A DNA stretch of 64,000 bases, from positions 720,130-784,129 of the forward strand of contig NZ_QGTR01000001.1 in the NCBI RefSeq assembly GCF_003182275.1, read 5' to 3'. Under the pieces are notes generated by a model, which saw nothing but the letters and a program-made list of their open reading frames with translations, made no database searches and had not been told where the DNA came from. The translations under genes were made by a program, and so were the position numbers. This document shows, piece by piece, positions 1 to 64,000 of the stretch. Position 1 is the stretch's first letter; every line of letters starts with the position of its first letter. The DNA is from Hoeflea marina. GTDB lineage: Bacteria; Pseudomonadota; Alphaproteobacteria; Rhizobiales; Rhizobiaceae.

Positions 1-172
1 CAAGGAAACCACCATGGATCCGAAGAAGCGGACCCTGCTCAAGGTCGCCATCGACATATCCGATCCGGAATCCACTCGCGATGCCGTTGATGCCCTGATG
101 GGGACGCGGGCCGATGCGCGCTTCCGCTTCATCCAGGAACATGCCGAATTCGCGGAGAATCTTGACATCTGA
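1..172 (+). CDS. parE: DNA topoisomerase IV subunit B, C-terminal end (partial)
   Basis: The reading frame is open from the window edge to a TGA at 170-172 and gives the last ~56 residues of a type II topoisomerase B subunit. The family's C-terminal signature is visible: an ETTMDP segment, then RTLLKV, then an LMG motif and a closing FIQEHAEFAENLDI. These lie in the Toprim/C-terminal region of the ATPase subunit, which with ParC decatenates daughter chromosomes. GyrB ends in a similar way, so ParE is preferred only because the tail resembles alphaproteobacterial ParE more than GyrB. The ATPase domain lies outside the window. Confidence 0.7.
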   Translation, partial: KETTMDPKKRTLLKVAIDISDPESTRDAVDALMGTRADARFRFIQEHAEFAENLDI

Positions 173-313
173 GGTGTGCCACAGCGCCTCCGAAAATATC
201 TTCGGCGGGACGCGCCCGCCCCTATGATTTTCGCTCCGCTCTGTCAGAGTGAACCGTTCGCCGCCGCAACGCCCGCACCGGGTGGCCGCGCGCCGGGCAG
301 CAACGGGGGCAGC

Positions 314-691
314 ATGACGACAGGCGGGCGATTTTTCGGTATGGCCATGATCGCGGTTGGATTGCTGATGCCGGCCTCCGGCGCTGCAGCGGCTGACAAT
401 TACGGCGCCATTGCCTATTCACGAACCTCGGGCGCCCGCGCCTATTCGCACGATTATTCGACCCGTGCCGGCGCCGAAACCCGTGCGCTTGGCGAATGCC
501 GCGCCCGAGGCCGGGGCTGCAAGATCGTCACATGGTACAGGAATGCCTGCGGCGCGCTTGCCTCCGGGCCGGATGGCTGGGGCGCCTCCTGGTCCAGTTC
601 CCGGCGGGCGGCAGAGAACAAGGCACTGGCGAAATGTTCAACCTATTCCTACAGCTGCGGGGTGCTGGTCTGGAGCTGCACCACGCGCTGA
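314..691 (+). CDS. Secreted DUF4189-like small protein
   Basis: A 125-residue protein when started at the ATG at 314, which puts a clear signal peptide first: a basic start, a hydrophobic core around residues 8-20 and an ASGAAAA cleavage region. The mature part has the DUF4189 pattern: NYGAIAYS near the start, repeated alanine-rich stretches (GAETRALGEC, AENKALAKC) and paired cysteines likely to form disulfides. The function of the family is unknown; members are exported. A longer frame from 176 exists but would bury the signal peptide. It is a single gene after the topoisomerase gene. Confidence 0.7.
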   Translation: MTTGGRFFGMAMIAVGLLMPASGAAAADNYGAIAYSRTSGARAYSHDYSTRAGAETRALGECRARGRGCKIVTWYRNACGALASGPDGWGASWSSSRRAAENKALAKCSTYSYSCGVLVWSCTTR

Positions 692-728
692 CCCGCGATG
701 GCCCGCGCCTCCAACGGAGTCACCTCGC

Positions 729-1868
729 TCATGCCGCCTGGGCAGCCAGCGCGGTAGCGTAGTCGCGCGAGCCCTGCCGGGTCCAGGCGTGCTGCATGGA
801 TTCGACGAGGCGCAGCAGATCCCGGATCGCCGGCCGGTCTCGCGCAAAGTCGCCGTGGCGCGCGATGAGCCGTGCGGCGATGGCGCCGGCGTCTGCCGGG
901 CCGCCCCTTCTCGAGGCTTCGCGCCACATCAGCGTCGCCGACACGAACACCGTCGCCAGATCGCCATCGAGACCGATCGCGCGGTACAGCGCCCGCATTC
1001 CTGTCTCGCGTCCGTCGACCAGAATGCCCCTAACCCGGTTCTCGCCGAGCCCCGACAGTGCCACGACGGCGGCAGCAAAGAAGTCGACATTGCCCGCGCA
1101 CAGGCCGTGCATCAGGAAGGCCGGCGTCAGCCGCCCGGTGATTCTGAGGTGTTCCACCAACGCAGGCAGTTCGGCGAGATCGACGGTTTCAGCGAGCCTC
1201 AGCGTCGCGTTCACGCAGGCCTCGTCCGTGACCATCAGCACCCGGTCGCTGCCGATGGCCGTGCGCACCAGACCGAAACCCGCAAGTGCCGCCCCGACCT
1301 TTTCCACCAGGCCCTGGCGGACGGCACATGGCAGATCCGGGCGTTCAAACAAAAGGCTGCGGATCTCGGCATTGTCACCGAAGCGTTCGGCGATTCGGCG
1401 CAGCGAAATCCTGGCGATGCTCGCCTCGGCGTTCTCCAGAAGATCGGCGACGGCCGCAGCCGAGCCGACCTCGGCAAGCGCCGCGCAGATCGACACGCCG
1501 AGCGGACGACGGAAGGCGACGATCTGCTGCAGCAGGGAGCGCCCGCCCGCGACCAGGTCGACGAGATCGCTCTCTGTCAGCACCGGCGACAGTGCGATCA
1601 CGCGGCTTGCAACCTCGATCTGGTCGCTGGCCAGGGCCAGGATGACACTTCTCGGCGCCCTGTCGCTGTGTGCCAACCCCTCGGCAAGGGCAATTCTAAC
1701 CTTCGGCGAGGGATCCTCAAGCAGGAAAGCGAGAGCCGCCGCCGCCGCCATCGCCTCGTTGCCCTGCATCCGTCCGTCGGAATAGGCCTGCGCCAGAGCG
1801 AAGGCCGCGCGCGCCCTGTCGCCGGTCTTGGCGGTTTCGGACCATTTGAGGAAGGACTGCACGATCAT
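729..1868 (-). CDS. DUF2336 domain-containing protein
   Basis: A 379-residue soluble protein rich in alanine and leucine with a HEAT-like helical repeat character, matching the alphaproteobacterial DUF2336 family. Recognisable pieces are VRIALAEGLAHSDRAPR, LALASDQIEVASRV and ISLRRIAERFGD. The family has no established activity; some relatives sit near cell-cycle or signalling genes. No membrane segment is seen. It is transcribed leftward, convergent with the DUF4189 gene, and its start faces the MaoC gene. Confidence 0.7.
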   Translation of the reverse strand: MIVQSFLKWSETAKTGDRARAAFALAQAYSDGRMQGNEAMAAAAALAFLLEDPSPKVRIALAEGLAHSDRAPRSVILALASDQIEVASRVIALSPVLTESDLVDLVAGGRSLLQQIVAFRRPLGVSICAALAEVGSAAAVADLLENAEASIARISLRRIAERFGDNAEIRSLLFERPDLPCAVRQGLVEKVGAALAGFGLVRTAIGSDRVLMVTDEACVNATLRLAETVDLAELPALVEHLRITGRLTPAFLMHGLCAGNVDFFAAAVVALSGLGENRVRGILVDGRETGMRALYRAIGLDGDLATVFVSATLMWREASRRGGPADAGAIAARLIARHGDFARDRPAIRDLLRLVESMQHAWTRQGSRDYATALAAQAA

Positions 1869-2043
1869 GAGGGTACCCGGATCACAAAACTCTTGGGCCT
1901 CACGCTAGAGCCAAATGGTTTACGATCGGTTCACCATGTTTGTTAAGTCCGTCAAAACGATCCAGGACGGGGACTGGGGTGCTTGCGCCCTCGCCCGTCA
2001 ACGGTCAAGACTGGCGCATGGATCTGCTGGATGGAGAAGCGGC

Positions 2044-2499
2044 ATGGGCGGTTTGTATCTCGAGGAGTTTGAACCCGGTCTCGTATTCGAGCACTCGCTG
2101 CGCCGCACGGTGACCGAGGCTGACAACATGATGTTCTCCAACATGACGCTCAATCCGCAGCCGCTTCACATCGATCACGATTTCGCAGCCAAGTCGGAAT
2201 GGGGCAAGCCGCTGGTCAATTCGCTGTTCACCCTCGGGCTCATGATCGGCATCTCGGTCAACGACACGACCATCGGCACGACCATCGGCAATCTCGGCAT
2301 GACCGACGTCACCTTTCCGCATCCGCTGTTTCACGGCGATACCGTGCGGGTCGAGACGAAGGTGCTCACCGTGCGTGCCTCGCAATCCAGGCCGGACCGC
2401 GGCATCGTCGAATTCGAGCACCAGGCCTTCAATCAGAACGGTCTGCTCGTCGCGCGCTGCGTGCGCCAGGCGATGATGATGAAGCGACCGGTCGCATGA
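2044..2499 (+). CDS. MaoC-family (R)-specific enoyl-CoA hydratase
   Basis: A 151-residue hot-dog-fold hydratase. The start at 2044 is preferred over upstream in-frame codons because a GGAGAAG sequence lies just before it and the protein then has normal family length. A MaoC-like catalytic Asp/His pair is visible in NPQPLHIDHDFA, followed by the FPHPLFHGDTVRVET segment. It would hydrate a short- or branched-chain enoyl-CoA. Its stop overlaps the start of the downstream lyase gene (ATGA at 2496-2499), so the two are translationally coupled and probably act in sequence: hydration, then C-C cleavage of the resulting 3-hydroxyacyl-CoA. Confidence 0.85.
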   Translation: MGGLYLEEFEPGLVFEHSLRRTVTEADNMMFSNMTLNPQPLHIDHDFAAKSEWGKPLVNSLFTLGLMIGISVNDTTIGTTIGNLGMTDVTFPHPLFHGDTVRVETKVLTVRASQSRPDRGIVEFEHQAFNQNGLLVARCVRQAMMMKRPVA

Positions 2500-3395
2500 T
2501 GCGCTCGCTGCTTTTCGTTCCCGGCGATTCCGAGCGCAAACAGCAGAAGGCGGCGGACTCCGGCGCCGATGGGCTCATTCTCGATCTCGAGGATTCGGTT
2601 TCCACGGCGCGCAAGCAGGAAGCCCGCGAGCAGGTGTCGCGCTACCTCCGATCGGCCCAACGCGGCGCCGGCCACCCGGTTCTTGTGGTGCGCGTCAATG
2701 CGCTCGACACCGGACTCACCGATGACGATCTTGACGCTGTGATTGCCGCCCGCCCCGACGCGATCCTTTTCCCCAAAGCAGCCAATGGCGCCGCCCTGCA
2801 GGATCTCGGCGCCCGCATCGCCGTGCGTGAGGCTCTTGCCGGACTTCCCGAGGGCAGCGTCCGGATTCATGCGCTGATGACCGAGACGGCCCATGGCGCG
2901 CTCCATGCGGCGAGCTTTGCCGCCAAGACCGCACGGCTGACGGCGCTGACCTGGGGTGCCGAAGATCTGGCCGCCGATATCGGCGCCTCTGCCAATCGCG
3001 ACGAGGACGGGCGCTACACCGACGTCTTCCGAATGGTGCGGGCGCTGACCATTCTTGCTGCGGCCAATGCCGCGGTCGACGCCATCGACACGGTGTTCAC
3101 CGATTTCCAGGATCCCGAAGGTCTTGAGCGGGAATGCCGTGCCGCCGCTCGCGACGGCTTCTCCGGCAAGATGGCGATCCACCCGGGTCAGGTCGAGATC
3201 ATCAACCGGGCGTTCACGCCGCATCCCGACGATGTCGCCCGCGCCGTCCGCATCCTGGCGCTGTTTGCCGCCGCCGGCCCCGATGCCGGCGTGCTGTCGC
3301 TCGACGGCCGGATGCTGGATCGCCCGCATCTCAGGCAGGCCGAACGCATTGCCCGCCGCGCCGGTCTCGAACCGTCGAACCTGCCGCCGGCCTGA
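2496..3395 (+). CDS. HpcH/HpaI (CitE-like) CoA ester lyase
   Basis: A 299-residue TIM-barrel lyase. The opening RSLLFVPGDSERK, the LILDLED motif with Mg-binding acidic residues, LTWGAEDLAADIGA and GFSGKMAIHPGQVEIIN are all signatures of the CitE/citramalyl-CoA/malyl-CoA lyase family. The start at 2496 overlaps the MaoC stop. No citD or citF is present, so it is not part of a citrate lyase complex. A malyl-, citramalyl- or methylmalyl-CoA type substrate is likely, but the exact acyl-CoA cannot be read from sequence. A paralogue lies at 62186-63031. Confidence 0.85.
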   Translation: MMRSLLFVPGDSERKQQKAADSGADGLILDLEDSVSTARKQEAREQVSRYLRSAQRGAGHPVLVVRVNALDTGLTDDDLDAVIAARPDAILFPKAANGAALQDLGARIAVREALAGLPEGSVRIHALMTETAHGALHAASFAAKTARLTALTWGAEDLAADIGASANRDEDGRYTDVFRMVRALTILAAANAAVDAIDTVFTDFQDPEGLERECRAAARDGFSGKMAIHPGQVEIINRAFTPHPDDVARAVRILALFAAAGPDAGVLSLDGRMLDRPHLRQAERIARRAGLEPSNLPPA

Positions 3396-3523
3396 AATCC
3401 GTCTGTGTCGATTCGGTGTGCGGGATTCGCCCCAGCTTCCGGCAGCGATGCATGGCAAGACCCGGAGACCGCTGCAGCCTGCGGGCGACAAGCATCAGAC
3501 CGCCGGCCGCGGTGCCAAGCGCT

Positions 3524-4135
3524 TCAGTCCTTCGGCCAGAGCGGCCGGGTCATGCGGAACACGTCGGCGGCATCCGCATAGTCGCGGTAGCCGAGCCGCG
3601 CCACGGGAGCAGCCAGGGCCATGTCGATCATGCCGTCCTTCAGCACCGTCTCGTCGATGTGGATGCCGACCACCTGCGCGATGACCATGGTCGATTCCGA
3701 GGCGACGCCCTGCAATCCCTTCAGCGGCACGATGTCTGTCACCCGGCATTCGAGCGCCGCATAGGCCTCGGCCACGAATGGCGCGTCAATCAGCTGCCCC
3801 TCGGACATGCCGAGCCCGGCGAAGGTGAATTCGCTCGTTCCGTAGGGTGCGTTGACCGAGGAGGCATTCATCTGCTCGGCCAGCGCGCGGCCGACGAGAC
3901 TGGCGGTGAAAACGCCGGTCTCCTCGCAATTGCGCAGGCTGTCCTTGCGGCCGGCCGAGGAGAACATGACCATCTTCGGGCTGTCGGAGATGGCGTTGAA
4001 GAACGAATAGGGGCCGAGATTGACCGAACCGTCGCGGCCGCGGGTGCCGATCCAGCCGATCGGGCGCGGCGAGACGATCGCCTTGAAGGGATCATGGGGC
4101 AGCCCGTGGGCATTGCCGGCAGTGCCATAGAACAT
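3524..4135 (-). CDS. Flavin reductase family protein (FMN-binding split barrel)
   Basis: A 203-residue protein with the flavin reductase-like split-barrel pattern: DPFKAIVSPRPIGWIGT near the N-terminus and LGPYSFFNAISDSPKMVMF. Members bind FMN and use NAD(P)H to supply reduced flavin or reduce small substrates. The ATG at 4135 shares one base with the TGA of the upstream nitroreductase gene (TGATG), so the two flavoproteins are translationally coupled. Substrate unknown. Confidence 0.85.
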   Translation of the reverse strand: MFYGTAGNAHGLPHDPFKAIVSPRPIGWIGTRGRDGSVNLGPYSFFNAISDSPKMVMFSSAGRKDSLRNCEETGVFTASLVGRALAEQMNASSVNAPYGTSEFTFAGLGMSEGQLIDAPFVAEAYAALECRVTDIVPLKGLQGVASESTMVIAQVVGIHIDETVLKDGMIDMALAAPVARLGYRDYADAADVFRMTRPLWPKD

Positions 4136-4716
4136 CACGCGTCCCCATAGAATGTGACCAGGCTGTCGACGTCGGGGCGCGGTCGCTCGAACGGCGGCAC
4201 GGTCGGAGTGCCGATATGGATGAAGCCCGCGACCTTCTCGTCCGGCTTGATGCCAAGCAGCGGATGCACGCTTTCGTCGAAGGCATACCATTCGGTGAGC
4301 CAGTTCGAGCAATAGCCAAGCGCATTGGCGGCCATCAGCAGGTTGAGGCAGACGGCGCCGGCGCTCATCACCTGCTCCCATTCCGGAATCTTGACGTGCG
4401 GCGCGGCGCGCGACAGCACGGCGATCACCACCGGCGCGCGGGTCAGCCGGCTCTTCTCGACCTTGACCATCTCCTCGGAAAGCTCGGGATTGCGCGCCAT
4501 GGCCACGTCGGCCAGCGCCAACGACAGCCGCTCGCGCTCTGCTCCGCGATAGACGGCAAATCGCCATGGCGCCAGCTTGCCGTGATCGGGAACGCGGGTC
4601 GCGAGTTTCAGCATTTCCATGATCTCGTCATGGGAAGGGCCGGGTTCCCCCATCTGGAAGGCGGGGATCGACCGCCGCGTTTGAAGATAGGCCTTGAGTT
4701 CCGGATTGACCGCCAT
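4135..4716 (-). CDS. Nitroreductase family protein (YdjA-like)
   Basis: A 193-residue FMN-dependent nitroreductase. The [10 protein letters not shown] start, the [15 protein letters not shown] flavin-contact segment, [18 protein letters not shown] and the late [18 protein letters not shown] are typical of the short YdjA branch. The start at 4716 is chosen because an AAGAGGA ribosome-binding site precedes it with good spacing; a longer in-frame extension is possible. It is first of a two-gene leftward unit with the flavin reductase. Confidence 0.88.
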
Positions 4717-4900
4717 AGCGTCCTCTTGCTCGCTTCCAGGTCGCCAGCCTCGGCAAACTGTCAAATGATGATGTCGTGTGTCGCCTGCGGCAGACTTTTC
4801 CCGCCCAGGCCCGTCGGTGTCCAGTAGCAGTCTTGAAATTGCCACGGCAATGGGGTTCAAGTGGCCCCTCGAAGATTGGAAGTCAACCGGGCATCATTGC

Positions 4901-5860
4901 ATGAGATTCACCACGCCGTCCCTGCCCTGCCTGACCGTCATGGCGCTGTTGGCGTGCCATCCGGTGGCGCAGGCGCAGACGGCCTTCGGCGAGCAACCTT
5001 CCGACGGCGTCGCCCTTCCCGGCCTCAGCCAGTACGCGCCGACCAATTCGCCGGAGGCGGCACAGCCCACCAAGCTGCACGATGTGACCATGGAGGCGGT
5101 GTTCAAGGCCGGCGAGGAGCCATTGCGGCAAGGTCTGACCTGGCGGGTGTTCCAGCCGATCGCCGGGCCGGACGGCAAGCTGCCGCTGCTCGCCAGCGCC
5201 GAGGGCGGCGTTGCGCATTTCCAGATGCTGCCGGGCGACTATTTCATCCATGTGGCCTTCGGCCGCGCCGGCGTCACCAAGAAGCTCACGGTGCCCGCCA
5301 GCGGTCCGGTGGAGAAGCAGGTGCTGGTGCTGGACGCCGGCGGGTTGGTACTCAACGCCGTCTCCGGCAATGACATGCGCATTCCTCCCTCGCAGCTGCG
5401 CTTCAACATCTACAAGGCAGAGGACACGGTCGACGACGACCGGCAACTGGTGGTCGAGGATGTCAGGCCCGGCACCATCGTCCGGCTCAACACCGGCACC
5501 TATCACATCGTCTCCGACTACGGCACGGTCAATGCCTCGATCCGCTCCGACATCCGCGTGGAAGCCGGAAAGCTGACCGAAGCGGTGATCCAGCATCGTG
5601 CAGCGCAGCTGACGCTCAAGCTCGTCGCCGAACCGGGCGGCGAGGCCATTGCCGACACCGCCTGGTCGATTCTGACCTCGGGCGGCGACATCGTCTCGGA
5701 ATCCGTGGGCGCCTTCCCGACCATCGTGCTTGCCGAAGGGCGCTACACCGCCGTCGCCCGCAACAAGGACAGGGTCTACCAGCGCGATTTCGAGGTGGTT
5801 TCCGGACAGAATGCGGATGTCGAAGTGCTGCTCAAGGAAGACGCGGGCACACAGGGATAA
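4901..5860 (+). CDS. Exported protein of unknown function, beta-rich
   Basis: A 319-residue protein starting at ATG 4901 with a signal peptide (hydrophobic LTVMALLACHPVAQAQ; a cysteine at position ~19 lacks a clear lipobox). The mature part seems to consist of repeated beta-sandwich units, each with a GDYFIHV- or GTYHIVSDYG-like strand, resembling carboxypeptidase regulatory-like folds. No catalytic residues are recognised. Such proteins are conserved in rhizobia with no assigned role. It is divergent from the nitroreductase gene; the ribosome-binding site is weak. Confidence 0.65.
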   Translation: MRFTTPSLPCLTVMALLACHPVAQAQTAFGEQPSDGVALPGLSQYAPTNSPEAAQPTKLHDVTMEAVFKAGEEPLRQGLTWRVFQPIAGPDGKLPLLASAEGGVAHFQMLPGDYFIHVAFGRAGVTKKLTVPASGPVEKQVLVLDAGGLVLNAVSGNDMRIPPSQLRFNIYKAEDTVDDDRQLVVEDVRPGTIVRLNTGTYHIVSDYGTVNASIRSDIRVEAGKLTEAVIQHRAAQLTLKLVAEPGGEAIADTAWSILTSGGDIVSESVGAFPTIVLAEGRYTAVARNKDRVYQRDFEVVSGQNADVEVLLKEDAGTQG

Positions 5861-5875
5861 CGCATCCCCGACAGC

Positions 5876-6712
5876 TCAGCCCGCCCTGGCAATCCTGCCG
5901 CCGCCCCATTGCAGCGAGAACACCGCGCCGTGCAGAGTTGCCAGCAGCACCTTGCGATCGGCGATGGCTGCGAGGTGGTCGGCATCGAGCACCGGGCCGA
6001 CGCGGGCGGAAATGGTCGAGCCGGAGAGCTTCTGGAACTCACGGATCAGCAGCGAGATCCGGAGCGTCATCGACACCCGGCTGGCGAGATGGAACAGCCG
6101 GCCGTTCTGGCCCTCGAAGTGCACCGGTATCACCGAGGCGCGCGCGAGCTGCACCAGCCGGGCCGGAAACATCTTCCACGGCAGGTCGACCGCATCGCCG
6201 AAACCCTTCGGCGCGGTGGCGACGCCGCCGGCGGGAAACACCACCACCGTGACGCCCTGCTTGAGCAGCCGGACCGCCTCATGCCTGGTAGCCATGTTCA
6301 TTGCCAGCGCCTCACGCGTTTCGTCAAACGAGATCGGCAGCGCGTAGGGCTCCATTTCCGGGATTTTCATCAGGTCGTTGTTGATCATCACCCGGAACGG
6401 CCGACCGAGCGATTCGGCCATCGCCAGGATGGCGATGCCGTCGCCGATGCCGAAGGGGTGGTTGGCGACCATCACCAGCGGACCGTCGGGCAGGTTGGCG
6501 GGAGGCCAGGCGCCCTTGAGGTCTAGCCCGACATGGATGAGATCGAGCAGCCTGCCGAACACGCGCGTCTCACCGGGCACGAGGTCGCGGCGCCAGACCT
6601 CGTAGAGCCTGGCGTAGCGGTCGCGGCCGGAAAGGCCCTCGATGGAACGGATCAGCCAGCGTTTGAAGCGCGTCTGGTTGGCGTTGGCATAGCTGAGTTC
6701 TTCAAACCGCAT
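5876..6712 (-). CDS. Lysophospholipid acyltransferase family protein (PlsC-like)
   Basis: A 278-residue protein with acyltransferase features: VMVANHPFGIGDG contains the NHxxxxxD catalytic motif (with P/F variation), VVVFPAGGVATAP is the FPxGxxS-like glycerol-3-phosphate motif region, and ARASVIPVHFEG is the IPV motif. Relatives acylate lysophospholipids, hemolysins or ornithine lipids. The start at 6712 is the first Met giving family-like length. It is convergent with the upstream exported protein and lies downstream of thrS on the same strand with a ~120-base gap. Confidence 0.8.
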   Translation of the reverse strand: MRFEELSYANANQTRFKRWLIRSIEGLSGRDRYARLYEVWRRDLVPGETRVFGRLLDLIHVGLDLKGAWPPANLPDGPLVMVANHPFGIGDGIAILAMAESLGRPFRVMINNDLMKIPEMEPYALPISFDETREALAMNMATRHEAVRLLKQGVTVVVFPAGGVATAPKGFGDAVDLPWKMFPARLVQLARASVIPVHFEGQNGRLFHLASRVSMTLRISLLIREFQKLSGSTISARVGPVLDADHLAAIADRKVLLATLHGAVFSLQWGGGRIARAG

Positions 6713-6830
6713 CCGTGACTCCGCCGGCAGGTTCCGTTTATGACACCTGCATTGCCATCGCGCCGCGACAGTTTGATGACAGCAAAACGGGAGCTTCCGC
6801 TCCCGCCCTGCGCCATCCAGTCGAGAAGCG

Positions 6831-8828
6831 TCAGGCGATCTTCGCCTGACGCGCCGCCCGCGCCGCCTGCCTGCGCAGCACATCCGGCGGCGTCGCTTCC
6901 AGTTCCAGCGTGGCGACCGCCTCGTCGAGCGTCATCTCCACCTGGTCGCGACTGCCGAGCCGGCGCATGTTGACGGTGCCCTCCTCGGCCTCGCGCTTGC
7001 CGAGCACGATGATCACCGGGACCTTGACCACCGAGTGCTCGCGGACCTTGTAGTTGATCTTCTCGTTGCGGAAGTCGGTCTCCACCTGCAGACCCGCGTC
7101 GCGCAACCGCTCGGCCACTTCGGCGCCGTAGGCATCGGCATCCGAGGTGATGGTGGCGACGACGACCTGCAGCGGCGCGATCCACAGCGGCAGGTGGCCG
7201 GCGAAGTTTTCGAGCAGAATGCCGAGGAAGCGCTCCATCGAGCCGCAGATGGCGCGATGGATCATCACCGGCTGGGTCTTGTCCGAGTTCTGGTCGATGT
7301 AGAAGGCGCCGAAGCGCTCCGGCAGGTTGAAGTCGACCTGGGTCGTGCCGCACTGCCATTCGCGGCCGATGGCGTCCTTCAGCGTGTACTCGAACTTCGG
7401 CCCGTAGAACGCGCCCTCGCCTTCGAGAATGCCCGTCGTGATCCGGCCTTCGGATTGTGCCTCGATGGTTTTCAGCACCTCGCCCATGACGCTCTCGGCG
7501 CGATCCCACAGCGCATCGTCGCCGACCCGCTTCTCGGGCCGCGTCGACAGTTTCACCATGATCTCGTTGAAGCCGAAATCGGCGTAGGTCGAAAGAATCA
7601 GGTCGTTGATGCGCAGGCATTCCGCCGCCAGCTGCTCGTCGGTGCAGAAGACATGCGCGTCGTCCTGGGTGAAGCCGCGCACGCGCATCAGCCCGTGCAT
7701 GGCGCCCGATGGCTCGTAGCGGTGCACCAGACCGAACTCGGCCAGCCGGATCGGCAGCTCGCGGTAGGACTTGAGGCCGTGCTTGAAGATCTGGATGTGG
7801 CCCGGACAGTTCATCGGCTTGATGGCGAAGACGCGCTCGTCCTCGGTGTCGTCGCCCGCCGAGGTCGCCGCGAACATGTTCTCGCGGTACCACTGCCAGT
7901 GGCCCGATGTCTCCCACAGGCTCTTGTCGAGCATCTGCGGCGCGTTGACCTCTTCATAGGTACCGGCCAGCCGGCGGCGCATGTAGCTCACCAGCGTCTG
8001 GAAGATGCGCCAGCCCTTGGAATGCCAGAAGACCACGCCCGGGCCCTCTTCCTGGAAATGGAACAGGTCCATCTCGCGGCCGAGCCGGCGGTGATCGCGC
8101 TTCTCGGCTTCGGCCAGCATGTGCAGATAGGCGTCAAGCTCGGCCTGGTCGGCCCAGGCGGTGCCGTAGATGCGCGTCAGCATCGGGTTGTTGGAATCGC
8201 CGCGCCAGTAGGCGCCTGCCACCTTCATCAGCTTGAAGGCGGTGCCGATCTGGCCGGTCGAGGCCATATGCGGCCCGCGGCACATGTCGAACCAGTCGCC
8301 CTGGCGGTAGATCTTGAGATCCTCGGCGGACTTGATCGAATCGACCAGCTCGACCTTGTAGGCCTCGCCCTTGTCCTTGAAGACGCGCCGCGCCTCGTCC
8401 CGCGTCCAGACCTCCTTGGTGAAGGGCTTGTTGCGGTTGATGATCTCCTTCATCTTCTTCTCGATCACGGGCAGGTCTTCCGGCGTGAACGGCTCGTTGC
8501 GGGCGAAATCGTAGTAGAAGCCGTTCTCGATCACCGGGCCGATGGTCACCTGGGTGCCGGGAAACAGCTCCTGCACGGCCTCGGCCATCACGTGCGCTGC
8601 GTCATGCCGGATCAGTTCCAGCGCGCGCGGGTCGGTGCGGGTGACGATTTCGATGCGGCCGTCGCGCACCGGGTCGCTCAGATCGACAAGCTCGCCGTCG
8701 AGCGCGATGGCGACGGCCTTCTTGGACAGCGACTTGGAAATCGATTCGGCAACCGCAAGGCCGGTCGTGCCCGCAGGATATTCGCGAACCGAGCCGTCGG
8801 GAAATGTGAGGGAAATGGCTGTAGCCAT
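6831..8828 (-). CDS. thrS: Threonyl-tRNA synthetase
   Basis: A 665-residue class II synthetase. From the N-terminus: a TGS domain (residues 1-66), the SAD editing domain with the HDAAHVM histidine motif near residue 78, the catalytic core with MNCPGH (zinc Cys), [10 protein letters not shown] (zinc His) and MIHRAICGS (zinc His), and an anticodon-binding domain (WIAPLQVVV onward). It charges tRNA-Thr and edits serine. The start at 8828 has AGGAGAG upstream; earlier in-frame codons are rejected. A ~150-base leader separates it from a structured inverted repeat at 8977-9031. Confidence 0.98.
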
Positions 8829-8976
8829 GGCAGTCTCTCCTGATCCAGTCCCGCCAACGAATGCGGGTGGTTGAGTGGATATGGTGTGCGCGCCGCTCAT
8901 AAGGGATTTGCACGAACTGGGCAACCCGGGGATGGTTTGCCTTTACCACGGAACGCACGTATCGGGCACAATGCCA

Positions 8977-9031
8977 GGATTAGCCTCTCCACTCCGGCAT
9001 GAGGGCGGAGGGAGGACGTCCCGGCTAATCC
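8977..9031 (-). promoter_or_regulatory. Nested inverted repeat in the thrS leader
   Basis: The outer arms GGATTAGCC (8977-8985) and GGCTAATCC (9023-9031) are perfectly complementary and enclose a second stem formed by CTCC-A-CTCCG and CGGAG-GGAG. There is no T-tract, so it is not a plain intrinsic terminator. It overlaps the stop codon of the upstream gene and precedes thrS by ~150 bases. It could be a thrS leader element or an mRNA-processing structure. Confidence 0.45.
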
Positions 9032-9441
9032 CAAAATGCCCTTGCAGGATCCGGAAGCTTTGCCAGCACGGCCTCGAAGCTTTCAGGGTCGCAGCCGGAC
9101 CGGATGCTCGCCGCCACGATCCGTCGCGCATCGCGCGGCGCGAGATTGTGATCGCGTCGAACGCCGCGGATCTCCTCGTCGATGTCGGCGACGTCGGCAA
9201 ACGGGCGTCTCGCCTCCTCGGACATCCAGTCCGAGATGAAAATCGCCGAGACGATGGCCGGCAAAACGCCCGCGAACACCAGCGTCTGGTCGGCATCGAG
9301 CCTGCGGCGGAAAACCCGCAGGAAGGCGAACAGCACCGCATAGACCTGGTGCCGGGTGGTCAGGTCCAGCCGCTCCATCAGGTTGACCAGCAGCGCGTCG
9401 AACCTCTGCTGCGCCAGCATGTAGTCCTGAGGCACGGTCAC
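9025..9441 (-). CDS. DUF2267 domain-containing protein
   Basis: A 138-residue soluble helical protein matching DUF2267. The diagnostic region is RHQVYAVLFAFLRVFRRRL, followed by FAGVLPAIVSAIFISDW. The family's function is unknown. Its start lies 3 bases after the yidD stop, on the same strand, so it is likely co-transcribed with yidD and possibly thrS. Confidence 0.75.
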   Translation of the reverse strand: MTVPQDYMLAQQRFDALLVNLMERLDLTTRHQVYAVLFAFLRVFRRRLDADQTLVFAGVLPAIVSAIFISDWMSEEARRPFADVADIDEEIRGVRRDHNLAPRDARRIVAASIRSGCDPESFEAVLAKLPDPARAFWD

Positions 9442-9444
9442 CGC

Positions 9445-9762
9445 TCAGCCCTTCCTGCCCAGAGCCGCAAGCCGCCAGGGCGCCCACCAGGCATAACGCG
9501 GCGCAAGGGTTTCGGGCACGTTGTCGATGCCATGCGTGCCGCCCGGCCCGCAGCGGCCGACCCGGAACAGCGCCATCCAGCCGCCGCGCCACAGCCCGTG
9601 CCGCGCGATGGCTTCGTAGCCATACTCGGAACAGGTCGGCAGATGCCGGCAGGAATTGCCGATGAAGCCGGAAAGCGTCAGCTGGTAAAGCCGCACGAGG
9701 CCGGTGCCCAACAACCGACCCGGCGTCTTCGGCCAGGGACCGGAATAGTTACGGCTGGTCAT
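9445..9762 (-). CDS. yidD: Membrane protein insertion efficiency factor
   Basis: A 105-residue protein starting MTSRNYSGPWP at 9762. The YidD signature is clear: LYQLTLSGFIGNSCRHLPTC, then SEYGYEAIARHG, then RCGPGGTHGIDNVP. YidD is a small membrane-associated protein that aids YidC-dependent insertion. In many bacteria it neighbours rnpA and yidC; here it sits between an Fe-S scaffold gene and thrS, an arrangement I associate with rhizobial genomes. An in-frame N-terminal extension to 9846 is unlikely because it overlaps the pseudogene. Confidence 0.92.
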   Translation of the reverse strand: MTSRNYSGPWPKTPGRLLGTGLVRLYQLTLSGFIGNSCRHLPTCSEYGYEAIARHGLWRGGWMALFRVGRCGPGGTHGIDNVPETLAPRYAWWAPWRLAALGRKG

Positions 9763-9775
9763 GGCAAAGCGTTCA

Positions 9776-9981
9776 TCACAAGCCGACGAGGTCGACCGAA
9801 AGCCGAAAGAGAGAAACCTTGGAAAATTCTCCCTCGGTCCGCACATCGACCTTCACGCCCATGAGCGCACCCAACTCGCGCGCGCTGTCGATCCGAATAT
9901 CCGGGGATTCTCGAGCGGATACCGCGCGATGATCGCCCGTGCGTCATCTCGATGTTGGACAAGCGCTTCCGACGGCCTCAT
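9776..9981 (-). pseudogene. Remnant of a MntA-like nucleotidyltransferase
   Basis: Reading leftward from ATG 9981, the first frame gives MRPSEALVQHRDDARAII, then ENPRIFGSTARA, which is the start of a minimal nucleotidyltransferase (DNA polymerase beta fold, GS motif), and ends at a stop at 9853. Another frame then continues ELGALMGVKVDVRTEG to a stop at 9776-9778, which matches the later strand of the same domain. The ~20 residues between, which should hold the catalytic DxD, are missing. I read this as an internal deletion plus frameshift of an antitoxin-type nucleotidyltransferase; no HEPN partner is seen. Confidence 0.6.
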
Positions 9982-9992
9982 CGCATTCCTCC

Positions 9993-10442
9993 TCAGGCGG
10001 CCGCCTCGGCGGCGCGGCGGGCGTCGATCTGGTCGAGGCAGTCGACCACGGCATCGAAGGTCAGCATGGTCGAGGCATGGCGCGCCTTGTAGTCGCGCAC
10101 TGGCTCGAGGAATTTCAGGTCGGCAAAGCGCCCCTCGGGCGCAGGCCCGTTTTCCTTCAGCATGGCGCGCATCTCCTCGCGCACCGCGCGCAGTTCGGCC
10201 GCCGTGGCGCCGATGATGTGACGCGCCATGATTGATGACGACGCCTGGCCCAGCGCGCAGGCTTTGACGTCGTGGGCGAAATCGGTGACAGTCTGTCCAT
10301 CCATTTTCAGCCAGACACGAACTTTTGATCCGCACAGCTTGGAATGCGCCGACGCGGTGGCATCGGCGTCCTCGAGCGTACCGATCCGTTGGATATTGCC
10401 GGCAAAATCGAGAATTCTGGCATTGTAGATATCATCAATCAT
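9993..10442 (-). CDS. Iron-sulfur cluster assembly scaffold protein (IscU/NifU N-terminal-like)
   Basis: A 149-residue protein starting MIDDIYNARI at 10442. Cysteines in SKLCGSKVRV, VKACALGQASSSI and VVDCLDQ match the three cluster-ligand positions of the NifU_N/IscU fold, with the usual glycine/aspartate around the first replaced. In rhizobia this homologue lies next to folE. It would hold a nascent Fe-S cluster; the usual HSC chaperone motif LPPVK is absent, which separates it from classical IscU. It is divergent from folE. Confidence 0.8.
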   Translation of the reverse strand: MIDDIYNARILDFAGNIQRIGTLEDADATASAHSKLCGSKVRVWLKMDGQTVTDFAHDVKACALGQASSSIMARHIIGATAAELRAVREEMRAMLKENGPAPEGRFADLKFLEPVRDYKARHASTMLTFDAVVDCLDQIDARRAAEAAA

Positions 10443-10709
10443 GCTGCTCGTCCGGTTGCTGGAATTCCTGCGACGTTGGATGGCGGTGGCGCATCTCGAC
10501 GTCCTCGTTCGAATGACTATATAATAACGAAATCGGGTTCGGCAAAATCTGTTTGGCCGGGTCCGATGGGAAACCGTGCCGGAGGGTGTCGAGCCCGAAA
10601 GCCCCGGAGCCCGCCAGAACCGGTGAACGAGGTCGTCTCGGAGGTCTTGTGCGTGTGGTCCGAACAACGCCATTGACGTATTGGGTGAAATTCCCGCAGG
10701 AGACAGACC

Positions 10710-11324
10710 ATGGACGCGATCATCAAGAATTTCCCCAGCGATGCCGTCGACACTCGGCCGACCCTGGCCGAGGCAGAGGAGGCCGTGCGCACGCTGCTGC
10801 GCTGGGCGGGAGACGATGTCAGCCGCGAGGGCCTGGCCGACACGCCCAAGCGCGTCGCCGCCTCCTACCGAGAGCTCTTCTCCGGATATGATCAGGACCC
10901 CGAGGAGGTGCTCGGCCGCACCTTCGAGGAGGTTGCGGGCTATGACGACATCGTGCTGGTCAAGGACATTCCGTTCTTCTCCCACTGCGAGCATCACATG
11001 GTGCCGATCATCGGCAAGGCGCACATCGCCTATCTGCCGGGCGGCAAGGTGCTGGGCTTGTCCAAGATCGCCCGCGTTGTCGAGATTTTCGGCCGCCGCC
11101 TGCAGACCCAGGAAGCCATGACCGCTCAGGTGGCCAGTGCCATCGACGGAACCCTGCAGCCCCGCGGCGTCGCCGTGATGATCGAGGCGGAGCATCTCTG
11201 CATGGCCATGCGCGGCATCCAGAAGCAGGGCTCGACGACCATCACCACCACCTTCACCGGCGCGTTCAAGTCCGATCCGCATGAGCAGGTGCGCTTCATG
11301 ACGCTGATCCGCGGGCGCGGCTGA
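10710..11324 (+). CDS. folE: GTP cyclohydrolase I (type IA)
   Basis: A 204-residue enzyme that converts GTP to 7,8-dihydroneopterin triphosphate, the first step of folate synthesis. Zinc ligands are visible as Cys93 and His96 in SHCEHHM and Cys164 in [19 protein letters not shown] and [15 protein letters not shown] are family blocks. The ATG has GGAGACAGACC upstream. It is followed by hisI after 31 bases, probably as one unit. The 267-base divergent region 10443-10709 contains an AT-rich TATAAT-like stretch near 10518-10527 that may serve a promoter. Confidence 0.97.
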
Positions 11325-11355
11325 ACGCCGACACCGGCCCATTGCTGCAGGACCC

Positions 11356-11811
11356 ATGACCGACACCTTCTCCGCACCGCCATCCGACAAGGCCCGCCTT
11401 GAGGAAGGATCCGAACTGACGCCGCGCTTCGATGCAGCGGGTCTCGTCACCGCCGTGGTCACCGATGCGGGCGACGGCGCAGTCCTGATGCTCGCCCACA
11501 TGAACGCGGAGGCCCTGCAACTGACCATCGAGACCGGCCTCGCCCACTACTGGAGCCGCTCGCGTGACCGGCTGTGGAAGAAGGGCGAGACCTCCGGCAA
11601 CATGCAAAGGGTCGAGGAAATCAGGCTCGACTGCGACCAGGACGCAGTGCTGCTGAAGGTTCGTGTCACCGGCCACGACGCCACCTGCCACACCGGCCGG
11701 CGATCCTGCTTCTACCGCCGGGTGGAAAAGACGGCGGGGGGCGGTGTGCATCTGGTTTCGGATGCGGAGCCGCCGAAATTCGATCCGGACCAGGTCTACG
11801 GAAAGAATTAG
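11356..11811 (+). CDS. hisI: Phosphoribosyl-AMP cyclohydrolase
   Basis: A 151-residue enzyme for step 3 of histidine biosynthesis, opening the purine ring of PR-AMP. Metal ligands are in place: Asp92, Cys93, Asp94 and Asp96 in LDCDQDA, then Cys111 (DATCHTG) and Cys118 (RSCFYR). The [18 protein letters not shown] block is diagnostic. It is monofunctional: no PR-ATP pyrophosphatase (HisE) domain follows. It is downstream of folE and separate from any his cluster in this window. Confidence 0.97.
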
Positions 11812-11915
11812 CTCGGGCGAATAAAATCCGTGCAACCTAATCGGCATTCAGGCTTTCTAAACCATATATTGGTTGAATGGCCCTTCGGGGGAGTGTTCAG
11901 CGAAAGGGAATGAAA

Positions 11916-12884
11916 ATGCTGAACTGGAGCACCAATCGAAATTCCGAGCCGGCCGATGCGGCGGAGATCGGCAGCGTTGTGCCTCCGCAGGCCTTCGACC
12001 TCAACAAGCCCACGCAGCCCAAGCCGCGCATCGCTCTCGCCCTCGGCGGCGGCGCGGCCCGCGGATGGGCCCATATCGGCGTGCTCAGAGCGCTCGATGA
12101 GGCCGGCGTCGAGATATCGATGATCGCCGGCACCTCCATCGGCGCCCTGGTCGGCGGATGCTACCTTGCCGGAAAACTCGACGAACTCGAAGAGTTCGCC
12201 CGCAGCCTGACCATGCGCCGCATCGCCGGCCTGCTCGATTTCGCCATCGGCAGCGGCGGCCTGTTCGGCGGCATGCGCCTCAACAACCGGATGCGCGAGC
12301 ATCTCGTCGGCATCAACATCGAGGACATGAGCCGGCCCTTTGTCGCCGTGGCGACGGAGATCAACACCGGCCATGAAGTCTGGATCCACTCCGGTTCGCT
12401 GATGACCGGCATCCGCGCATCCTATGCGCTGCCCGGCATTTTCGAGCCGGTCCGCTGCAACGGGCGCACGCTGATGGACGGCGCCCTGGTCAATCCCGTG
12501 CCGGTATCTGTCTGTCGCGCCTACGAGCAGCCGCTCGTCGTGGCGGTCAATCTGCATTATGACCTCTACGGCCGTTCCGCGGTGGTCAAGCACACAGCCA
12601 GCGAGCAGGCGGTCGAAATGCCGAGCGCGGATCGTCGCATGCAGCCGCGCGAAAGCCGCATCGGCATGACCACCGTGATGGTGCAGGCGTTCAACATCAT
12701 CCAGGACCGCATTTCGCGCGCCCGCCTGGCGGGCGATCCGCCGGACCTGTCGCTGCAGCCGAAACTCGGCGACATCGGCCTGTCGGAGTTTCATCGCGCC
12801 GGCGAAGCCATCGATCGCGGCTACCAGGAGGCCAAGGCAAAGCTGGTCGAGATCAAGCGCATGCAGGTGGTTCTGTCGGCCTGA
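11916..12884 (+). CDS. Patatin-like phospholipase family protein
   Basis: A 322-residue patatin/NTE-type serine hydrolase. The oxyanion motif GGGAARGWAHIGVL lies at residues 44-57, the nucleophile Ser74 in GTSIG and the catalytic Asp188 in DGA. Start choice: ATG 11916 has AAGGGA six bases upstream; ATG 11910 sits too close to it. A short perfect inverted repeat AACCATATATTGGTT just upstream overlaps the likely -10 area. The substrate is probably a phospholipid or lysophospholipid. Confidence 0.9.
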   Translation: MLNWSTNRNSEPADAAEIGSVVPPQAFDLNKPTQPKPRIALALGGGAARGWAHIGVLRALDEAGVEISMIAGTSIGALVGGCYLAGKLDELEEFARSLTMRRIAGLLDFAIGSGGLFGGMRLNNRMREHLVGINIEDMSRPFVAVATEINTGHEVWIHSGSLMTGIRASYALPGIFEPVRCNGRTLMDGALVNPVPVSVCRAYEQPLVVAVNLHYDLYGRSAVVKHTASEQAVEMPSADRRMQPRESRIGMTTVMVQAFNIIQDRISRARLAGDPPDLSLQPKLGDIGLSEFHRAGEAIDRGYQEAKAKLVEIKRMQVVLSA

Positions 12885-12953
12885 AGCGGGAAGAAGCAGG
12901 CGGTGTCAACCACTGCACCCTCCGCGCGATCGTGCCCAAGCTGCCCGGCTGCG

Positions 12954-13382
12954 TCAGCCGGCGATATAGGCCTTGATGTCGGCAGCCTCGCGCTCCACGT
13001 CCTCAATGCGCCGGCGCACCACGTCTCCGATGGATATAACGCCGACGAGTTTTCCGTCCTCTTCCACGGGCAAGTGCCGGAACCGGCCGTTGGTCATCAA
13101 TTCCATGACCTGGTTGATGGTGTGGTCCTGGGTGCAGGTGATCACCTTGGCGGTCATGATGGAGGAGATTGGTTTGTCGAGCGCCCCGCCGCCGTCGCGG
13201 GCCACGGCCCTGACGATGTCGCGTTCCGAAAGAATCCCGCCGATTTTCCCGCCGGTGCCGGTGACGATAACTGCGCCGATCTTGTATTCGGCCAGCAGGC
13301 GGGCGGCCTCCATGGTGCTCATCGTCGGCTTGACGGTGACAACGTCGCGGCCCTTCTCATCGAGAATCTGCTTGATGCTCAT
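12954..13382 (-). CDS. CBS-domain pair protein
   Basis: A 142-residue protein made only of two CBS motifs (roughly residues 8-65 and 75-132), including GGILSERDIVRAV and LVGVISIGDVVRRRI. Such stand-alone pairs bind adenine nucleotides such as AMP or ATP and act as energy-state sensors on unknown partners. The arrangement is convergent with the patatin gene and co-directional with the downstream-lying rhomboid gene. Confidence 0.92.
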   Translation of the reverse strand: MSIKQILDEKGRDVVTVKPTMSTMEAARLLAEYKIGAVIVTGTGGKIGGILSERDIVRAVARDGGGALDKPISSIMTAKVITCTQDHTINQVMELMTNGRFRHLPVEEDGKLVGVISIGDVVRRRIEDVEREAADIKAYIAG

Positions 13383-13505
13383 GCCATCCTCCTCCCGCAG
13401 GAACCAACCCCTCGCCGCAATATTGACGATTGCGACGGGAAGTCATGGTGCGCCCGAGCCTGCGGCTTGGCAACCCCATAGATCCGGCGAATGTGAGGGT
13501 GTCAT

Positions 13506-14228
13506 TCAGCGGCGGCGGATGGGATCGAAAAGCGAGAACGTCAGGAATCCGAACAGAAATCCGCCGACATGAGCTTCCCAGGCGATGGCCGCATCTGTTG
13601 CGCCGAGTGAGAAGCCGCCGGCGGCAAGCAGGTTGATGCCGAACCAGACCGCCAGGAAGGCGATCACCGTGCGGTTGGTCAGCGCTTCCAGGATCGACAG
13701 CCGCCGACTCAGATGTGCATGCTGCCGGCTGAAGCCGCCGCCTGAAAACGCGAAGCGCGCGGCTGCCGCCATCAGCGCCGAGACCACGCCGGAGGCGCCG
13801 ACCATGACGCTGCTGTCGGCCCAGTGCATGGCAAGAAACAGCATTGCAGAGGCAATCGCCGCCAGCACCCAAAACATCACAAACCGGCCCACACCGATGC
13901 GTCGCGCCACAAGCCCCCCGAAAGCCGCCAGCCAGAACGAGTTCAGGCCGAAATGGGCCCAGCCGCCGTGCAGCAGCGAATAGCTGACCGGAGTCCAGAA
14001 CCAAGGCCCGTCCCCGCCAACAGCATCGAACGCATAACGTGCGGGAATGAAGGCGAACTCGATGATCATCCAGCGTTGCGCGTCGGCATCGAACACATGG
14101 GACATGGCAACCTGAATCAGCCCCATCAGCGCGATCATGGCCAGCACGACGCCAGGAATATTGAACATCGGCTCTCTCGGGCGGTCTCTGCGTGTCTCGC
14201 TGGGCACGGGCTGCGGCTGGTCACTCAT
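13506..14228 (-). CDS. Rhomboid family intramembrane serine protease
   Basis: A 240-residue polytopic protein with ~6 membrane segments. The catalytic dyad is visible as Ser146 in the GASG motif and His220 in WEAHVGGFLFG; the L1-loop/TM2 motif SLLHGGWAHFGLN is also present. It cleaves single-pass membrane substrates within the bilayer. Substrates unknown. The C-terminus is DPIRRR, with no extra domain. Confidence 0.93.
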   Translation of the reverse strand: MSDQPQPVPSETRRDRPREPMFNIPGVVLAMIALMGLIQVAMSHVFDADAQRWMIIEFAFIPARYAFDAVGGDGPWFWTPVSYSLLHGGWAHFGLNSFWLAAFGGLVARRIGVGRFVMFWVLAAIASAMLFLAMHWADSSVMVGASGVVSALMAAAARFAFSGGGFSRQHAHLSRRLSILEALTNRTVIAFLAVWFGINLLAAGGFSLGATDAAIAWEAHVGGFLFGFLTFSLFDPIRRR

Positions 14229-14333
14229 TGGCGGATCCTCGTCATGGCACCAACCCGACTGCGGGTGGTCGGGGCGGCGCTTCGGGCCTGGCGCAGGCCA
14301 TACATTGCGGGTGGCGCCGAGGCCAGTGGAAAG

Positions 14334-14365
14334 AAAAAAAGGCCGCCCACAAGAGTGAACGGCCT
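14334..14365 (-). terminator. Rho-independent terminator, leftward
   Basis: On the minus strand AGGCCG pairs with CGGCCT, with inner CAC/GTG pairs extending the stem, followed directly by seven T residues (A-run 14334-14340 on the plus strand). No leftward protein gene precedes it, since the next gene on the right is rightward, so it appears to end a non-coding or orphan leftward transcript. Confidence 0.65.
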
Positions 14366-14440
14366 GGTCGAGTGCGTCTTCCCCTCGTCCAAATTTTCAA
14401 GTGCTGAAAGGCAAAGCCCTCCGTGAAGCAGTGAGGTCAA
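14334..14440 (-). ncRNA. Candidate small RNA upstream of the rhomboid gene
   Basis: The 331-base gap 14229-14559 has no credible protein gene, yet contains a good leftward intrinsic terminator. A GTTGACC-like -35 element near 14440 on the minus strand could start an RNA of roughly 70-110 nt that would end at the T-run. Rhizobia carry small trans-encoded RNAs of this size, such as the alpha-r8 (MmgR/suhB) family, but I cannot confirm membership by eye. The exact 5' end is unknown. Confidence 0.35.
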
Positions 14441-14559
14441 CGTGCCACGGTCCCAGTCGGGGGGCAATTGCTACCATCGGTTAACCTTAACGCCGCCGTG
14501 GTGGCACGGTTTTCGCTAGGTAGCGGTGAACGCCGCTTTTTCGGCCGATCTGTCCCGTC

Positions 14560-15216
14560 ATGGCACGGAACCGGAGCATGGAGTCGCCTGTGAGACACAC
14601 CAACAGCCTGTCCCTGTTTACCTATTGGAACGCAAAACGCGGCAAACGACCGGCGCCGGCCCGCTCCGACATCGAGCCGTCCGATATCAGGACACTGCTG
14701 CCGCATGTGTTCATCTGCGAGATTGCAGCCAGCGACCGACTGACCTTCCGCCTTGCGGGCACGGCGATCTGCCTGCTCAAGGGCAAGGAGCTCAAGGCCA
14801 GCCATTTCTCCGAATTGTGGTTTCGCGACGGCCAGCGCAACATGGAGCGAACCGCGCGGGCGGTAGTCGATGACGCGAAGCCGGCGGTGCTGTCGGTGGA
14901 TGCCCTCTCCTGTGGCGGACGAATGCTCGCAGCCGAATTGCTGCTGTTGCCCGTGAGCGGCCCGAGCGGCGGCAATGACCGGCTGATCGGTTCCCTCTCG
15001 GTCATCGAGTCGCCCTACTGGATCGGTCATGATCCGGTCGCGGGCTTTTCCACGACCGGCATTCGCTTCCTCGATCCGGAGCGCGAATCCGTCTTTCTGT
15101 CCAACCGGCCGGAAGTGCCGTTGCCGCCGGCAGTGCGGCAGAACCCGTCCGAACCTCTGTTCGGGCGCCGCAAGGGCGCCCATCTGTTCGTGGTCGAGGG
15201 CGGCAGGAGTGATTGA
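14560..15216 (+). CDS. PAS domain-containing protein (DUF1457/PAS_5 type)
   Basis: A 218-residue protein of the rhizobial PAS_5 type. The core runs through FTYWNAKRGKRPAP, a DIEPSDIRTLLPHVFICE segment and FRLAGTAICLLKGKEL. No kinase or cyclase output is attached. Such stand-alone PAS proteins are commonly found next to a PilZ gene, as here (88 bases before it). The ligand is unknown. A small hairpin with T-tract (14522-14541) lies in the leader, just before the ATG. Confidence 0.8.
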   Translation: MARNRSMESPVRHTNSLSLFTYWNAKRGKRPAPARSDIEPSDIRTLLPHVFICEIAASDRLTFRLAGTAICLLKGKELKASHFSELWFRDGQRNMERTARAVVDDAKPAVLSVDALSCGGRMLAAELLLLPVSGPSGGNDRLIGSLSVIESPYWIGHDPVAGFSTTGIRFLDPERESVFLSNRPEVPLPPAVRQNPSEPLFGRRKGAHLFVVEGGRSD

Positions 15217-15304
15217 GGGCGACTGCGACTGATTTGAATACGGCTTGTTAACGTTCAGACCGGTAAACTGAAAGCACAGCCGCCAATACGTTGACAGGTT
15301 CCCA

Positions 15305-15913
15305 ATGCTGAACAATCAAGCCACATCGCACACTGGCGCGCCGGGCACCTCGCCTGACAGATACAGCAGTGTCACGATTTCCCTTCAGGGAAGGCTTATG
15401 CGCGCCGACCACAGCGAGCATGATTGCATCGTCGAATCCATGTCTCCCGGCGATGCGCTCATCAGTTGCGCCAGCCGCGCCGAAGAAGGCGAGCGGATTG
15501 TCGCCTATCTCGATCACATCGGACGTATTGAAGGCAAGGTCACCTCCGCCACCGCGCGCAGCTTCACGATCGCCCTCAATGCCACCGAACGCAAGCGCGA
15601 CAAGCTCGCGGCACAGCTCACATGGCTGGCCAACAAGCACGAACTCGGGCTGCCCGAGGACCGCCGCCACGATCGCACGGCGCCCGACAGCCCGATGTCA
15701 GAGATCCTTCTCGATGATGGCCGCCGCTACCCGTGCCGCATCATCGATCTGTCCATGTCCGGCGCGGCCATCGAAATCGATGTCCGTCCAGCCTTCGGCA
15801 CCATGGTTGTCCTCGGAAACATGCGCGGCAGGGTCGTCCGCCATTTTCAGGAGGGCATTGCCATGGAGTTCATGAGCGTACAGCCGACCGACCGCGTCCA
15901 GCAGATGGTGTGA
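15305..15913 (+). CDS. PilZ domain protein, predicted c-di-GMP receptor
   Basis: A 202-residue protein with two PilZ-like beta-barrels. The C-terminal one carries the c-di-GMP binding pair: RRHDR (RxxxR, about residues 120-124) and DLSMSG (D/NxSxxG). The N-terminal one (residues 20-95) lacks the arginine motif and is probably structural. Proteins of this kind link c-di-GMP to motility or surface polysaccharides. It pairs with the upstream PAS gene and ends at a clear terminator. Confidence 0.88.
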   Translation: MLNNQATSHTGAPGTSPDRYSSVTISLQGRLMRADHSEHDCIVESMSPGDALISCASRAEEGERIVAYLDHIGRIEGKVTSATARSFTIALNATERKRDKLAAQLTWLANKHELGLPEDRRHDRTAPDSPMSEILLDDGRRYPCRIIDLSMSGAAIEIDVRPAFGTMVVLGNMRGRVVRHFQEGIAMEFMSVQPTDRVQQMV

Positions 15914-15954
15914 TCGGGCCAACTCCGACAAGCCATTCCTTCCACCCCCACCCA

Positions 15955-15978
15955 ACCGGCCTTAGAGGCCGGTTTTTT
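15955..15978 (+). terminator. Rho-independent terminator after the PilZ gene
   Basis: The stem ACCGGCC / GGCCGGT has a five-base loop TTAGA and is followed by a T-tract. It lies 42 bases after the PilZ stop, closing the PAS-PilZ unit. The rest of the 409-base gap up to 16322 is non-coding and turns AT-rich from about 16185, where two inverted repeats sit before the BTLCP gene. Confidence 0.88.
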
Positions 15979-16152
15979 ATTGCCCGCCCGCCTGTCTTCG
16001 CGCATGGTTTCCAACCTGTTTACGTATCTGGCGACTGCCCCATCCCCGCACATGGCGGGTAATCCTGCCGCAACTGGCAGAAGAGGCGAATCCCGGGCTC
16101 CAAAGCAGTCCGCGCTGCGGCCAAACCCTGCAGTTCCGGGCGCCGCGCCCGG

Positions 16153-16170
16153 CATGGTTTCCAAACCATG
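16153..16170. promoter_or_regulatory. Inverted repeat CATGGTTT-CC-AAACCATG
   Basis: A perfect 8-base inverted repeat with a two-base centre lies 150 bases upstream of the BTLCP gene. A related sequence sharing CATGGTTTCCAA occurs at 16003-16014, but its right half is degenerate. Two spaced copies suggest an operator for a dimeric regulator; no regulator gene is adjacent. Confidence 0.45.
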
Positions 16171-16245
16171 ACCGGACACTCTGCAATTTTATACTTATTC
16201 TATACAAATACAAATCGAATATAGTACGAATACGCCGAAACATTG

Positions 16246-16273
16246 GCGCAAATGTGACTGTATATATTTGCGC
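16246..16273. promoter_or_regulatory. Inverted repeat GCGCAAAT-N12-ATTTGCGC
   Basis: Perfect 8-base arms are separated by 12 AT-rich bases, ending ~50 bases before the BTLCP start codon in an AT-rich promoter region. Position and form fit an operator or an upstream activator site. It could instead form an mRNA leader hairpin. Confidence 0.45.
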
Positions 16274-16322
16274 GATCTAAAATTGATGCTGTCATGTTCT
16301 TCCCATAACGGGGAAGCAAGAC

Positions 16323-16931
16323 ATGAAAAAAACAAATTCAATACTGGGGACAACGGCAGCAACACTGGGACTGCTCATCACTCTCTCGACCGGCGCCCAG
16401 GCATCCGCCAACAATCTCATTGCGGTCGGCAAGACGAATCCGCCGATCGGCCATTTCGAGTTCTGCAGGTCCTATCCGGGCGAATGCCGTGCTCTCGGAC
16501 CCGACAGGGGGCCGATGAAACTGACGCGCCAGGCATGGGCCGATCTGTTGGCGGTCAACACCCAGGTCAATCAGGCCATCCGCCCGGACACCGACATGGA
16601 CATCTACGGTGTCGAGGAACTCTGGACCTATCCCCGGTCAGTGGGAGACTGCGAAGATTACGTGCTGCTCAAGCGCCAGATCTTGCAGCAGAAGGGCTTT
16701 GATCCCGCCAACCTGCTGATCACCGTCGTCCTGCAGCAGTCGGGCGAAGGTCACGCCGTGCTGACCGTGCGCACGGATTACGGCGACTATGTTCTCGACA
16801 ACATGCGGGGCGACGTGCGGCTGTGGGCGGACACCGGCTACACCTTCATCAAGCGTCAGTCGTCGGAGAACTCGGCGCAATGGACCAAACTCGGCGCCGG
16901 CAGCGCCACGGCGGTCGGTACCGTCAAGTAG
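16323..16931 (+). CDS. Secreted transglutaminase-like cysteine peptidase (BTLCP)
   Basis: A 202-residue exported protein. A signal peptide (KKTNSILGTT to GAQAS) is followed by a transglutaminase-like fold with Cys110 in GDCEDY, His144 in GHAVLTV and Asp159 in VLDN forming the expected catalytic triad. The BTLCP family includes the LapG periplasmic protease, but this protein is the shorter rhizobial form and no LapD or large adhesin gene is adjacent. The position near a PilZ gene is suggestive of c-di-GMP-linked surface biology but unproven. Confidence 0.85.
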   Translation: MKKTNSILGTTAATLGLLITLSTGAQASANNLIAVGKTNPPIGHFEFCRSYPGECRALGPDRGPMKLTRQAWADLLAVNTQVNQAIRPDTDMDIYGVEELWTYPRSVGDCEDYVLLKRQILQQKGFDPANLLITVVLQQSGEGHAVLTVRTDYGDYVLDNMRGDVRLWADTGYTFIKRQSSENSAQWTKLGAGSATAVGTVK

Positions 16932-17096
16932 ACACCGGATTCCCCCGCGGAGGATGGCGCGACGGGCGCCTGCCGCGGCGGACAGCAACAGGTCAGGCAA
17001 CACGTCCCCGTTGCCGCCTGGACCACCACGGGGTTTCGGCCGACGTGGTGGATTGGCCCTGGTCAAGCCCCGACTTCCCCGTCCAGACCAGGCCCG

Positions 17097-17127
17097 GAGC
17101 CGATCTTCAGTCCCCGAAGATCGGCTC
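17097..17127. repeat. Perfect 12-base inverted repeat between convergent genes
   Basis: GAGCCGATCTTC and its complement GAAGATCGGCTC flank a seven-base loop. It sits in the 275-base gap between the convergent BTLCP and gamma carbonic anhydrase genes. There is no T-tract on either strand, so it could be a weak bidirectional terminator or a REP-like element. Confidence 0.55.
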
Positions 17128-17206
17128 CACCCCTTTGGCGGCCATGCGCCCCGCTGCCTCCCGCGCGACAGCTGCGATGCTTGGGCGATTGCGTGATTCG
17201 CTGCGG

Positions 17207-17734
17207 TCAGTCGAGCTTTTCAAACCCGGCTGCAAACCGTCTCGCATTGGCGACATAGTGGCTGGCCGACAGCTTCAGCCCGTCCGCCGCAGCGGCGTCG
17301 AGTTCCCGCACCACCTTGCCCGGCGAGCCCATCACCAGTGAATTGTCCGGGATCTGCTTGCCCTCGGTGATCAGCGCGCCGGCGCCAATCAGGCAGTTCC
17401 TGCCGATGACGGCGCCGTTGAGGACGATGGCGCCCATGCCGATGAGACTGTTGTCGCCGATGGTGCAGCCATGCAGGATCGCATTGTGGCCGATGGTGCA
17501 GCCGGAGCCGATCGTCAGCGGAAACCCCATGTCGGTATGCAGCACCGAGTTTTCCTGGATATTGGAGCCGGCGCCGACCCTGATCGGTTCGTTGTCGCCG
17601 CGCAGCACGGCACCGAACCAGACGCTCGATTCGGCCTCCAGCACCACCTGCCCTATCACCCGGGCCGAATCGGCGACCCAGTAAAACCCATCGGGGAGAA
17701 CCGGACTGTGCCGGTCGAGACGATACAATGCCAT
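17207..17734 (-). CDS. Gamma carbonic anhydrase family protein
   Basis: A 175-residue left-handed beta-helix hexapeptide-repeat protein. Three zinc-binding histidines are in the expected places: His66 (SVLHTD), His83 (IGHNAI) and His88 (LHGCTIG). [14 protein letters not shown] and NIQENSVLH are hallmark blocks of the YrdA/PaaY-like branch. Predicted to bind a divalent metal; carbonic anhydrase activity is plausible but not certain for this branch. Confidence 0.92.
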
Positions 17735-17788
17735 GGTCAGACTTCCCGCTCTCGCGCGCGCCGGACCCTCCGGCGGCAGGCCCGTGTT

Positions 17789-18118
17789 CTAGGCCAGAAA
17801 GAAGCCGCTCGCAAATGCCAGTTGCAGCACGAGGACTCCCGACATGGCCGACCAGCCCGCGGCCGTCAGCACCATCAGCCCGTAAAGCGCGAGCGATATC
17901 GCCCCGCCACGCCATTTTTCGAACCCGCCGGCGAGCAGCAATCGCGGACCGACGAGTGCGGTCACCAACAGGGCCAGCAGTGGACGGGGACCGAAGCCGG
18001 TACCGTCCAGCGCCAGCCTCCAGCCTGACATCCGCGCCAGTTCCAGGCCGATCCAGGAGGCGGAGAAGCCGGTCATGACCACCAGCAGGCCGAAGGCGAG
18101 ATCGAGGATGTAAACCAT
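17789..18118 (-). CDS. Small integral membrane protein of unknown function
   Basis: A 109-residue protein with about four hydrophobic helices (near residues 3-22, 45-62, 70-88 and 92-108). I do not recognise the family by motif; similar short proteins are found in rhizobia. It is downstream of a rightward/leftward divergent point: the start at 18118 faces the start of the gene at 18222. It lies 54 bases before the carbonic anhydrase gene on the same strand. Confidence 0.55.
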   Translation of the reverse strand: MVYILDLAFGLLVVMTGFSASWIGLELARMSGWRLALDGTGFGPRPLLALLVTALVGPRLLLAGGFEKWRGGAISLALYGLMVLTAAGWSAMSGVLVLQLAFASGFFLA

Positions 18119-18221
18119 TGCTTAACCATGATGGGACAGGATTGCTCACAGGCACCGGCATGCAAGGGCCATGCCGCGCTCCCTGCCCCGAAATGGCACA
18201 TTCACCGCTCCGGATGCCTCG

Positions 18222-18977
18222 ATGACGCAACAGACTCTCAATTATGATCACGCACCGCTGATCTCGTCGCGCTTCATCTGGAAACTCACCGCGGCAATTG
18301 CCCTGGTCTGCGCGCTCATCGTGGCAATCAGCGTGGCCGGCCGGATCATCGGCAGGTCCATCGTCATGGCAGGCCACACCACCGACACCTCGCTGCGCGA
18401 GATCGTCATCGGCAATGACGTGCTGATGCTGCCGGCCAATGTCATCCGGTTTGAATCGCAGCGTGTCTCCGGCGTGCAGAAGTCGGTTGATACCTATTTC
18501 GTCTGGCCTGGAATGAACGGCTACAGCCAGGACCGCCAGCAGGTCTTCAATCAGACCGAATCTGCGGATGGGCTGATCTTCGCCTCCGTCAGCCTGAGCA
18601 CCATGGCAAAGGACATGTCGGGCCGCTTTACGCCGATCTATCGGCGGCTGGTCACCGGCGCGCCTGTGCCCGGTCCGGCCGGGCTGGACTCCTGGCGACT
18701 CAAACCCGGCGCCGGCTACACCAACGAACTGTTGTACGCCGACCGCACCGGCGGCGCGGAGCCCTATGTGGTCAGATGCCTGATCGACGACACGACGGTC
18801 GATCACGATTTCATCACCCGCACCGGATGCCAGCGCGACATCGCTCTGGGAGCCGACCTGTCGGTCAGCTACCGATTTGCCGTCGAGCTGCTGCCGCACT
18901 GGCGTGAGATCGAGAGTGACGTGCGCGCCACCTTCGACGCGGCGCTGATCTCACCCTCCCCGGCAACCAGGCCCTGA
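18222..18977 (+). CDS. Single-pass membrane protein of unknown function
   Basis: A 251-residue protein starting MTQQTLNYDHAP at 18222. One N-terminal transmembrane helix (about residues 20-42, AIALVCALIVAISVAG) anchors a periplasmic domain of ~200 residues with a late cysteine pair (RCLIDD, TGCQRD). No known catalytic motif is seen. Conserved rhizobial proteins of this build lack an assigned role. An in-frame extension to 18171 has no better support. Confidence 0.6.
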   Translation: MTQQTLNYDHAPLISSRFIWKLTAAIALVCALIVAISVAGRIIGRSIVMAGHTTDTSLREIVIGNDVLMLPANVIRFESQRVSGVQKSVDTYFVWPGMNGYSQDRQQVFNQTESADGLIFASVSLSTMAKDMSGRFTPIYRRLVTGAPVPGPAGLDSWRLKPGAGYTNELLYADRTGGAEPYVVRCLIDDTTVDHDFITRTGCQRDIALGADLSVSYRFAVELLPHWREIESDVRATFDAALISPSPATRP

Positions 18978-19046
18978 AGACCGCCGGCCGGGATTCGAAT
19001 GAAAACCGGCCCGAAGATCGGGCCGGCGGGTCGGATGTCGGGCTGC

Positions 19047-19256
19047 TCAGAGATCGACTTCGAGGATGGCCATCGAGAAATTGTAGGACAGGTCACCGTC
19101 CTCGTCGTCGCGGTAGATGATGCCGAGAAACTCCTCCGCGATGTAGACCTCGGCGGAATCGTCCTTGCGCGGACGGGCCTTGATGACCAGCGCCGGGTTG
19201 AGGGTGCGCTTCATATACGCTTCGATCTTCCGGATTTCCTCAGGCTTCACGGGCAT
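19047..19256 (-). CDS. DUF3126 family protein
   Basis: A 69-residue protein starting MPVKPEEIRKIEAYMKRT and ending in a NFSMAILEVDL tail. Length and pattern match DUF3126, a small alphaproteobacterial family of unknown function found next to cysE. It lies 88 bases after the cysE stop on the same strand. The long in-frame extension to 19601 overlaps cysE and is not real. Confidence 0.85.
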   Translation of the reverse strand: MPVKPEEIRKIEAYMKRTLNPALVIKARPRKDDSAEVYIAEEFLGIIYRDDEDGDLSYNFSMAILEVDL

Positions 19257-19344
19257 TCTCCATTCGTTGAATTCAGCCGCTTTTGGCATGGTGATGCCGT
19301 CAATGCAAACCCGGAGAGCGACTTTTGCCCGCTCCCGATCGGCC

Positions 19345-20175
19345 TCAGCCGCAATCCGGTTCGGCGAGCAGCTGATCCATCGAGCGCGACGGTTCCATGC
19401 ATCCGGCCACGCCGACGACGCGTGCCGGCACGCCGGCGACCGTGGTATTGGCCGGCACCGGCTTGAGCACCACCGAGCCTGCGGCGATGCGGCTGCACTT
19501 GCCGATCTCGATATTGCCAAGCACCTTGGCGCCGGCGCCGATGAGCACGCCGTCGCGGATCTTCGGGTGCCGGTCGCCGCCTTCCTTGCCGGTGCCGCCA
19601 AGCGTCACATTCTGCAGGATGGAGACATTGTCGCCGATCGTCGCGGTCATCCCGACCACGAGGCCTGTGGCATGATCGAGGAAGATCCCCTTGCCCATCC
19701 GTGCCGCCGGATTGATGTCGGTCTGGAAGATCTCGGAGGAACGGCTCTGCAGGTAGAGCGCGAAATCGATGCGTCCGCGGTTCCACAGCCAGTGAGCAAG
19801 ACGGTGCGTCTGGATGGCGTGAAAGCCCTTGAAGTAGAGCACGGGCTGGATGAACCGGTCGCAGGCCGGGTCGCGGTCATAGACAGCCTGGATATCGACG
19901 CGCAGAATCCCGCCCCATTCAGGCCAGTCCTCCATCATCTCGTAGAAGGTCTGCCTGAGCAGGTTGGAGGGAACGTCATTGTGATCAAGGCGCTCGCAGA
20001 CACGGTGAATGACCGCCTCCTCGAGCGAGCGCTGGTTGAGGATGGTCGAATAGAGGAAGGCCGCCAGCACGGGGTCCCGACCGGCCGCCAGCTCCGCCTC
20101 GTTCTTGATGCTGTCCCAGATTGGATCCATCGCCTTGACGGCATCTCCGACGCGCAGGCTGCTCTTGACTGACAT
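19345..20175 (-). CDS. cysE: Serine O-acetyltransferase
   Basis: A 276-residue enzyme making O-acetylserine from serine and acetyl-CoA, the committed step of cysteine synthesis. The N-terminal helical domain (DSIKNEAELAA onward) is followed by a left-handed beta-helix; catalytic histidines are His168 in FLDHATG and His203 in GGDRHPKI. The start at 20175 (MSVKSSLRVG) gives normal length. It forms a small unit with the DUF3126 gene and is divergent from the enoyl-CoA hydratase-like gene. Confidence 0.97.
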   Translation of the reverse strand: MSVKSSLRVGDAVKAMDPIWDSIKNEAELAAGRDPVLAAFLYSTILNQRSLEEAVIHRVCERLDHNDVPSNLLRQTFYEMMEDWPEWGGILRVDIQAVYDRDPACDRFIQPVLYFKGFHAIQTHRLAHWLWNRGRIDFALYLQSRSSEIFQTDINPAARMGKGIFLDHATGLVVGMTATIGDNVSILQNVTLGGTGKEGGDRHPKIRDGVLIGAGAKVLGNIEIGKCSRIAAGSVVLKPVPANTTVAGVPARVVGVAGCMEPSRSMDQLLAEPDCG

Positions 20176-20248
20176 TACCGCCTCCGGGGCTGTTTGATTT
20201 CCCTGACAAGATAAGACACAACGGGAAAAAAACAAATGGGTGCACAGA

Positions 20249-21052
20249 ATGTCTCTCCAGCAGGACTTCGCCGATGGTCGCATTGCTTGCAGGGCCATCG
20301 ACGGCATCGGCCGCCTGACGCTCAACCGCCCGGAGCGGCGCAACGCGCTCGATCAGGCGATGTGGGCGGCGATAGGTCCGGCGATCACATGGTTGGCAGC
20401 CGACGGCCATGCTGCCGTGATCATTCTGGAGGGGGCCGGCGGACAGGATTTCTGTTCCGGGGCTGACATTCTGGAATTCGACACGGTCCGTGCCGACGCG
20501 GCGACCGCCCGCGCCTATGAGACCATGAACTCGGAGGCCTTCCGCGCGCTGCGCGAGGCGCCGGTGCCGGTTCTGGCTCTCATTCGCGGCATTTGCTTTG
20601 GCGGCGGCCTCGGGCTGGCGGCGGCCTGCGACCTGCGTCTTGCCGATTCCACGGCGCGTTTCGCCATTCCGGCCGCGCGGCTCGGGCTCGCCTACCCGAT
20701 CGATGCGGTGCCCGACATCGTTGCCGGCCTCGGGGCGCAGCAGGCGCGGCACCTGCTGCTGACGGCGCGCGAAATTGATTCGCGAGCGGCTCTGGCTGCA
20801 GGATTCTTGCTCGAACTTCACCCTCCGGGCCATCTCGATGGGGCGGTGCTGGAAATTGCCCGCAGCATCGTCGGCGCGGCGCCGCTTTCGGTCAGGGCGT
20901 CGCGGATGGCGATTGCCGCGGCGCTTCAGGGCGATGGCGGCCTGGCGGCACAGGCGGCGATGCTGGGCGACGCCACGTTCGAGAGCGCCGATTATGCCGA
21001 AGGCCGCTCCGCGTTCCGCGAGCGCCGCAAGCCTGTCTTTACCGGTCGTTAG
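20249..21052 (+). CDS. Enoyl-CoA hydratase/isomerase family protein (non-canonical active site)
   Basis: A 267-residue crotonase-fold protein. The CoA-binding oxyanion segments are present (FCSGADILEF and RGICFGGGLGLAAACDLRL). The segment that normally holds the first catalytic glutamate reads FAIPAARLGLAYP, with alanine where Glu is expected, and the second glutamate position also differs. It may therefore be an isomerase, dehalogenase- or thioesterase-like member rather than a hydratase. The start at ATG 20249 is preferred to the GTG at 20240. Confidence 0.85.
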   Translation: MSLQQDFADGRIACRAIDGIGRLTLNRPERRNALDQAMWAAIGPAITWLAADGHAAVIILEGAGGQDFCSGADILEFDTVRADAATARAYETMNSEAFRALREAPVPVLALIRGICFGGGLGLAAACDLRLADSTARFAIPAARLGLAYPIDAVPDIVAGLGAQQARHLLLTAREIDSRAALAAGFLLELHPPGHLDGAVLEIARSIVGAAPLSVRASRMAIAAALQGDGGLAAQAAMLGDATFESADYAEGRSAFRERRKPVFTGR

Positions 21053-21058
21053 CGGGCT

Positions 21059-21952
21059 TCAGCGCGACCGTCGCGGCAATGAGTCAAGGAAACCCAGCAC
21101 CGCGGCATTGAAGGCATCGTTGCGATCGCCCGCCACCATGTGGCCCGCGCCGGTAACGTCGACAAAGGTTGCATGCGGCGCCATGGCCAGGAACCCGGCG
21201 ACGGCGTCCTCGGTCACCAGTTCCGACTGCTGGCCGCGCACCAGCAGCGTCGGCAATGTCAGCCCGCGCGCCGCCGCCACCAGGGTCTGTTCGCCGCCGC
21301 CGGAACCGGTGTTGACCGTCCGTGGCCCGTCGATGAAGGCTGGATCCCAGTGCCAGCGATAACGGCCGTCTCCACCGTGCCGCAGATTCTTGGCCAGGCC
21401 CGCCAGTGAACTGGGCCGCTTGCGGTGCGGCAGATAGGCGGCAATGGCGTCGGATGCTTCCTCGAGCGAGGCAAATCCCTCGCGCATGCGCTCGCCCATG
21501 AACCCCTGGACGCGGCTTACCCCGTCGGGATCCATGTTTGGCGTCACATCGACCAACACCAGCCCCGACAAGAGCGTGTTGCCGCCGAGATAGTCGGCCA
21601 TCAGCCCGGCAAGCCCACCGAGCGAGGCGCCGACGAGCACGGGTGCCGCTCCCAAGCGCTCTGTCATGAGGCCCGCCACCGCAATGGCGTCTTCGGCGAA
21701 ATCCTCGATCGCATAAGCGCCCGACGGCACCCAGTCGCTGTCGCCATGCCCGCGCTGGTCCATCGTGACGGCCGCATGGCCGGCCTCGGCGATCATATGG
21801 GCCGCCTTTCCCCAGGCGTGGCGGGTCTGGCCGCCGCCATGCAGCAGCAACACCGGTACGCCGTCTGCGGCGGCATCCGGCATGTAGAGGTCGCCTGCCA
21901 GCCTGTTGCCTGCGGCGCCGTGGAACTCGATCCTGGATGACTGCCGACTCAT
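21059..21952 (-). CDS. Alpha/beta hydrolase
   Basis: A 297-residue alpha/beta-hydrolase with the oxyanion LLLHGGGQTRHAW, the DQRGHGDSDW loop, nucleophile Ser110 in GASLGG and a late His in GAGHMVAGD. The ATGA at 21949-21952 overlaps the stop of the upstream hydrolase gene, so both are made from one message. The ester, lactone or epoxide substrate is unknown. Confidence 0.85.
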   Translation of the reverse strand: MSRQSSRIEFHGAAGNRLAGDLYMPDAAADGVPVLLLHGGGQTRHAWGKAAHMIAEAGHAAVTMDQRGHGDSDWVPSGAYAIEDFAEDAIAVAGLMTERLGAAPVLVGASLGGLAGLMADYLGGNTLLSGLVLVDVTPNMDPDGVSRVQGFMGERMREGFASLEEASDAIAAYLPHRKRPSSLAGLAKNLRHGGDGRYRWHWDPAFIDGPRTVNTGSGGGEQTLVAAARGLTLPTLLVRGQQSELVTEDAVAGFLAMAPHATFVDVTGAGHMVAGDRNDAFNAAVLGFLDSLPRRSR

Positions 21953-22743
21953 CCGACCGTCCCGGCTTCGACGTCCGTGAAGAAGCGCAGCACCTCGGCC
22001 TTGAAGCTGCGGTCGCCGACGGCCAGCATGTGGTCGCGATTGGCGATGTCGAATCCGCGACCATTGGGCAGCATCTCGGCAAGGTCGGTCGCCGCGCCGG
22101 CGATCTCGTCCCTCGTGCCGACCGCCACCAGGATCGGCATGGTCAACCGTGCAAGGTCTGCGCGGTCGATCAGGGTGCGGGACGTGGAAATGCAGGCGGC
22201 AAGCGCCTGTCTGTCACTCTTCGTCTGGTCGGCGAAGGCGCGGAACATGCGGCCGCGCTCGTCAATGACATCGTCGATCGAATCGGCCATGAGCGCGGCG
22301 GCAATCGGGTCCCAGTCGCCGACCCCGTCGATCATTCCGAGACCGAGCCCGCCGAACACCGCGGAGCGGACGAGGTCGGGTCGCGCCAGGGCCAGGAAGG
22401 CCGTGATCCGCGCGCCCATGGAGTATCCCATCACATGCGCATGATCGATGCCGAGCTCGTCGAGGAGGCCCGCGGCATCCGCAGCCATGATCTCCGGCGT
22501 GTAGGCCGCCGCATCATGCGGCTTGTCGGACTGGCCGTGGCCGCGGTTGTCGAGGGCAAGCACCCGATAGCCCGCATCGCCGAGGCTCTTGAACCAGCCC
22601 GGATACACCCAGTTGACATGCGCCGTGGAGGCAAATCCGTGAATGAGCAGCACCGGCACACCATCGGCGTGGCCGCCCTCGTACCAGGTGAGTTCCGTGG
22701 ATCCGGAGGTGAAGCGGTTGGCCTGCAGCTTGTCGAGATTCAT
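21949..22743 (-). CDS. Alpha/beta hydrolase
   Basis: A 264-residue alpha/beta-hydrolase starting MNLDKLQANRF. Family marks are LLIHGFASTAHVNW, LALDNRGHGQSD, Ser108 in GYSMGA and the late IANRDHMLAV with the catalytic His. It is first in a two-gene leftward unit with the hydrolase at 21059-21952. The two proteins share a fold but only modest identity, so they are not a recent duplication. Confidence 0.87.
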   Translation of the reverse strand: MNLDKLQANRFTSGSTELTWYEGGHADGVPVLLIHGFASTAHVNWVYPGWFKSLGDAGYRVLALDNRGHGQSDKPHDAAAYTPEIMAADAAGLLDELGIDHAHVMGYSMGARITAFLALARPDLVRSAVFGGLGLGMIDGVGDWDPIAAALMADSIDDVIDERGRMFRAFADQTKSDRQALAACISTSRTLIDRADLARLTMPILVAVGTRDEIAGAATDLAEMLPNGRGFDIANRDHMLAVGDRSFKAEVLRFFTDVEAGTVG

Positions 22744-22929
22744 GTCGGCTCCTTTGCCCGCCCTGCATACCGCCAATGCCGCCCGACGCAAAACCGTTTG
22801 AGACCGGGGCCGCGCTTTTCCCGCCAGGGAGGCTTGCCTTCGCCAGCATCAGCGACAGAATCGAGCTACACTTTTGCGGTTCCAGCGTATAAGGTCCGCC
22901 GCAACAGCGCGACACAGACGGAGACGAGC

Positions 22930-23175
22930 ATGGCCGGCCACCACATTCCGCACTTCCAGAACGATCAGGGACATCGGGCAATCGAGATCGGCGTGAGGGA
23001 ATTCATGTGCGTGGGCGCCAATTCGCCTTTCGACCATCCGCATGTCTATCTTGACATGGGGGCCGACAGGGAAAAGGTCTGCCCCTACTGCTCGACGCTG
23101 TACCGCTACAATCCGGTCCTCGCCGCCGCGGAAACCAATCCCGAAGGCTGCGTCTTCCACGACCTCGTCGCCTGA
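22930..23175 (+). CDS. Zinc-finger domain-containing protein (zf-CHCC type)
   Basis: An 81-residue protein with one zinc site: Cys27 (EFMCVGA), His36 (FDHPHVY) and Cys51/Cys54 (KVCPYCSTLY). This CHCC pattern is shared with the mitochondrial complex I subunit NDUFS6 and its alphaproteobacterial relatives. The start at 22930 has GGAGACGAGC upstream. It is the first of a rightward pair with the FAD monooxygenase. Confidence 0.9.
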   Translation: MAGHHIPHFQNDQGHRAIEIGVREFMCVGANSPFDHPHVYLDMGADREKVCPYCSTLYRYNPVLAAAETNPEGCVFHDLVA

Positions 23176-23247
23176 CAGATCCGCTCCGGCAATCCGCGCC
23201 GGCGCCGCGATCGTCCGGCTGATCACCAGCGCGATCGGAGTTGATCC

Positions 23248-24432
23248 ATGGCGACTTTGCCGATCACCATCATTGGCGCGGGAATTGGCGGTCTGACGGC
23301 CGCGCTGGCCTTTGCCCGCAAGGGTCACGGGGTGGAGATCGTCGAGCAGGCGGCGGAGCTCAGCGAGGTCGGCGCCGGGCTGCAGGTCTCGCCCAATGCC
23401 AGCCGTGTTCTCGGCGCCCTCGGACTATCTGAAGCGTTGGCCGGCGCGATGCATTGCCCCGGACGCATTGACCTGCGCGACGGGCGAACGCTCTCACCCA
23501 TCGCCCATGTGCCCGCCGGCGACTGGGCCCGGAACCGCTGGGGCGCGCCCTATGGCGTGATGCACCGGGCCGACCTGCACAAGGTTCTCACCGATGCCGT
23601 CATCAGGCATCCGAAGTGTCGGCTGCACATTGGCCGGCGCTTTTCATCCGGCCCGGACGAATCCGTGACTGACGCGCTTGCGGTCATCACCGGCGGCAGG
23701 CCGCAACTGGTGGTGGGCGCCGATGGCGTCTGGTCGGCGGTGCGCCACAGGGTGCCGGGTGCCCTGCCCCCGGTGTTTGCCGGCCAGGTTGCATGGCGCT
23801 TCGTCGTCGACGCGTCCTGCGCCGCGCCCGTGCTCGACGCGGCCAATGTCACTGCCTTTCTTGGGCCGTCCACCCATCTGGTTGCCTATCCGCTCGATCA
23901 CGGGCGGCGAATCAACATGGTGGCCATCGCCGAGGGCAGCGATCCCGGACGGATCTGGGATGGGCGGGAGCGGAGCAATGACAGGGCCGCGCTGCTCGAC
24001 GCCTTTCGTCGCTGGCACCCGGCAATATCCGCCCTGCTGCGCGCCGCACCCCAGATGACCTGCTGGCCGCTCTACGCGGTTCCCGACGGTCGCTGGAGCG
24101 ATGGCGACAGACTTGTTCTGATCGGCGACGCCGCCCACGCCATGACGCCGTTTGCCGCCCAGGGCGCCGCCATGGCCATCGAGGACGGCTTCGAGCTCGC
24201 CGAGGCGGTCGGCGCCGGCGACCTTCCGCTCGGCCCGATCCTGACGGCTTTCGAATCCCGGCGCCGGATCCGCCTCGCTCGCGCCCGCAGCCGCGCGGCC
24301 TTCAACCGCTTCGCCTACCATGCCCGGGGTCCGATCCGCCTCGGCCGCAACCTTGTGCTGGCGCTGAAGTCACCCGAAAGCCTTGGCGCCGATCTCGACT
24401 GGCTCTACGGCCACCGCTCGCCGGGCAGTTGA
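23248..24432 (+). CDS. FAD-dependent monooxygenase (salicylate hydroxylase-like)
   Basis: A 394-residue class A flavoprotein. The Rossmann motif GAGIGGLTAALAFARKGH lies at residues 10-27, a DG motif appears in VVGADGVWSAVRH, and the FAD ribityl-binding GDAAHAMTPFAAQGAAMA follows. It would use NAD(P)H and O2 to hydroxylate an aromatic or heteroaromatic ring. Substrate unknown; no ring-cleavage genes are adjacent. Its 3' end overlaps the convergent gene at 24405 by 28 bases. Confidence 0.9.
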   Translation: MATLPITIIGAGIGGLTAALAFARKGHGVEIVEQAAELSEVGAGLQVSPNASRVLGALGLSEALAGAMHCPGRIDLRDGRTLSPIAHVPAGDWARNRWGAPYGVMHRADLHKVLTDAVIRHPKCRLHIGRRFSSGPDESVTDALAVITGGRPQLVVGADGVWSAVRHRVPGALPPVFAGQVAWRFVVDASCAAPVLDAANVTAFLGPSTHLVAYPLDHGRRINMVAIAEGSDPGRIWDGRERSNDRAALLDAFRRWHPAISALLRAAPQMTCWPLYAVPDGRWSDGDRLVLIGDAAHAMTPFAAQGAAMAIEDGFELAEAVGAGDLPLGPILTAFESRRRIRLARARSRAAFNRFAYHARGPIRLGRNLVLALKSPESLGADLDWLYGHRSPGS

Positions 24433-25139
24433 AGCACGACGTCGTCACCGTTGTGCAGCCGCAGGCTGAACTCCAGCAACTGCGGCAATGGTGTCCACCA
24501 TCCGGTCGATACGCCCGCCATGCGCAGCATGCGCGAGGTCCAGACATTACAGCCGGCCAGTGCGTTGAAATGGCCGATGCCCTCGTAGAAGGCGTCGAAC
24601 TCGCCATAGGACGCGCCGGCAATCGGAACCGGCCGGCCGGCGCCATCGCGCGCGAAGCTAGCCTCGATCCCCGCAATCAACGTCTCGAAGCCGGCCCCGC
24701 TGAGCAAGACCGGCTGCACCGAGGGATGGACGGGATCGATGTCGCCGGCAAGCTCCATGTGCATCACCGACCGGTCGAGCGTCAGCGCGCGCGCCAGAGG
24801 TCCGGGCTTGAGGTCTGACCAGGTCGGCGTGGCGATGTAGAAGCTGCGGCTGCCCCAGCCGGCGACGATCCACGCGACGCCCGGCTGCGCCGGATCGAGG
24901 CCTGCCTCCGCCATGAAGCCGAAACGCGACAGCACGTCGGGATCGGCAGGCAGCGCGATGTCGGAATGGATGTCCGAGGACAGGATAAGGATCATGCGCC
25001 CGCCCGCATGGGCGGCAGCGGCGGACGCGGGTCCGCCCGCAGTCCACGCCGGCCTCGGAAGCAACGTTCCGAGGCCGAGGATGAACAGGATAGCGGCCGG
25101 CACAATGCCGAGGCCGCACAGAAGCCGCTTCAGGCGCAT
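24405..25139 (-). CDS. TIGR02117/DUF2459 family protein
   Basis: A 244-residue protein with an N-terminal signal anchor (CGLGIVPAAILFILGLGTLL). The remaining sequence follows the TIGR02117 pattern: SSDIHSDIALPAD, GWGSRSFYIATPTW and CNVWTSRMLRMAG. The family was named for occurrence near urease genes but has no proven role; there are no urease genes here. Confidence 0.8.
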   Translation of the reverse strand: MRLKRLLCGLGIVPAAILFILGLGTLLPRPAWTAGGPASAAAAHAGGRMILILSSDIHSDIALPADPDVLSRFGFMAEAGLDPAQPGVAWIVAGWGSRSFYIATPTWSDLKPGPLARALTLDRSVMHMELAGDIDPVHPSVQPVLLSGAGFETLIAGIEASFARDGAGRPVPIAGASYGEFDAFYEGIGHFNALAGCNVWTSRMLRMAGVSTGWWTPLPQLLEFSLRLHNGDDVVLQLPGERWP

Positions 25140-25174
25140 CCGGCAGATCCCTTTCGCGCCCCCGCGACGTGCGT

Positions 25175-25975
25175 CTAGTGCAGGATCTGGCTCAGGAACA
25201 GCTTGGTGCGCTCATGCTGCGGATTGTCGAAGAACTCGTCGGGCGCGTTCTGCTCGACGATCTGGCCCTGGTCCATGAAGATGACGCGGTTGGCGACCTG
25301 GCGCGCGAAGCCCATTTCGTGCGTCACGCACAGCATGGTCATCCCTTCCTCGGCCAGACCCACCATGGTGTCGAGCACTTCCTTGATCATTTCCGGATCG
25401 AGCGCCGAGGTCGGTTCGTCAAACAGCATGATGCGCGGATTCATGCACAGCGAGCGAGCGATGGCCACGCGCTGCTGCTGCCCCCCCGAGAGCTGGCCCG
25501 GATATTTGTTGGCCTGCTCGGGGATCTTGACCCGCGTGAGAAAGTGCATGGCCACTTCCTCGGCCTTCTTCTTCGGCATCTTGCGCACCCAGATCGGCGC
25601 CAGCGTGCAGTTCTCGAGGATCGTCAGGTGCGGAAACAGGTTGAAGTGCTGGAACACCATCCCGACTTCGCGCCGAACCTCGTCGATCTTCTTGAGATCG
25701 TTGGTCAGCTCGATGCCGTCGACGATGATCTTGCCCTTCTGGTGTTCTTCCAGACGGTTGATGCAGCGGATCATGGTCGACTTGCCCGAACCGGAAGGTC
25801 CGGCGATGACGATGCGCTCGCCGCGCATGACCTTGAGATTGATGTCGCGAAGGACATGGAAGTCGCCATACCACTTGTTCATCCCGATCAGCTCGATGGC
25901 TACATCGGTATCGGAGACGGTCATTTTGGACGGTTTGACGGCAGCGTCGGCTTTCTGAGCCTTGTTGTCAGCCAT
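25175..25975 (-). CDS. aapP: General L-amino acid ABC transporter, ATP-binding protein
   Basis: A 266-residue ABC ATPase of the polar amino-acid family. Walker A is GPSGSGKST, the Q-loop region is [14 protein letters not shown], the signature is [15 protein letters not shown] and Walker B is [15 protein letters not shown]. It lies 15 bases after aapM and is the last gene of aapJQMP. Energises broad uptake of L-amino acids; in Rhizobium the system is under nitrogen control. Confidence 0.97.
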
Positions 25976-25990
25976 TGTGCTGTTCCCTTG

Positions 25991-27124
25991 TTATCGTTTG
26001 TGGCCGGTATCGAGACGCCGTTCCATATAGGCGGAATAGCGTGACATGCCGAAGCAGAAGATGAAGAAGACGAACGCGGCGAAGACGAAGCCTGTTGCCG
26101 GCGTCACAGGCGAGATCCAGTTGGGGTCGGTCATGTTCTGCTGCACGATTCCCAGGAGGTCGAACAGGCCGATGATGAGCACGAGGCTGGTGTCCTTGAA
26201 CAGGCCGATGAAGGTGTTGACGATGCCGGGGATGACGAGCGTCAATGCCTGCGGCATGGTCACCAGCCGGGTTCCCTGCCAGAAGGTCAGGCCCATGGCG
26301 TTCGCCGCCTCGTACTGACCCTTGGGTATGGCCTGCAGACCACCGCGGATCACTTCGGCCATGTAGGCTGACGAGAACAGCGCCACGCCGATCAGCGCCC
26401 TGAGCAGCTTGTCGAAGCTGACATCGGCGGGCAGGAACAGCGGCAGCATCACCGATGACATGAACAACACCGTGATCAGCGGAACGCCGCGCCAGAACTC
26501 GATGAAGATGATCGAGAACATCTTGATGACCGGCATCTCGGATCGTCGGCCCAGCGCGAGCAGGATACCGAGCGGGAACGATACGACGATGCCGACGATG
26601 GCCACCACCAGTGTCACCAGCAGGCCGCCCCAGCGCGATGTTTCCACCGGCTCAAGGCCGAGCTGGCCGGTGAGCAGGATGAAGGCCAGGATCGGAAAGA
26701 CGATCAGCAGATAAACCGCATTTTCGCGCTTGTAGGGCACGGTCGGCATGGCGATCGGAACGAGGCCGATGATCAGCAGCAAGCCGGTGAGGTTGACGCG
26801 CCAGCGTTCCTCGATCGGATAGCGGCCGTAGATGAACTGGCCGAACTTGGCCTTGACGAAGGCCCAGCAGGCGCCGACTTCCGGCCCGATGCAGTCATCG
26901 CGGCTGGTGCCGTTCCACACCGCGTTGGTGACCGCCCATTTGAAGATCGGCGGCACCACCCACACAAGCAGCAGCAGCACCAGGATCGACAGCACGGAAT
27001 CCCGCGGCGAGGCGAACAGATTGGCCCTCAGCCAGCCTATGACGCCCCTATCGGAGACCGGCGGCGGCATGGTCGGCGCGTTGGCTGCACGGAGGAAAGC
27101 GATCGATTCTTTTTGATTGTCCAT
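25991..27124 (-). CDS. aapM: General L-amino acid ABC transporter, permease AapM
   Basis: A 377-residue inner-membrane permease. The HisM-type core is in the C-terminal half ([11 protein letters not shown]-like EAA region, reading [16 protein letters not shown]), with extra N-terminal helices and a periplasmic insertion typical of AapM. It pairs with AapQ. It starts 2 bases after the aapQ stop. Confidence 0.96.
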
Positions 27125-27126
27125 GC

Positions 27127-28329
27127 TCAGCGCTCCACCAGTGCGACCCTGGAATTAAACCAGTTCATGAAGCTGGACGTCAGGAGTGAAATCGTAAGAT
27201 AGACCAGCATGGTGATGGAAATGACTTCCACCGCCTGGCCCGTCTGGTTGAGGACTGTGCCGCCGAACACCGCCACGAGGTCCGGATAGCCGATGGCGAC
27301 GGCCAGCGACGAATTCTTGGTCAGGTTGAGATACTGGCTCGTCAGCGGCGGGATGATCACCCGCATGGCCTGCGGAACGATCACGAGACGGCTGGTGTGA
27401 TTCGGCCTGAGCCCCAGGGCGAAGGCCGCCTCGGTCTGGCCATGCGAGACGGCGAGAATGCCGGCGCGGACGATTTCGGCAATGAACGAGGCGGTGTAGA
27501 GCGAGATGCCGAGTATCAGCGCCATGAATTCAGGCTGGATCACCCGACCGCCGACCATGTTGAAGCCTTCGAGGCGGGCATAGTCGACCACGAAGGGCGC
27601 GCCGGTGATGATAAAGGCAATCAGCGGCAGGGCGATGGTGAGGCCGAGACCGGTAAGGAAGACCGGGAACTGCTGGCCGGTTTCCATCTGGCGCTTCCGC
27701 GACCACATGCCGATGACCACCCACATGGCGAGCCCGACCAGCAGCGCGATCCAGACCAGGCCCGACCCCTCCTCGCCGATGGCGCGCGGCAGATACAGGC
27801 CGCGGTTGTTGAGAAACACGGAATCACCGAACAGCGCATGCGCACCTCGCGGCGACGGCAGCACGGCGAGCACCGCCTTGTACCAGAACAGCAACTGCAG
27901 GAGCAGCGGGATGTTGCGCAGGGTTTCGACATAGACTGTGGCGAGCTTCTGCACGAGGTAGTTCTTCGAAAGACGCGCCAGGCCGACGACAAAGCCGATG
28001 ATGGTGGCAAAGAAGATGCCGATGGCGGCCACCAGCAGCGTGTTGGTCAGGCCGACCATGAATGCCGTGAAATAGGTGGAATCGTTGGTGTAGTGGATCA
28101 GCGTCTGGCCGATGTCGAAACCGGCGCGGTCCCCGAAGAATCCGAAGCCGGAGGCAATGCCGGCACGCGCCAGATTGTCGACCGCATTGGTCACGCCGGT
28201 GTAGAGGATGTAGACGACGACGATGACGGTCAGCGCCTGGAAAAAATAACTGCGGACCTTCGGGTCGTAAATCAGCGATACGCGACCGGAATCAGCGACG
28301 CCCGCGGCGGCGTCTGAAGAATTAGCCAT
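27127..28329 (-). CDS. aapQ: General L-amino acid ABC transporter, permease AapQ
   Basis: A 400-residue permease starting [10 protein letters not shown]. It has the extended N-terminus and periplasmic loop of AapQ, then the conserved [12 protein letters not shown] (EAA-loop) and [12 protein letters not shown]-like helices ([16 protein letters not shown]). It is separated from aapJ by 127 bases that contain a very stable hairpin. An in-frame Met four codons upstream is possible. Confidence 0.96.
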
Positions 28330-28418
28330 GTCTGTCCCCAACTCTGTTATTCCGGGCCAAAGGACACCGGCTTATAAGATGCATGGTCGTTGCCGTGCAC
28401 CTGGTCTCGGCAAGTCAA

Positions 28419-28444
28419 CGGCGCGGGGCCAAGGCCCCGCGCCG
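28419..28444 (-). promoter_or_regulatory. GC-rich stem-loop between aapJ and aapQ
   Basis: A perfect 12-base stem, CGGCGCGGGGCC with GGCCCCGCGCCG, and a two-base AA loop (a four-base loop if the tightest pair opens) lies 12 bases after the aapJ stop. Hairpins here typically protect the 3' end of the binding-protein mRNA so it is made in excess of the permeases. There is no T-tract, so full termination is unlikely. Confidence 0.75.
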
Positions 28445-28456
28445 GCAGTCAGGATG

Positions 28457-29479
28457 TTAGCGGATCGGCGGCGCGTACTGCAGGCCGCCCTTCGACCACA
28501 GCGCGTTCACGCCGCGGGCGATGCCCAGCGGTGTTGATGCGCCGACATTGGCTTCGAAGATCTCGCCGTAGTTACCGACCTGCTTGATCACGTTGTAGGC
28601 CCAGTCATTGCCGATGCCGATGGCTTCGCCGAAGGTGCCTTCCTTGCCCAGAAGACGCATGACGTTGGGGTCGGTGGAAGTGACCATCTCGTCGACATTT
28701 GCCTTGGTGATGCCCATTTCCTCGGCGTTCAGCATCGCGTAGTGAACCCACTTGACGATGGAGAACCACTGGTCGTCGCCCTGGCGGACGGCGGGTCCAA
28801 GCGGCTCCTTGGAGATGATTTCCGGCAGGACCATGTGGTCATCGGGGGCCGACAGGCCGAGGCGGATCGAATACAGGCCCGACTGGTCGGTTGTGTAGAC
28901 GTCGCAACGGTTGGCGTCGTAGGCCGAGTTCACTTCTTCCAGCTTTTCGAACACGACCGGGTTGTAGGTCATGTTGTTGGCCTTGAAGTAGTCGGTCAGG
29001 TTGAGCTCGGTGGTGGTTCCGGTCTGCACGCAGACGGAAGCGCCGGAGAGCTGCAGGGCCGAATTGACGCCGAGCGACTTGCGCACCATGAAGCCCTGGC
29101 CATCGTAATAGTTGACGCCGGCGAAGTTGAGGCCGAGTTCCGTGTCGCGGCTCATCGTCCAGGTTGTGTTGCGCGAAAGCACATCGATTTCACCGGACTG
29201 CAGAGCGGTGAAGCGCTCCTTGGCCGACAGCGGGCTGAACTTCACGGCCTTCGGATCGCCGAAGATGGCGGCGGCCACGCCGCGGCAGAGGTCGACGTCG
29301 AGGCCGGTCCAGTCGCCAGCATCGTTGGGTGCCGAGAAGCCGGCCAGACCCGTGGAAACGCCACACTGGACGAAGCCCTTTGCCTTCACGTCATCCAGTG
29401 TCGCTGCGGACGCAGCCGCGGCGCCGAGGCCTGCAAACGCGGCCGCGCCGACTACTGCTGTCAAGATTGACTTGTTCAT
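28457..29479 (-). CDS. aapJ: General L-amino acid ABC transporter, periplasmic binding protein
   Basis: A 340-residue solute-binding protein with a signal peptide (NKSILTAVVGAAAFAGLG to AASA). Family blocks are KGFVQCGVSTGLAGFSAPN, LDVDLCRGVAAAIFGD and SRNTTWTMSRDTELG. It is the first gene of the operon. The 297-base divergent region to metC (29480-29776) should hold the promoters; no clear operator was found in it. Confidence 0.97.
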   Translation of the reverse strand: MNKSILTAVVGAAAFAGLGAAAASAATLDDVKAKGFVQCGVSTGLAGFSAPNDAGDWTGLDVDLCRGVAAAIFGDPKAVKFSPLSAKERFTALQSGEIDVLSRNTTWTMSRDTELGLNFAGVNYYDGQGFMVRKSLGVNSALQLSGASVCVQTGTTTELNLTDYFKANNMTYNPVVFEKLEEVNSAYDANRCDVYTTDQSGLYSIRLGLSAPDDHMVLPEIISKEPLGPAVRQGDDQWFSIVKWVHYAMLNAEEMGITKANVDEMVTSTDPNVMRLLGKEGTFGEAIGIGNDWAYNVIKQVGNYGEIFEANVGASTPLGIARGVNALWSKGGLQYAPPIR

Positions 29480-29776
29480 TTGATACAACCTTTTTTCTGT
29501 TGCCCTGTGTATTGGGGTCCAAGGTGAATGACGGTGCGGTTTATCCACACTCGCTCTCCCGCACCTTGTACAGCCACCATACGATGCCGAAACGCGGGTT
29601 GGGTCAAGCCTTACCGAGCGGAAAATCGTTCGCTGGGCAAAAAACCTCCAGGTAATGAGACTGAAATCCCGGCGCCGCCGTTTGATGGCAGCGCGAATTG
29701 ATATAGAGCGGAGATTGCCGGGTACGTCGCCCGGTTGCTCCGGCGGAAACCAATTCACTGACAGGATCACGCAGAC

Positions 29777-30964
29777 ATGACCGAAAAGTCGAAATCTACG
29801 ACCAAGGGGATCAACACCCGCCTCGCCCATCTTGGCTATGAGCCCCGGTCCTTCCACGGCTTTGTCAATCCGCCTGTCGTCCACGCCTCCACGGTTCTGT
29901 TTCCCGATGCCGCAACTCTTGCCAGCCGCGATCAGAAATACACCTATGGCACCCACGGAACACCGACGACCGACGCGCTGTGCGAAGCCATCAATGCGCT
30001 GGAAGGCTCGGCCGGCACCATCGTGGTGCCCTCGGGACTGGCGGCCGTCACCGTGCCGCTGCTGGCCTATCTCCAGGCCGGCGATCACATCCTCATCGTC
30101 GATTCCGTCTACGGGCCAACCCGGCGCTTCTGCAACACCACGCTGCGGCGCTTCGGTGTCGAGACCACCTATTACGATCCGATGATCGGCGCCGGCATCG
30201 ACGCGCTGATGCGTCCCAACACCCGGCTGGTGCACACCGAGGCTCCCGGATCCAACACCTTCGAGATGCAGGACATTCCCGCGATTGCGGAAGTGGCTCA
30301 TGCCCGAGGCGCGCTGGTCAGCATGGACAACACCTGGGCCACACCGCTGTTCTTCAAGCCGCTTGACCATGGCGTCGACATCTCCATCCATGCCGCCACC
30401 AAGTATCCCGCCGGCCACTCCGACATTCTCATCGGCTCGGTCTCCGCCAACGAGAAGGCGTGGCCCGCCCTGCTCGACACCTTCACCAATCTCGGTGTCT
30501 GCGCCGGTCCGGACGACAGCTACATGACGCTGCGCGGCCTGCGCACCATGGGCGTTCGGCTGGAGCGCCACCAGCAGAGCGCTCTGGCCATCGCGCGCGA
30601 ACTCGAGAGTTCGGCGGGCATAGCCCGGGTGTTGCATCCGGCGCTCGAGAGCTTTCCAGGCCACGGAATCTGGAAACGCGACTTCTGTGGGTCCAGCGGC
30701 ATCTTCTCGATCGTGCTCGATGTGGCCGATCAGGACCGCTGGAAGGCCAAGTCGCACGCATTCCTCGATGCGCTGGAAATTTTCGGCCTCGGCTATTCCT
30801 GGGGTGGCTATGAGAGTCTGGCCGTGATTGCCAATCTTTCCGACCGGACCGTCGCCAAGGCGCCTTCCGAAGGGCCGGTGATACGGCTGCAGATCGGCCT
30901 TGAGGACGTCAGCGACCTGATGGAGGACATCAATCGGGCACTGGCCGCGTCGCTGGCTGCCTGA
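29777..30964 (+). CDS. metC: Cystathionine beta-lyase
   Basis: A 395-residue PLP enzyme of the Cys/Met metabolism family, cleaving cystathionine to homocysteine, pyruvate and ammonia. The PLP lysine is Lys209 in ATKYPAGHSD; VPSGLAAVTVPLLAYLQAGD and DNTWATPLFFKPLDHGVD are family blocks, and the C-terminal SWGGYESL favours beta-lyase over gamma-synthase. In rhizobia metC is frequently divergent from aapJ, as here. Confidence 0.95.
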   Translation: MTEKSKSTTKGINTRLAHLGYEPRSFHGFVNPPVVHASTVLFPDAATLASRDQKYTYGTHGTPTTDALCEAINALEGSAGTIVVPSGLAAVTVPLLAYLQAGDHILIVDSVYGPTRRFCNTTLRRFGVETTYYDPMIGAGIDALMRPNTRLVHTEAPGSNTFEMQDIPAIAEVAHARGALVSMDNTWATPLFFKPLDHGVDISIHAATKYPAGHSDILIGSVSANEKAWPALLDTFTNLGVCAGPDDSYMTLRGLRTMGVRLERHQQSALAIARELESSAGIARVLHPALESFPGHGIWKRDFCGSSGIFSIVLDVADQDRWKAKSHAFLDALEIFGLGYSWGGYESLAVIANLSDRTVAKAPSEGPVIRLQIGLEDVSDLMEDINRALAASLAA

Positions 30965-30977
30965 GGCGCTTTGCGGC

Positions 30978-33575
30978 TCAGGCCGCCGGGGTCGGCAGGC
31001 TCACGACAAATCGCGAGCCACCAGCGAAGCCGGGGTCGAGCCGGATCGATCCGCCGTGGCTTTCCGACACCTTGCGGCACAGCGCCAGCCCGATGCCGGC
31101 GCCGGCATAGATCGATTCATCGCGATGCAGGCGGTGGAAGACGCCGAATATGTTCTCCGCCTCGGCGGCGGGGATGCCGATGCCGTTGTCTTCGATCCGG
31201 ATTTCAAGGTGATTTTCCCCCGCACTCTCGGAGATGCGGATATGGGGCGGATGATCGGCCTGCCTGTATTTCAGCGAATTCGCCATCAGGTTCTGGAACA
31301 TCTGCACAATCAGTTCGAAGTCGCCCGTCAGGCTTGCCCCCGCGGCCACTTCCACCGTGGCCCCTGTCTCCTCGATCATCGGCGCAAGATTGTTCCTTGC
31401 TTCGGCGATCGCTTCGGAGATCCGGAAGTTCTCCGGTCGAATAAACTTATAGGCCACGCGCGAATATTCGAGGAGGCCTCCGATCATCCGCTCCATTCGC
31501 ACGACGCTGGCCTGCATCTGCGTCGTCAGCATCGGCAGGTCGTCGAGCCGGCCGGTGGCTGCATCCTCGCGGATCATGTCGGCGAACTGTCGCACATGCC
31601 TCAGCGGCGCCTTCAGATCATGGGAGACAATGCCCGTGAACTGCTCCAGTGCCTCGTTGCGCAAAGCCAGTTCCTGTGCCTGCTGGGCGATGTGGCTGCG
31701 GGCGGCATGGCGTTCGGTGATGTCGCGCCCCACCGAAACGATCTCGACGGCCCGGCCCTTCTCGTAGATCATCAGATCCGACCAGAGGATGACATGCTCG
31801 TCCCCCTCCGGGTCCAGCATCACCTGTTCGAAGTCGCTCATCGGCGATTCCGGGGTCAGCACTGCGATATTGTCCAGCGCCAGTTGCCTGCGCTCGGCCG
31901 GCACGAACTCGACATATCTGCGCCCTATCATCTCCTCGGAGCTCAATCCTACCAGCTGCGCATAGACCTCGTTGACATAGGTCAGCGTGGTGTCCGGATG
32001 GGCCCGCGCGATGGCGTCAGGAAGGCTGCTGACGAGCGTCTCGAAGTTGCGCCGCTTGATTGCCAGCCGCGCCTCGGATTGGAGTTTCTCGGTGATGTCC
32101 TCGACGAAGGCGACGAAGGAACTGCCGGACCCTGTCACCAGCATCTCGATGCGGATCGAGCATGGATAGGTCGATCCGTCCCTGCGCCTGTGCACAGTGC
32201 GGAATTCGAGAAACGGCTTGTCTCCGTTGAGAAGCGGCGCCAGCAGCGCCGTGAATCTCGCGTGATCGAATTCCGGCTTGATGTCGAGCGGTGTCATCTG
32301 GCGCAACTGCTCGGTGGAATACTGCAGATTGTTGCGAGCGCCGTGATTGACCAGCGAGAACAGCAATGTCCGGCTGTCGAAGACATAGATCTCCTGGGTG
32401 ACGCCATTGACAAGCCGTCCCAGTCGTTCCGACGCCGACTGAAATTCGACCTTTTCGGTGATGTCCTCGACGAAGGCGACGTAGGAGCGGCCTCTGTTGA
32501 GGTCGAGCAGTTCCAGCCGCACTGCGCAGGCATAGATGCTTCCGTCCTTGCGGCGATGGGTGGTCCGCACCTCGACGAAGGTTTTCGAGCCGTCTACCAG
32601 GGGCGCGAGCAGTTCGGCCAGCCGTTCGCGACTGACATCAGGCATGATCTCGAGCGGCGACATCGCCCTGAGCTCGGCGAGATCGTATTGGAGATTGTGC
32701 CGGGCGCCGCGATTGACCAGTGTGTAGCGCAGGCTGACGGCATCGAAGGCATAGATTTCCTGCTGCGCATCTTCAAGAATGCGCCCCAGCGCCTCGGTTT
32801 CCGACTTGATCTGCAGCAGCGCCGTGATGTCTGTGCGCACGGCGACGCGCAGATTGTCGGGCGTCACCCTTTCGGCGATCTGCACCCATCTGTCGGTGCC
32901 GACCTGTTGAATGATGCTGCCCTCGGGGTTCCGGTGCTGCGTCATGCGCGCTGCGATCCAAGCTTCCGTGCCGCCTTCCATCCGATCGGCCTCCGGATAC
33001 AGGCCTGTCCTGAGGCTGTGGCGCAGGATCGCCTCGAACTGCACGCCCGGCACCATGATCTCGGCGGAATTGGGGTAGATGTCGCGGTAGGCGGCATTGC
33101 ACAACAGCAGCCGATCGTGCTCGTCGAAGATCACAAAGCCTTCCGGAATCGATGCCAGCGCCTCCTGCAGGATCGTTTCCATCCGCAGTCGCTCGGCCTG
33201 CACGGCAAGGACATCCGTAAGGTCGTGCGTGATCGCCAGCAGTCCGACGGTCGCGTCGTGCTCATCGGTGATGTGGCTCAGCGTCAGCGCACCCTCGAAG
33301 GTGGTTCCGTCCTTGCGCCGGAACACTGACTGTCCGCGATAGATGCGATCGGCGCTGTCGAGGGGAAAGATCTCCTGCCCGATCCGTTCCCAGTCGCGGC
33401 CGACGGCGTAGAGTTGCCGCGAGGACATGCCCGCGAACTCCTCCTGCGAATAACCGAAGACGCGTTCGGCGGCAGGATTGACCCTGATAATGATACGATC
33501 CTTGCCGGCCACGACAACCGGATCCGGCAGTGTGTGGTAGAGCGCCTTGAGCAGACGGTCGGCCTCATCGAACAT
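30978..33575 (-). CDS. Cytoplasmic multi-PAS sensor histidine kinase
   Basis: An 865-residue kinase with no membrane segments. Five PAS units run about residues 5-120, 135-250, 265-375, 385-497 and 510-622. Units 3 and 4 look like a duplication: both carry an F/VFD start, a LVNxGARxNLQY core and a YVAFVEDITEK-type or FVAFVEDITEK end. The HisKA motif has His652 in IVSHDLKAPLRH; the ATPase domain shows Asn766 (N box), DNGIGI near 796-801 and GAGIGLAL. It is third in an operon with a response regulator and a LuxR-type regulator. The signal is unknown. Confidence 0.9.
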   Translation of the reverse strand: MFDEADRLLKALYHTLPDPVVVAGKDRIIIRVNPAAERVFGYSQEEFAGMSSRQLYAVGRDWERIGQEIFPLDSADRIYRGQSVFRRKDGTTFEGALTLSHITDEHDATVGLLAITHDLTDVLAVQAERLRMETILQEALASIPEGFVIFDEHDRLLLCNAAYRDIYPNSAEIMVPGVQFEAILRHSLRTGLYPEADRMEGGTEAWIAARMTQHRNPEGSIIQQVGTDRWVQIAERVTPDNLRVAVRTDITALLQIKSETEALGRILEDAQQEIYAFDAVSLRYTLVNRGARHNLQYDLAELRAMSPLEIMPDVSRERLAELLAPLVDGSKTFVEVRTTHRRKDGSIYACAVRLELLDLNRGRSYVAFVEDITEKVEFQSASERLGRLVNGVTQEIYVFDSRTLLFSLVNHGARNNLQYSTEQLRQMTPLDIKPEFDHARFTALLAPLLNGDKPFLEFRTVHRRRDGSTYPCSIRIEMLVTGSGSSFVAFVEDITEKLQSEARLAIKRRNFETLVSSLPDAIARAHPDTTLTYVNEVYAQLVGLSSEEMIGRRYVEFVPAERRQLALDNIAVLTPESPMSDFEQVMLDPEGDEHVILWSDLMIYEKGRAVEIVSVGRDITERHAARSHIAQQAQELALRNEALEQFTGIVSHDLKAPLRHVRQFADMIREDAATGRLDDLPMLTTQMQASVVRMERMIGGLLEYSRVAYKFIRPENFRISEAIAEARNNLAPMIEETGATVEVAAGASLTGDFELIVQMFQNLMANSLKYRQADHPPHIRISESAGENHLEIRIEDNGIGIPAAEAENIFGVFHRLHRDESIYAGAGIGLALCRKVSESHGGSIRLDPGFAGGSRFVVSLPTPAA

Positions 33576-33619
33576 CGCGCACCATCCAGCCGTAGCTTTC
33601 GATCGCCTGTTCCGACCGG

Positions 33620-34051
33620 CTACAAATAATCCTCGACGCAATCATCGGGCAGCGGGTTGCGGGTGTATTCCTCCAGAATGAAGGCAATTGTCTTGGCGTC
33701 GATCTCGTCCTTCCCCAGACGAAAATCCGCCCCGTATTCCGGGAACTTCTGAAAATACTGCCCAGTGATATCCGACGAGATGATGCCGATGGGTCCGGTG
33801 AAGCCTGCATTGCGCAACTGCGGCGCTGTCTCGCGAAAATCATTGTTTGGCACCAGGCGGTTGTCGAGCAACACGATGTCGATCGGGCTCTGCGTCACGC
33901 ATTCGACTGCCTTGGCGATATCGCCGACATATTCCAGCGAGATCGTCGGCGTCGTCAGATTGCGAAACAGGCGCTGCAGGATCAGATTTTCGTTGGGATC
34001 ATCGTCGACGAGCAGGACATGGATGTTGTCGCGGGCGGATTCTGTGTTCAT
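33620..34051 (-). CDS. Single-domain response regulator
   Basis: A 143-residue receiver with no output domain. The acidic pocket is Asp16-18 (LVDDDPNEN), the phosphoacceptor is Asp63 in IVLLDNRL, and Lys114 is in RLGKDE. Its likely kinase is the multi-PAS protein 44 bases downstream. Single-domain receivers act on motors, other kinases or as phosphate shuttles. It lies 12 bases after the LuxR-type gene. Confidence 0.92.
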   Translation of the reverse strand: MNTESARDNIHVLLVDDDPNENLILQRLFRNLTTPTISLEYVGDIAKAVECVTQSPIDIVLLDNRLVPNNDFRETAPQLRNAGFTGPIGIISSDITGQYFQKFPEYGADFRLGKDEIDAKTIAFILEEYTRNPLPDDCVEDYL

Positions 34052-34063
34052 CTACGCTTCCCT

Positions 34064-34756
34064 TCAGTTGATCAGGCCGCTGCGGATGGCGGTCGCCACC
34101 ATCTGCGCCCGGTTGGCAACCTGAAGCTTGCGCAGAACTGCCGCCATGTAGGAATTGATCGTGTGCGCCGAGCGTCCCATGTTGGTGGCAATCTCGTTCG
34201 CCGTTTTGCCCTCGGCTGTCCAGCGCACGATCTGGATCTCGCTGTCTGTCAGCCCGGTGATCGTCTCCAGCGACAGGATCACGTCGTAGTAGCGCTGGAA
34301 GATCAGCGCCGCTTCGAGCGCGATGCCGGCGAGAACCGGTGCGTTCGGGGCCGGCCGATTGCCGAGCAGGATCAGGCCGAAGCGCTTGACGGCTGGCGTG
34401 TGAAGCGGAATCACCACGGCGCAGCGGTTGTCGCCCCCATCCATCAGTCCGGATGGATGGCCTTGCATCTCCTCGTGGCGAAACGTCTTCGGCACGATCG
34501 AGGTGTGAAGATGAACGATGAGGGGATCCTCGCGAGCGGCATTGCGTGCATCAAACTCATTGAGGCGCGCATCGGTCCAGCTTTGCAGATGAGCCGCGAC
34601 CGCATAGCTGAAGTCGCCGACCTCGCCGGACACCTCGACCAGGCCGTAGGAATCGAATTCGTGCTCCACGCTCAGACCGCGGAACAGCCGGAAGAAATCC
34701 ATCCTGTTCAACGCGCGCTGGAGTTCCTCTCCCATCGGCAATGTCGCATCCATCAT
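34064..34756 (-). CDS. LuxR-family transcriptional regulator with autoinducer-binding-like domain
   Basis: A 230-residue regulator. The C-terminal LuxR HTH is clear (residues ~165-225; LTDSEIQIVRWTAEGKTANE, then INSYMAAVLRKLQV). The N-terminal domain resembles the acyl-homoserine lactone-binding fold (Trp then a REDPLI motif), but one usual aromatic position seems absent. No luxI gene is present in the window, so it is a LuxR solo here. It is first in a three-gene operon with a response regulator and kinase. Confidence 0.8.
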   Translation of the reverse strand: MMDATLPMGEELQRALNRMDFFRLFRGLSVEHEFDSYGLVEVSGEVGDFSYAVAAHLQSWTDARLNEFDARNAAREDPLIVHLHTSIVPKTFRHEEMQGHPSGLMDGGDNRCAVVIPLHTPAVKRFGLILLGNRPAPNAPVLAGIALEAALIFQRYYDVILSLETITGLTDSEIQIVRWTAEGKTANEIATNMGRSAHTINSYMAAVLRKLQVANRAQMVATAIRSGLIN

Positions 34757-35130
34757 GACAAGTCGGTTCCAGTCCTATCCGCTCCGGGCAGCGGCGATCA
34801 TTCGGCGACGCAGCAATTTTGGCTGTTCAATGCACACGGCCTCACATTAGGCTGCATATATTGAATGTCCAACGAAAAGTAATTCGGCTCGACAGGCTGC
34901 AACTTAACCCTGTCCCCGCAGCATGCGGGATGTGCTTGTTTGGTGTGTGGCAACCATCGCGGCCATAGGGCGGAAGATCCGCTGCTGCGTTCGTAAGCAG
35001 TTGTAAAAACAAGATCCCTCGTCCGCGTCGAGCGAAGAATGTCCAAGCTTTGGCACGGAGATCCTAGAACGCCGATAGCAAAACGCAGACAAGGGCTTAG
35101 TGACTGACCAGTAAGTTCTTGGGATAAAAA
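34757..35130. other. Intergenic region upstream of the LuxR-type gene
   Basis: These 374 bases hold no credible protein gene. A small hairpin, CCCGCA-GCA-TGCGGG, lies at 34915-34929. The region should contain the promoter of the leftward luxR-rec-kinase operon and the tail of the tRNA transcript. I could not identify a lux-box-like palindrome. Confidence 0.5.
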
Positions 35131-35207
35131 TGGCGACCCCTGCTGGATTCGAACCAGCGACCGTCGGCTTAGAAGGCCGGTGCTCTATCCAGCTGAGCTA
35201 AGGGGCC
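35131..35207 (-). tRNA. tRNA-Arg (anticodon UCU)
   Basis: The minus strand folds as a 77-nt tRNA with encoded CCA. The acceptor stem is GGCCCCT with AGGGGTC (one G-U), the D-loop is AGCTGGATA, the anticodon loop CTTCTAA gives TCT, and the T-arm has GGTTCGAATCC. One C-A mismatch is seen at the top of the anticodon stem (27-43). UCU reads AGA and AGG codons, rare in this GC-rich genome. No integrase or att duplication is seen beside it. Confidence 0.97.
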
Positions 35208-35254
35208 TCATTGAGACTGGTACGGCAATCCAACGCCGCGGATGTGAACGGCCT

Positions 35255-35560
35255 TCAGTGGGTCCAAGGCTGTTTTCGATCAGAGCGGAAATTGTCGGAA
35301 TAGACAACCCTGCGCCGCTTGGCTTCCTTGGGTTCGATGACCCGGTAGTCGATCTGATTCTTTGTAGCATAGGCAACGGCATCCTCGACGCTGTCGAAAT
35401 GCATGCGAATCTGCTGCTTCATGTCCGTCGAGGAGGTATATCCCATGATCGGGTCGATCGTCCGCGGCAGTTCCGGATCGAACTCGAGAACCCATTCGCG
35501 GCATTGGGCCTTGCCCGACTGCATGACCGTCTTTGCGGGCCGATAGATCCTTGCCGACAT
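35255..35560 (-). CDS. NADH dehydrogenase accessory subunit, NDUFS4-like (ETC complex I family)
   Basis: A 101-residue soluble protein starting MSARIYRPAKTVMQSGK. The sequence WVLEFDPELPRTIDPIMGYT, then FDSVEDAVAYATKNQIDYRV, matches the NDUFS4/AQDQ family that stabilises the peripheral arm of complex I in mitochondria and alphaproteobacteria. It is a single gene away from the nuo cluster. It is the last leftward gene before the tRNA. Confidence 0.9.
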   Translation of the reverse strand: MSARIYRPAKTVMQSGKAQCREWVLEFDPELPRTIDPIMGYTSSTDMKQQIRMHFDSVEDAVAYATKNQIDYRVIEPKEAKRRRVVYSDNFRSDRKQPWTH

Positions 35561-35852
35561 GAGCGACCTCTTCCTGTACGTTGCCCTGGCTCGGCGTGAA
35601 ACCGACGGCCATTCGTGCCGGCCCGACCTCATCCTTGCAGACGGCAGTCGACCCGCTCAGTTCCACCGCCCGCGGGGCGATTTTCCGCCTGCCCGAGCCG
35701 GGCACGCGATCGGAACAGGTCGTCGCACCGCTGCCGGAGCGGCGACCTGACCGGCAGAGCAATGCCCGCACCCCCACCCAAAGTCAAGACGATTTGTAGG
35801 CTCCCAGCCCCGTCCCCGAGGCGTCGGCTGAGCCCGGACGCCTGGCTTCGGA

Positions 35853-36281
35853 TCAGCCGCCGTCGGCGACCAGGCCGATCGACTGGATGCCGGCAACGGC
35901 ACAGGTCTCGTCATTGTCGGAACTGTCGCCGGTGATGCCAACCGCGCCCACGATGCGGCCGTCTTCGCCTCGAATGAGCACGCCGCCGGGCACCGGCACC
36001 AGCACGCCACCCGCCAGCGCGTTCATCGACTGGATGAAATAGGGCTGTTCCTGGGCGCGGTTGAAAATCGCCCGCGATCCCATGCCGAGCGCGATCGCGC
36101 CATTGGCCTTGCCGATGGCGATGTCGGGACGCATGCGGCTGGAGCCGTCGGTGCGTTCGAGCGCGACAAGCGCCCCGCCGCCGTCCAGGACCGCTACCGT
36201 CAGCGGCTTGAGCCCCATGTCCGCTGCCTTGGCCAGCGCCACCTTGATGATGTCGCGAGCCTGTTGAAGTGTCAGTTGCAT
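35853..36281 (-). CDS. GlcG/HbpS-family heme-binding-like protein
   Basis: A 142-residue protein starting MQLTLQQARDIIKVAL. Blocks LKPLTVAVLDGGGALVALER, MGSRAIFNRAQEQPYF and GGVLIRGEDGRIVGAVGI are characteristic of GlcG/HbpS. GlcG genes often travel with glycolate oxidase genes; in this locus a GlcD/GlcF-like fusion lies divergently at 42574. The molecular role is unclear (HbpS relatives bind heme). It starts 13 bases after the CoA-transferase gene stop. Confidence 0.85.
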   Translation of the reverse strand: MQLTLQQARDIIKVALAKAADMGLKPLTVAVLDGGGALVALERTDGSSRMRPDIAIGKANGAIALGMGSRAIFNRAQEQPYFIQSMNALAGGVLVPVPGGVLIRGEDGRIVGAVGITGDSSDNDETCAVAGIQSIGLVADGG

Positions 36282-36294
36282 CGTATGTTCCTGT

Positions 36295-37518
36295 TCAGTC
36301 TGTTCTCGACACCAGCGCACCGGACGCGCACAGATCATCGATGGATTCGCTCGAATAGCCATAGTCCGATAGCACTTCGCGGTTGTGCTCGCCAAGCATG
36401 GGTGCGGGACGGACAATTGCCCCGGGGGTCTCGGAGAATTTGATCGGCAGTCCAATCGCCTTCACCGTGCCGGCGGTCGGGTGCTCGGTCTCGACAACCA
36501 TTTCCCGGGCGATGGCCTGTTCGTCCCGGTGCATCTCGGCGATATCCAGCACGGGACCGGCCGGAACCCCTGCCGCCTCCAGCAGCGTCATCCATTCGCC
36601 GGTGCTGCGCAGGCAGAACCGGGCATTCAGGACCTCTGTCAGGGCCTGCAGGTTACCCATGCGCGCGCTGTTGCTGGCAAAGCGGTCATCGGTCGCCAAT
36701 TCCGGCGCCTCGATGACGCTCAGCATCCGTTCCCAGTTCTTCTGGTTGGCTGCCCCGACATTGAGCCAGCCATCGGCGGTGCGGAACGCCTGGTAGGGCG
36801 CATTCAGCGGATGGGCGGATCCCATCGGTCCGGGGGCAGAGCCGGTGGCGAAGGTGATCGCCGACTGCCAGTAGGTGTGCGAGATCGCCGCTTCGAACAG
36901 CGAGGTGTCGACCCGCTGCCCCTCTCCCGTGACCAGCTTGCGCGCATACGCAGCGGCGACCCCGAGAGCCCCGAGAATGCCGGCGGTGATGTCGGAGACA
37001 GGCGCGCCGGACTTGACCGGCGGCCGGCCCGGCCCCTCGCCCGTGATCGACATCAACCCGCTCATGCCCTGAGCGATGAGGTCGAAGCCGCCGCGATTCG
37101 CGTAGGGTCCCGTGCGACCGAAACCGGAGATCTCGCAGTAGATCAGGCCCGGATTGATCTCGCGCAGGGTTTCGTAGCCGAGACCGAGCTTCTCCATCGT
37201 GCCCATGCGGTAGTTCTCGATCACCACGTCGGCGTCCCTGAGCAGGGTCTTGAGCACTTCGACGGCTTTGGGGTCCTTCAGATTGAGGGCAATTCCGCGC
37301 TTGTTGCGGTTCATCATCAGATAGGCGGCCGAGACGCCGCCGATTGCGGGCGGCAGAAACCTGCGCGTGTCGTCGCCGTCGGGTTTCTCCACCTTGATGA
37401 CGTCGGCGCCCATGTCGGCGAGCATCAGTCCGCAGACCGGGCCGGCCATGATGTGCGCCAGCTCGATCACCTTCATGCCAGCGAGCGGCCCCCGGCCGGC
37501 CGATATCCGTTCAGCCAT
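36295..37518 (-). CDS. CaiB/BaiF (class III) CoA-transferase
   Basis: A 407-residue enzyme that moves CoA between carboxylic acids via mixed anhydrides. The catalytic Asp lies in GGFDLIAQGMSG; LADMGADVIKVEKPDGDD and NRNKRGIALNLKD are CoA-binding blocks. It is in a tight operon (2 bases from the enoyl-CoA hydratase-like gene), so it probably activates the acid handled by the TRAP transporter. Donor and acceptor are unknown. A paralogue lies at 60782-61921. Confidence 0.93.
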   Translation of the reverse strand: MAERISAGRGPLAGMKVIELAHIMAGPVCGLMLADMGADVIKVEKPDGDDTRRFLPPAIGGVSAAYLMMNRNKRGIALNLKDPKAVEVLKTLLRDADVVIENYRMGTMEKLGLGYETLREINPGLIYCEISGFGRTGPYANRGGFDLIAQGMSGLMSITGEGPGRPPVKSGAPVSDITAGILGALGVAAAYARKLVTGEGQRVDTSLFEAAISHTYWQSAITFATGSAPGPMGSAHPLNAPYQAFRTADGWLNVGAANQKNWERMLSVIEAPELATDDRFASNSARMGNLQALTEVLNARFCLRSTGEWMTLLEAAGVPAGPVLDIAEMHRDEQAIAREMVVETEHPTAGTVKAIGLPIKFSETPGAIVRPAPMLGEHNREVLSDYGYSSESIDDLCASGALVSRTD

Positions 37519-37520
37519 GC

Positions 37521-38303
37521 TCAGCGCCCCTTCCAGACAGGTTTGCGCTTGCCGAGGAAGGCTTCGAGCCCTTCCTGGAAATCCGCGCTTCTGTAGGCCT
37601 CGACGACCAGGTCACGGTCATCGGCCCGGGGCCCCTCGACGCGGAGCCGGCGCAGGCCCTCCTTGGTGGTCCTGAGCGTCAGCGGCGCATGGCCGGCCAG
37701 TGTGTCCGCCAGCTCCGCCGCTCGGCCCAGCAATGCCTCATGGTCCGCCACGATCTCGGAGACCAGGCCTGCCGACTTTGCCTCCTCGGCCCCGAGCAGC
37801 CGCGCGGTGAAGATCATCTCCCTGACCCGGCCCGCTCCCATCAGCCCCGACAGCCGCGCGAGGTTGGAGATCGACAGGCAGTTGCCCAGCGTGCGCGCGA
37901 TCGGGAAGCCGATCTTCAGGTCAGCCGTGGCGATGCGGATGTCGCAGGCGGCCGCAATTCCCGCGCCGCCGCCGGTGCAGGCTCCCGACATCGCCGCGAT
38001 GGTCGGCACCGGGCATCTCTCCACCGCTTCGAGGACCATGTCGATCCGATGCTCGTAATCGAGCGCGTCCTGGTCGGTGGCAAAGGCACGGAACTGCCTC
38101 ATGTCCGTGCCGGCCGCAAATGCCTTGTCGCCGGCGCCGGTGACGACAATCGCCTTGACTGCGCCGCCGAGCGTCACGCCGGAGCAGATCCGCGCCAGTT
38201 CGTCGTACATGGCGAAGGTCAGCGCATTGCGGGCCTCGGGCCGGTTGAGTGTGACCCAAAGGGTGGAGCCGCGGAGGTCCTGGCGAATTTCATTGTCCGG
38301 CAT
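37521..38303 (-). CDS. Enoyl-CoA hydratase/isomerase family protein
   Basis: A 260-residue crotonase-fold protein. Oxyanion motifs are FAAGTDMRQFR and SGACTGGGAGIAAACDIRI. The stretch after it reads IGFPIARTLGNCLS, lacking the usual first catalytic glutamate, so simple hydratase chemistry is doubtful. Start: ATG 38303 lies 4 bases after the TRAP permease stop; ATG 38315 would overlap it and is possible. It is coupled to the CoA-transferase. Confidence 0.85.
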   Translation of the reverse strand: MPDNEIRQDLRGSTLWVTLNRPEARNALTFAMYDELARICSGVTLGGAVKAIVVTGAGDKAFAAGTDMRQFRAFATDQDALDYEHRIDMVLEAVERCPVPTIAAMSGACTGGGAGIAAACDIRIATADLKIGFPIARTLGNCLSISNLARLSGLMGAGRVREMIFTARLLGAEEAKSAGLVSEIVADHEALLGRAAELADTLAGHAPLTLRTTKEGLRRLRVEGPRADDRDLVVEAYRSADFQEGLEAFLGKRKPVWKGR

Positions 38304-38307
38304 TGGA

Positions 38308-39588
38308 TTATCCATAGAAATAGTGGACGAGGAACATCGGCACAGCCGGCACATAGGTGCACAGCACCAGCACCGCCAGCAGAACGCCGATGAACGGCAG
38401 ATTGACCTTCGACACCTCCCAGATGTTCGCCTTGGCGATCGAGCAGGCGGTGATCAGCACCGACGCCACGGGCGGGGTCTGCTGTCCGATCGCCAGGTTG
38501 AGGGTGACGACCAGCCCGAAATGGATCGGGTCGATGCCCACCTGCTGGATCAGCGGGATGACGATCGGCACCACCAGGATGATGGCGGCGGAGGAATGCA
38601 GAAAGAAACCGATCACCAGGAAGAAGACATTGAGGATCAACAGAATCATGTATTTGTTGGTGGTCAGGTCGAGAATGCCCGCCGCCAGGTTCTGCGGCAC
38701 CCGCGAGGTGGTGAGGAAACTGCCCATCAGGATCGAGGCTGCGACCAGCAGCATCACCACCGCTGTCTGCATTCCGCCCTCCAGCATCGCCTGCTTGAGC
38801 TGCTTCCAGTCGATTTCCCGGTACCACAGGCCGACGAGCATGGCCGCGACGACCGCCAGCCCGCCGCCTTCCGTGGCGGTGACGAGGCCGCCGAAGATGC
38901 CGCCGAGGATGATCACCGGCAGGGCGAAGGCCGGGAGCGCGTCGAGCATGGTGGCACGCAGCACCTTGCCGTCGAAGGCCGCTTCGGTGGGGAGATTGTG
39001 CTTGCGGGCGTAGAAATAGGCCACGACCGCGAGCCCGATCGCACCGAGCAGGCCCGGGATGAAACCGGCGACGAAGATCTGCTCGACGCTGGTGCCCGCC
39101 GACACCGCATAGAGGATCATCGGAATCGACGGCGGAATGATGATAGCGAGCGACGCCGAGGAAGAGGTGACGGCGGCGGCGAAGGGCGCGGGATACTTCC
39201 GCTTTTTCATTTCGGGAATGAGGATGGAGCCGATGGCGGCGACATCGGCCACGGCGGAACCTGAAATTTCCGCAAAGAACAGCGACACGCCGATGGTCAC
39301 CATCGACAGCCCCCCTCGGACGAATCCGATCAGCGCCGAGACGAAGGCAATCAGCCGTCGCGTGATGCCGGTGGCGTTCATGATAGCGCCCGCCAGCACG
39401 AACATCGGAATGGCGATGAGCGAGAAGGACTTGGCGCCGCCATACATGTCGAGGGCGATGGTCACCACTGCGGCGGGGCCGTCATGGACGGCAATGGCGA
39501 GAACACCCGACAGCGCCAACGCCACGGCGATGGGGATATTGATACAGACCATGGCGACGAGCGCCAGGAAAATGATCAGCAGCAGCAT
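38308..39588 (-). CDS. TRAP transporter large permease (DctM-type)
   Basis: A 426-residue protein with ~12 membrane helices; MLLLIIFLALVAM starts it and IAIPMFVLAGAIMNATGI, then SSASLAIIIPPSIPMILYA, are DctM hallmarks. It is the Na+-coupled transport subunit. Its start overlaps the small permease stop by one base (TGATG at 39586-39590). Confidence 0.95.
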   Translation of the reverse strand: MLLLIIFLALVAMVCINIPIAVALALSGVLAIAVHDGPAAVVTIALDMYGGAKSFSLIAIPMFVLAGAIMNATGITRRLIAFVSALIGFVRGGLSMVTIGVSLFFAEISGSAVADVAAIGSILIPEMKKRKYPAPFAAAVTSSSASLAIIIPPSIPMILYAVSAGTSVEQIFVAGFIPGLLGAIGLAVVAYFYARKHNLPTEAAFDGKVLRATMLDALPAFALPVIILGGIFGGLVTATEGGGLAVVAAMLVGLWYREIDWKQLKQAMLEGGMQTAVVMLLVAASILMGSFLTTSRVPQNLAAGILDLTTNKYMILLILNVFFLVIGFFLHSSAAIILVVPIVIPLIQQVGIDPIHFGLVVTLNLAIGQQTPPVASVLITACSIAKANIWEVSKVNLPFIGVLLAVLVLCTYVPAVPMFLVHYFYG

Positions 39589-40115
39589 CAGGATGTCTCC
39601 CCCGGGGTCGCCCCATGCGACATGACCTGGTGCTCGACCGACCGTCCGGCCATCACGTCGCGCCAGTAATCCGGCAGGCTCATCAGTTCGGCGGCGATGA
39701 ACAGGATTGCGCCGATCGGGATGATCGACTGGGTGACGGAAACCGGCACCCATGTCAGGCTGACCAGGGTCTCGCCTTCCAGGATCTGCAGCACCGCGAT
39801 GCCGGACCACGCCAGCAGCACGAAAAAGAAGATGACGAGGATCTCGGAAACGATCACGGCGACCGCGCGCGCCCGGCCGGGCAGCGCCAGCAGCACATCG
39901 TCGAAGCCGATATGGGAGCGTTTCAGCGCCGCAAGCGCCGCGCCGTAATAGGTGATCCAGGCCAGCAGGACCGAGGCGATCTCGTCATACCAGGAGAGCG
40001 AGGCGCCCAGCTTGCGGTAGACGACGGCGACGATGACGACGGTCGTCAGCGTCACCATGAGAGCGATGACGATCCAGGTCAGGATCTCGCCGAATATATG
40101 CGCTGCCTTTCGCAA
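39588..40115 (-). CDS. TRAP transporter small permease (DctQ-type)
   Basis: A 175-residue protein with four helices; the WYDEIASVLLAWITYYGAAL block followed by HIGFDDVLLALP is the DctQ signature (R/K-H-I after the second helix). It bridges the large permease and the binding protein. A 110-base gap with a GC-rich hairpin separates it from the binding-protein gene. Confidence 0.93.
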   Translation of the reverse strand: MRKAAHIFGEILTWIVIALMVTLTTVVIVAVVYRKLGASLSWYDEIASVLLAWITYYGAALAALKRSHIGFDDVLLALPGRARAVAVIVSEILVIFFFVLLAWSGIAVLQILEGETLVSLTWVPVSVTQSIIPIGAILFIAAELMSLPDYWRDVMAGRSVEHQVMSHGATPGETS

Positions 40116-40198
40116 GACTCCTCCCCCGTGCCGTCAGGCACTTGCTGCAATCGGGACCACGTCGGCCGCGCGATGTCGCCGCGGCCGCCGGACGGGAC

Positions 40199-40218
40199 GC
40201 GGGCGCCGGAGCGCCCGC
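40199..40218 (-). promoter_or_regulatory. GC-rich stem-loop between TRAP binding-protein and permease genes
   Basis: A perfect 8-base stem, GCGGGCGC with GCGCCCGC, and loop CGGA lies 7 bases after the DctP stop; with one mismatch the stem reaches 12 pairs. The position equals that of hairpins in the aap operon and the sugar-type ABC operon of this window. No T-tract. Confidence 0.7.
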
Positions 40219-40225
40219 ATCCGGA

Positions 40226-41197
40226 TCACTGCGCGAGCGCCTGAATGTCGCTGACAAGCTTTTCGCCGCCCTCGACCTGGCTGCCGAAATCCGCGTAGAT
40301 CGCCTTTGACGCATCGATGAAGGATTGTTTGTCTGCGTCGTTGATCTCGACGCCGGCGGCCTTGACCACGTCGACGAGGCTGTCGTCCATCTCCGCCGAA
40401 CGGTCATACGCGAAGTTGCTGGCGACGAGCGCGCAATCCGAAACAGCCGACCTGATGTCCTCGGGCCAGTTGTCCCACTGCTTCGAAGAGGATGCCAGAT
40501 AGGCCGGCGAGTAGACGTGCCCGGTCATCGAGAGGTATTTCTGCACTTCCTGGAACTTGCCGGAGGTGATCTGCGCCAGCGGGTTCTCCTGGCCGTCGAT
40601 GACGCCGGTCTTGAGCGCAGTGAAGACCTCGGAGAAGGCCATCGGGGTCGGGTTGGCGCCGTAGCTCTGGAACATCTTCACCCGCCATTCGCCCTTCGGG
40701 GTGCGCAGCTTGATGCCCTTGAGATCTTCCGGCTTGTTGATCGGACGCACATTGTTGGTGATGTGGCGAAAGCCGTTTTCCCAAAATCCGATCAGGGCAT
40801 AGCCCTTCTCCCCGGCCGCATCGACGAAGACCTTGCCCATGCTATCGCGAACCTTGCGCATATGGTCCCTGTCCTTGATGAGATAGGGCATCTCGAAAAC
40901 GCCGAAGGTTGGGTGGACCGAGCTCATGATCGACGACGGCATCGAGAAGGCGATCTGCCCAAGCTTCAGTTTCTGCAGCATCTCCTGGTCGTTGCCCAAC
41001 TGCGACGAGCCGTACACCTCGACCGTGGCCGCGCCGGCGGATTTATCTTTGACGCAGTCGGCGAACGCGTTGGTGGTTTCCTCGTAGAGCGAGCCCGGAT
41101 CGCCGACATGGCCGAGCTTGAGGACTGTCTGCGCCTGAGCGCCGGTTGCCATCAGGGCGGCGAGCGCCACCCCAGTCAGGAATGTTTTCGCTTTCAT
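40226..41197 (-). CDS. TRAP transporter solute-binding protein (DctP-type)
   Basis: A 323-residue periplasmic protein with a signal peptide (KAKTFLTGVALAALMATG to AQAQ). DctP blocks include LKLRTPKGEWRVKMFQSYGA, the carboxylate-binding Arg region, and GVIDGQENPLAQI. The ligand is most likely an organic acid, with the arginine coordinating its carboxylate. It lies 61 bases after the aminotransferase gene. Confidence 0.94.
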   Translation of the reverse strand: MKAKTFLTGVALAALMATGAQAQTVLKLGHVGDPGSLYEETTNAFADCVKDKSAGAATVEVYGSSQLGNDQEMLQKLKLGQIAFSMPSSIMSSVHPTFGVFEMPYLIKDRDHMRKVRDSMGKVFVDAAGEKGYALIGFWENGFRHITNNVRPINKPEDLKGIKLRTPKGEWRVKMFQSYGANPTPMAFSEVFTALKTGVIDGQENPLAQITSGKFQEVQKYLSMTGHVYSPAYLASSSKQWDNWPEDIRSAVSDCALVASNFAYDRSAEMDDSLVDVVKAAGVEINDADKQSFIDASKAIYADFGSQVEGGEKLVSDIQALAQ

Positions 41198-41258
41198 CGC
41201 TGTTCTCCTCCCAGAGCGATCGTCACGGCACAGCCGGTCCGATCAGATTGCGTGACGG

Positions 41259-42461
41259 CTACCCGGCCACCACCTTTCCATTCCCTTCGGACTGCCTGTG
41301 ACCGGAGAGAAAATCCATTGCCGCACGAACCCCGGCGGGCCGGTGCGGCACGCCGGCGATATCGAGTCCCATTTCCACGCCGCCGAGGGTGCCCAGCAGC
41401 ATCAGGTCATTGAAGTCGCCCAGATGTCCTATGCGGAACACCTTTCCCGCCACCTTGCCGAGACCGGCGCCCAGCGACATGTTGAAATGGTCGAGCACCA
41501 CCTTGCGGAATTGGTCGGCGTCCTGGCCATCGGGCAGCAGCACGGCGGTCAGCGAGCCCGAATGCTGCGCCGGATCCCGGCAGAGCACCTCCAGCCCCCA
41601 GGCCTCCACCGCGCGCCGCGTGGCCTCGGAGTGGCGGGCATGGCGCGCGAACACGCGGGAAAGCCCTTCATCGAGCAGCATCTCGATTGCAGTATCGAGG
41701 CCATAGAGCAGGTTCGTCGCCGGCGTGTAGGGAAAGAAGCCGTTCTTGTTCATCACCAGCATCTCCTCCCAGTCCCAATAGGACCTGGCGAGCCGGGCCG
41801 ACTTGCTGGCCTCGAGCGCCTTGTCGGACAGCGCATTGAAAGAGAGCCCGGGCGGAAGCATGAGCCCCTTCTGGGATCCGCCGACGGTGACGTCTACGCC
41901 CCATTCATCGTGCCTGAAATCGATGGAGCCGAGCGACGAAATGGTGTCGACCAGAAAGAGCGCCGGATGACCGGCCTCGTTTATCGCTCGGCGGATGGCG
42001 GGTATGGGCGCGACGCAGCCGGTCGATGTCTCGTTGTGAACGACGCAGACCGCCTTGATCTCGTGGGATTTGTCGGCGTTCAGCCGTTGGGCGATGGCCT
42101 CGGGGTCGGCGGCGCGGCGCCAGTCGCCGGAGATGAACTCGGTGCGCAGGCCGAGCTTTTCCGCAAGCTTCTTCCACAGCGCGGCGAACTGGCCGCTCTC
42201 GTACATCAGCACCAGGTCGCCCGGAGAGAGCGTGTTGGCAAGCGCCGCTTCCCAGGCGCCGGTCCCGGAGGCCGGGTAGATGATGACCGGGTTTTCCGTC
42301 TGGAAGATCGACCGGATGCCCGAAAGCACGCGCTTTCCCAGCGCCTGGAACTCCGGGCCGCGGTGGTCCATTGTCGGCATGTCCATCGCGCGCAGCACCC
42401 GGTCGGGCACGTTGGTCGGGCCGGGTATCTGCAGAAAATGGCGTCCGGGCATCGTGTTCAT
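41259..42461 (-). CDS. Class V aminotransferase (alanine/serine-glyoxylate aminotransferase family)
   Basis: A 400-residue PLP enzyme. PGPTNVPDRVLRAM and MDHRGPEF are the family opening; ASGTGAWEAALAN binds PLP phosphate; the PLP lysine is Lys198 in GGSQKGLMLPPG. The amino donor could be serine, alanine or aspartate with glyoxylate as likely acceptor. It is first gene of the leftward transport operon, so glyoxylate made by the divergent dehydrogenase could be turned to glycine. An in-frame Met five codons upstream is possible. Confidence 0.9.
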   Translation of the reverse strand: MNTMPGRHFLQIPGPTNVPDRVLRAMDMPTMDHRGPEFQALGKRVLSGIRSIFQTENPVIIYPASGTGAWEAALANTLSPGDLVLMYESGQFAALWKKLAEKLGLRTEFISGDWRRAADPEAIAQRLNADKSHEIKAVCVVHNETSTGCVAPIPAIRRAINEAGHPALFLVDTISSLGSIDFRHDEWGVDVTVGGSQKGLMLPPGLSFNALSDKALEASKSARLARSYWDWEEMLVMNKNGFFPYTPATNLLYGLDTAIEMLLDEGLSRVFARHARHSEATRRAVEAWGLEVLCRDPAQHSGSLTAVLLPDGQDADQFRKVVLDHFNMSLGAGLGKVAGKVFRIGHLGDFNDLMLLGTLGGVEMGLDIAGVPHRPAGVRAAMDFLSGHRQSEGNGKVVAG

Positions 42462-42511
42462 CGGCCCTCCTCCCACTTGTCACTCTTCTTATTTTGGTCT
42501 CTAATTGAATT

Positions 42512-42521
42512 ATGAATTCAT
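42512..42521. promoter_or_regulatory. Palindrome ATGAATTCAT in the divergent promoter region
   Basis: A perfect 10-base palindrome within an AT-rich stretch (42501-42526) lies between the leftward aminotransferase operon and the rightward dehydrogenase-GntR genes. GntR/FadR-type regulators of the FCD subfamily bind short palindromes of this kind in shared promoters, so this is the best candidate operator for the regulator at 45555. It also overlaps likely -10/-35 elements. Confidence 0.5.
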
Positions 42522-42573
42522 TAATTCTGTCAAGGCGCATAATGCGCGAACGGCGAAAATAGGCGGAGGCACC

Positions 42574-45558
42574 GTGCACGAGAGACTGCGTCCGGGCCTC
42601 GAGAGACGCCTGAAAAATCAGGTTCGCGGCACCGTTCTTTTCGACCGGTTTTCGCGTGGCCGCTATGCCACCGACGCGTCGATCTACCAGGTGATGCCGA
42701 CGGGCGTGGTTATCCCCTCCTGCATCGAGGACATCGAATGCGCGCTCGCGGCGGCACGGGAGGACGGGGTGGCCCTGACCATGCGCGGCGGCGGGACATC
42801 GCAATGCGGCCAGACCGTCAATTCGGGACTGATCGTCGACACCTCGCGGCATCTCGACGCCATCATCGAGCTCGATGTCGCCGGCCGCCGGGCTGTGGTG
42901 GAGCCCGGGATCGTGCTCGATGACCTCAACCGCCGCCTGAAACCGCATGGCCTGTGGTTTCCCGTCGACGTCTCCACGGCATCGCGCGCCACCATCGGCG
43001 GCATGGCGGCCAACAATTCCTGCGGCTCGCGCTCGCTGCGCTACGGCACGATGCGCGACAACACCCTGTCGATCGATGCCCTGCTCGCCGGCGGCGCCAG
43101 GGCGCATTTCGGCCCGCTCGCACAAACCGGCGCCGACGCAGGCATCGCCGATCTCGCAGAGAGCCTGCTAGCGCTCGGCCGCGCCGAGGCGGACGAGATC
43201 CTGCGCCGCTTCCCGAAGGTGCAGCGCCGCGTCGGCGGCTACAATCTCGACGCGCTTCTGCCCGATGCCGATCCGGTCAATCTCGCTCATATCCTGGTCG
43301 GCTCCGAGGGAACGCTCGGCATTTCGACGGCCATCGAGATCCGCCTCTGGCCGCTGCCGCCGAAACGGAAGATCCTCGGCGCCTGCCATTTCCCCAGCTT
43401 CCGCGCCGCCATGGACGCCGCCCAATACATCGTGCCGCTGTCCCCGACATCGGTGGAACTCGTCGATGCCACCATGATCGAGCTGGCGCGCGATATCCCG
43501 ATGTACCGGCCGACCCTGGAAGCCTTCGTCCGCGGCAATCCGGCGGCGCTGCTGCTGGTCGAGTTCGCCGACGATCCGGGCGACAACGACCGCAAGGCCG
43601 CGGCCCTCGATGATGTCATGAGCGATCTCGGCTTCGGCTTCGGCCGCGGCGGCGACCATGAAGGCGGGAGCGTCCGCATCGACGAGCCCGGCCTGCAGGC
43701 GGCAATCGCCGACCTGCGCGCCGGCGGCCTCAACATCATGATGTCGATGAGGGATGAGGGCAAGCCGGTCTCCTTCGTCGAGGATTGTGCCGTGCCGCTC
43801 GCCCATCTCGCCGACTACACCGATCGTCTTACCGCCATCTTCGACCGCCACGGCACACGCGGCACCTGGTATGCGCACGCCTCGGTCGGCTGCCTGCATG
43901 TCCGTCCCGTGCTCAACATGAAACTTGAAAAGGACGCCGTGACGATGCGGCAGATCGCCGAGGAGGCCTTCGCCGTGGTGCGCGAGTACAAGGGCTCCCA
44001 CTCGGGCGAGCACGGCGACGGCATAGCCCGCTCCGAGTTCCACGAGGCAATGTTCGGCCGGCGGATTGTCGACGCCTTCGAGCAGGTCAAGGACAGGTTC
44101 GACCCGGGCGGCGTCCTCAATCCCGGCAGGATCGTTCGCGCTCCGCGAATGAACGACCGCAGCCTTTTCCGCTATCGTCCCGACTACCGGTTCGAAGACC
44201 TGAAAACCGGCCACGACTGGTCGGCGTGGCCCGGCAAGGCCGGCGGACTGCAGGGCGCCGTCGAGATGTGCAACAACAACGGCGCCTGCCGCAAGCAGGT
44301 GGGCGGCGCCATGTGTCCCAGCTACCGCGTCACACGCAACGAACGCGACGTCACCCGCGGCCGGGCCAACTCCCTGCGGCTGGCGCTCTCCGGCCAGCTC
44401 GGCCCGGATGCGCTGCAGTCCGACGAAATGGCCGAGACGCTGAAGCTGTGCGTGTCCTGCAAGGCCTGCCGCCGCGAATGCCCCACCGGCGTCGACATGG
44501 CCAGGATGAAGACCGAGGTTCTATACCAGAGAACACTGAAAAACGGCATCAGCCTGCAGCAGCGGTTGATCGCCGAACTGCCACGCTATGCGCGATGGGG
44601 TGCGTCACTCGGCGGACTGATGGATCTGCGCGAGCGCTGGAAACCGCTTGCCCGCCTGGCCGAACGGCTGACCGGTTTTTCCCGCAGGCGCACCCTGCCC
44701 CGCTTCGCGAAATCGCCGTTCCGCGACGACGAGATCGGGATGTCGTCCGGAAAGCGCCAAGTGGTGCTGTTTGCCGACACTTTCGGCCGCTGGTTCGAGC
44801 CGGCAGTGCTTCGTGCCGCGGTGTCGGTGTTGAAGGCCGGCAATTATGCCGTCTCGGTGGCGAGGCCCGCCGACGGACATGACCGGCCGCTGTGTTGCGG
44901 CCGCACCTATCTGGCCGCCGGCATGATCGACAAGGCACGGGCGGAAGCGGCGCGAACGCTCGACGCGCTCGGTCCGGCGCTCAGGAGCGGAGCGGCGATC
45001 GTCGGGCTCGAGCCGTCCTGCCTTCTCACCCTGCGCGACGAGTTCCTGACGCTGATTCCGGGGGACGATTCCAGGCAGCTCGCCGAACGGGCGCAACTGG
45101 TCGAGGAGTTTCTGGCCGCAGAGGCAGAAAGCGGCAGCCTCGAGCTGGATCTTGCTCCCCCTGCTGCCCGGGCGCTCCTGCACGGGCATTGCCACCAGAA
45201 GGCGTTCGCGACGATGGGCGCCGTCGAGCGGACACTGGGATTGATCCCGGGCATGCAGGTTGAGACAATCGAATCAAGCTGTTGCGGCATGGCGGGCGCC
45301 TTCGGCTATGCCGCAGACACCATCGACGTGTCGCTCGCCATGGGCGAGATATCGCTGTTGCCGACCGTCAGGGCGGCCGAAAGCGACACCCTCGTCGTTG
45401 CCGACGGAACCTCATGCCGCCACCAGATCGCCGATGGGACCGGAAGAAAGGCCTTGCATGTGGTCGAGGTTCTTGCCAACGCACTCGACACGGCCCGGAA
45501 TATCCGCCACAGGCCCGCGAATGCGGACAGACCCGGGCGCGTTGAGGACGAATCATGA
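42574..45558 (+). CDS. FAD-binding and Fe-S 2-hydroxyacid dehydrogenase (GlcD/GlcF-type fusion)
   Basis: A 994-residue fusion. The start is GTG 42574, which has a strong AGGCGGAGG site; the ATG at 42505 lies inside the promoter. Domains: FAD_binding_4 (~25-220; LTMRGGGTSQCGQTV, ATIGGMAANNSCGSRS), FAD-linked oxidase C-terminal (~230-540; SGEHGDGIARSEF), Fe-S region with MCNNNGACRKQ and canonical LCVSCKACRRECPTG near 626-637, and CCG domains (ESSCCGMAGAFGYA near 902). It would oxidise a D-2-hydroxy acid (for example glycolate, lactate or 2-hydroxyglutarate) and feed electrons to quinone. Overlaps the GntR gene start by 4 bases. Confidence 0.92.
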   Translation: MHERLRPGLERRLKNQVRGTVLFDRFSRGRYATDASIYQVMPTGVVIPSCIEDIECALAAAREDGVALTMRGGGTSQCGQTVNSGLIVDTSRHLDAIIELDVAGRRAVVEPGIVLDDLNRRLKPHGLWFPVDVSTASRATIGGMAANNSCGSRSLRYGTMRDNTLSIDALLAGGARAHFGPLAQTGADAGIADLAESLLALGRAEADEILRRFPKVQRRVGGYNLDALLPDADPVNLAHILVGSEGTLGISTAIEIRLWPLPPKRKILGACHFPSFRAAMDAAQYIVPLSPTSVELVDATMIELARDIPMYRPTLEAFVRGNPAALLLVEFADDPGDNDRKAAALDDVMSDLGFGFGRGGDHEGGSVRIDEPGLQAAIADLRAGGLNIMMSMRDEGKPVSFVEDCAVPLAHLADYTDRLTAIFDRHGTRGTWYAHASVGCLHVRPVLNMKLEKDAVTMRQIAEEAFAVVREYKGSHSGEHGDGIARSEFHEAMFGRRIVDAFEQVKDRFDPGGVLNPGRIVRAPRMNDRSLFRYRPDYRFEDLKTGHDWSAWPGKAGGLQGAVEMCNNNGACRKQVGGAMCPSYRVTRNERDVTRGRANSLRLALSGQLGPDALQSDEMAETLKLCVSCKACRRECPTGVDMARMKTEVLYQRTLKNGISLQQRLIAELPRYARWGASLGGLMDLRERWKPLARLAERLTGFSRRRTLPRFAKSPFRDDEIGMSSGKRQVVLFADTFGRWFEPAVLRAAVSVLKAGNYAVSVARPADGHDRPLCCGRTYLAAGMIDKARAEAARTLDALGPALRSGAAIVGLEPSCLLTLRDEFLTLIPGDDSRQLAERAQLVEEFLAAEAESGSLELDLAPPAARALLHGHCHQKAFATMGAVERTLGLIPGMQVETIESSCCGMAGAFGYAADTIDVSLAMGEISLLPTVRAAESDTLVVADGTSCRHQIADGTGRKALHVVEVLANALDTARNIRHRPANADRPGRVEDES

Positions 45559-46244
45559 CATTTGCCGATCCAGCACCAAGCGAGACACTGAACCGGCCTG
45601 CACTTGCGGTCGAACTGACCGACAAGCTGCGCACGCTGATCATGGAGGGCGAACTCAAGCCCGGTGAGAAGATTCCCGAGCGTCTGTTGACCGAGCGCTT
45701 CGGCGTGTCGCGCACGCCGGTGCGCGAAGCGGTCAAGATCCTCGCCGCCGAAGGTCTTGTCATGCTGGTGCAGAACCGCGGCGCGGTGGTTTCGACGCTG
45801 ACGGTGGCCGAGCTTGAAGAGGTGTTTCCGGTTCTTGCCGCTCTTGAAGGGCTGGTTGGAGAATTGGCCGCGCTGCACGCCACCGGCCAGGAGATCGCCG
45901 CCATTCATCGCCTCAATGACGACATGCACGCGGCCTTCGATCGCGGTGACCGCCCGACCTATTTCGACATCAACCAGAAGATCCATGCCGCCATGCTCGC
46001 TGCTGCGCGCAACCAGACACTGGCGCAGCAGCACCAGATGGTCGCCCGCCGCGCCAGTCGCGCCCGCTACCAGGCCAATCTCACCCTCGAGCGCTGGGGC
46101 GAGGCCATGCGCGAACATGACGCCATCCTCGAGGCGCTGGAGGCCAGGGACAGCCGCAAGCTGGGCACGCTGATGAAGGAACACATGCAGCACAAGCTGC
46201 GGTCGTTGGCGCCGATGGTCGCGGCTTCACCCCCCGCCGACTGA
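45555..46244 (+). CDS. GntR-family transcriptional regulator (FCD/FadR subfamily)
   Basis: A 229-residue regulator. The winged HTH (about 20-85) contains ELKPGEKIPERLLTERFGVS and TPVREAVKILAAEGL; the C-terminal FCD helical domain includes the metal/ligand histidines in DMHAAFD, KIHAAM and MREHDAI. ATGA overlap (45555-45558) couples it to the dehydrogenase, suggesting it controls this locus in response to the substrate or its oxidation product. Confidence 0.95.
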   Translation: MTFADPAPSETLNRPALAVELTDKLRTLIMEGELKPGEKIPERLLTERFGVSRTPVREAVKILAAEGLVMLVQNRGAVVSTLTVAELEEVFPVLAALEGLVGELAALHATGQEIAAIHRLNDDMHAAFDRGDRPTYFDINQKIHAAMLAAARNQTLAQQHQMVARRASRARYQANLTLERWGEAMREHDAILEALEARDSRKLGTLMKEHMQHKLRSLAPMVAASPPAD

Positions 46245-46309
46245 GATATCCCGAGCATCGAAGGCCGCAGGCGGCTTGGCAGTGCCAGCGTCCGGCCCAA
46301 GATCAAGGA

Positions 46310-47011
46310 TCAGCCGCGCATGTCGAACAACAGCGCCCGCCCCTGCGTGATCCAGGCAAGATCCCCCATCGCCTCATCGCCGATCTGCACGCCATCGCCG
46401 GCGCCCAGGCGCTCGCCGTCCACTTCGGCCAGCCCTTCGATGACCTGCAGGAAGGTCTTGCGGCCGGGCCTGACCGGCACATCGGTGCGCGTTCCCTCGC
46501 GCGCAGCGGCGATCAGGACGCGGCTGTCGGAGTTGAGTCGCAGCGGCGCACCGGCGGCGGGCCCCCCGGCGATAAGCGTCCAGTGCTGTGCGGTTTCGGA
46601 CTCCGGCAAGGGCGCCTGCTGGTAGCCCGGCGCACCGCCGCTGCTGTCCGGGATCAGCCAGATCTGCAGGAAATGCGCGGGGTCTTTATCCGATGCATTC
46701 ATTTCCGAATGCCGGATGCCGCTGCCAGCCGACATCAGCTGGATTTCGCCGGGAGCCATGGTGGTCACATTGCCGAGCGTATCCTGGTGGCGGAGCCTGC
46801 CCGACAGCACGATCGTCAGAATGTCCATGTTGGAATGGGCGTGCTCGCCGAAGCCTGAGCCCGGAACGATGCGGTCTTCGTTGATAACCCGCAGGGCGGC
46901 GTAGCCCATGCGGGTCGGATCCTGGAAGCCGCCGAAAGAGAAGGTGTGGAAACTGTTGAGCCATCCCATATCGGTATGGCCGCGATTCATCGCTTCGTGG
47001 ATGAGTATCAT
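46310..47011 (-). CDS. Pirin family protein (YhhW-like)
   Basis: A 233-residue bicupin protein. Metal ligands are in FGEHAHSNMDILTIV (His, His) and SGIRHSEMNASD (His, Glu). Relatives such as E. coli YhhW have quercetin 2,3-dioxygenase activity. The start at 47011 (MILIHEAMNRGHTD) fits. It lies 79 bases after the hydrolase and ring-cleaving dioxygenase genes on the same strand. Confidence 0.92.
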   Translation of the reverse strand: MILIHEAMNRGHTDMGWLNSFHTFSFGGFQDPTRMGYAALRVINEDRIVPGSGFGEHAHSNMDILTIVLSGRLRHQDTLGNVTTMAPGEIQLMSAGSGIRHSEMNASDKDPAHFLQIWLIPDSSGGAPGYQQAPLPESETAQHWTLIAGGPAAGAPLRLNSDSRVLIAAAREGTRTDVPVRPGRKTFLQVIEGLAEVDGERLGAGDGVQIGDEAMGDLAWITQGRALLFDMRG

Positions 47012-47090
47012 GATCCGAACTCCTGTGGCGGGCGGTGGAAAGCAACCCGCGCGCCCCGCCCGCCACATGATGGCCTGGGGTAGCTCGGTG

Positions 47091-47696
47091 TCAGTCGGTC
47101 AGGAACGCGCGCAAGGCTGCAAGTTCCTCCTGGCGGATGTCGTGGCCGCCGGCATGAAAGGCCGTCTTCACGTCCGCGCCCTGCCCGGAGAAATAGTCGA
47201 TCAGAGCCTGGGTCATCGGCAACGGGCAGATCGGGTCACGCTCGCCGGCGGTGATCAGGATCCGCTTGCCGGTTAGCTCCGCATTCGGCTCCGGTGTGAA
47301 CGGAATCAGCGGATGCAGCAATGCGGCGCGGTCAAACAGATCGGCATGCTTGAACATGACCGACGCCAGGATGTTGGCGCCGTTGGAATAGCCCAACCCA
47401 TAGACCGGACGGCCGGGATTGGCGGCCTTGTGGGCGGCGATGAAGCCCGCCATCTTCTCGGTGCGCTGGGCGAGGTCGTCCATGTCATAGACGCCTTCGC
47501 CGGTGCGCCGGAAGAACCGCAGGGCGCCATGCTCGGAGACATCGCCGCGTGGCGACACCAACCCGGCGCCCGGCAGGATCTGGCTGACAAGCTCTGAAAA
47601 CTGATGCTCGTTGCCACCGGTGCCGTGAAAGGCGAATACCAGTGGCGCACCGGCGTCGGCCGGTTTGGTCAGGGCATGATAGGATGAAATGCTCAT
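47091..47696 (-). CDS. Alpha/beta hydrolase (MhqD-like carboxylesterase)
   Basis: A 201-residue small esterase: oxyanion FAFHGTGGNEHQF, nucleophile Ser in GLGYSNGANI, Asp in GERDPICPL and His in HAGGHDI. In Bacillus, MhqD and the dioxygenase MhqO are part of the quinone-responsive regulon. Same pairing here: it follows the dioxygenase gene by 49 bases. Confidence 0.88.
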   Translation of the reverse strand: MSISSYHALTKPADAGAPLVFAFHGTGGNEHQFSELVSQILPGAGLVSPRGDVSEHGALRFFRRTGEGVYDMDDLAQRTEKMAGFIAAHKAANPGRPVYGLGYSNGANILASVMFKHADLFDRAALLHPLIPFTPEPNAELTGKRILITAGERDPICPLPMTQALIDYFSGQGADVKTAFHAGGHDIRQEELAALRAFLTD

Positions 47697-47745
47697 GGTT
47701 GGTCTCCTTGGGCGAGGCGCTTCGGCCCCGCCCCGATGAAAGCGG

Positions 47746-48678
47746 TCAGTCCTTGATAGGCTCTAGCAGTTTGACGATCTCGTCGCGGTGCTGCTCGTAG
47801 CGGCTCGGCAGTTTCAGCGCTTCGCCCAGATGCGCGGTGTCCTCGTCCCGGTCGAAACCCGGTTCGTTGGTGGCGACTTCGAACAGCACGCCGCCGGGTG
47901 TACGGAAATAGATCGCCCAGAAATAGTCACGGTCGATGACCGGCGTGACCTGATATCCGGTGTCCATCAGCGCCTTGCGAACTTCGAGCTGTGCCGCACG
48001 GTTTTCGACAGCAAAGGCGATGTGATGCACCGACCCCGCGCCCTGCCGGGCGGCATTGGCTTGCGGCACCGCTTCGATGTCGATGAAATCGGCGCCATTG
48101 CCGCCTTCCATTCCGAACCGTGTCCAGCCGTCCTTGCTGTCGACCTTCTGGTAACCCATGAAGCCGAGAAGCTCGGCGGTTGCGCCGTCATCCTTCAGTC
48201 TGAGGCTTGCGCCGTGAAAGCCCTTGATGGCTTCCGCCACGCCGACATCGCCGTGGCCCCAGCCATCGCGGCCATCGCCATCGGCTTCGATGAGCGAAAA
48301 GGCGTCATGATCGGGTCCCTGAAAACGAAGGCGCTTCTCGCCGAACACTTCGGTTTCCGAAAGCCCCGTGACATCAAGGCCTTCAAGCCGCTGCTTCCAG
48401 TAACCAGCCGATCCTTTCGGAATGGCGAAATAGGTTTCGCCGACTTCGCCGGCGCCGGGCCGTCCGGCCACGATGTTCGGGAATGGAAAATAGGTCATCA
48501 CCGAACCGGGGGTGCCGACTTCATCGCCGTAATAGAGATGGTAGACTTCCGGGGCATCGAAGTTGACGGTCTTCTTGACGCGGCGAAGGCTAAGCGTCTT
48601 GGTGAAGAAATCGCTGTTCTGCTGGGCGTTGGCAGCCATGGAAGTCACATGGTGCAGCCCTTTGATCTGAGTAATCAT
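47746..48678 (-). CDS. Ring-cleaving dioxygenase of the VOC superfamily (MhqO-like)
   Basis: A 310-residue Fe-dependent protein with tandem vicinal-oxygen-chelate halves. IKGLHHVTSM and SVHHIAFAVEN supply metal histidines and GVLFEVATNEPG the glutamate. Related enzymes (MhqO, PcpA) open hydroquinone rings. Start: ATG 48678 has AGGGA 9 bases upstream; ATG 48684 is too close to it. It is divergent from the LysR regulator. Confidence 0.9.
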   Translation of the reverse strand: MITQIKGLHHVTSMAANAQQNSDFFTKTLSLRRVKKTVNFDAPEVYHLYYGDEVGTPGSVMTYFPFPNIVAGRPGAGEVGETYFAIPKGSAGYWKQRLEGLDVTGLSETEVFGEKRLRFQGPDHDAFSLIEADGDGRDGWGHGDVGVAEAIKGFHGASLRLKDDGATAELLGFMGYQKVDSKDGWTRFGMEGGNGADFIDIEAVPQANAARQGAGSVHHIAFAVENRAAQLEVRKALMDTGYQVTPVIDRDYFWAIYFRTPGGVLFEVATNEPGFDRDEDTAHLGEALKLPSRYEQHRDEIVKLLEPIKD

Positions 48679-48763
48679 GGTCATGATCCCTTGCGTTGAG
48701 ACGCCTTGGCGTCAAGTGCATGCGGTGAAGATGATGCCGGGCGCGTGGAAAGTGAATAGAAAT

Positions 48764-48778
48764 AATATTGACAATATT
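48764..48778. promoter_or_regulatory. Palindrome AATATTG-A-CAATATT, candidate LysR operator
   Basis: A perfect 7-base inverted repeat around one base lies in the 125-base divergent region between the ring-cleaving dioxygenase gene and the LysR gene. It is followed by a GCAATAA direct repeat (48782-48788, 48791-48797). The TxxxA-type symmetry and position fit autoregulation and activation by the LysR protein. Confidence 0.6.
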
Positions 48779-48803
48779 GTTGCAATAAGCGCAATAATCG
48801 CCA

Positions 48804-49703
48804 ATGAGCGATCTCAACGACATTCGCGTCTTTCTGGCCGTGGCCGAGCAGCGCAGCTTCGTCGCCGCCGCGCGCCAGCTGTCGATGACCGCGCCGACGG
48901 TCACCCGCGCGGTCGGCGCGCTGGAGGCGGAACTCGGCGTGCAATTGTTGTTGCGCACCACACGGCAGGTGTCGCTGACCTCGGCAGGCGCGGTCTATGC
49001 GGCGCGCATCGGACCGCTCCTGAAGCAGTTCGATGAGGCCAGCGAAGAGGTGCGCGAGCAACAGGGCGATGCCGCCGGCCTGATCCGCATCAATGCGCCG
49101 CTGTCACTCGGCCAGCGCATCCTGCCCGATATCGCGTCCGGCTTTCGTGTCGAGTATCCCAACACAGCGGTGTCGATATCGCTGACCGACCGGTTCATCG
49201 ACATCGTCGCCGACAGTTTCGATCTGGCCATCCGCATCTCCGAGCAGCCGAAGGACAAATCCACCATCTGGCGCAAGATCTGCCCGGTGCGGCGGATTCT
49301 GGTGGCCTCGCCTGGCTATCTCGCGGCTTTCGGAACGCCGAAATCCGCCGACGATCTCGATCCGGAGCGCTGCCTTGCCTATGACGAGGATTCGGTCGGC
49401 GAGACCTGGGAGCTTAGCAACGGCTCAAGCACCCGCAAGATCAGGGCCGGCCACCGCATGGCAGGCAACAACGGCGACCTCATCGCACGCCTTGCCGAAA
49501 ACGGGGAAGGCATCGCGCTGCTGCCGCATTTCATCGTCGATGCCAGCCTCTCCGACGGCAAGCTCCAGCAGATCCTCCCGGACTGGAAACCGCCGCAGCT
49601 CTGGCTGACGCTCTATTATCCGCCCTATGACAAATTGCCGATCCGGGTTGCCAAGTTCTCCGACTTCTTCGAATCCTATGTCACCGAAGTCCAGCCGTTG
49701 TAA
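48804..49703 (+). CDS. LysR-family transcriptional regulator
   Basis: A 299-residue LTTR of the subgroup that often represses quinone or aldehyde stress genes. The N-terminal HTH (DIRVFLAVAEQRSFVAAARQ, then ALEAELGVQLLLRTTRQVSL) is followed by a substrate-binding domain (~90-295). It is divergent from the dioxygenase-hydrolase-pirin genes, and probably controls them. Effector unknown. Confidence 0.92.
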   Translation: MSDLNDIRVFLAVAEQRSFVAAARQLSMTAPTVTRAVGALEAELGVQLLLRTTRQVSLTSAGAVYAARIGPLLKQFDEASEEVREQQGDAAGLIRINAPLSLGQRILPDIASGFRVEYPNTAVSISLTDRFIDIVADSFDLAIRISEQPKDKSTIWRKICPVRRILVASPGYLAAFGTPKSADDLDPERCLAYDEDSVGETWELSNGSSTRKIRAGHRMAGNNGDLIARLAENGEGIALLPHFIVDASLSDGKLQQILPDWKPPQLWLTLYYPPYDKLPIRVAKFSDFFESYVTEVQPL

Positions 49704-49720
49704 GCTGCGTCCCCGGCGCT

Positions 49721-49738
49721 CTGGCCATACAAGGCCAG
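49721..49738. terminator. Possible bidirectional terminator
   Basis: CTGGCC-ATACAA-GGCCAG forms a six-pair hairpin between the convergent LysR and aldehyde dehydrogenase genes, touching the latter's stop codon. The flanks lack a strong T-run, so efficiency is doubtful. Confidence 0.35.
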
Positions 49739-49739
49739 T

Positions 49740-51242
49740 TCAGCGCATGACGAACGGATTGGGCACATCCTTGTTGAAGGCCATCCAGACGCTCTTGGTC
49801 TCCATATAGTCGTAGATCGCGTCCTGGCCGCTCTCCCTGCCCTGACCCGAATTCTTGAAACCGCCAAACGGCATCATGTAGCTCACAGCGCGATAGGTGT
49901 TGGTCCATATGGTGCCCGCGCGCAGCCGTCGGGCAGCGGTGAAGGCGCGTGCCATGTCGGAGGTCCATACGCCCGCGGCAAGCCCGTAAGGCGTGTCGTT
50001 GGCGATTGAATAGGCCTCGTCATCATCCGAGAAGCGGATCACCGACAAGACCGGGCCGAACACCTCCTGCTGGGCGATCTGCATGTCGTTGCGGACGCCG
50101 GCAAACACCGTCGGCTCGATGAACCAGCCGTCGCCGCATTCGGGCCTGTCCGCGGGCTTGCCGCCCATCATGCAGGAGGCGCCCTCGCCCTTGGCCATCT
50201 CGATCATCGACAGGATGCGGTTGTACTGCGGCTGCGTGGTCACGGGCCCGACCTGGGTCGAGAGGTCCATCGGGTCGCCCATCCGCGCGGTGGCGGCAAG
50301 GGCGAGGAACTTCTCCAGAAACTCGTCATGGATGCTGTCATGCACCAGCAGCCGCGAGCCGGCGATGCAGGTCTGGCCGGTCGCGGCGAAGATGCCAGAC
50401 ACGACGCCCTTGACCGCGTTGTCGAGATCCGCATCGGCAAAGACCAGTTGTGCGGACTTGCCGCCCAGTTCCAGCGTCAGCCGCTTGAAGTTTCCGGCCG
50501 ACTTTTCCATGATCTTGCGGCCGGAGAATTCGCCGCCGGTAAACGCAATCTTGTCGATGCCGGGATGGGTGGACAGCGCTTCGCCGACATCCTGGCCGAA
50601 GCCGGTGACGACATTGACCACGCCTTTGGGGAATCCGGCCTCCTCGATCAGCCGCATCAGTTCCAGCGTCGAAGCCGAGGTGAATTCCGACGGCTTGACG
50701 ACCATGGTGCAACCGGCTGCCAGCGCCGGCGCCATCTTCCAGGCAAGCAGCAGCAGCGGCGAATTCCATGGCGTGATCGCCGCGACCACGCCGATCGGCT
50801 CATGCCGCGTGTAGGTGAACATGTCGGGCTTGTCGATCGGCATCACCGCGCCCTCGACCTTGTCGGCCATACCGCCGAAATAATAGAACCACTGCGGGAT
50901 GTAGCCGACCTGACCGCGCATCTCGGCATAGAGCTTGCCGTTGTCCTGCACTTCGACGGAGGCGAGATGATCGGCGTCACGCGCGATCAGGTCTCCCAAC
51001 CGCCGCAGCAGGTGTCCGCGCTGGGTCGCATTGATTTTCGACCATTCGCCGGTGTCGAACGCCGCACGCGCCGCAGCCACCGCCTTGTCGACGTCACGGG
51101 CATCGCATCTGGGCATGTTGGCCCAGTGTTTGGCGGTGAAGGGATCGGTTGTTTCAAACACGTCGCCGGATTCCGCGGCGACCCAGTTGCCATCGATAAA
51201 GCAGCGGTAATCCTTGATGCCTTCAATTCTGCCCATGGCCAT
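49740..51242 (-). CDS. NAD(P)+-dependent aldehyde dehydrogenase
   Basis: A 500-residue ALDH. The catalytic Cys292 is in GQTCIAGSR, the general base Glu258 in LTLELGGKS, and Asn160 in ITPWNSPL. It would oxidise an aldehyde to an acid. It is the last gene of the ABC/SSL operon, 69 bases after the alcohol dehydrogenase; together they form an alcohol-to-acid route. Substrate class not certain (aromatic, sugar-derived or aliphatic aldehyde). Confidence 0.95.
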   Translation of the reverse strand: MAMGRIEGIKDYRCFIDGNWVAAESGDVFETTDPFTAKHWANMPRCDARDVDKAVAAARAAFDTGEWSKINATQRGHLLRRLGDLIARDADHLASVEVQDNGKLYAEMRGQVGYIPQWFYYFGGMADKVEGAVMPIDKPDMFTYTRHEPIGVVAAITPWNSPLLLLAWKMAPALAAGCTMVVKPSEFTSASTLELMRLIEEAGFPKGVVNVVTGFGQDVGEALSTHPGIDKIAFTGGEFSGRKIMEKSAGNFKRLTLELGGKSAQLVFADADLDNAVKGVVSGIFAATGQTCIAGSRLLVHDSIHDEFLEKFLALAATARMGDPMDLSTQVGPVTTQPQYNRILSMIEMAKGEGASCMMGGKPADRPECGDGWFIEPTVFAGVRNDMQIAQQEVFGPVLSVIRFSDDDEAYSIANDTPYGLAAGVWTSDMARAFTAARRLRAGTIWTNTYRAVSYMMPFGGFKNSGQGRESGQDAIYDYMETKSVWMAFNKDVPNPFVMR

Positions 51243-51311
51243 TCCCCTTGAAATTGACAGCGTGAAGCGCCGGCGCCTGGCGACCGTTCCTGCATTCGAC
51301 GTCCGTCCAGA

Positions 51312-52439
51312 CTAGATGAAGTCGATAATCTGGCGGATCGCCTCGCCGCTCGCCAGCCTGTCGAACCCCTCGTTGATGTCGTCGAGCACGATGCGGTGGG
51401 TGAGCAGCTTGTCGACCGGCAGCTTGCCGCGCTTGTAGAGCCCGAGGAAGCGCGGGATGTCGCGCGAGGGCACGCCTGAGCCGAGATAGCTGCCTTTCAG
51501 CGTCCGCTCTTCGGCGACCAGCGAGACCGCCGGAATCGACAACATTGCCTTGGGATTGGGCAGGCCTGCGGTCACCGTGGTTCCGCCCCGCCGGGTGATC
51601 GCATAGCTGAATTCCAGCGCCTTGACCGAACCGGCGAATTCGAGCGCTGTCTCAACCCCGCCATTGGTCGCTTCCCGCACCTTGGCGACGACATCGGGGT
51701 CGTCGGCCCGGAAGATGTGGGTGGCGCCGAGTTCAAGCGCAAGCTCGAGCTTCTGCTGGAACATATCAACGGCGACCACGGTCTCGGCGCCTGCGGCAAC
51801 CGCGCCAAGCACTGCCGCCAGGCCGACGCCGCCAAGGCCGATTACCGCGGTGGTCCCGCCGGGTTTGACGTCGCCGCCATTGAAGACGGCGCCGGCACCT
51901 GTAAGCACGGCACAACCCATCAGAGCTGCAATGTGCAGCGGCACATCTGGGTCGATCTTGATCAGCGAATTGCGCGACACGGTGGCATATTCGGCAAACG
52001 ATGAGACGCCGCAGTGATGGTGCACCGGTTCCCCATGACGCCGCAGTCGGAAGGCTCCGCTCATCAGGTCGCCCGCGCCGTTGTGCTGGGCTCCGGGCTC
52101 GCAAAGCGCGGGCCGACCCTGGGCGCAGGGTGCGCAATGGCCGCAACTGGGGACGAACACGCAGACCACGTGATCGCCGGGCACGAGATCATGCACATGG
52201 GCGCCGACCTCCTCGACGATGCCCGATGCTTCGTGGCCGAGCGCCATCGGCACCGGCCTGGGGCGGTCGCCGTTGATGACCGACAGATCCGAGTGGCAAA
52301 GACCGGCGGCCACCATCTTGATCAGCACTTCGCCGGGCCCCGGGCCTTCGAGATCGATTTCCTGCACCCGCAATGGAAGCGAGACCGCATAGGGTCCTTC
52401 GCGTCCGATTTCCTCAAGTACTGCCGCCCTGATCTTCAT
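51312..52439 (-). CDS. Zinc-dependent alcohol dehydrogenase
   Basis: A 375-residue MDR enzyme close to class III/formaldehyde-type ADHs. The catalytic zinc region is GLCHSDLSV and GHEASGIVEEVG; the structural zinc is in CGHCAPCAQGRPALC; NAD-binding is VIGLGGVGLAAVLG. It oxidises an alcohol to the aldehyde used by the neighbouring ALDH. It follows the ABC ATPase gene by 37 bases. Confidence 0.94.
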   Translation of the reverse strand: MKIRAAVLEEIGREGPYAVSLPLRVQEIDLEGPGPGEVLIKMVAAGLCHSDLSVINGDRPRPVPMALGHEASGIVEEVGAHVHDLVPGDHVVCVFVPSCGHCAPCAQGRPALCEPGAQHNGAGDLMSGAFRLRRHGEPVHHHCGVSSFAEYATVSRNSLIKIDPDVPLHIAALMGCAVLTGAGAVFNGGDVKPGGTTAVIGLGGVGLAAVLGAVAAGAETVVAVDMFQQKLELALELGATHIFRADDPDVVAKVREATNGGVETALEFAGSVKALEFSYAITRRGGTTVTAGLPNPKAMLSIPAVSLVAEERTLKGSYLGSGVPSRDIPRFLGLYKRGKLPVDKLLTHRIVLDDINEGFDRLASGEAIRQIIDFI

Positions 52440-52476
52440 GCTGGTTCCTGCCTGTAATTGTCTGCCCTCGGTCGCA

Positions 52477-53973
52477 TCAATGCACCGCGGCGTACATGAT
52501 CTTTTCTTCCGTCGCCTCGTCCACCGAGAATTCCTCGACGATCCGGCCCTGACGCGAAACCAGGATGCGGTCGGCCAGATTCAGGATTTCCGGAAGATAG
52601 GACGAGATCACCACCACCGCCAAGCCGGCATCGGCGAGCTCGTTGATAACGCGATGCAACTCTGCAATGGCGCCGACATCGACGCCGCGGGTGGGTTCGT
52701 CGAAGATGATCAACTTCGGCAATTGGACCAGCGACCGGGCGATGACCACCTTCTGCTGGTTGCCTCCCGACAGTTCAATGACCCGCGCATTGGCGTCGAT
52801 GGCCTTGACGTTGAGCTTGGCTGTCCATTCATCGGCAAGCTGCATCATCTCGGAATGGCTGATCACGGAGCGCTTGTTCAGGTCTGCCGAAAGCAGGTTC
52901 ATGTAGATGTTCTCGGCGATCGACTTGGTCTCGAAGAAGCCCTCGATCTTGCGGTCCTCGGTGACATAGACCACCCCGTCCTTGACCGCCGGACGCGGCA
53001 CCCGGTAGCGCACAGACCTGCCTTCGAGCCGCACCTCGCCACCATGGAAGAAGTCGCGCTTGATGACGCCCGAGATGATCTTCGCCGTTTCCGTCCGGCC
53101 CGAGCCGATCAGCCCGAAAATGCCGGTGATCTGTCCGCCATAGACCGAGAACGAGGTGTTGCGCACCATCTTGCCCATCGACAGGTTCTGCACCGACAGC
53201 ACCTTGCGGCCATAGGGACGTACCGTCCGCTTCCTGTCGCGACTGTAGAGCTCTTCCGACAGCGTGCGGCCAACCATGGCGGAAATGATCGTGTCGCGAT
53301 CGAAATTGGAGGCCTCGTCGGTGACGACATGTTGCCCGTCGCGCAGGATGGTGATCCGGTCGGATATCTCCAGTGCTTCCTCCAGCGCGTGACTGATGAA
53401 GATAATTGATACCCCGTCCCTCTTCAGCCGCTTGATAAGCGAAAAGAAATGGTGCTTTTCCTCCGGCGTCAATGTCGCCGTCGGCTCGTCAAATATGATG
53501 ACCCGGGCCTTGTGGTGAACGGCGCGGGCGATCTCCACCATCTGCTTCTGGGCTGCACCCAGCTGAGAGACATACATGGTCGGATCAACGCCGAAATTCA
53601 GCGACTGCAGAAACTGCTGGGCGGCGATGTAGATGCCGCGCAGCCGGTTGAGAAACTTCTCGTTGCCGAGATAGATGTTCTGCGCCACCGTGAGCGACGG
53701 GATCAGGCTAGTCTCTTGAAAGACCATGGCAATGCCGTTGTGCAGCGCTTCGGCCGGACTGCCGAAGACGCGCGGCTTGCCGTCGAACAGCACTTCGCCG
53801 GAGCTCGCCTCATAGACGCCGGCCATGATCTTGGTCAGGGTCGACTTGCCGGCGCCGTTTTCGCCGAGCAGCGAATGCACCTCGCCCGGCATCAGCGTGA
53901 AATCGACGCCGCGGATGGCTGCAACGCCATGAAATTCCTTGAAGACAGTCTTGAGTTCGAGCACAGGCGTCAT
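52477..53973 (-). CDS. Sugar-type ABC transporter ATP-binding protein (RbsA-like, two ATPase domains)
   Basis: A 498-residue double ATPase. The first domain has Walker A GENGAGKST, signature QLGAAQKQMVEIARAV and Walker B VIIFDEPTATL; the second has degenerate Walker A LIGSGRTE and signature LSGGNQQKVVIARSL with LIIFDEPTRGVDVGA. This is the normal build of ribose/xylose-type importers. Overlaps the upstream SSL gene by four bases (ATGA). Confidence 0.95.
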   Translation of the reverse strand: MTPVLELKTVFKEFHGVAAIRGVDFTLMPGEVHSLLGENGAGKSTLTKIMAGVYEASSGEVLFDGKPRVFGSPAEALHNGIAMVFQETSLIPSLTVAQNIYLGNEKFLNRLRGIYIAAQQFLQSLNFGVDPTMYVSQLGAAQKQMVEIARAVHHKARVIIFDEPTATLTPEEKHHFFSLIKRLKRDGVSIIFISHALEEALEISDRITILRDGQHVVTDEASNFDRDTIISAMVGRTLSEELYSRDRKRTVRPYGRKVLSVQNLSMGKMVRNTSFSVYGGQITGIFGLIGSGRTETAKIISGVIKRDFFHGGEVRLEGRSVRYRVPRPAVKDGVVYVTEDRKIEGFFETKSIAENIYMNLLSADLNKRSVISHSEMMQLADEWTAKLNVKAIDANARVIELSGGNQQKVVIARSLVQLPKLIIFDEPTRGVDVGAIAELHRVINELADAGLAVVVISSYLPEILNLADRILVSRQGRIVEEFSVDEATEEKIMYAAVH

Positions 53974-55055
53974 CTCAAGCCCCCCGGATGCGTGAGTTCG
54001 ATGGCGACGACTTCGTTTCCGCCCTTGCTTGCCAGCCAGAGATGATTGCCGTTCTCGACGGCGGCCATGATGCCGTGACGCCGGCCGCCGGCTCGGCTGT
54101 GAAAGCTGCGGACCGGTTCGAAATCAGGAGTGAGTTCGACGACAAGACCGTAGGAGCGCGTCGGTGCCCAGGGCTTGAGGATCCCCATCTGCTTGAGCGC
54201 TCCGCCCTGCATCGGCTCGTTGAAGGATGCGCCACTGCGCAATGCCGGCGCGATCCAGAATTCCGGCGCGACCTCCGCCATCATCGCCTTGCGGTATCCC
54301 GGCTCGCGCAGCACGAATTCGATCAACTGGCTGCGCGGCGCAAACAGCGAAAGCCAGTAGCCGCCACGGGAATTGCGCGAGATGCGCGCCGGATATCCCG
54401 GAAGATCCTCCATGACCTGACCGACCCGTTTGCCCGCGGGAGACAGCCTCATCAGATGCTTGCGCCAGCTCTCGCTGATGACGATGTTGCCGTCCGCCTC
54501 GACGACAATGCCGTTGGGAAAGGCGAGATCACGGGCAAGCCGCTCGGCGGCGCCGGTGGAAATATCGAGCGTCCAGATCTCGCCCGATTTGCCGGCATTT
54601 AGAAGGTCGCGCTGCCAATCGCCAATCGTGTTCCTGGTCGATCCGATGCAGACCAGCAGCGTCCTGTCGTTGGCAAATGCCATCGCCGTAACGCAGGTCC
54701 AGGCCTGCTGGCCAACCGTTGCGACACCGCCGTCCACAAAGCTGATGCCGCCGGGCTCGCTGGCAATGGCGATCAATCCCGCCGGTGACACTGCGAGCGC
54801 GGTAATTGTGCCCGTAGCTTCGAATGCCACAACACCGATGCCATTCTCATCGACCTGGAACAGCCGGCTCGCTGCCGAGTAGAAAATTGTTCCATTGGCG
54901 ACGATGATATCGTCAGGCTGATCAGCTTGAATGCCTCGGGGAGCCTCATCGAGCCTGTTGTTGGGCTTGAGCGCGCCGTCAAGCGGCGGCACGGTGACGG
55001 CGGCTGTGCCACGGCCGACGAAGCGGTCGGCCCAGTCTCGCAATGCGCCGATCAT
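53970..55055 (-). CDS. Free-standing SMP-30/strictosidine synthase-like (SSL) protein
   Basis: A 361-residue six-bladed beta-propeller with no signal peptide. The SSL hallmark LPGYPARISRNSRGGYW is followed by LFAPRSQLIEF; a metal-binding propeller pattern is in LAFPNGIVVEADGNIVIS and MAAVENGNHLWLASK. SSL/SMP-30 proteins include lactonases and esterases. It is sandwiched, with 4-base overlaps on each side, between the permease-SSL fusion gene and the ATPase gene. It is paralogous to the fusion's C-terminal half. Confidence 0.85.
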   Translation of the reverse strand: MIGALRDWADRFVGRGTAAVTVPPLDGALKPNNRLDEAPRGIQADQPDDIIVANGTIFYSAASRLFQVDENGIGVVAFEATGTITALAVSPAGLIAIASEPGGISFVDGGVATVGQQAWTCVTAMAFANDRTLLVCIGSTRNTIGDWQRDLLNAGKSGEIWTLDISTGAAERLARDLAFPNGIVVEADGNIVISESWRKHLMRLSPAGKRVGQVMEDLPGYPARISRNSRGGYWLSLFAPRSQLIEFVLREPGYRKAMMAEVAPEFWIAPALRSGASFNEPMQGGALKQMGILKPWAPTRSYGLVVELTPDFEPVRSFHSRAGGRRHGIMAAVENGNHLWLASKGGNEVVAIELTHPGGLR

Positions 55056-57175
55056 GAGCTCTGCCCCCAATAGTTCCTGTAGCCGCTCCAGCTCGTATCC
55101 CTGCCGGGAAGGCGGATCCGGCCGATGCGGTTGTTGGTGATGCCGCCGAGATAGAGATAGCCCTTGTGCTCTCGCATCGAGGTGATCATCGGGTGGTTTG
55201 CCGAATGCTGGTCCCACAGCGATTCAAGCACCTCGCCCTTGTCGTTGAAGCGGATGACGCAACCGACATTGAGGTTGGGGTAGAGCCACTGGTCCGGCGC
55301 AATGCGGCGCGCCATCCGCTTGCGGAAGGCCGGCATCCGGAGCGCCACGTCGAGCGCGGGCGAGCGCATGCCCATGATGGCGGCCCAGTAGGTACCGTCG
55401 GAAGCGCGGTTGATGTTGTCGGGATAGCCCGGCAAACGGTCTAGAACCGGTTCGACCCGGCCTGCCTTCGGGCCGTCGAAATAGTAGCGGCTGATGCGGC
55501 AGGCCCAGCTTTCGGCAAACAGGATCGACTGACCGTCCTGGGATGTGCAGATGCCATTGGGGAAGATCAGGTTGCGTACTGCAGTATGGGTCTTGCCGGT
55601 CTTCGGGTCGTAGCAGATGATACGGCCATTGCCGCGGCTTTCGAGCGCATCCACCGGCCAGTCGTGCATCTCGTAGCGCACGGTGGCTTCGGAAAAGAAC
55701 ACCCGGCCATCGGGCGCGATGTCGAGATCGTCGGCGAGCCTCAGCCGGGAATCATCAACCACAGAGAAGGTCGACCGGTTGGTTTCATCCGTCACCTTGG
55801 TGACTGTGCGGTCGGGAGCAATCTTGTAGAGCCCCATGCCACCGACGCAGACCAGCAGGTTGCGCTCCCGGTCCCATGACATGCCCAGCGGCGAGCCGCC
55901 GATATGGGCAAAGACCTCGGACTGCTGGTAGTCCGGCGCCAGGAAGCGGACGATGTCGCCGTGGCGCGTGCCGCAATAGAGATGGTCGTCTTCATCAAGG
56001 ATCACGTCCTCGGGCGACTCCACTTCGCCAAGCCCGATGATCTCGACATCGTTGAGCCGGTCGTTGATGGCAAAGGCTGTGTTGTCCCTCGGATCGGTCG
56101 AAACCGGCTTCGGCAACTCTATGATGGTCGGCGAGACGTAGACCTTGGACAGGAGCTTGTCGCGGTTCTTGAGCCATTTGACGTCAACGAAGACGGCGAA
56201 AATCAGGGTCAGGCCAAGGACCATGGGGCCGGAGCCGCTGTTGAGGCCGAGGCGCAGGACGCCGTTGGTCAAGAGCAGAACGATGAGCGCGCCGATCAGT
56301 GCCTTGACGATCGAGCCGCGCCCGCCGCCGAGGCTGTTGCCGCCGAGCACGGCGGCCGTCAGTGCCGCAATTTCCAGACCCATTCCTGTGTCGGTGCCGG
56401 CGCCCGACAGGCGCGCTGCGTAAAGCACCCCCGAAAGACCGCACAGCATGCCGGAGATCGTGTAGGCGGCGCAGACGGTGCGGCGAACCGGCAGGCCGAT
56501 ATTGTGGGCTGAGCGGCGCGAGCCGCCGATGGCCATCAGCCGCCAACCTGGGCGCGAGCGCGTCAACAGGATATGGCCGATCACGGCAACGATGACTAGC
56601 ATGACAAAGGAAAACGGGATGCCGAAGAAGCCGCCGAGCCCCATCAGGTCCCAGGCAGGCGATTCATAGAAGCTGACCGACATTGCCTGCGCATATTGCA
56701 GCAGCAGCATGTCGACCACCGCGCGGACGATGATCAGCGTCACAAGCGTGGTCAGGAATGCCCGTAGCCGCATGTAGCCGATGAGAAATCCGTTCAGAAG
56801 GCCGACGCTGCCGCATATCAGCACCACCACGGGTGCCGCCAATTCCACCGGCCAGCCGCCCAGATTGAGCAGAGCCAGCATCATGAAATTGCCAAGCGCA
56901 AAGTTGGAGCCGACCGACAGATCGATGCCGCCAACGACGATCACCACCATCATGGCGATGCCGACCAGTCCGAATTCGCCGAACTGGCGCGCGGTGATCG
57001 ACAGGTTGGAGCTCGAGTAGAAATTGGGTATCAGCGACCCGAAGACCAGCACCACGCAGACCAGCACCAGGAAGGGAATTGCATTGTCGATCCACTTCTT
57101 GGAGAGGATCTCGCCGATCACATGGTCGGGAATGAAGCGGTATCTGAGCTTGGTTAGGTTACTCGCCGACGCCAA
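55052..57175 (-). CDS. ABC permease fused to an SSL beta-propeller domain
   Basis: A 707-residue fusion. Residues 1-340 are an RbsC-type permease with ~10 membrane segments (GGIDLSVGSNFALGNF; GGNSLGGGRGSIVKALIGAL near 278-297). After a linker of ~45 residues, residues ~385-700 form a strictosidine synthase-like propeller (VESPEDVILDEDDHLYCGT; RNLIFPNGICTSQDGQSIL; LPGYPDNINRASDGTYWAAI). The frame is continuous with no frameshift. RbsC permeases end in the cytoplasm, so the propeller should be cytoplasmic and tethered to the channel exit. Likely role: act on the substrate, for example by lactone hydrolysis, as it enters. Confidence 0.9.
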   Translation of the reverse strand: MASASNLTKLRYRFIPDHVIGEILSKKWIDNAIPFLVLVCVVLVFGSLIPNFYSSSNLSITARQFGEFGLVGIAMMVVIVVGGIDLSVGSNFALGNFMMLALLNLGGWPVELAAPVVVLICGSVGLLNGFLIGYMRLRAFLTTLVTLIIVRAVVDMLLLQYAQAMSVSFYESPAWDLMGLGGFFGIPFSFVMLVIVAVIGHILLTRSRPGWRLMAIGGSRRSAHNIGLPVRRTVCAAYTISGMLCGLSGVLYAARLSGAGTDTGMGLEIAALTAAVLGGNSLGGGRGSIVKALIGALIVLLLTNGVLRLGLNSGSGPMVLGLTLIFAVFVDVKWLKNRDKLLSKVYVSPTIIELPKPVSTDPRDNTAFAINDRLNDVEIIGLGEVESPEDVILDEDDHLYCGTRHGDIVRFLAPDYQQSEVFAHIGGSPLGMSWDRERNLLVCVGGMGLYKIAPDRTVTKVTDETNRSTFSVVDDSRLRLADDLDIAPDGRVFFSEATVRYEMHDWPVDALESRGNGRIICYDPKTGKTHTAVRNLIFPNGICTSQDGQSILFAESWACRISRYYFDGPKAGRVEPVLDRLPGYPDNINRASDGTYWAAIMGMRSPALDVALRMPAFRKRMARRIAPDQWLYPNLNVGCVIRFNDKGEVLESLWDQHSANHPMITSMREHKGYLYLGGITNNRIGRIRLPGRDTSWSGYRNYWGQSS

Positions 57176-57232
57176 AACACGTCCCCTTATTCGATAATTT
57201 CAACGCAAGACCTGCGGCAGCGGAATGGGAGA

Positions 57233-57259
57233 CTGTGGCCGGAGATGATCCGGCCACAG
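57233..57259 (-). promoter_or_regulatory. Stem-loop between binding-protein gene and permease-SSL gene
   Basis: A perfect 11-base stem, CTGTGGCCGGA with TCCGGCCACAG, and a five-base loop lies 14 bases after the binding-protein stop codon. It is not followed by a T-run. As in the aap and TRAP operons, it likely stabilises the upstream mRNA and lowers downstream expression. Confidence 0.75.
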
Positions 57260-57273
57260 ACAGTCAGAGGAAA

Positions 57274-58302
57274 TCAGCGAAGGATCTTCGCGTATTGTTC
57301 GGGATCCCAGCAGGTGCCGGCCTGAACGTCGTCCTTGGTCATCACCCGTGTCGGCGAATAGATCTGGGTCTTGATGGCTCCCGCGCCCTGCCCGTTCTGC
57401 AGCGCCATCATGATCGCCGTCCAGGCATCACGGCCCATGCCGGGGGCGTTGTAGTTGATGGCCGCCGAATAGGTGCCGTCTTCAAGGCCGTTGCACATGC
57501 TCTGTGCGCCGCCACCCGAGGTGATGAAGTACACCTGGCCCTGCTTGCCGGCCTGCTTGATTGCCGCGCCGGTTCCGATTCCCTGGCCATCCCAGACGTC
57601 GATGATGCCGCACATGTCGGGGTTCTGCTGCAGCGCGGTCTCGGTGATCGCACGCGCCTTGGATGCATCCCAGTCGGCAGCCTGGCTGGAAACGATCTGG
57701 ATTTCCGGATGCTCGTTGAACACCTTCATCATCCCTTGCACCTGATAGTAGCTGACGCCGCCGGTAAGCACGCCCTGCACGATTGCCACCTTGTGGGACG
57801 TGTCGGTCCCGGAGCCGCATTTCTCCAGCATCATGTTCGCCGCCTGCTCGCCCATGGCAATGAAGTCGGGGCCGACAAATGCATCGGTCTGGACCGCACC
57901 CTGCATGTTGAGCTGGACCACCACGATGCCGGCAGCAGTCGCCTGCTTCATCAGGCGGGCGAGCGACTGCATGTCCGGGTTCTGGGTGACGATGACGTCG
58001 GGATGTTCGGCGATCAGCGCAGTCATGCCCTGCGCCATGGCATCGGTGTTCCAGTTCGGATCCTGCGAGGTGAACTTCATTCCGTAGCGTTCGGACTCGG
58101 TCTTGACGACGCCGCCCCAGGCCTGCGCCAGGTCAAAGCCGATTGAGATTGGCAGATAGGCAATCGTCTTGCCTTTCAGCGATTCCAGAGCCGGACCGCG
58201 ATAGGGATCGTTGAGATCGTCGGCGGCATGGACCGCCGTTGCGCCGATGGCGAGAGCGGCAAGCGCCGCAGCCGTCAATTTCATGAAACCAGTCTTACCC
58301 AT
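57274..58302 (-). CDS. Sugar-type ABC transporter substrate-binding protein (periplasmic-binding-protein type 1)
   Basis: A 342-residue exported protein (signal peptide FMKLTAAALAALAIGATA to VHA). The PBP1 fold shows KGKTIAYLPISIGFDLAQA, ALIAEHPDVIVTQNPDMQSL and IIDVWDGQGIGTGAAIKQAG. Ligands of this fold are sugars, polyols or related alcohols and lactones. Second gene of the operon, 46 bases after the second permease. Confidence 0.93.
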   Translation of the reverse strand: MGKTGFMKLTAAALAALAIGATAVHAADDLNDPYRGPALESLKGKTIAYLPISIGFDLAQAWGGVVKTESERYGMKFTSQDPNWNTDAMAQGMTALIAEHPDVIVTQNPDMQSLARLMKQATAAGIVVVQLNMQGAVQTDAFVGPDFIAMGEQAANMMLEKCGSGTDTSHKVAIVQGVLTGGVSYYQVQGMMKVFNEHPEIQIVSSQAADWDASKARAITETALQQNPDMCGIIDVWDGQGIGTGAAIKQAGKQGQVYFITSGGGAQSMCNGLEDGTYSAAINYNAPGMGRDAWTAIMMALQNGQGAGAIKTQIYSPTRVMTKDDVQAGTCWDPEQYAKILR

Positions 58303-58348
58303 TTGTTCACTCCTCCTTGTCCAGATGTGTAGAGATTCAGATGCGAAT

Positions 58349-59335
58349 TCAGATGTCCCCCTGCTGGCCGGTCTGTTCATCGCGGGGGTTGACGATACTG
58401 TCGACGACGATCGCAAGCAGCAGGATGAGGCTCTTGATGACGTTCTGAATTGTGTACTGGACGTCCATGATGGTCATGCCGTTCATCAGCACGCCGATCA
58501 GCAATGTCCCGACGATCACGTTGCGCACATTGCCGCGGCCGCCGGACAGGCCTACGCCGCCCAGGACGACCACCAGGATGACGTCGTAGATCATGTTGGA
58601 ATTGACCACGCGGGTGTTCATCGCTTCGACCGAAGTGGCGGTAATGATGCCCGCGACAAAGGCGATGCCGCCTGAAATGACATATTGCAGCGCCAGCATC
58701 GGGCGTACCGAAATGCCGCCGATGCGCGAGGCCGGAAGATTATCGCCGATGGCATAGATGAAGGCGCCGAGCTTGGTGTATTTCAGGAACAGGAACACCA
58801 CCAGCGCCATGGCTGCCGCCACCACGATCGGCATCGGCAGGCCGAGGAAATGCCCCTGCCCCAGCTCGACGATCCAGCCCATATCCTTGGGCATGTAGAC
58901 CACATCGGTACCGGTGATCATGTGGGCACGGCCGAAGCCATAGATGAAGGTGGCCATGGCCAGAGTGGCAAACAGCGGCGGAATCTCCGCATAGGCGACG
59001 AGGATGCCGGTGATAAGTGCGATGCCGAGGGCGAACAGCAGTCCGGAGGTCATCGCGGCGTAGACCGGCATGCCCTGCGAGACCAGTTGCATGGCCCAGG
59101 CGACCGAGATGGCCATGGTTGCCACCAGCGACAGGTCAATGCCGCGGCCGAGCACGACGATGAGCATGCCAAGCCCCAGAATGCCGAGCACGGCGACGCT
59201 GCGAACCAGGGACAGAAGGTTGCCGGCAGCCAGAAAATTGTTGAGGGTGAGCGAGAACACCACAAACAGCAGCACCGTCAAGAGAAAGACGATTCTCTCC
59301 TGGTTGAGCAAGCGAAACGCCTTGCCGATATCCAT
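58349..59335 (-). CDS. Sugar-type ABC transporter permease (RbsC-like)
   Basis: A 328-residue permease, start MDIGKAFRLLNQERI with GGGGGAGGACAG upstream. It carries VVLGRGIDLSLVATMA and VVLGGVGLSGGRGNVRNV, the RbsC-family signatures. It is first in the operon and lacks the propeller fusion seen in its partner permease, so the importer is a heterodimer with one decorated subunit. Confidence 0.94.
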   Translation of the reverse strand: MDIGKAFRLLNQERIVFLLTVLLFVVFSLTLNNFLAAGNLLSLVRSVAVLGILGLGMLIVVLGRGIDLSLVATMAISVAWAMQLVSQGMPVYAAMTSGLLFALGIALITGILVAYAEIPPLFATLAMATFIYGFGRAHMITGTDVVYMPKDMGWIVELGQGHFLGLPMPIVVAAAMALVVFLFLKYTKLGAFIYAIGDNLPASRIGGISVRPMLALQYVISGGIAFVAGIITATSVEAMNTRVVNSNMIYDVILVVVLGGVGLSGGRGNVRNVIVGTLLIGVLMNGMTIMDVQYTIQNVIKSLILLLAIVVDSIVNPRDEQTGQQGDI

Positions 59336-59522
59336 GCAGCTGTCCTCCCCCACTTCATCCGCCAACCGCTCTGCCCCTAACGGAACAGCAATGTCAGCGG
59401 ATCGCTGTTCCCAAAATCGGAGGGCGACACCGATCCGGTGCAACTCCCCGATTTCCCTCCCAAATGGTTCAAAACATTGGAAACCCGACCGGATTGAAGG
59501 AAACCATATCAGCCCGGCACAT

Positions 59523-59540
59523 AATTCAAACTATCGAATT
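59523..59540. promoter_or_regulatory. Imperfect operator-like repeat upstream of the ABC/SSL operon
   Basis: AATTC-N8-GAATT lies 190 bases upstream of the first permease gene in the 360-base gap 59336-59695, which has no credible protein gene and should hold the operon promoter. The spacing resembles LysR targets, and a LysR gene ends at 59696, but direct regulation is a guess. Confidence 0.35.
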
Positions 59541-59695
59541 GCGTTAAGCACCATATGGGATTGTTATGGCGCCAATTGTCATCGCCATGGCTCGTCGGTG
59601 GGCGTGTGACCGTTCGATCGGAAACGCCGTCGATGAAGCGGGCGCGATCTGGCCAGCGCGGCTTCAACGCTTGCGAGAAGGATACCGGGTCGGGT

Positions 59696-60682
59696 TTAAG
59701 CCTGGTGCCCGAATGTATCGGGCAAGCTCTCCGGCAAGGCCCGTGCGCCACGCCAGCGGCCGGTCTCGACGAGACCGAGAAGCGTTTCCCGGCACAGTGC
59801 TTCGATCACCGCCACGGCGTTCGGCATCGGCCGGTCGGAAGCGTGCACCAGATAGACGTCGCGCTGCAGCTCCGGCTTGCGGATAGGCCAGTGCTTGAGC
59901 CGTCCGTCCTGCACTTCGCGGGCGATCGCGTTGAAAGGCAGGATCGAATAACCCATCCCCTCCTCCACCAATTCCTTGATGTTGCCGTAGGAGTCGACGT
60001 CGATGATGGTGTTGAGCGGCAGGCTGCTTGCGCCGGCCACACCCTCAAGCAGTTCCCGCAGTCCGTGGTTCTCGCTGGGCAGGATCAACGGCAATTGCGA
60101 TACCTGCCGGTAGGTGATGGGACCGTCCGACGGCTGCTTGATGTCCTGCATCGCAGAGACAGGGCCGAGCAGGCACAGCTCTTCCGTCAGCACCGAGTGC
60201 GACGCCAGACTGCGGTCCTGGACCGGGATGTAAAGGACTGCCAGATCGATCTTGTTCTCGCGGATCCATTCGGTGATGAATCCGCTCATGGCCTCGGCAA
60301 TCCTCAGCTTGATGCGCGGATAGCGCTTCTTGGCGGCGATGATCAGCGGCACCGAGAGGATTTGGCTTATGGTTCCCGGCAGGCCCAGCCGCACTTCGCC
60401 ACTGGGTTCGACCTCGTGGCCGCGGATTTCCTCCGCGGCGAATGCGAACTGATCAATGATGACACGGGCATTGCGCAGCAGGATTTCACCTGCCTCGGTG
60501 GGCAGGACGCCATTCGGACTGCGGAAAAGCAGCTGCGTGCCAAGATCGGCCTCCATGTTGCGGACATGCAGGCTCAATGCCGGCTGGGCTACGTTCAGCG
60601 TCAGCGCCGCTTTCGAAAACGAGCCCTGTTCGACGATCGCCACGAAATAGCGAAGCTGGCGGAGATCCAAAGGCGCACCCAT
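59696..60682 (-). CDS. LysR-family transcriptional regulator (Nac/CbbR-like)
   Basis: A 328-residue LTTR starting MGAPLDLRQLRYFVAIVEQG. HTH residues continue SFSKAALTLNVAQPALSLHV and the segment LFRSPNGVLPTEAGEILLRN; the effector domain spans ~95-300. It lies between the CoA-transferase gene (upstream, same strand) and the ABC/SSL operon, so it could control either. An in-frame start at 60715 is less likely. Confidence 0.9.
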   Translation of the reverse strand: MGAPLDLRQLRYFVAIVEQGSFSKAALTLNVAQPALSLHVRNMEADLGTQLLFRSPNGVLPTEAGEILLRNARVIIDQFAFAAEEIRGHEVEPSGEVRLGLPGTISQILSVPLIIAAKKRYPRIKLRIAEAMSGFITEWIRENKIDLAVLYIPVQDRSLASHSVLTEELCLLGPVSAMQDIKQPSDGPITYRQVSQLPLILPSENHGLRELLEGVAGASSLPLNTIIDVDSYGNIKELVEEGMGYSILPFNAIAREVQDGRLKHWPIRKPELQRDVYLVHASDRPMPNAVAVIEALCRETLLGLVETGRWRGARALPESLPDTFGHQA

Positions 60683-60781
60683 GATTTTTATATGGCTCGC
60701 CGGATTGGCAACCATTTTTATTATACCGGGGTCAGAACTCGATTTGTCAAGCCGGGCAGATTTGCTCGCGCTGCGACCGGA

Positions 60782-61921
60782 TCATTCGGCTACAGGACCA
60801 CGCTGAAACTCGGCGCGCAGCCGATCGGTGTCCTCGCCGAGCCCGGGGACCTTGCCGAGCGCCGGCTGATGTCCATTAACGAGGACGCCCGGCGCCAGGA
60901 TCCTGACCGGACCGGATGGTGTATCGATGGTCGAATAGCGGTTCTGGGGGTGTGAGGCGACGTCTTCGAGCGTGCTGATCCGGCCATAGGCAATGCGGGC
61001 ACCCTCAAGACGGTTTGCCATTTCATCGCGCGACAAGGCTGCCACGATCGGGGCCATTTCCGCATCGAGTGCCGCCCGATTGGCGACCCGCCGGCTGTTG
61101 CTCTTGAACCTGTCGTCGGTGGCAAGATCCGGGCGTCCGAGTGCTTCCTTGCACAGCACTTGCCACTCGCGCTCGTTCTGGATCGAGAACAGGATCGACT
61201 TGCCGTCGCCGCATGCATAGGCGCCATAGGGCGCGATCGTCGGATGATTGAGGCCGCTGCGTTCGGGCACCTTGCCACCATAGACATATTGCAGATAGGG
61301 CACGTTCATCCAGTCCGAAAGCGCATGGTAGAGCGAGACGGCGATGTGACGGCCCTCGCCGGTGACCGAGCGGGCATAGAGCGCCTGCATCACCGATTGC
61401 GTCGCCGTCATGCCGGCGGCGATATCGCAGACCGAGACCCCCACCCTCGCCGATCCATGTTCGTTGCCGGTGATGGCCGATAGACCGCTTTCGGCCTGCA
61501 CCAGGAGGTCATACGCCTTGAGATCGCGAAACGGACCCTCGTCGCCATAGCCGGAAATGGAGCAGGTGATCAGCCGCGGATAGCGCTTTCTCAGCTCTTC
61601 TGTTCCAAATCCCAGCCGGTCGATGACGCCCGGCGCCAGATTCTGGATGAATATGTCGGCCTCGGCGATGATGGCCGAAAGCACTTGCTTGTCCGCGTCC
61701 AGCTTCAGATCAAGGCAGAGCGATTCCTTGCCGCGGTTGAGCCAGACGAAGTAAGCGCTTTCGCCATGCACGAGATGATCATATTCCCGGGCGAAATCAC
61801 CTTCCGGCCGTTCCACCTTGATGACGCGGGCACCGGCATCGGCAAGCTTGCTGGAAAGGTAGGGCGCGGCCACTGCCTGTTCGACTGAAACGACCAGCAA
61901 GCCGTCGAGATCCTTGTTCAT
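60782..61921 (-). CDS. CaiB/BaiF (class III) CoA-transferase
   Basis: A 379-residue enzyme starting MNKDLDGLLVVSVEQAVAAP. Family blocks: LADAGARVIKVERPEGDFAR, LNRGKESLCLDLK and KAYDLLVQAESGLSAITG (catalytic Asp). It resembles itaconate/mesaconate/succinyl-type transferases, and its divergent neighbours are a CitE-like lyase and an MmgE/PrpD protein, so it probably activates a C4-C6 di- or tricarboxylic acid. Donor unproven. Confidence 0.92.
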   Translation of the reverse strand: MNKDLDGLLVVSVEQAVAAPYLSSKLADAGARVIKVERPEGDFAREYDHLVHGESAYFVWLNRGKESLCLDLKLDADKQVLSAIIAEADIFIQNLAPGVIDRLGFGTEELRKRYPRLITCSISGYGDEGPFRDLKAYDLLVQAESGLSAITGNEHGSARVGVSVCDIAAGMTATQSVMQALYARSVTGEGRHIAVSLYHALSDWMNVPYLQYVYGGKVPERSGLNHPTIAPYGAYACGDGKSILFSIQNEREWQVLCKEALGRPDLATDDRFKSNSRRVANRAALDAEMAPIVAALSRDEMANRLEGARIAYGRISTLEDVASHPQNRYSTIDTPSGPVRILAPGVLVNGHQPALGKVPGLGEDTDRLRAEFQRGPVAE

Positions 61922-62185
61922 CGCCAATGCCCATGCTTGTGATATGTGCGTCCAGCCCCCTCCGCGACGGCTGTCTCCCGGGCGGATCATTGCCCATTAT
62001 TGCTATCACCACAAATAACACTGAAATGGGTAGGCGATAACAACACGCTATAGACGAGCCTCTCCCTCTGCAATCCGGCCGGCATAGTGGAACGCGATGG
62101 TTGCCTTATCAAAATGCTATTGGCAGGCGGAGGCTTGGACCGCCTAACGTCCTATCTCCCGCTTCTTCCGTATCGCGACACCCAA
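61922..62185. promoter_or_regulatory. Divergent promoter region between CoA-transferase and lyase genes
   Basis: 264 bases separate the two start codons. An AT-rich segment at about 61990-62050 contains short arms CCCATT (61993-61998) and AATGGG (62025-62030), a weak LysR-type site. Nothing else recognisable is present. Confidence 0.35.
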
Positions 62186-63031
62186 ATGCCCTTGTTGATC
62201 GAGACCCCATCGCTATTCCTTTTCGTGCCGGCGGACCGTCCAGACCGATATGCCGGCGCGTTGGAGTCCGGAGCCGACGCCGTGGTCATCGATCTCGAGG
62301 ACGCGGTGGCGGCCGAGACCAAATCGATTGCCAGATCAATGCTTGTCGACCGGCTTTTGTCCGTGCCGGTGGCGACGGTACCGGTGCTGGTGCGCGTCAA
62401 CGGCGCCGGGACGTCGTTTCACGCGGATGATCTGGCGGCGGTTTCCTGCCTGCTGCAGGCTGGCCGGATGGCGGGGGTGATGCTGCCGAAGGCGGAGTCG
62501 GCCGGGCATATCCGCGCGATTCGCGCCGGACTTGCTCTGCCAGCCGCGATTGTCGCCCTCGTGGAGACAGCGGCCGGGCTAGCCCTCGCCGACGAGATTG
62601 CCGGCACGGCGGACAGGATTGCCTTCGGCTCGGTCGATTTTGCCGCCGACATCGGCTGCGACCATAGCCGCGAGGCCCTCCTGCATGCCCGCTCCCGCCT
62701 GGTCATCGCCGCGCGCGCGGCGGGAATGCCGGCCCCCATCGACGGCGTCACCCGCGCGATCCGCGACGAGGAGGCCATCGAGAGCGACGCGCGTCATGGC
62801 GCCGGGCTTGGCCTGAAGGGCAAGCTGCTGATCCACCCCGCCCAGATCGCGCCCGCGCGCAGAGGATTCGCACCCACCGAAGCCGAAGTGGCGTGGTCGG
62901 ACCGGGTTCTGGCGGCCATGGGCAATGGCGCCGCCGTATCCCTTGATGGACAGATGGTTGATGCGCCGGTGATTGCCCGCGCCCGCCAGATTCGCAACAA
63001 TCACGACCGAACCTCGAACGGACACCCATGA
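62186..63031 (+). CDS. HpcH/HpaI (CitE-like) CoA ester lyase
   Basis: A 281-residue TIM-barrel lyase. SLFLFVPADRPDRY, VVIDLEDAVA, AFGSVDFAADIGCDHSRE and GKLLIHPAQIAPA are the family marks (compare the paralogue at 2496-3395). Start: ATG 62186 gives standard length; an upstream ATG is in frame but adds an unrelated leader. Its stop overlaps the MmgE/PrpD start (ATGA at 63028-63031). Substrate likely a citramalyl- or malyl-CoA-type ester. Confidence 0.87.
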   Translation: MPLLIETPSLFLFVPADRPDRYAGALESGADAVVIDLEDAVAAETKSIARSMLVDRLLSVPVATVPVLVRVNGAGTSFHADDLAAVSCLLQAGRMAGVMLPKAESAGHIRAIRAGLALPAAIVALVETAAGLALADEIAGTADRIAFGSVDFAADIGCDHSREALLHARSRLVIAARAAGMPAPIDGVTRAIRDEEAIESDARHGAGLGLKGKLLIHPAQIAPARRGFAPTEAEVAWSDRVLAAMGNGAAVSLDGQMVDAPVIARARQIRNNHDRTSNGHP

Positions 63032-64000
63032 TGACGAAGACGACCGCGATCCTGGCCGACTATGTCGCCGGCCTCACCCATGAAGACCTGCCGGCCGACG
63101 TGCTCGAACGGGCGAGGAACCTGATGATCGACCTGGTGGCCAGCATCGTCCGCGCCGGTCATGAATCAGACTCGACGCCATCGGTGATGCGCATGATCGA
63201 TCGGCTTGGGCTGGGCGCGCCGGGCGGTGCGCGGGTGTTCGGACAGTCCCAACACTACGGACCGGCCAGCGCCGCCCTGCTCAACGGCGTGCTCGGCCAT
63301 TCGCTCGATTTCGATGACACCCACTCGGACAGTTCGCTGCATCCGAGCGCCCCTGTGGTCCCGGCGGCGCTGGCCGCCGCCGAGATGACCGGCGCATCCG
63401 GCCGCGATCTGCTCACCGCCATTGTCGCCGGCTACGAGGTCTGCTGCCGTCTCGGCAACGCGCTGGACCCCACCTCGCATTACGCACGCGGCTTTCACCC
63501 GACCGCCACCGCCGGCACATTCGGGGCCGCCGCTGCCGCCGGCAAACTGCTCGGCCTTGATGCGATTGGGCTTGAATCAGCCTTCGGTGTGGCGGCAAGC
63601 CAGGCAGCCGGATCGCTGCAGTTCCTGGTCAACGGCGCCTGGAACAAGCGCTACCAGGTGGGCGCGGCAGCGATGAACGGGCTGATTGCAGCGACGCTGG
63701 CGGCCGAAGGCTTCATCGGCGCCGCCGACGCGATCGAAGGTGGGCACGGATTCCTGCACGGCTACACCGACAATCCCCGGCCAGACATGGCGATCGCCGG
63801 TCTTGGGTCTGTCTACGAAACCATGAAGATCGGCATGAAGCCTTATCCGAGCTGCCGCTACACCCATGCCGCCATTGACGGGCTGCTGGCCCTGCGCGGC
63901 GAACAGGGCTGGTCCGGCGATGATATCCTCGGCGTGACCATCGGCCTGCACCGCAACGGCATCGTGCTCACCGGCGCGCCGCTGGCCGAGAAGCGGCGGC
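63028..64000 (+). CDS. MmgE/PrpD family protein (partial, runs off window)
   Basis: The frame is open from ATG 63028 to the window end, giving 324 residues of an expected ~450. Markers are LNGVLGHSLDFDDTHSD, SSLHPSAPVVPAALAAAE and KPYPSCRYTHAAIDGLL, typical of 2-methylcitrate dehydratase/cis-aconitate decarboxylase relatives. It likely dehydrates or isomerises a tricarboxylate or similar acid in the same route as the lyase. The end and C-terminal lid are not seen. Confidence 0.88.
   Translation, partial: MMTKTTAILADYVAGLTHEDLPADVLERARNLMIDLVASIVRAGHESDSTPSVMRMIDRLGLGAPGGARVFGQSQHYGPASAALLNGVLGHSLDFDDTHSDSSLHPSAPVVPAALAAAEMTGASGRDLLTAIVAGYEVCCRLGNALDPTSHYARGFHPTATAGTFGAAAAAGKLLGLDAIGLESAFGVAASQAAGSLQFLVNGAWNKRYQVGAAAMNGLIAATLAAEGFIGAADAIEGGHGFLHGYTDNPRPDMAIAGLGSVYETMKIGMKPYPSCRYTHAAIDGLLALRGEQGWSGDDILGVTIGLHRNGIVLTGAPLAEKRR

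Follow-up and report, generated by a model that had tools for sequence, protein, structure and literature searches.

A CUT2-type permease fused to a strictosidine-synthase-like propeller and encoded beside a metal-less propeller protein: a possible importer with a built-in hydrolase

The window analysed here, a 64,000-nucleotide stretch of a Hoeflea marina contig (NZ_QGTR01000001.1, positions 720,130 to 784,129), carries on its minus strand a single open reading frame of 707 codons without internal stops (55052..57175), in which 40 junction residues link a ten-helix RbsC-type permease to a complete strictosidine-synthase-like (SSL) propeller. This permease 2-SSL fusion begins at a TTG codon, with an AGGGGA-like Shine-Dalgarno sequence, read by eye, a few bases 5' of it. 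Pfam analysis assigns BPD_transp_2 to residues 60-327 (E 2.5e-33), SSL_N to residues 367-411 (1.9e-12), SGL to residues 406-602 (1.3e-14) and Str_synth to residues 482-568 (3.6e-19). No ATG codon is present between residues 318 and 432, which leaves the propeller without a separate ATG start in that span. An earlier note on this DNA had described a permease and a full propeller, the latter at residues 370-707, in one frame at 55052-57175; the domain and reading-frame evidence agrees with it on both sets of boundaries.

The fusion is the third gene of a cassette that runs, on the minus strand throughout, from an unfused partner permease (permease 1; 58349..59335) through a sugar-type periplasmic binding protein (Peripla_BP_4; 57274..58302), both with a Met start chosen within a longer ORF, to the fusion, a free-standing propeller of 361 aa (here termed SSL'; 53970..55055), which shares an ATGA overlap with the fusion stop codon, and an RbsA-type double ATPase (52477..53973), which overlaps SSL' by four bases. 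Of 71 loci, 64 contain all five genes and seven are truncated by the end of a contig or stretch, and a second fusion cassette, absent from the earlier note, occurs in the same Hoeflea marina genome. The RbsA-type double ATPase and the sugar-type binding protein in the operon, together with the BPD_transp_2 domain and ten helices of the fusion, are those of a CUT2 ABC importer. Neither the permeases nor the binding protein reach an NCBIfam cut-off, and nor does the ATPase among the matches listed (25 of 189). The solved proteins most closely related to the binding protein, one named MSD3 and others of the D-allose and ribose types, are too distant for a ligand to be named.

The fusion is not peculiar to one assembly. 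Of the 42 loci that come from named genomes, 41 span the permease/propeller junction in one frame; at the remaining locus (L043) the contig start cuts the fusion and the propeller alone is visible, while at L047 the junction is spanned and the frame is split further on. Comparison with Hoeflea BRH_c9, taken as one example, gave dN/dS values of 0.030/0.654 for the permease part and 0.031/0.544 for the propeller part, dN being far below dS in both halves, and 0.108/0.635 for the junction, which is looser than either. A sequencing or assembly artefact or a split gene, for which we found no supporting point, is ruled out by these one-frame junctions and by the purifying selection that runs through the junction, and we give an artefact virtually no credence. 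The hidden stop or frameshift that the earlier note had named as fatal to its proposal is absent.

The permease part comprises residues 1-337 (56165..57175, minus strand). An AlphaFold2 model of the fusion (mean pLDDT 81.2, pTM 0.57) contains ten long helices, with the propeller beginning at residue 378, although at this pTM the placement of the two parts relative to each other is uncertain. The best 50 of 1249 Foldseek matches are propellers only, and the permease fold therefore rests on sequence. With helix boundaries that we set from the model, the permease loops contain 17 K/R residues on the N-terminal side and none on the opposite side, R255 and R308 at the outer helix ends being left out of the count; because of this asymmetry, both termini are most likely inside, which would make the propeller cytoplasmic. 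The junction (residues 338-377; 56045..56164, minus strand) has a conserved basic start and a variable middle. Across 69 distinct fusion sequences (three frames under 600 aa that were cut or split, L034, L043 and L047, and one identical sequence were excluded), K336 is found in 68, Y346 in 68 and P349 in all 69, and the distance from R338 to E389 is 47-51 residues in every one.

The propeller itself (residues 378-707; 55055..56044, minus strand) is supported by Pfam, the model, Foldseek and alignment as a six-bladed structure of the strictosidine-synthase/DFPase kind. Among the best 50 of 1249 Foldseek matches, strictosidine synthases and rice TGW6 rank at the top, followed by the lactonase RPA3624 and DFPase. 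TGW6, an IAA-glucose hydrolase whose four metal-ligand positions are given in PMC10958001, is the closest solved homologue by sequence, yet a distant one (phmmer 77.8 bits). In an alignment for which the TGW6 residue-number offset was counted by hand, all four of these positions are matched by putative ligands: E389 (56009..56011) aligns with Glu-59, D482 (55730..55732) with Asn-167, N540 (55556..55558) with Asn-226, and N587 of the D586-N587 pair (55415..55420) with Asn-272, all encoded on the minus strand. D482 provides a second acidic putative ligand, which TGW6 lacks. By alignment, the N6P metal-ligand set E-(D/N)-N-D-N, and with it the four-residue divalent metal site of the N6P/SSL hydrolases, is kept in 68 of the 69 fused propellers. 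SSL proteins retaining the four ligands are considered the likelier hydrolases (PMC4215206, section 5), and the tethered propeller is, by this standard, apparently active. The one exception, L103, retains the fusion on a long branch although each of the five ligand positions is substituted (AATVG), and the propeller may therefore also serve a non-catalytic role.

The free-standing SSL' presents the opposite picture. Of 71 loci, 68 have it directly 3' of the fusion and three lie on contigs that end at this point, and the N6P ligand set is found in none of 68 aligned SSL' sequences, a set that excludes two partial pieces under 200 bits (L044, L047) and one identical sequence and in which one row has gaps at 586-587. 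The cassette thus combines a propeller that is tethered and apparently active with a free-standing one that lacks the metal site. Residues 276-297 of SSL' (54165..54230, minus strand) have pLDDT values below 50 and are nonetheless strongly conserved, making them a candidate contact loop; P281, G291 and P295 are invariant in 31 aligned sequences, our alignments of 35, 23, 31 and 20 sequences being subsets of those then in hand. The earlier note's interpretation thus stands in part: the fusion is real, its C-terminus would be cytoplasmic by sequence rules, the metal site whose absence would have spoken against it is present in the alignment, and the junction conservation it had suggested examining is found across genomes. 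The further proposals of the note, of catalysis by a propeller at the channel exit and of hydrolysis coupled to transport, are hypotheses. The note overlooked SSL', the very next gene, and with that gene included the likely mechanism involves two propellers, one active and one inactive, in place of a single enzyme domain.

The two kinds of propeller form separate clades, each with 100/100 support in a tree thinned to 22 of the 69 fused and 49 of the 68 SSL' sequences. A fused-propeller profile run on 385 genomes gave 17 places above 500 bits in 10 genomes, Hoeflea marina included; the frames behind them measure 710-755 aa, apart from a 559-aa frame whose start coincides with the beginning of the stretch that holds it, and the next-best match is a 358-aa free protein at 249 bits. 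With at most five candidates scored per genome, none of the 385 genomes yielded a fused-clade propeller in unfused form, and hence none gave a candidate for an unfused ancestor. Two other ideas were rejected: an anti-phage defence role, since PADLOC matches neither the fusion nor SSL', and a phage origin, since 11 of 50,697 phage records match and none covers more than 80% of the query.

The cassette of the window is adjoined by genes for a zinc-type alcohol dehydrogenase (51312..52439) and an aldehyde dehydrogenase (49740..51242) and, beyond permease 1, for a LysR-type regulator named by eye from sequence (59696..60715) and a family III CoA-transferase (60782..61990), all on the minus strand, followed by an HpcH/HpaI lyase on the plus strand (62087..63031), whose nearest NCBIfam model is RipC, below its cut-off. 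Related loci carry an acyl-CoA dehydrogenase and a FAS1-like dehydratase, and others have quite different neighbours. Acyl-CoA genes were detected beside 13 of 28 cassettes (26 loci, L077-L103 minus L093, with L004 and the window; the 42 named-genome loci were left out) compared with 3 of 40 control CUT2 loci in the same genomes (Fisher p 3e-4), a comparison of non-independent loci in which the probes came from cassette neighbours, the controls were hand-picked from a list, and control stretches were centred on the ATPase and cassette stretches on the fusion. The main signal comes from the AMP-ligase (9 of 28 versus 0 of 40) and enoyl-CoA hydratase (8 versus 1) probes; the CoA-transferase III probe is hardly enriched (2 of 28 versus 1 of 40), the FAS1-like dehydratase probe not at all (0 and 0), and 15 of the 28 cassettes have no acyl-CoA gene by these probes. 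The window's dehydrogenases, CoA-transferase and RipC-like lyase, with the acyl-CoA dehydrogenase and FAS1-like dehydratase of related loci, would fit the conversion of a lactone or acyl-glucose, of which we take the tulipalin/tuliposide kind as an example compound class, to a branched C5 dicarboxylate; since other loci differ so widely in their neighbours, such an assignment is speculation only.

We propose, at about an even chance, that the cassette encodes a CUT2 importer incorporating a metal-dependent esterase or lactonase on its cytoplasmic side, which would hydrolyse the cargo as it arrives, and that SSL' is a partner without catalytic activity. The binding protein would capture a carboxylic ester, acyl-sugar or lactone, and the pair of permeases 1 and 2, powered by the RbsA-type ATPase, would carry it inward, where the propeller at the cytoplasmic end of permease 2 would cut it by the metal-dependent chemistry of N6P-superfamily esterases and lactonases. 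The resulting carboxylate or hydroxy acid would then pass to the adjacent oxidation and CoA-activation enzymes, while SSL', as a catalytically dead relative, may have a structural or regulatory part to play, plausibly from a position under permease 1. The recurrence of the five-gene cassette (64 of 71), the retained ligands (68 of 69), the unity of the clade, the enrichment of acyl-CoA genes and the predicted inside C-terminus all support a built-in enzyme, which L103, keeping the fusion on its long branch without the ligands, weakens. A more specific version, tentative and somewhat improbable in our estimation, has the permease heterodimer capped inside by the active propeller of permease 2 and by SSL' docked under permease 1, with cargo hydrolysed before release. 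Cargo passing from channel to active propeller would make import and the first catabolic step one machine, and cargo hydrolysed before release would be unable to flow back or inhibit its carrier.

Strictosidine synthases, the true members of which have Glu309 as catalytic residue, head the best 50 of 1249 Foldseek matches, and a metal-independent Pictet-Spenglerase or synthase of that type might be considered on this ground. The fused clade, however, keeps its metal ligands, whereas these are absent from true strictosidine synthases, which are outliers (PMC4215206), and this identity is very improbable. A propeller facing the periplasm would, instead, process cargo ahead of import. Many SMP-30/paraoxonase-like proteins do work outside the cell, but the ten helices and the one-sided loop charge (17 versus 0, with R255 and R308 uncounted) argue against that orientation, and we consider it scarcely credible.

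The propeller could alternatively be an active hydrolase for which fusion merely sets amount and place, transport and hydrolysis being independent. The conserved ligands of the fused clade would suit such an arrangement, as would a junction that is the least constrained part of the protein and whose variable middle suggests a flexible tether; on the other hand, the R338-to-E389 length is held within narrow limits, and no unfused version was found in the 385 genomes among up to five candidates each, though co-expression from one operon would suffice for independent action. On balance this is unlikely, if well short of negligible. We likewise judge it rather unlikely that the propeller is mainly a ligand sensor or structural domain gating the transporter in a trans-inhibition manner, with metal used for binding and not for turnover. 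SSL', its site lost throughout, is present beside the fusion on every contig that extends far enough, L103 retains the fusion without ligands, and the RhaK case, as described in PMC9025865, offers a precedent for an effect on transport separable from catalysis. Against this, the five ligand-set positions are nearly invariant in the fused clade, and the long branch of the sole ligand-less member is what a loss of constraint would be expected to produce.

ABC importers are usually held to deliver their cargo unchanged. The Hoeflea system resembles other CUT2 importers (RbsABC, AlsABC, AraFGH, YtfQRT-YjfF) in its Peripla_BP_4 binding protein, two RbsC-type permeases and double-domain RbsA-type ATPase, and differs in the SSL propeller at the C-terminus of one permease and in the additional SSL protein that the operon encodes. 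Similarly, the propeller shares six blades and aligned metal-ligand positions with the N6P/SSL hydrolases (TGW6, DFPase, Drp35, RPA3624, paraoxonase) but is fused to a membrane permease. The earlier note knew of no characterised example of the permease-SSL architecture, and in the open-access literature we found none, nor an activity, substrate or structure for any member of the family. Importer subunits with an additional cytoplasmic domain are also seen among MetN/ModC-type ABC importers, although their regulatory C-terminal domains are small ligand sensors on the ATPase and not propellers on the permease. The rhizobial rhamnose importer RhaSTPQ is of the CUT2 type. According to PMC9025865, it requires RhaK for transport, two-hybrid tests showed contacts between parts of RhaK and the ATPase RhaT, and the effect on transport is separable from RhaK catalysis, which makes it a precedent for an importer that needs an enzyme. 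Both systems would, on that account, join an ABC sugar importer to a contacting catabolic enzyme, RhaK being a separate kinase that binds RhaT and the hydrolase-like domain here being covalently part of the permease.

Taken with its metal-less twin, the tethered enzyme-like domain raises the possibility that imported molecules are cleaved as they enter the cell, and this conserved family would allow a direct test of whether import and the start of catabolism can be combined in a single step. Better names for the fusion and SSL' would, furthermore, aid transporter annotation in Pseudomonadota. Two plasmid records list the fusion as 'SMP-30/gluconolactonase/LRE family protein', a name that conceals its permease identity, and SSL' as a 'hypothetical protein' in one and a 'strictosidine synthase' in the other.

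The permease-propeller frame claimed by the earlier note is genuine: the permease 2-SSL gene (55052-57175, minus strand) runs for 707 codons without a stop. Pfam places the BPD_transp_2 permease at residues 60-327 of this fusion, followed by SSL_N, Str_synth and SGL matches across residues 367-602, and the predicted model shows a propeller preceded by ten long helices; structural matches of the propeller (Foldseek, best 50 of 1249) include strictosidine synthase, rice TGW6, the lactonase RPA3624 and DFPase. In the window sequence, ATG is absent from residues 318 to 432, so that the propeller lacks a separate ATG start in this region. Permease and propeller are both under strong purifying selection, the junction being under looser constraint than either half.

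The fusion belongs to a minus-strand cassette that begins with permease 1 (58349-59335) and the binding protein (57274-58302), and continues after the fusion with SSL', a free second strictosidine-synthase-like (SSL) protein (53970-55055), and an RbsA-type ATPase (52477-53973). Four-base overlaps join the last three of these genes, which are therefore probably translated in a coupled way. Another contig of the same genome (L004) carries a second full cassette, with permease 1, binding protein, a 709-aa fusion, SSL' and ATPase; it lies at 3266-10006, its fusion is approximately 41% identical, and BKACE-like and thiolase-like genes are found nearby. One cassette elsewhere (L037, 7824-9933) contains two binding-protein genes in tandem. 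Among the matches listed from 12 genomes, cassette ATPases score at least 546 bits as against at most 385 bits for other RbsA-type ATPases; judged by such scores, the cassette ATPase, like the propeller, is set apart.

Relatives of the fusion turned up at 42 loci when genome contigs were scanned; their best segments are 54-93% identical, and the genera, to judge by the record names, belong to the Alpha-, Beta- and Gammaproteobacteria. A single frame spans the junction in 41 of them; in the 42nd, L043, the contig start truncates the gene and the propeller alone is visible. A junction-only profile gave full-length matches at 14 places in 10 of 61 genomes, the own genome included, while its weaker matches (first 41-82 positions) resemble ordinary permeases; among 398 genomes drawn from the phylum, with up to 10 candidates scored per genome, it matched 18 places in 11, again including the own. 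Plasmid records matching at least 80% of the query numbered 15 of 72,556. In 385 genomes of the class, the fused-propeller profile exceeded 500 bits at 17 places in 10 genomes (own included), 16 of which sit in frames of 710-755 aa, the remaining one in a 559-aa frame that starts where its stretch starts. The next-best match, at 249 bits, is a free 358-aa protein, and no unfused member of the fused-propeller clade was found among the up to five candidates scored per genome, to which this absence is limited. One genome (G759) holds at least five fused-propeller frames on contigs C25, C26 and C41, three of them lying within an 18-kb span of contig C25. In Pseudophaeobacter leonis (L047, 10001-11964) the fusion is broken into two overlapping frames, by sequencing error or decay.

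SSL' was examined across 71 loci, made up of the window, L004, the 42 scan loci and a further 27 stretches retrieved by position; among these 27, L093 is the same contig as L029. SSL' adjoins the fusion in 68; the three loci without it (L016, L025, L042) terminate within or just past the fusion, and in L044 the stretch end cuts the SSL' of a second fusion. The five-gene cassette is complete in 64 (63 by gene count, plus L092, whose SSL' fell to the length filter but scores 310 bits), and truncated by an end in the other seven. A phylogeny of 88 propellers sorts 22 fused, 49 free SSL' and 17 other bacterial SSL proteins into separate groups; a branch supported at 100/100 splits off the fused propellers, and another with equal support the SSL' proteins. 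The simplest reading of these sequences would be that fusion happened once and that the pair has long been inherited together. A third SSL protein of the genome (L005, 4809-6050) is unfused, with the ligand set E-N-N-D-N.

In the alignments, with 28 added to the chain index by manual counting, the metal ligands of TGW6 (PMC10958001) correspond to E389, D482, N540 and N587 in the fusion. Positions 389/482/540/586/587 read E-D-N-D-N in 62 of 69 distinct fusions, which consequently carry a second acidic ligand, absent from TGW6, and E-N-N-D-N in six. None of 68 SSL' sequences has the ligand set: position 587 is Arg in 62, and Asp occurs at 586 in none (one row is gapped there). As described in PMC4215206, the great majority of SSL proteins seem to retain four metal ligands, which makes hydrolysis their more likely activity; true strictosidine synthases are outliers. 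By its ligand residues, the fused propeller is in keeping with the hydrolases, and SSL' is not. The SSL' loop 276-297, strongly conserved yet modelled with low confidence, is a candidate contact site.

A purely catalytic reading is countered by L103, the single fusion reading A-A-T-V-G at these positions. This locus keeps its fused gene, SSL' and the remaining cassette genes, which shows that the propeller can persist without its metal site and makes a role beyond catalysis possible; its long branch in the tree suggests relaxed constraint. L103 (7034-9112, minus strand), the most divergent fusion with five of five ligand positions substituted, is a natural experiment on a non-catalytic role.

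The cytoplasmic C-terminus previously claimed is most likely correct, and with it the propeller's location, since the permease loops hold 17 K/R on the N-terminal side and none opposite (helix boundaries set by us from the predicted model; R255 and R308, at outer helix ends, left out). In the proposed mechanism, the binding protein and permeases would import an ester, acyl-sugar or lactone, which the tethered propeller would hydrolyse at the inner face, with SSL' as a putative non-catalytic partner; we infer the hydrolysis, the substrate class and the coupling to transport in this importer. The rhizobial rhamnose importer and RhaK offer a precedent for transport that depends on an enzyme (PMC9025865). 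The parts are of known kinds; for the combination of a permease-fused propeller with a metal-less twin, no description was found in searches of the open-access literature. Deposited annotations do include the fusion protein, by the propeller's name alone in the two plasmid records examined (L134, 8001-11230; L135, 8025-11200): both label it only SMP-30/gluconolactonase/LRE family protein, and SSL' is a 'hypothetical protein' in L134 and a 'strictosidine synthase' in L135.

Counted over the 71 loci with our clusters of the window's neighbours (these are minimum counts, given the many short stretches and the crude gene picking), aldehyde dehydrogenase recurs in at least 26, alcohol dehydrogenase in at least 25, a LysR regulator (named by eye) in at least 22, CoA-transferase III in at least 18, and HpcH-type lyase, acyl-CoA dehydrogenase and SDR in at least 11 each. 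Other cassettes adjoin an AraC regulator with AMP-binding ligase and enoyl-CoA hydratase, and further ones lie near BKACE and thiolase (the latter named by eye). With eight probes, an acyl-CoA-pathway match was obtained at 13 of 28 cassette loci (absent at 15) versus 3 of 40 non-cassette CUT2 loci in the genomes concerned (Fisher p 3e-4), an enrichment that is support rather than proof, as the probes were taken from genes neighbouring the cassettes and the loci are themselves related. The signal comes chiefly from ligase (9/28 versus 0/40) and hydratase (8/28 versus 1/40), with no contribution from CoA-transferase III (2/28 versus 1/40) or FAS1-like dehydratase (0 versus 0). Such an enrichment would be explained if the product were a carboxylate that is subsequently converted to its CoA ester. 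Beyond the aldehyde dehydrogenase, the window also encodes a VOC-family (glyoxalase/dioxygenase-like) protein (47746-48684, minus strand).
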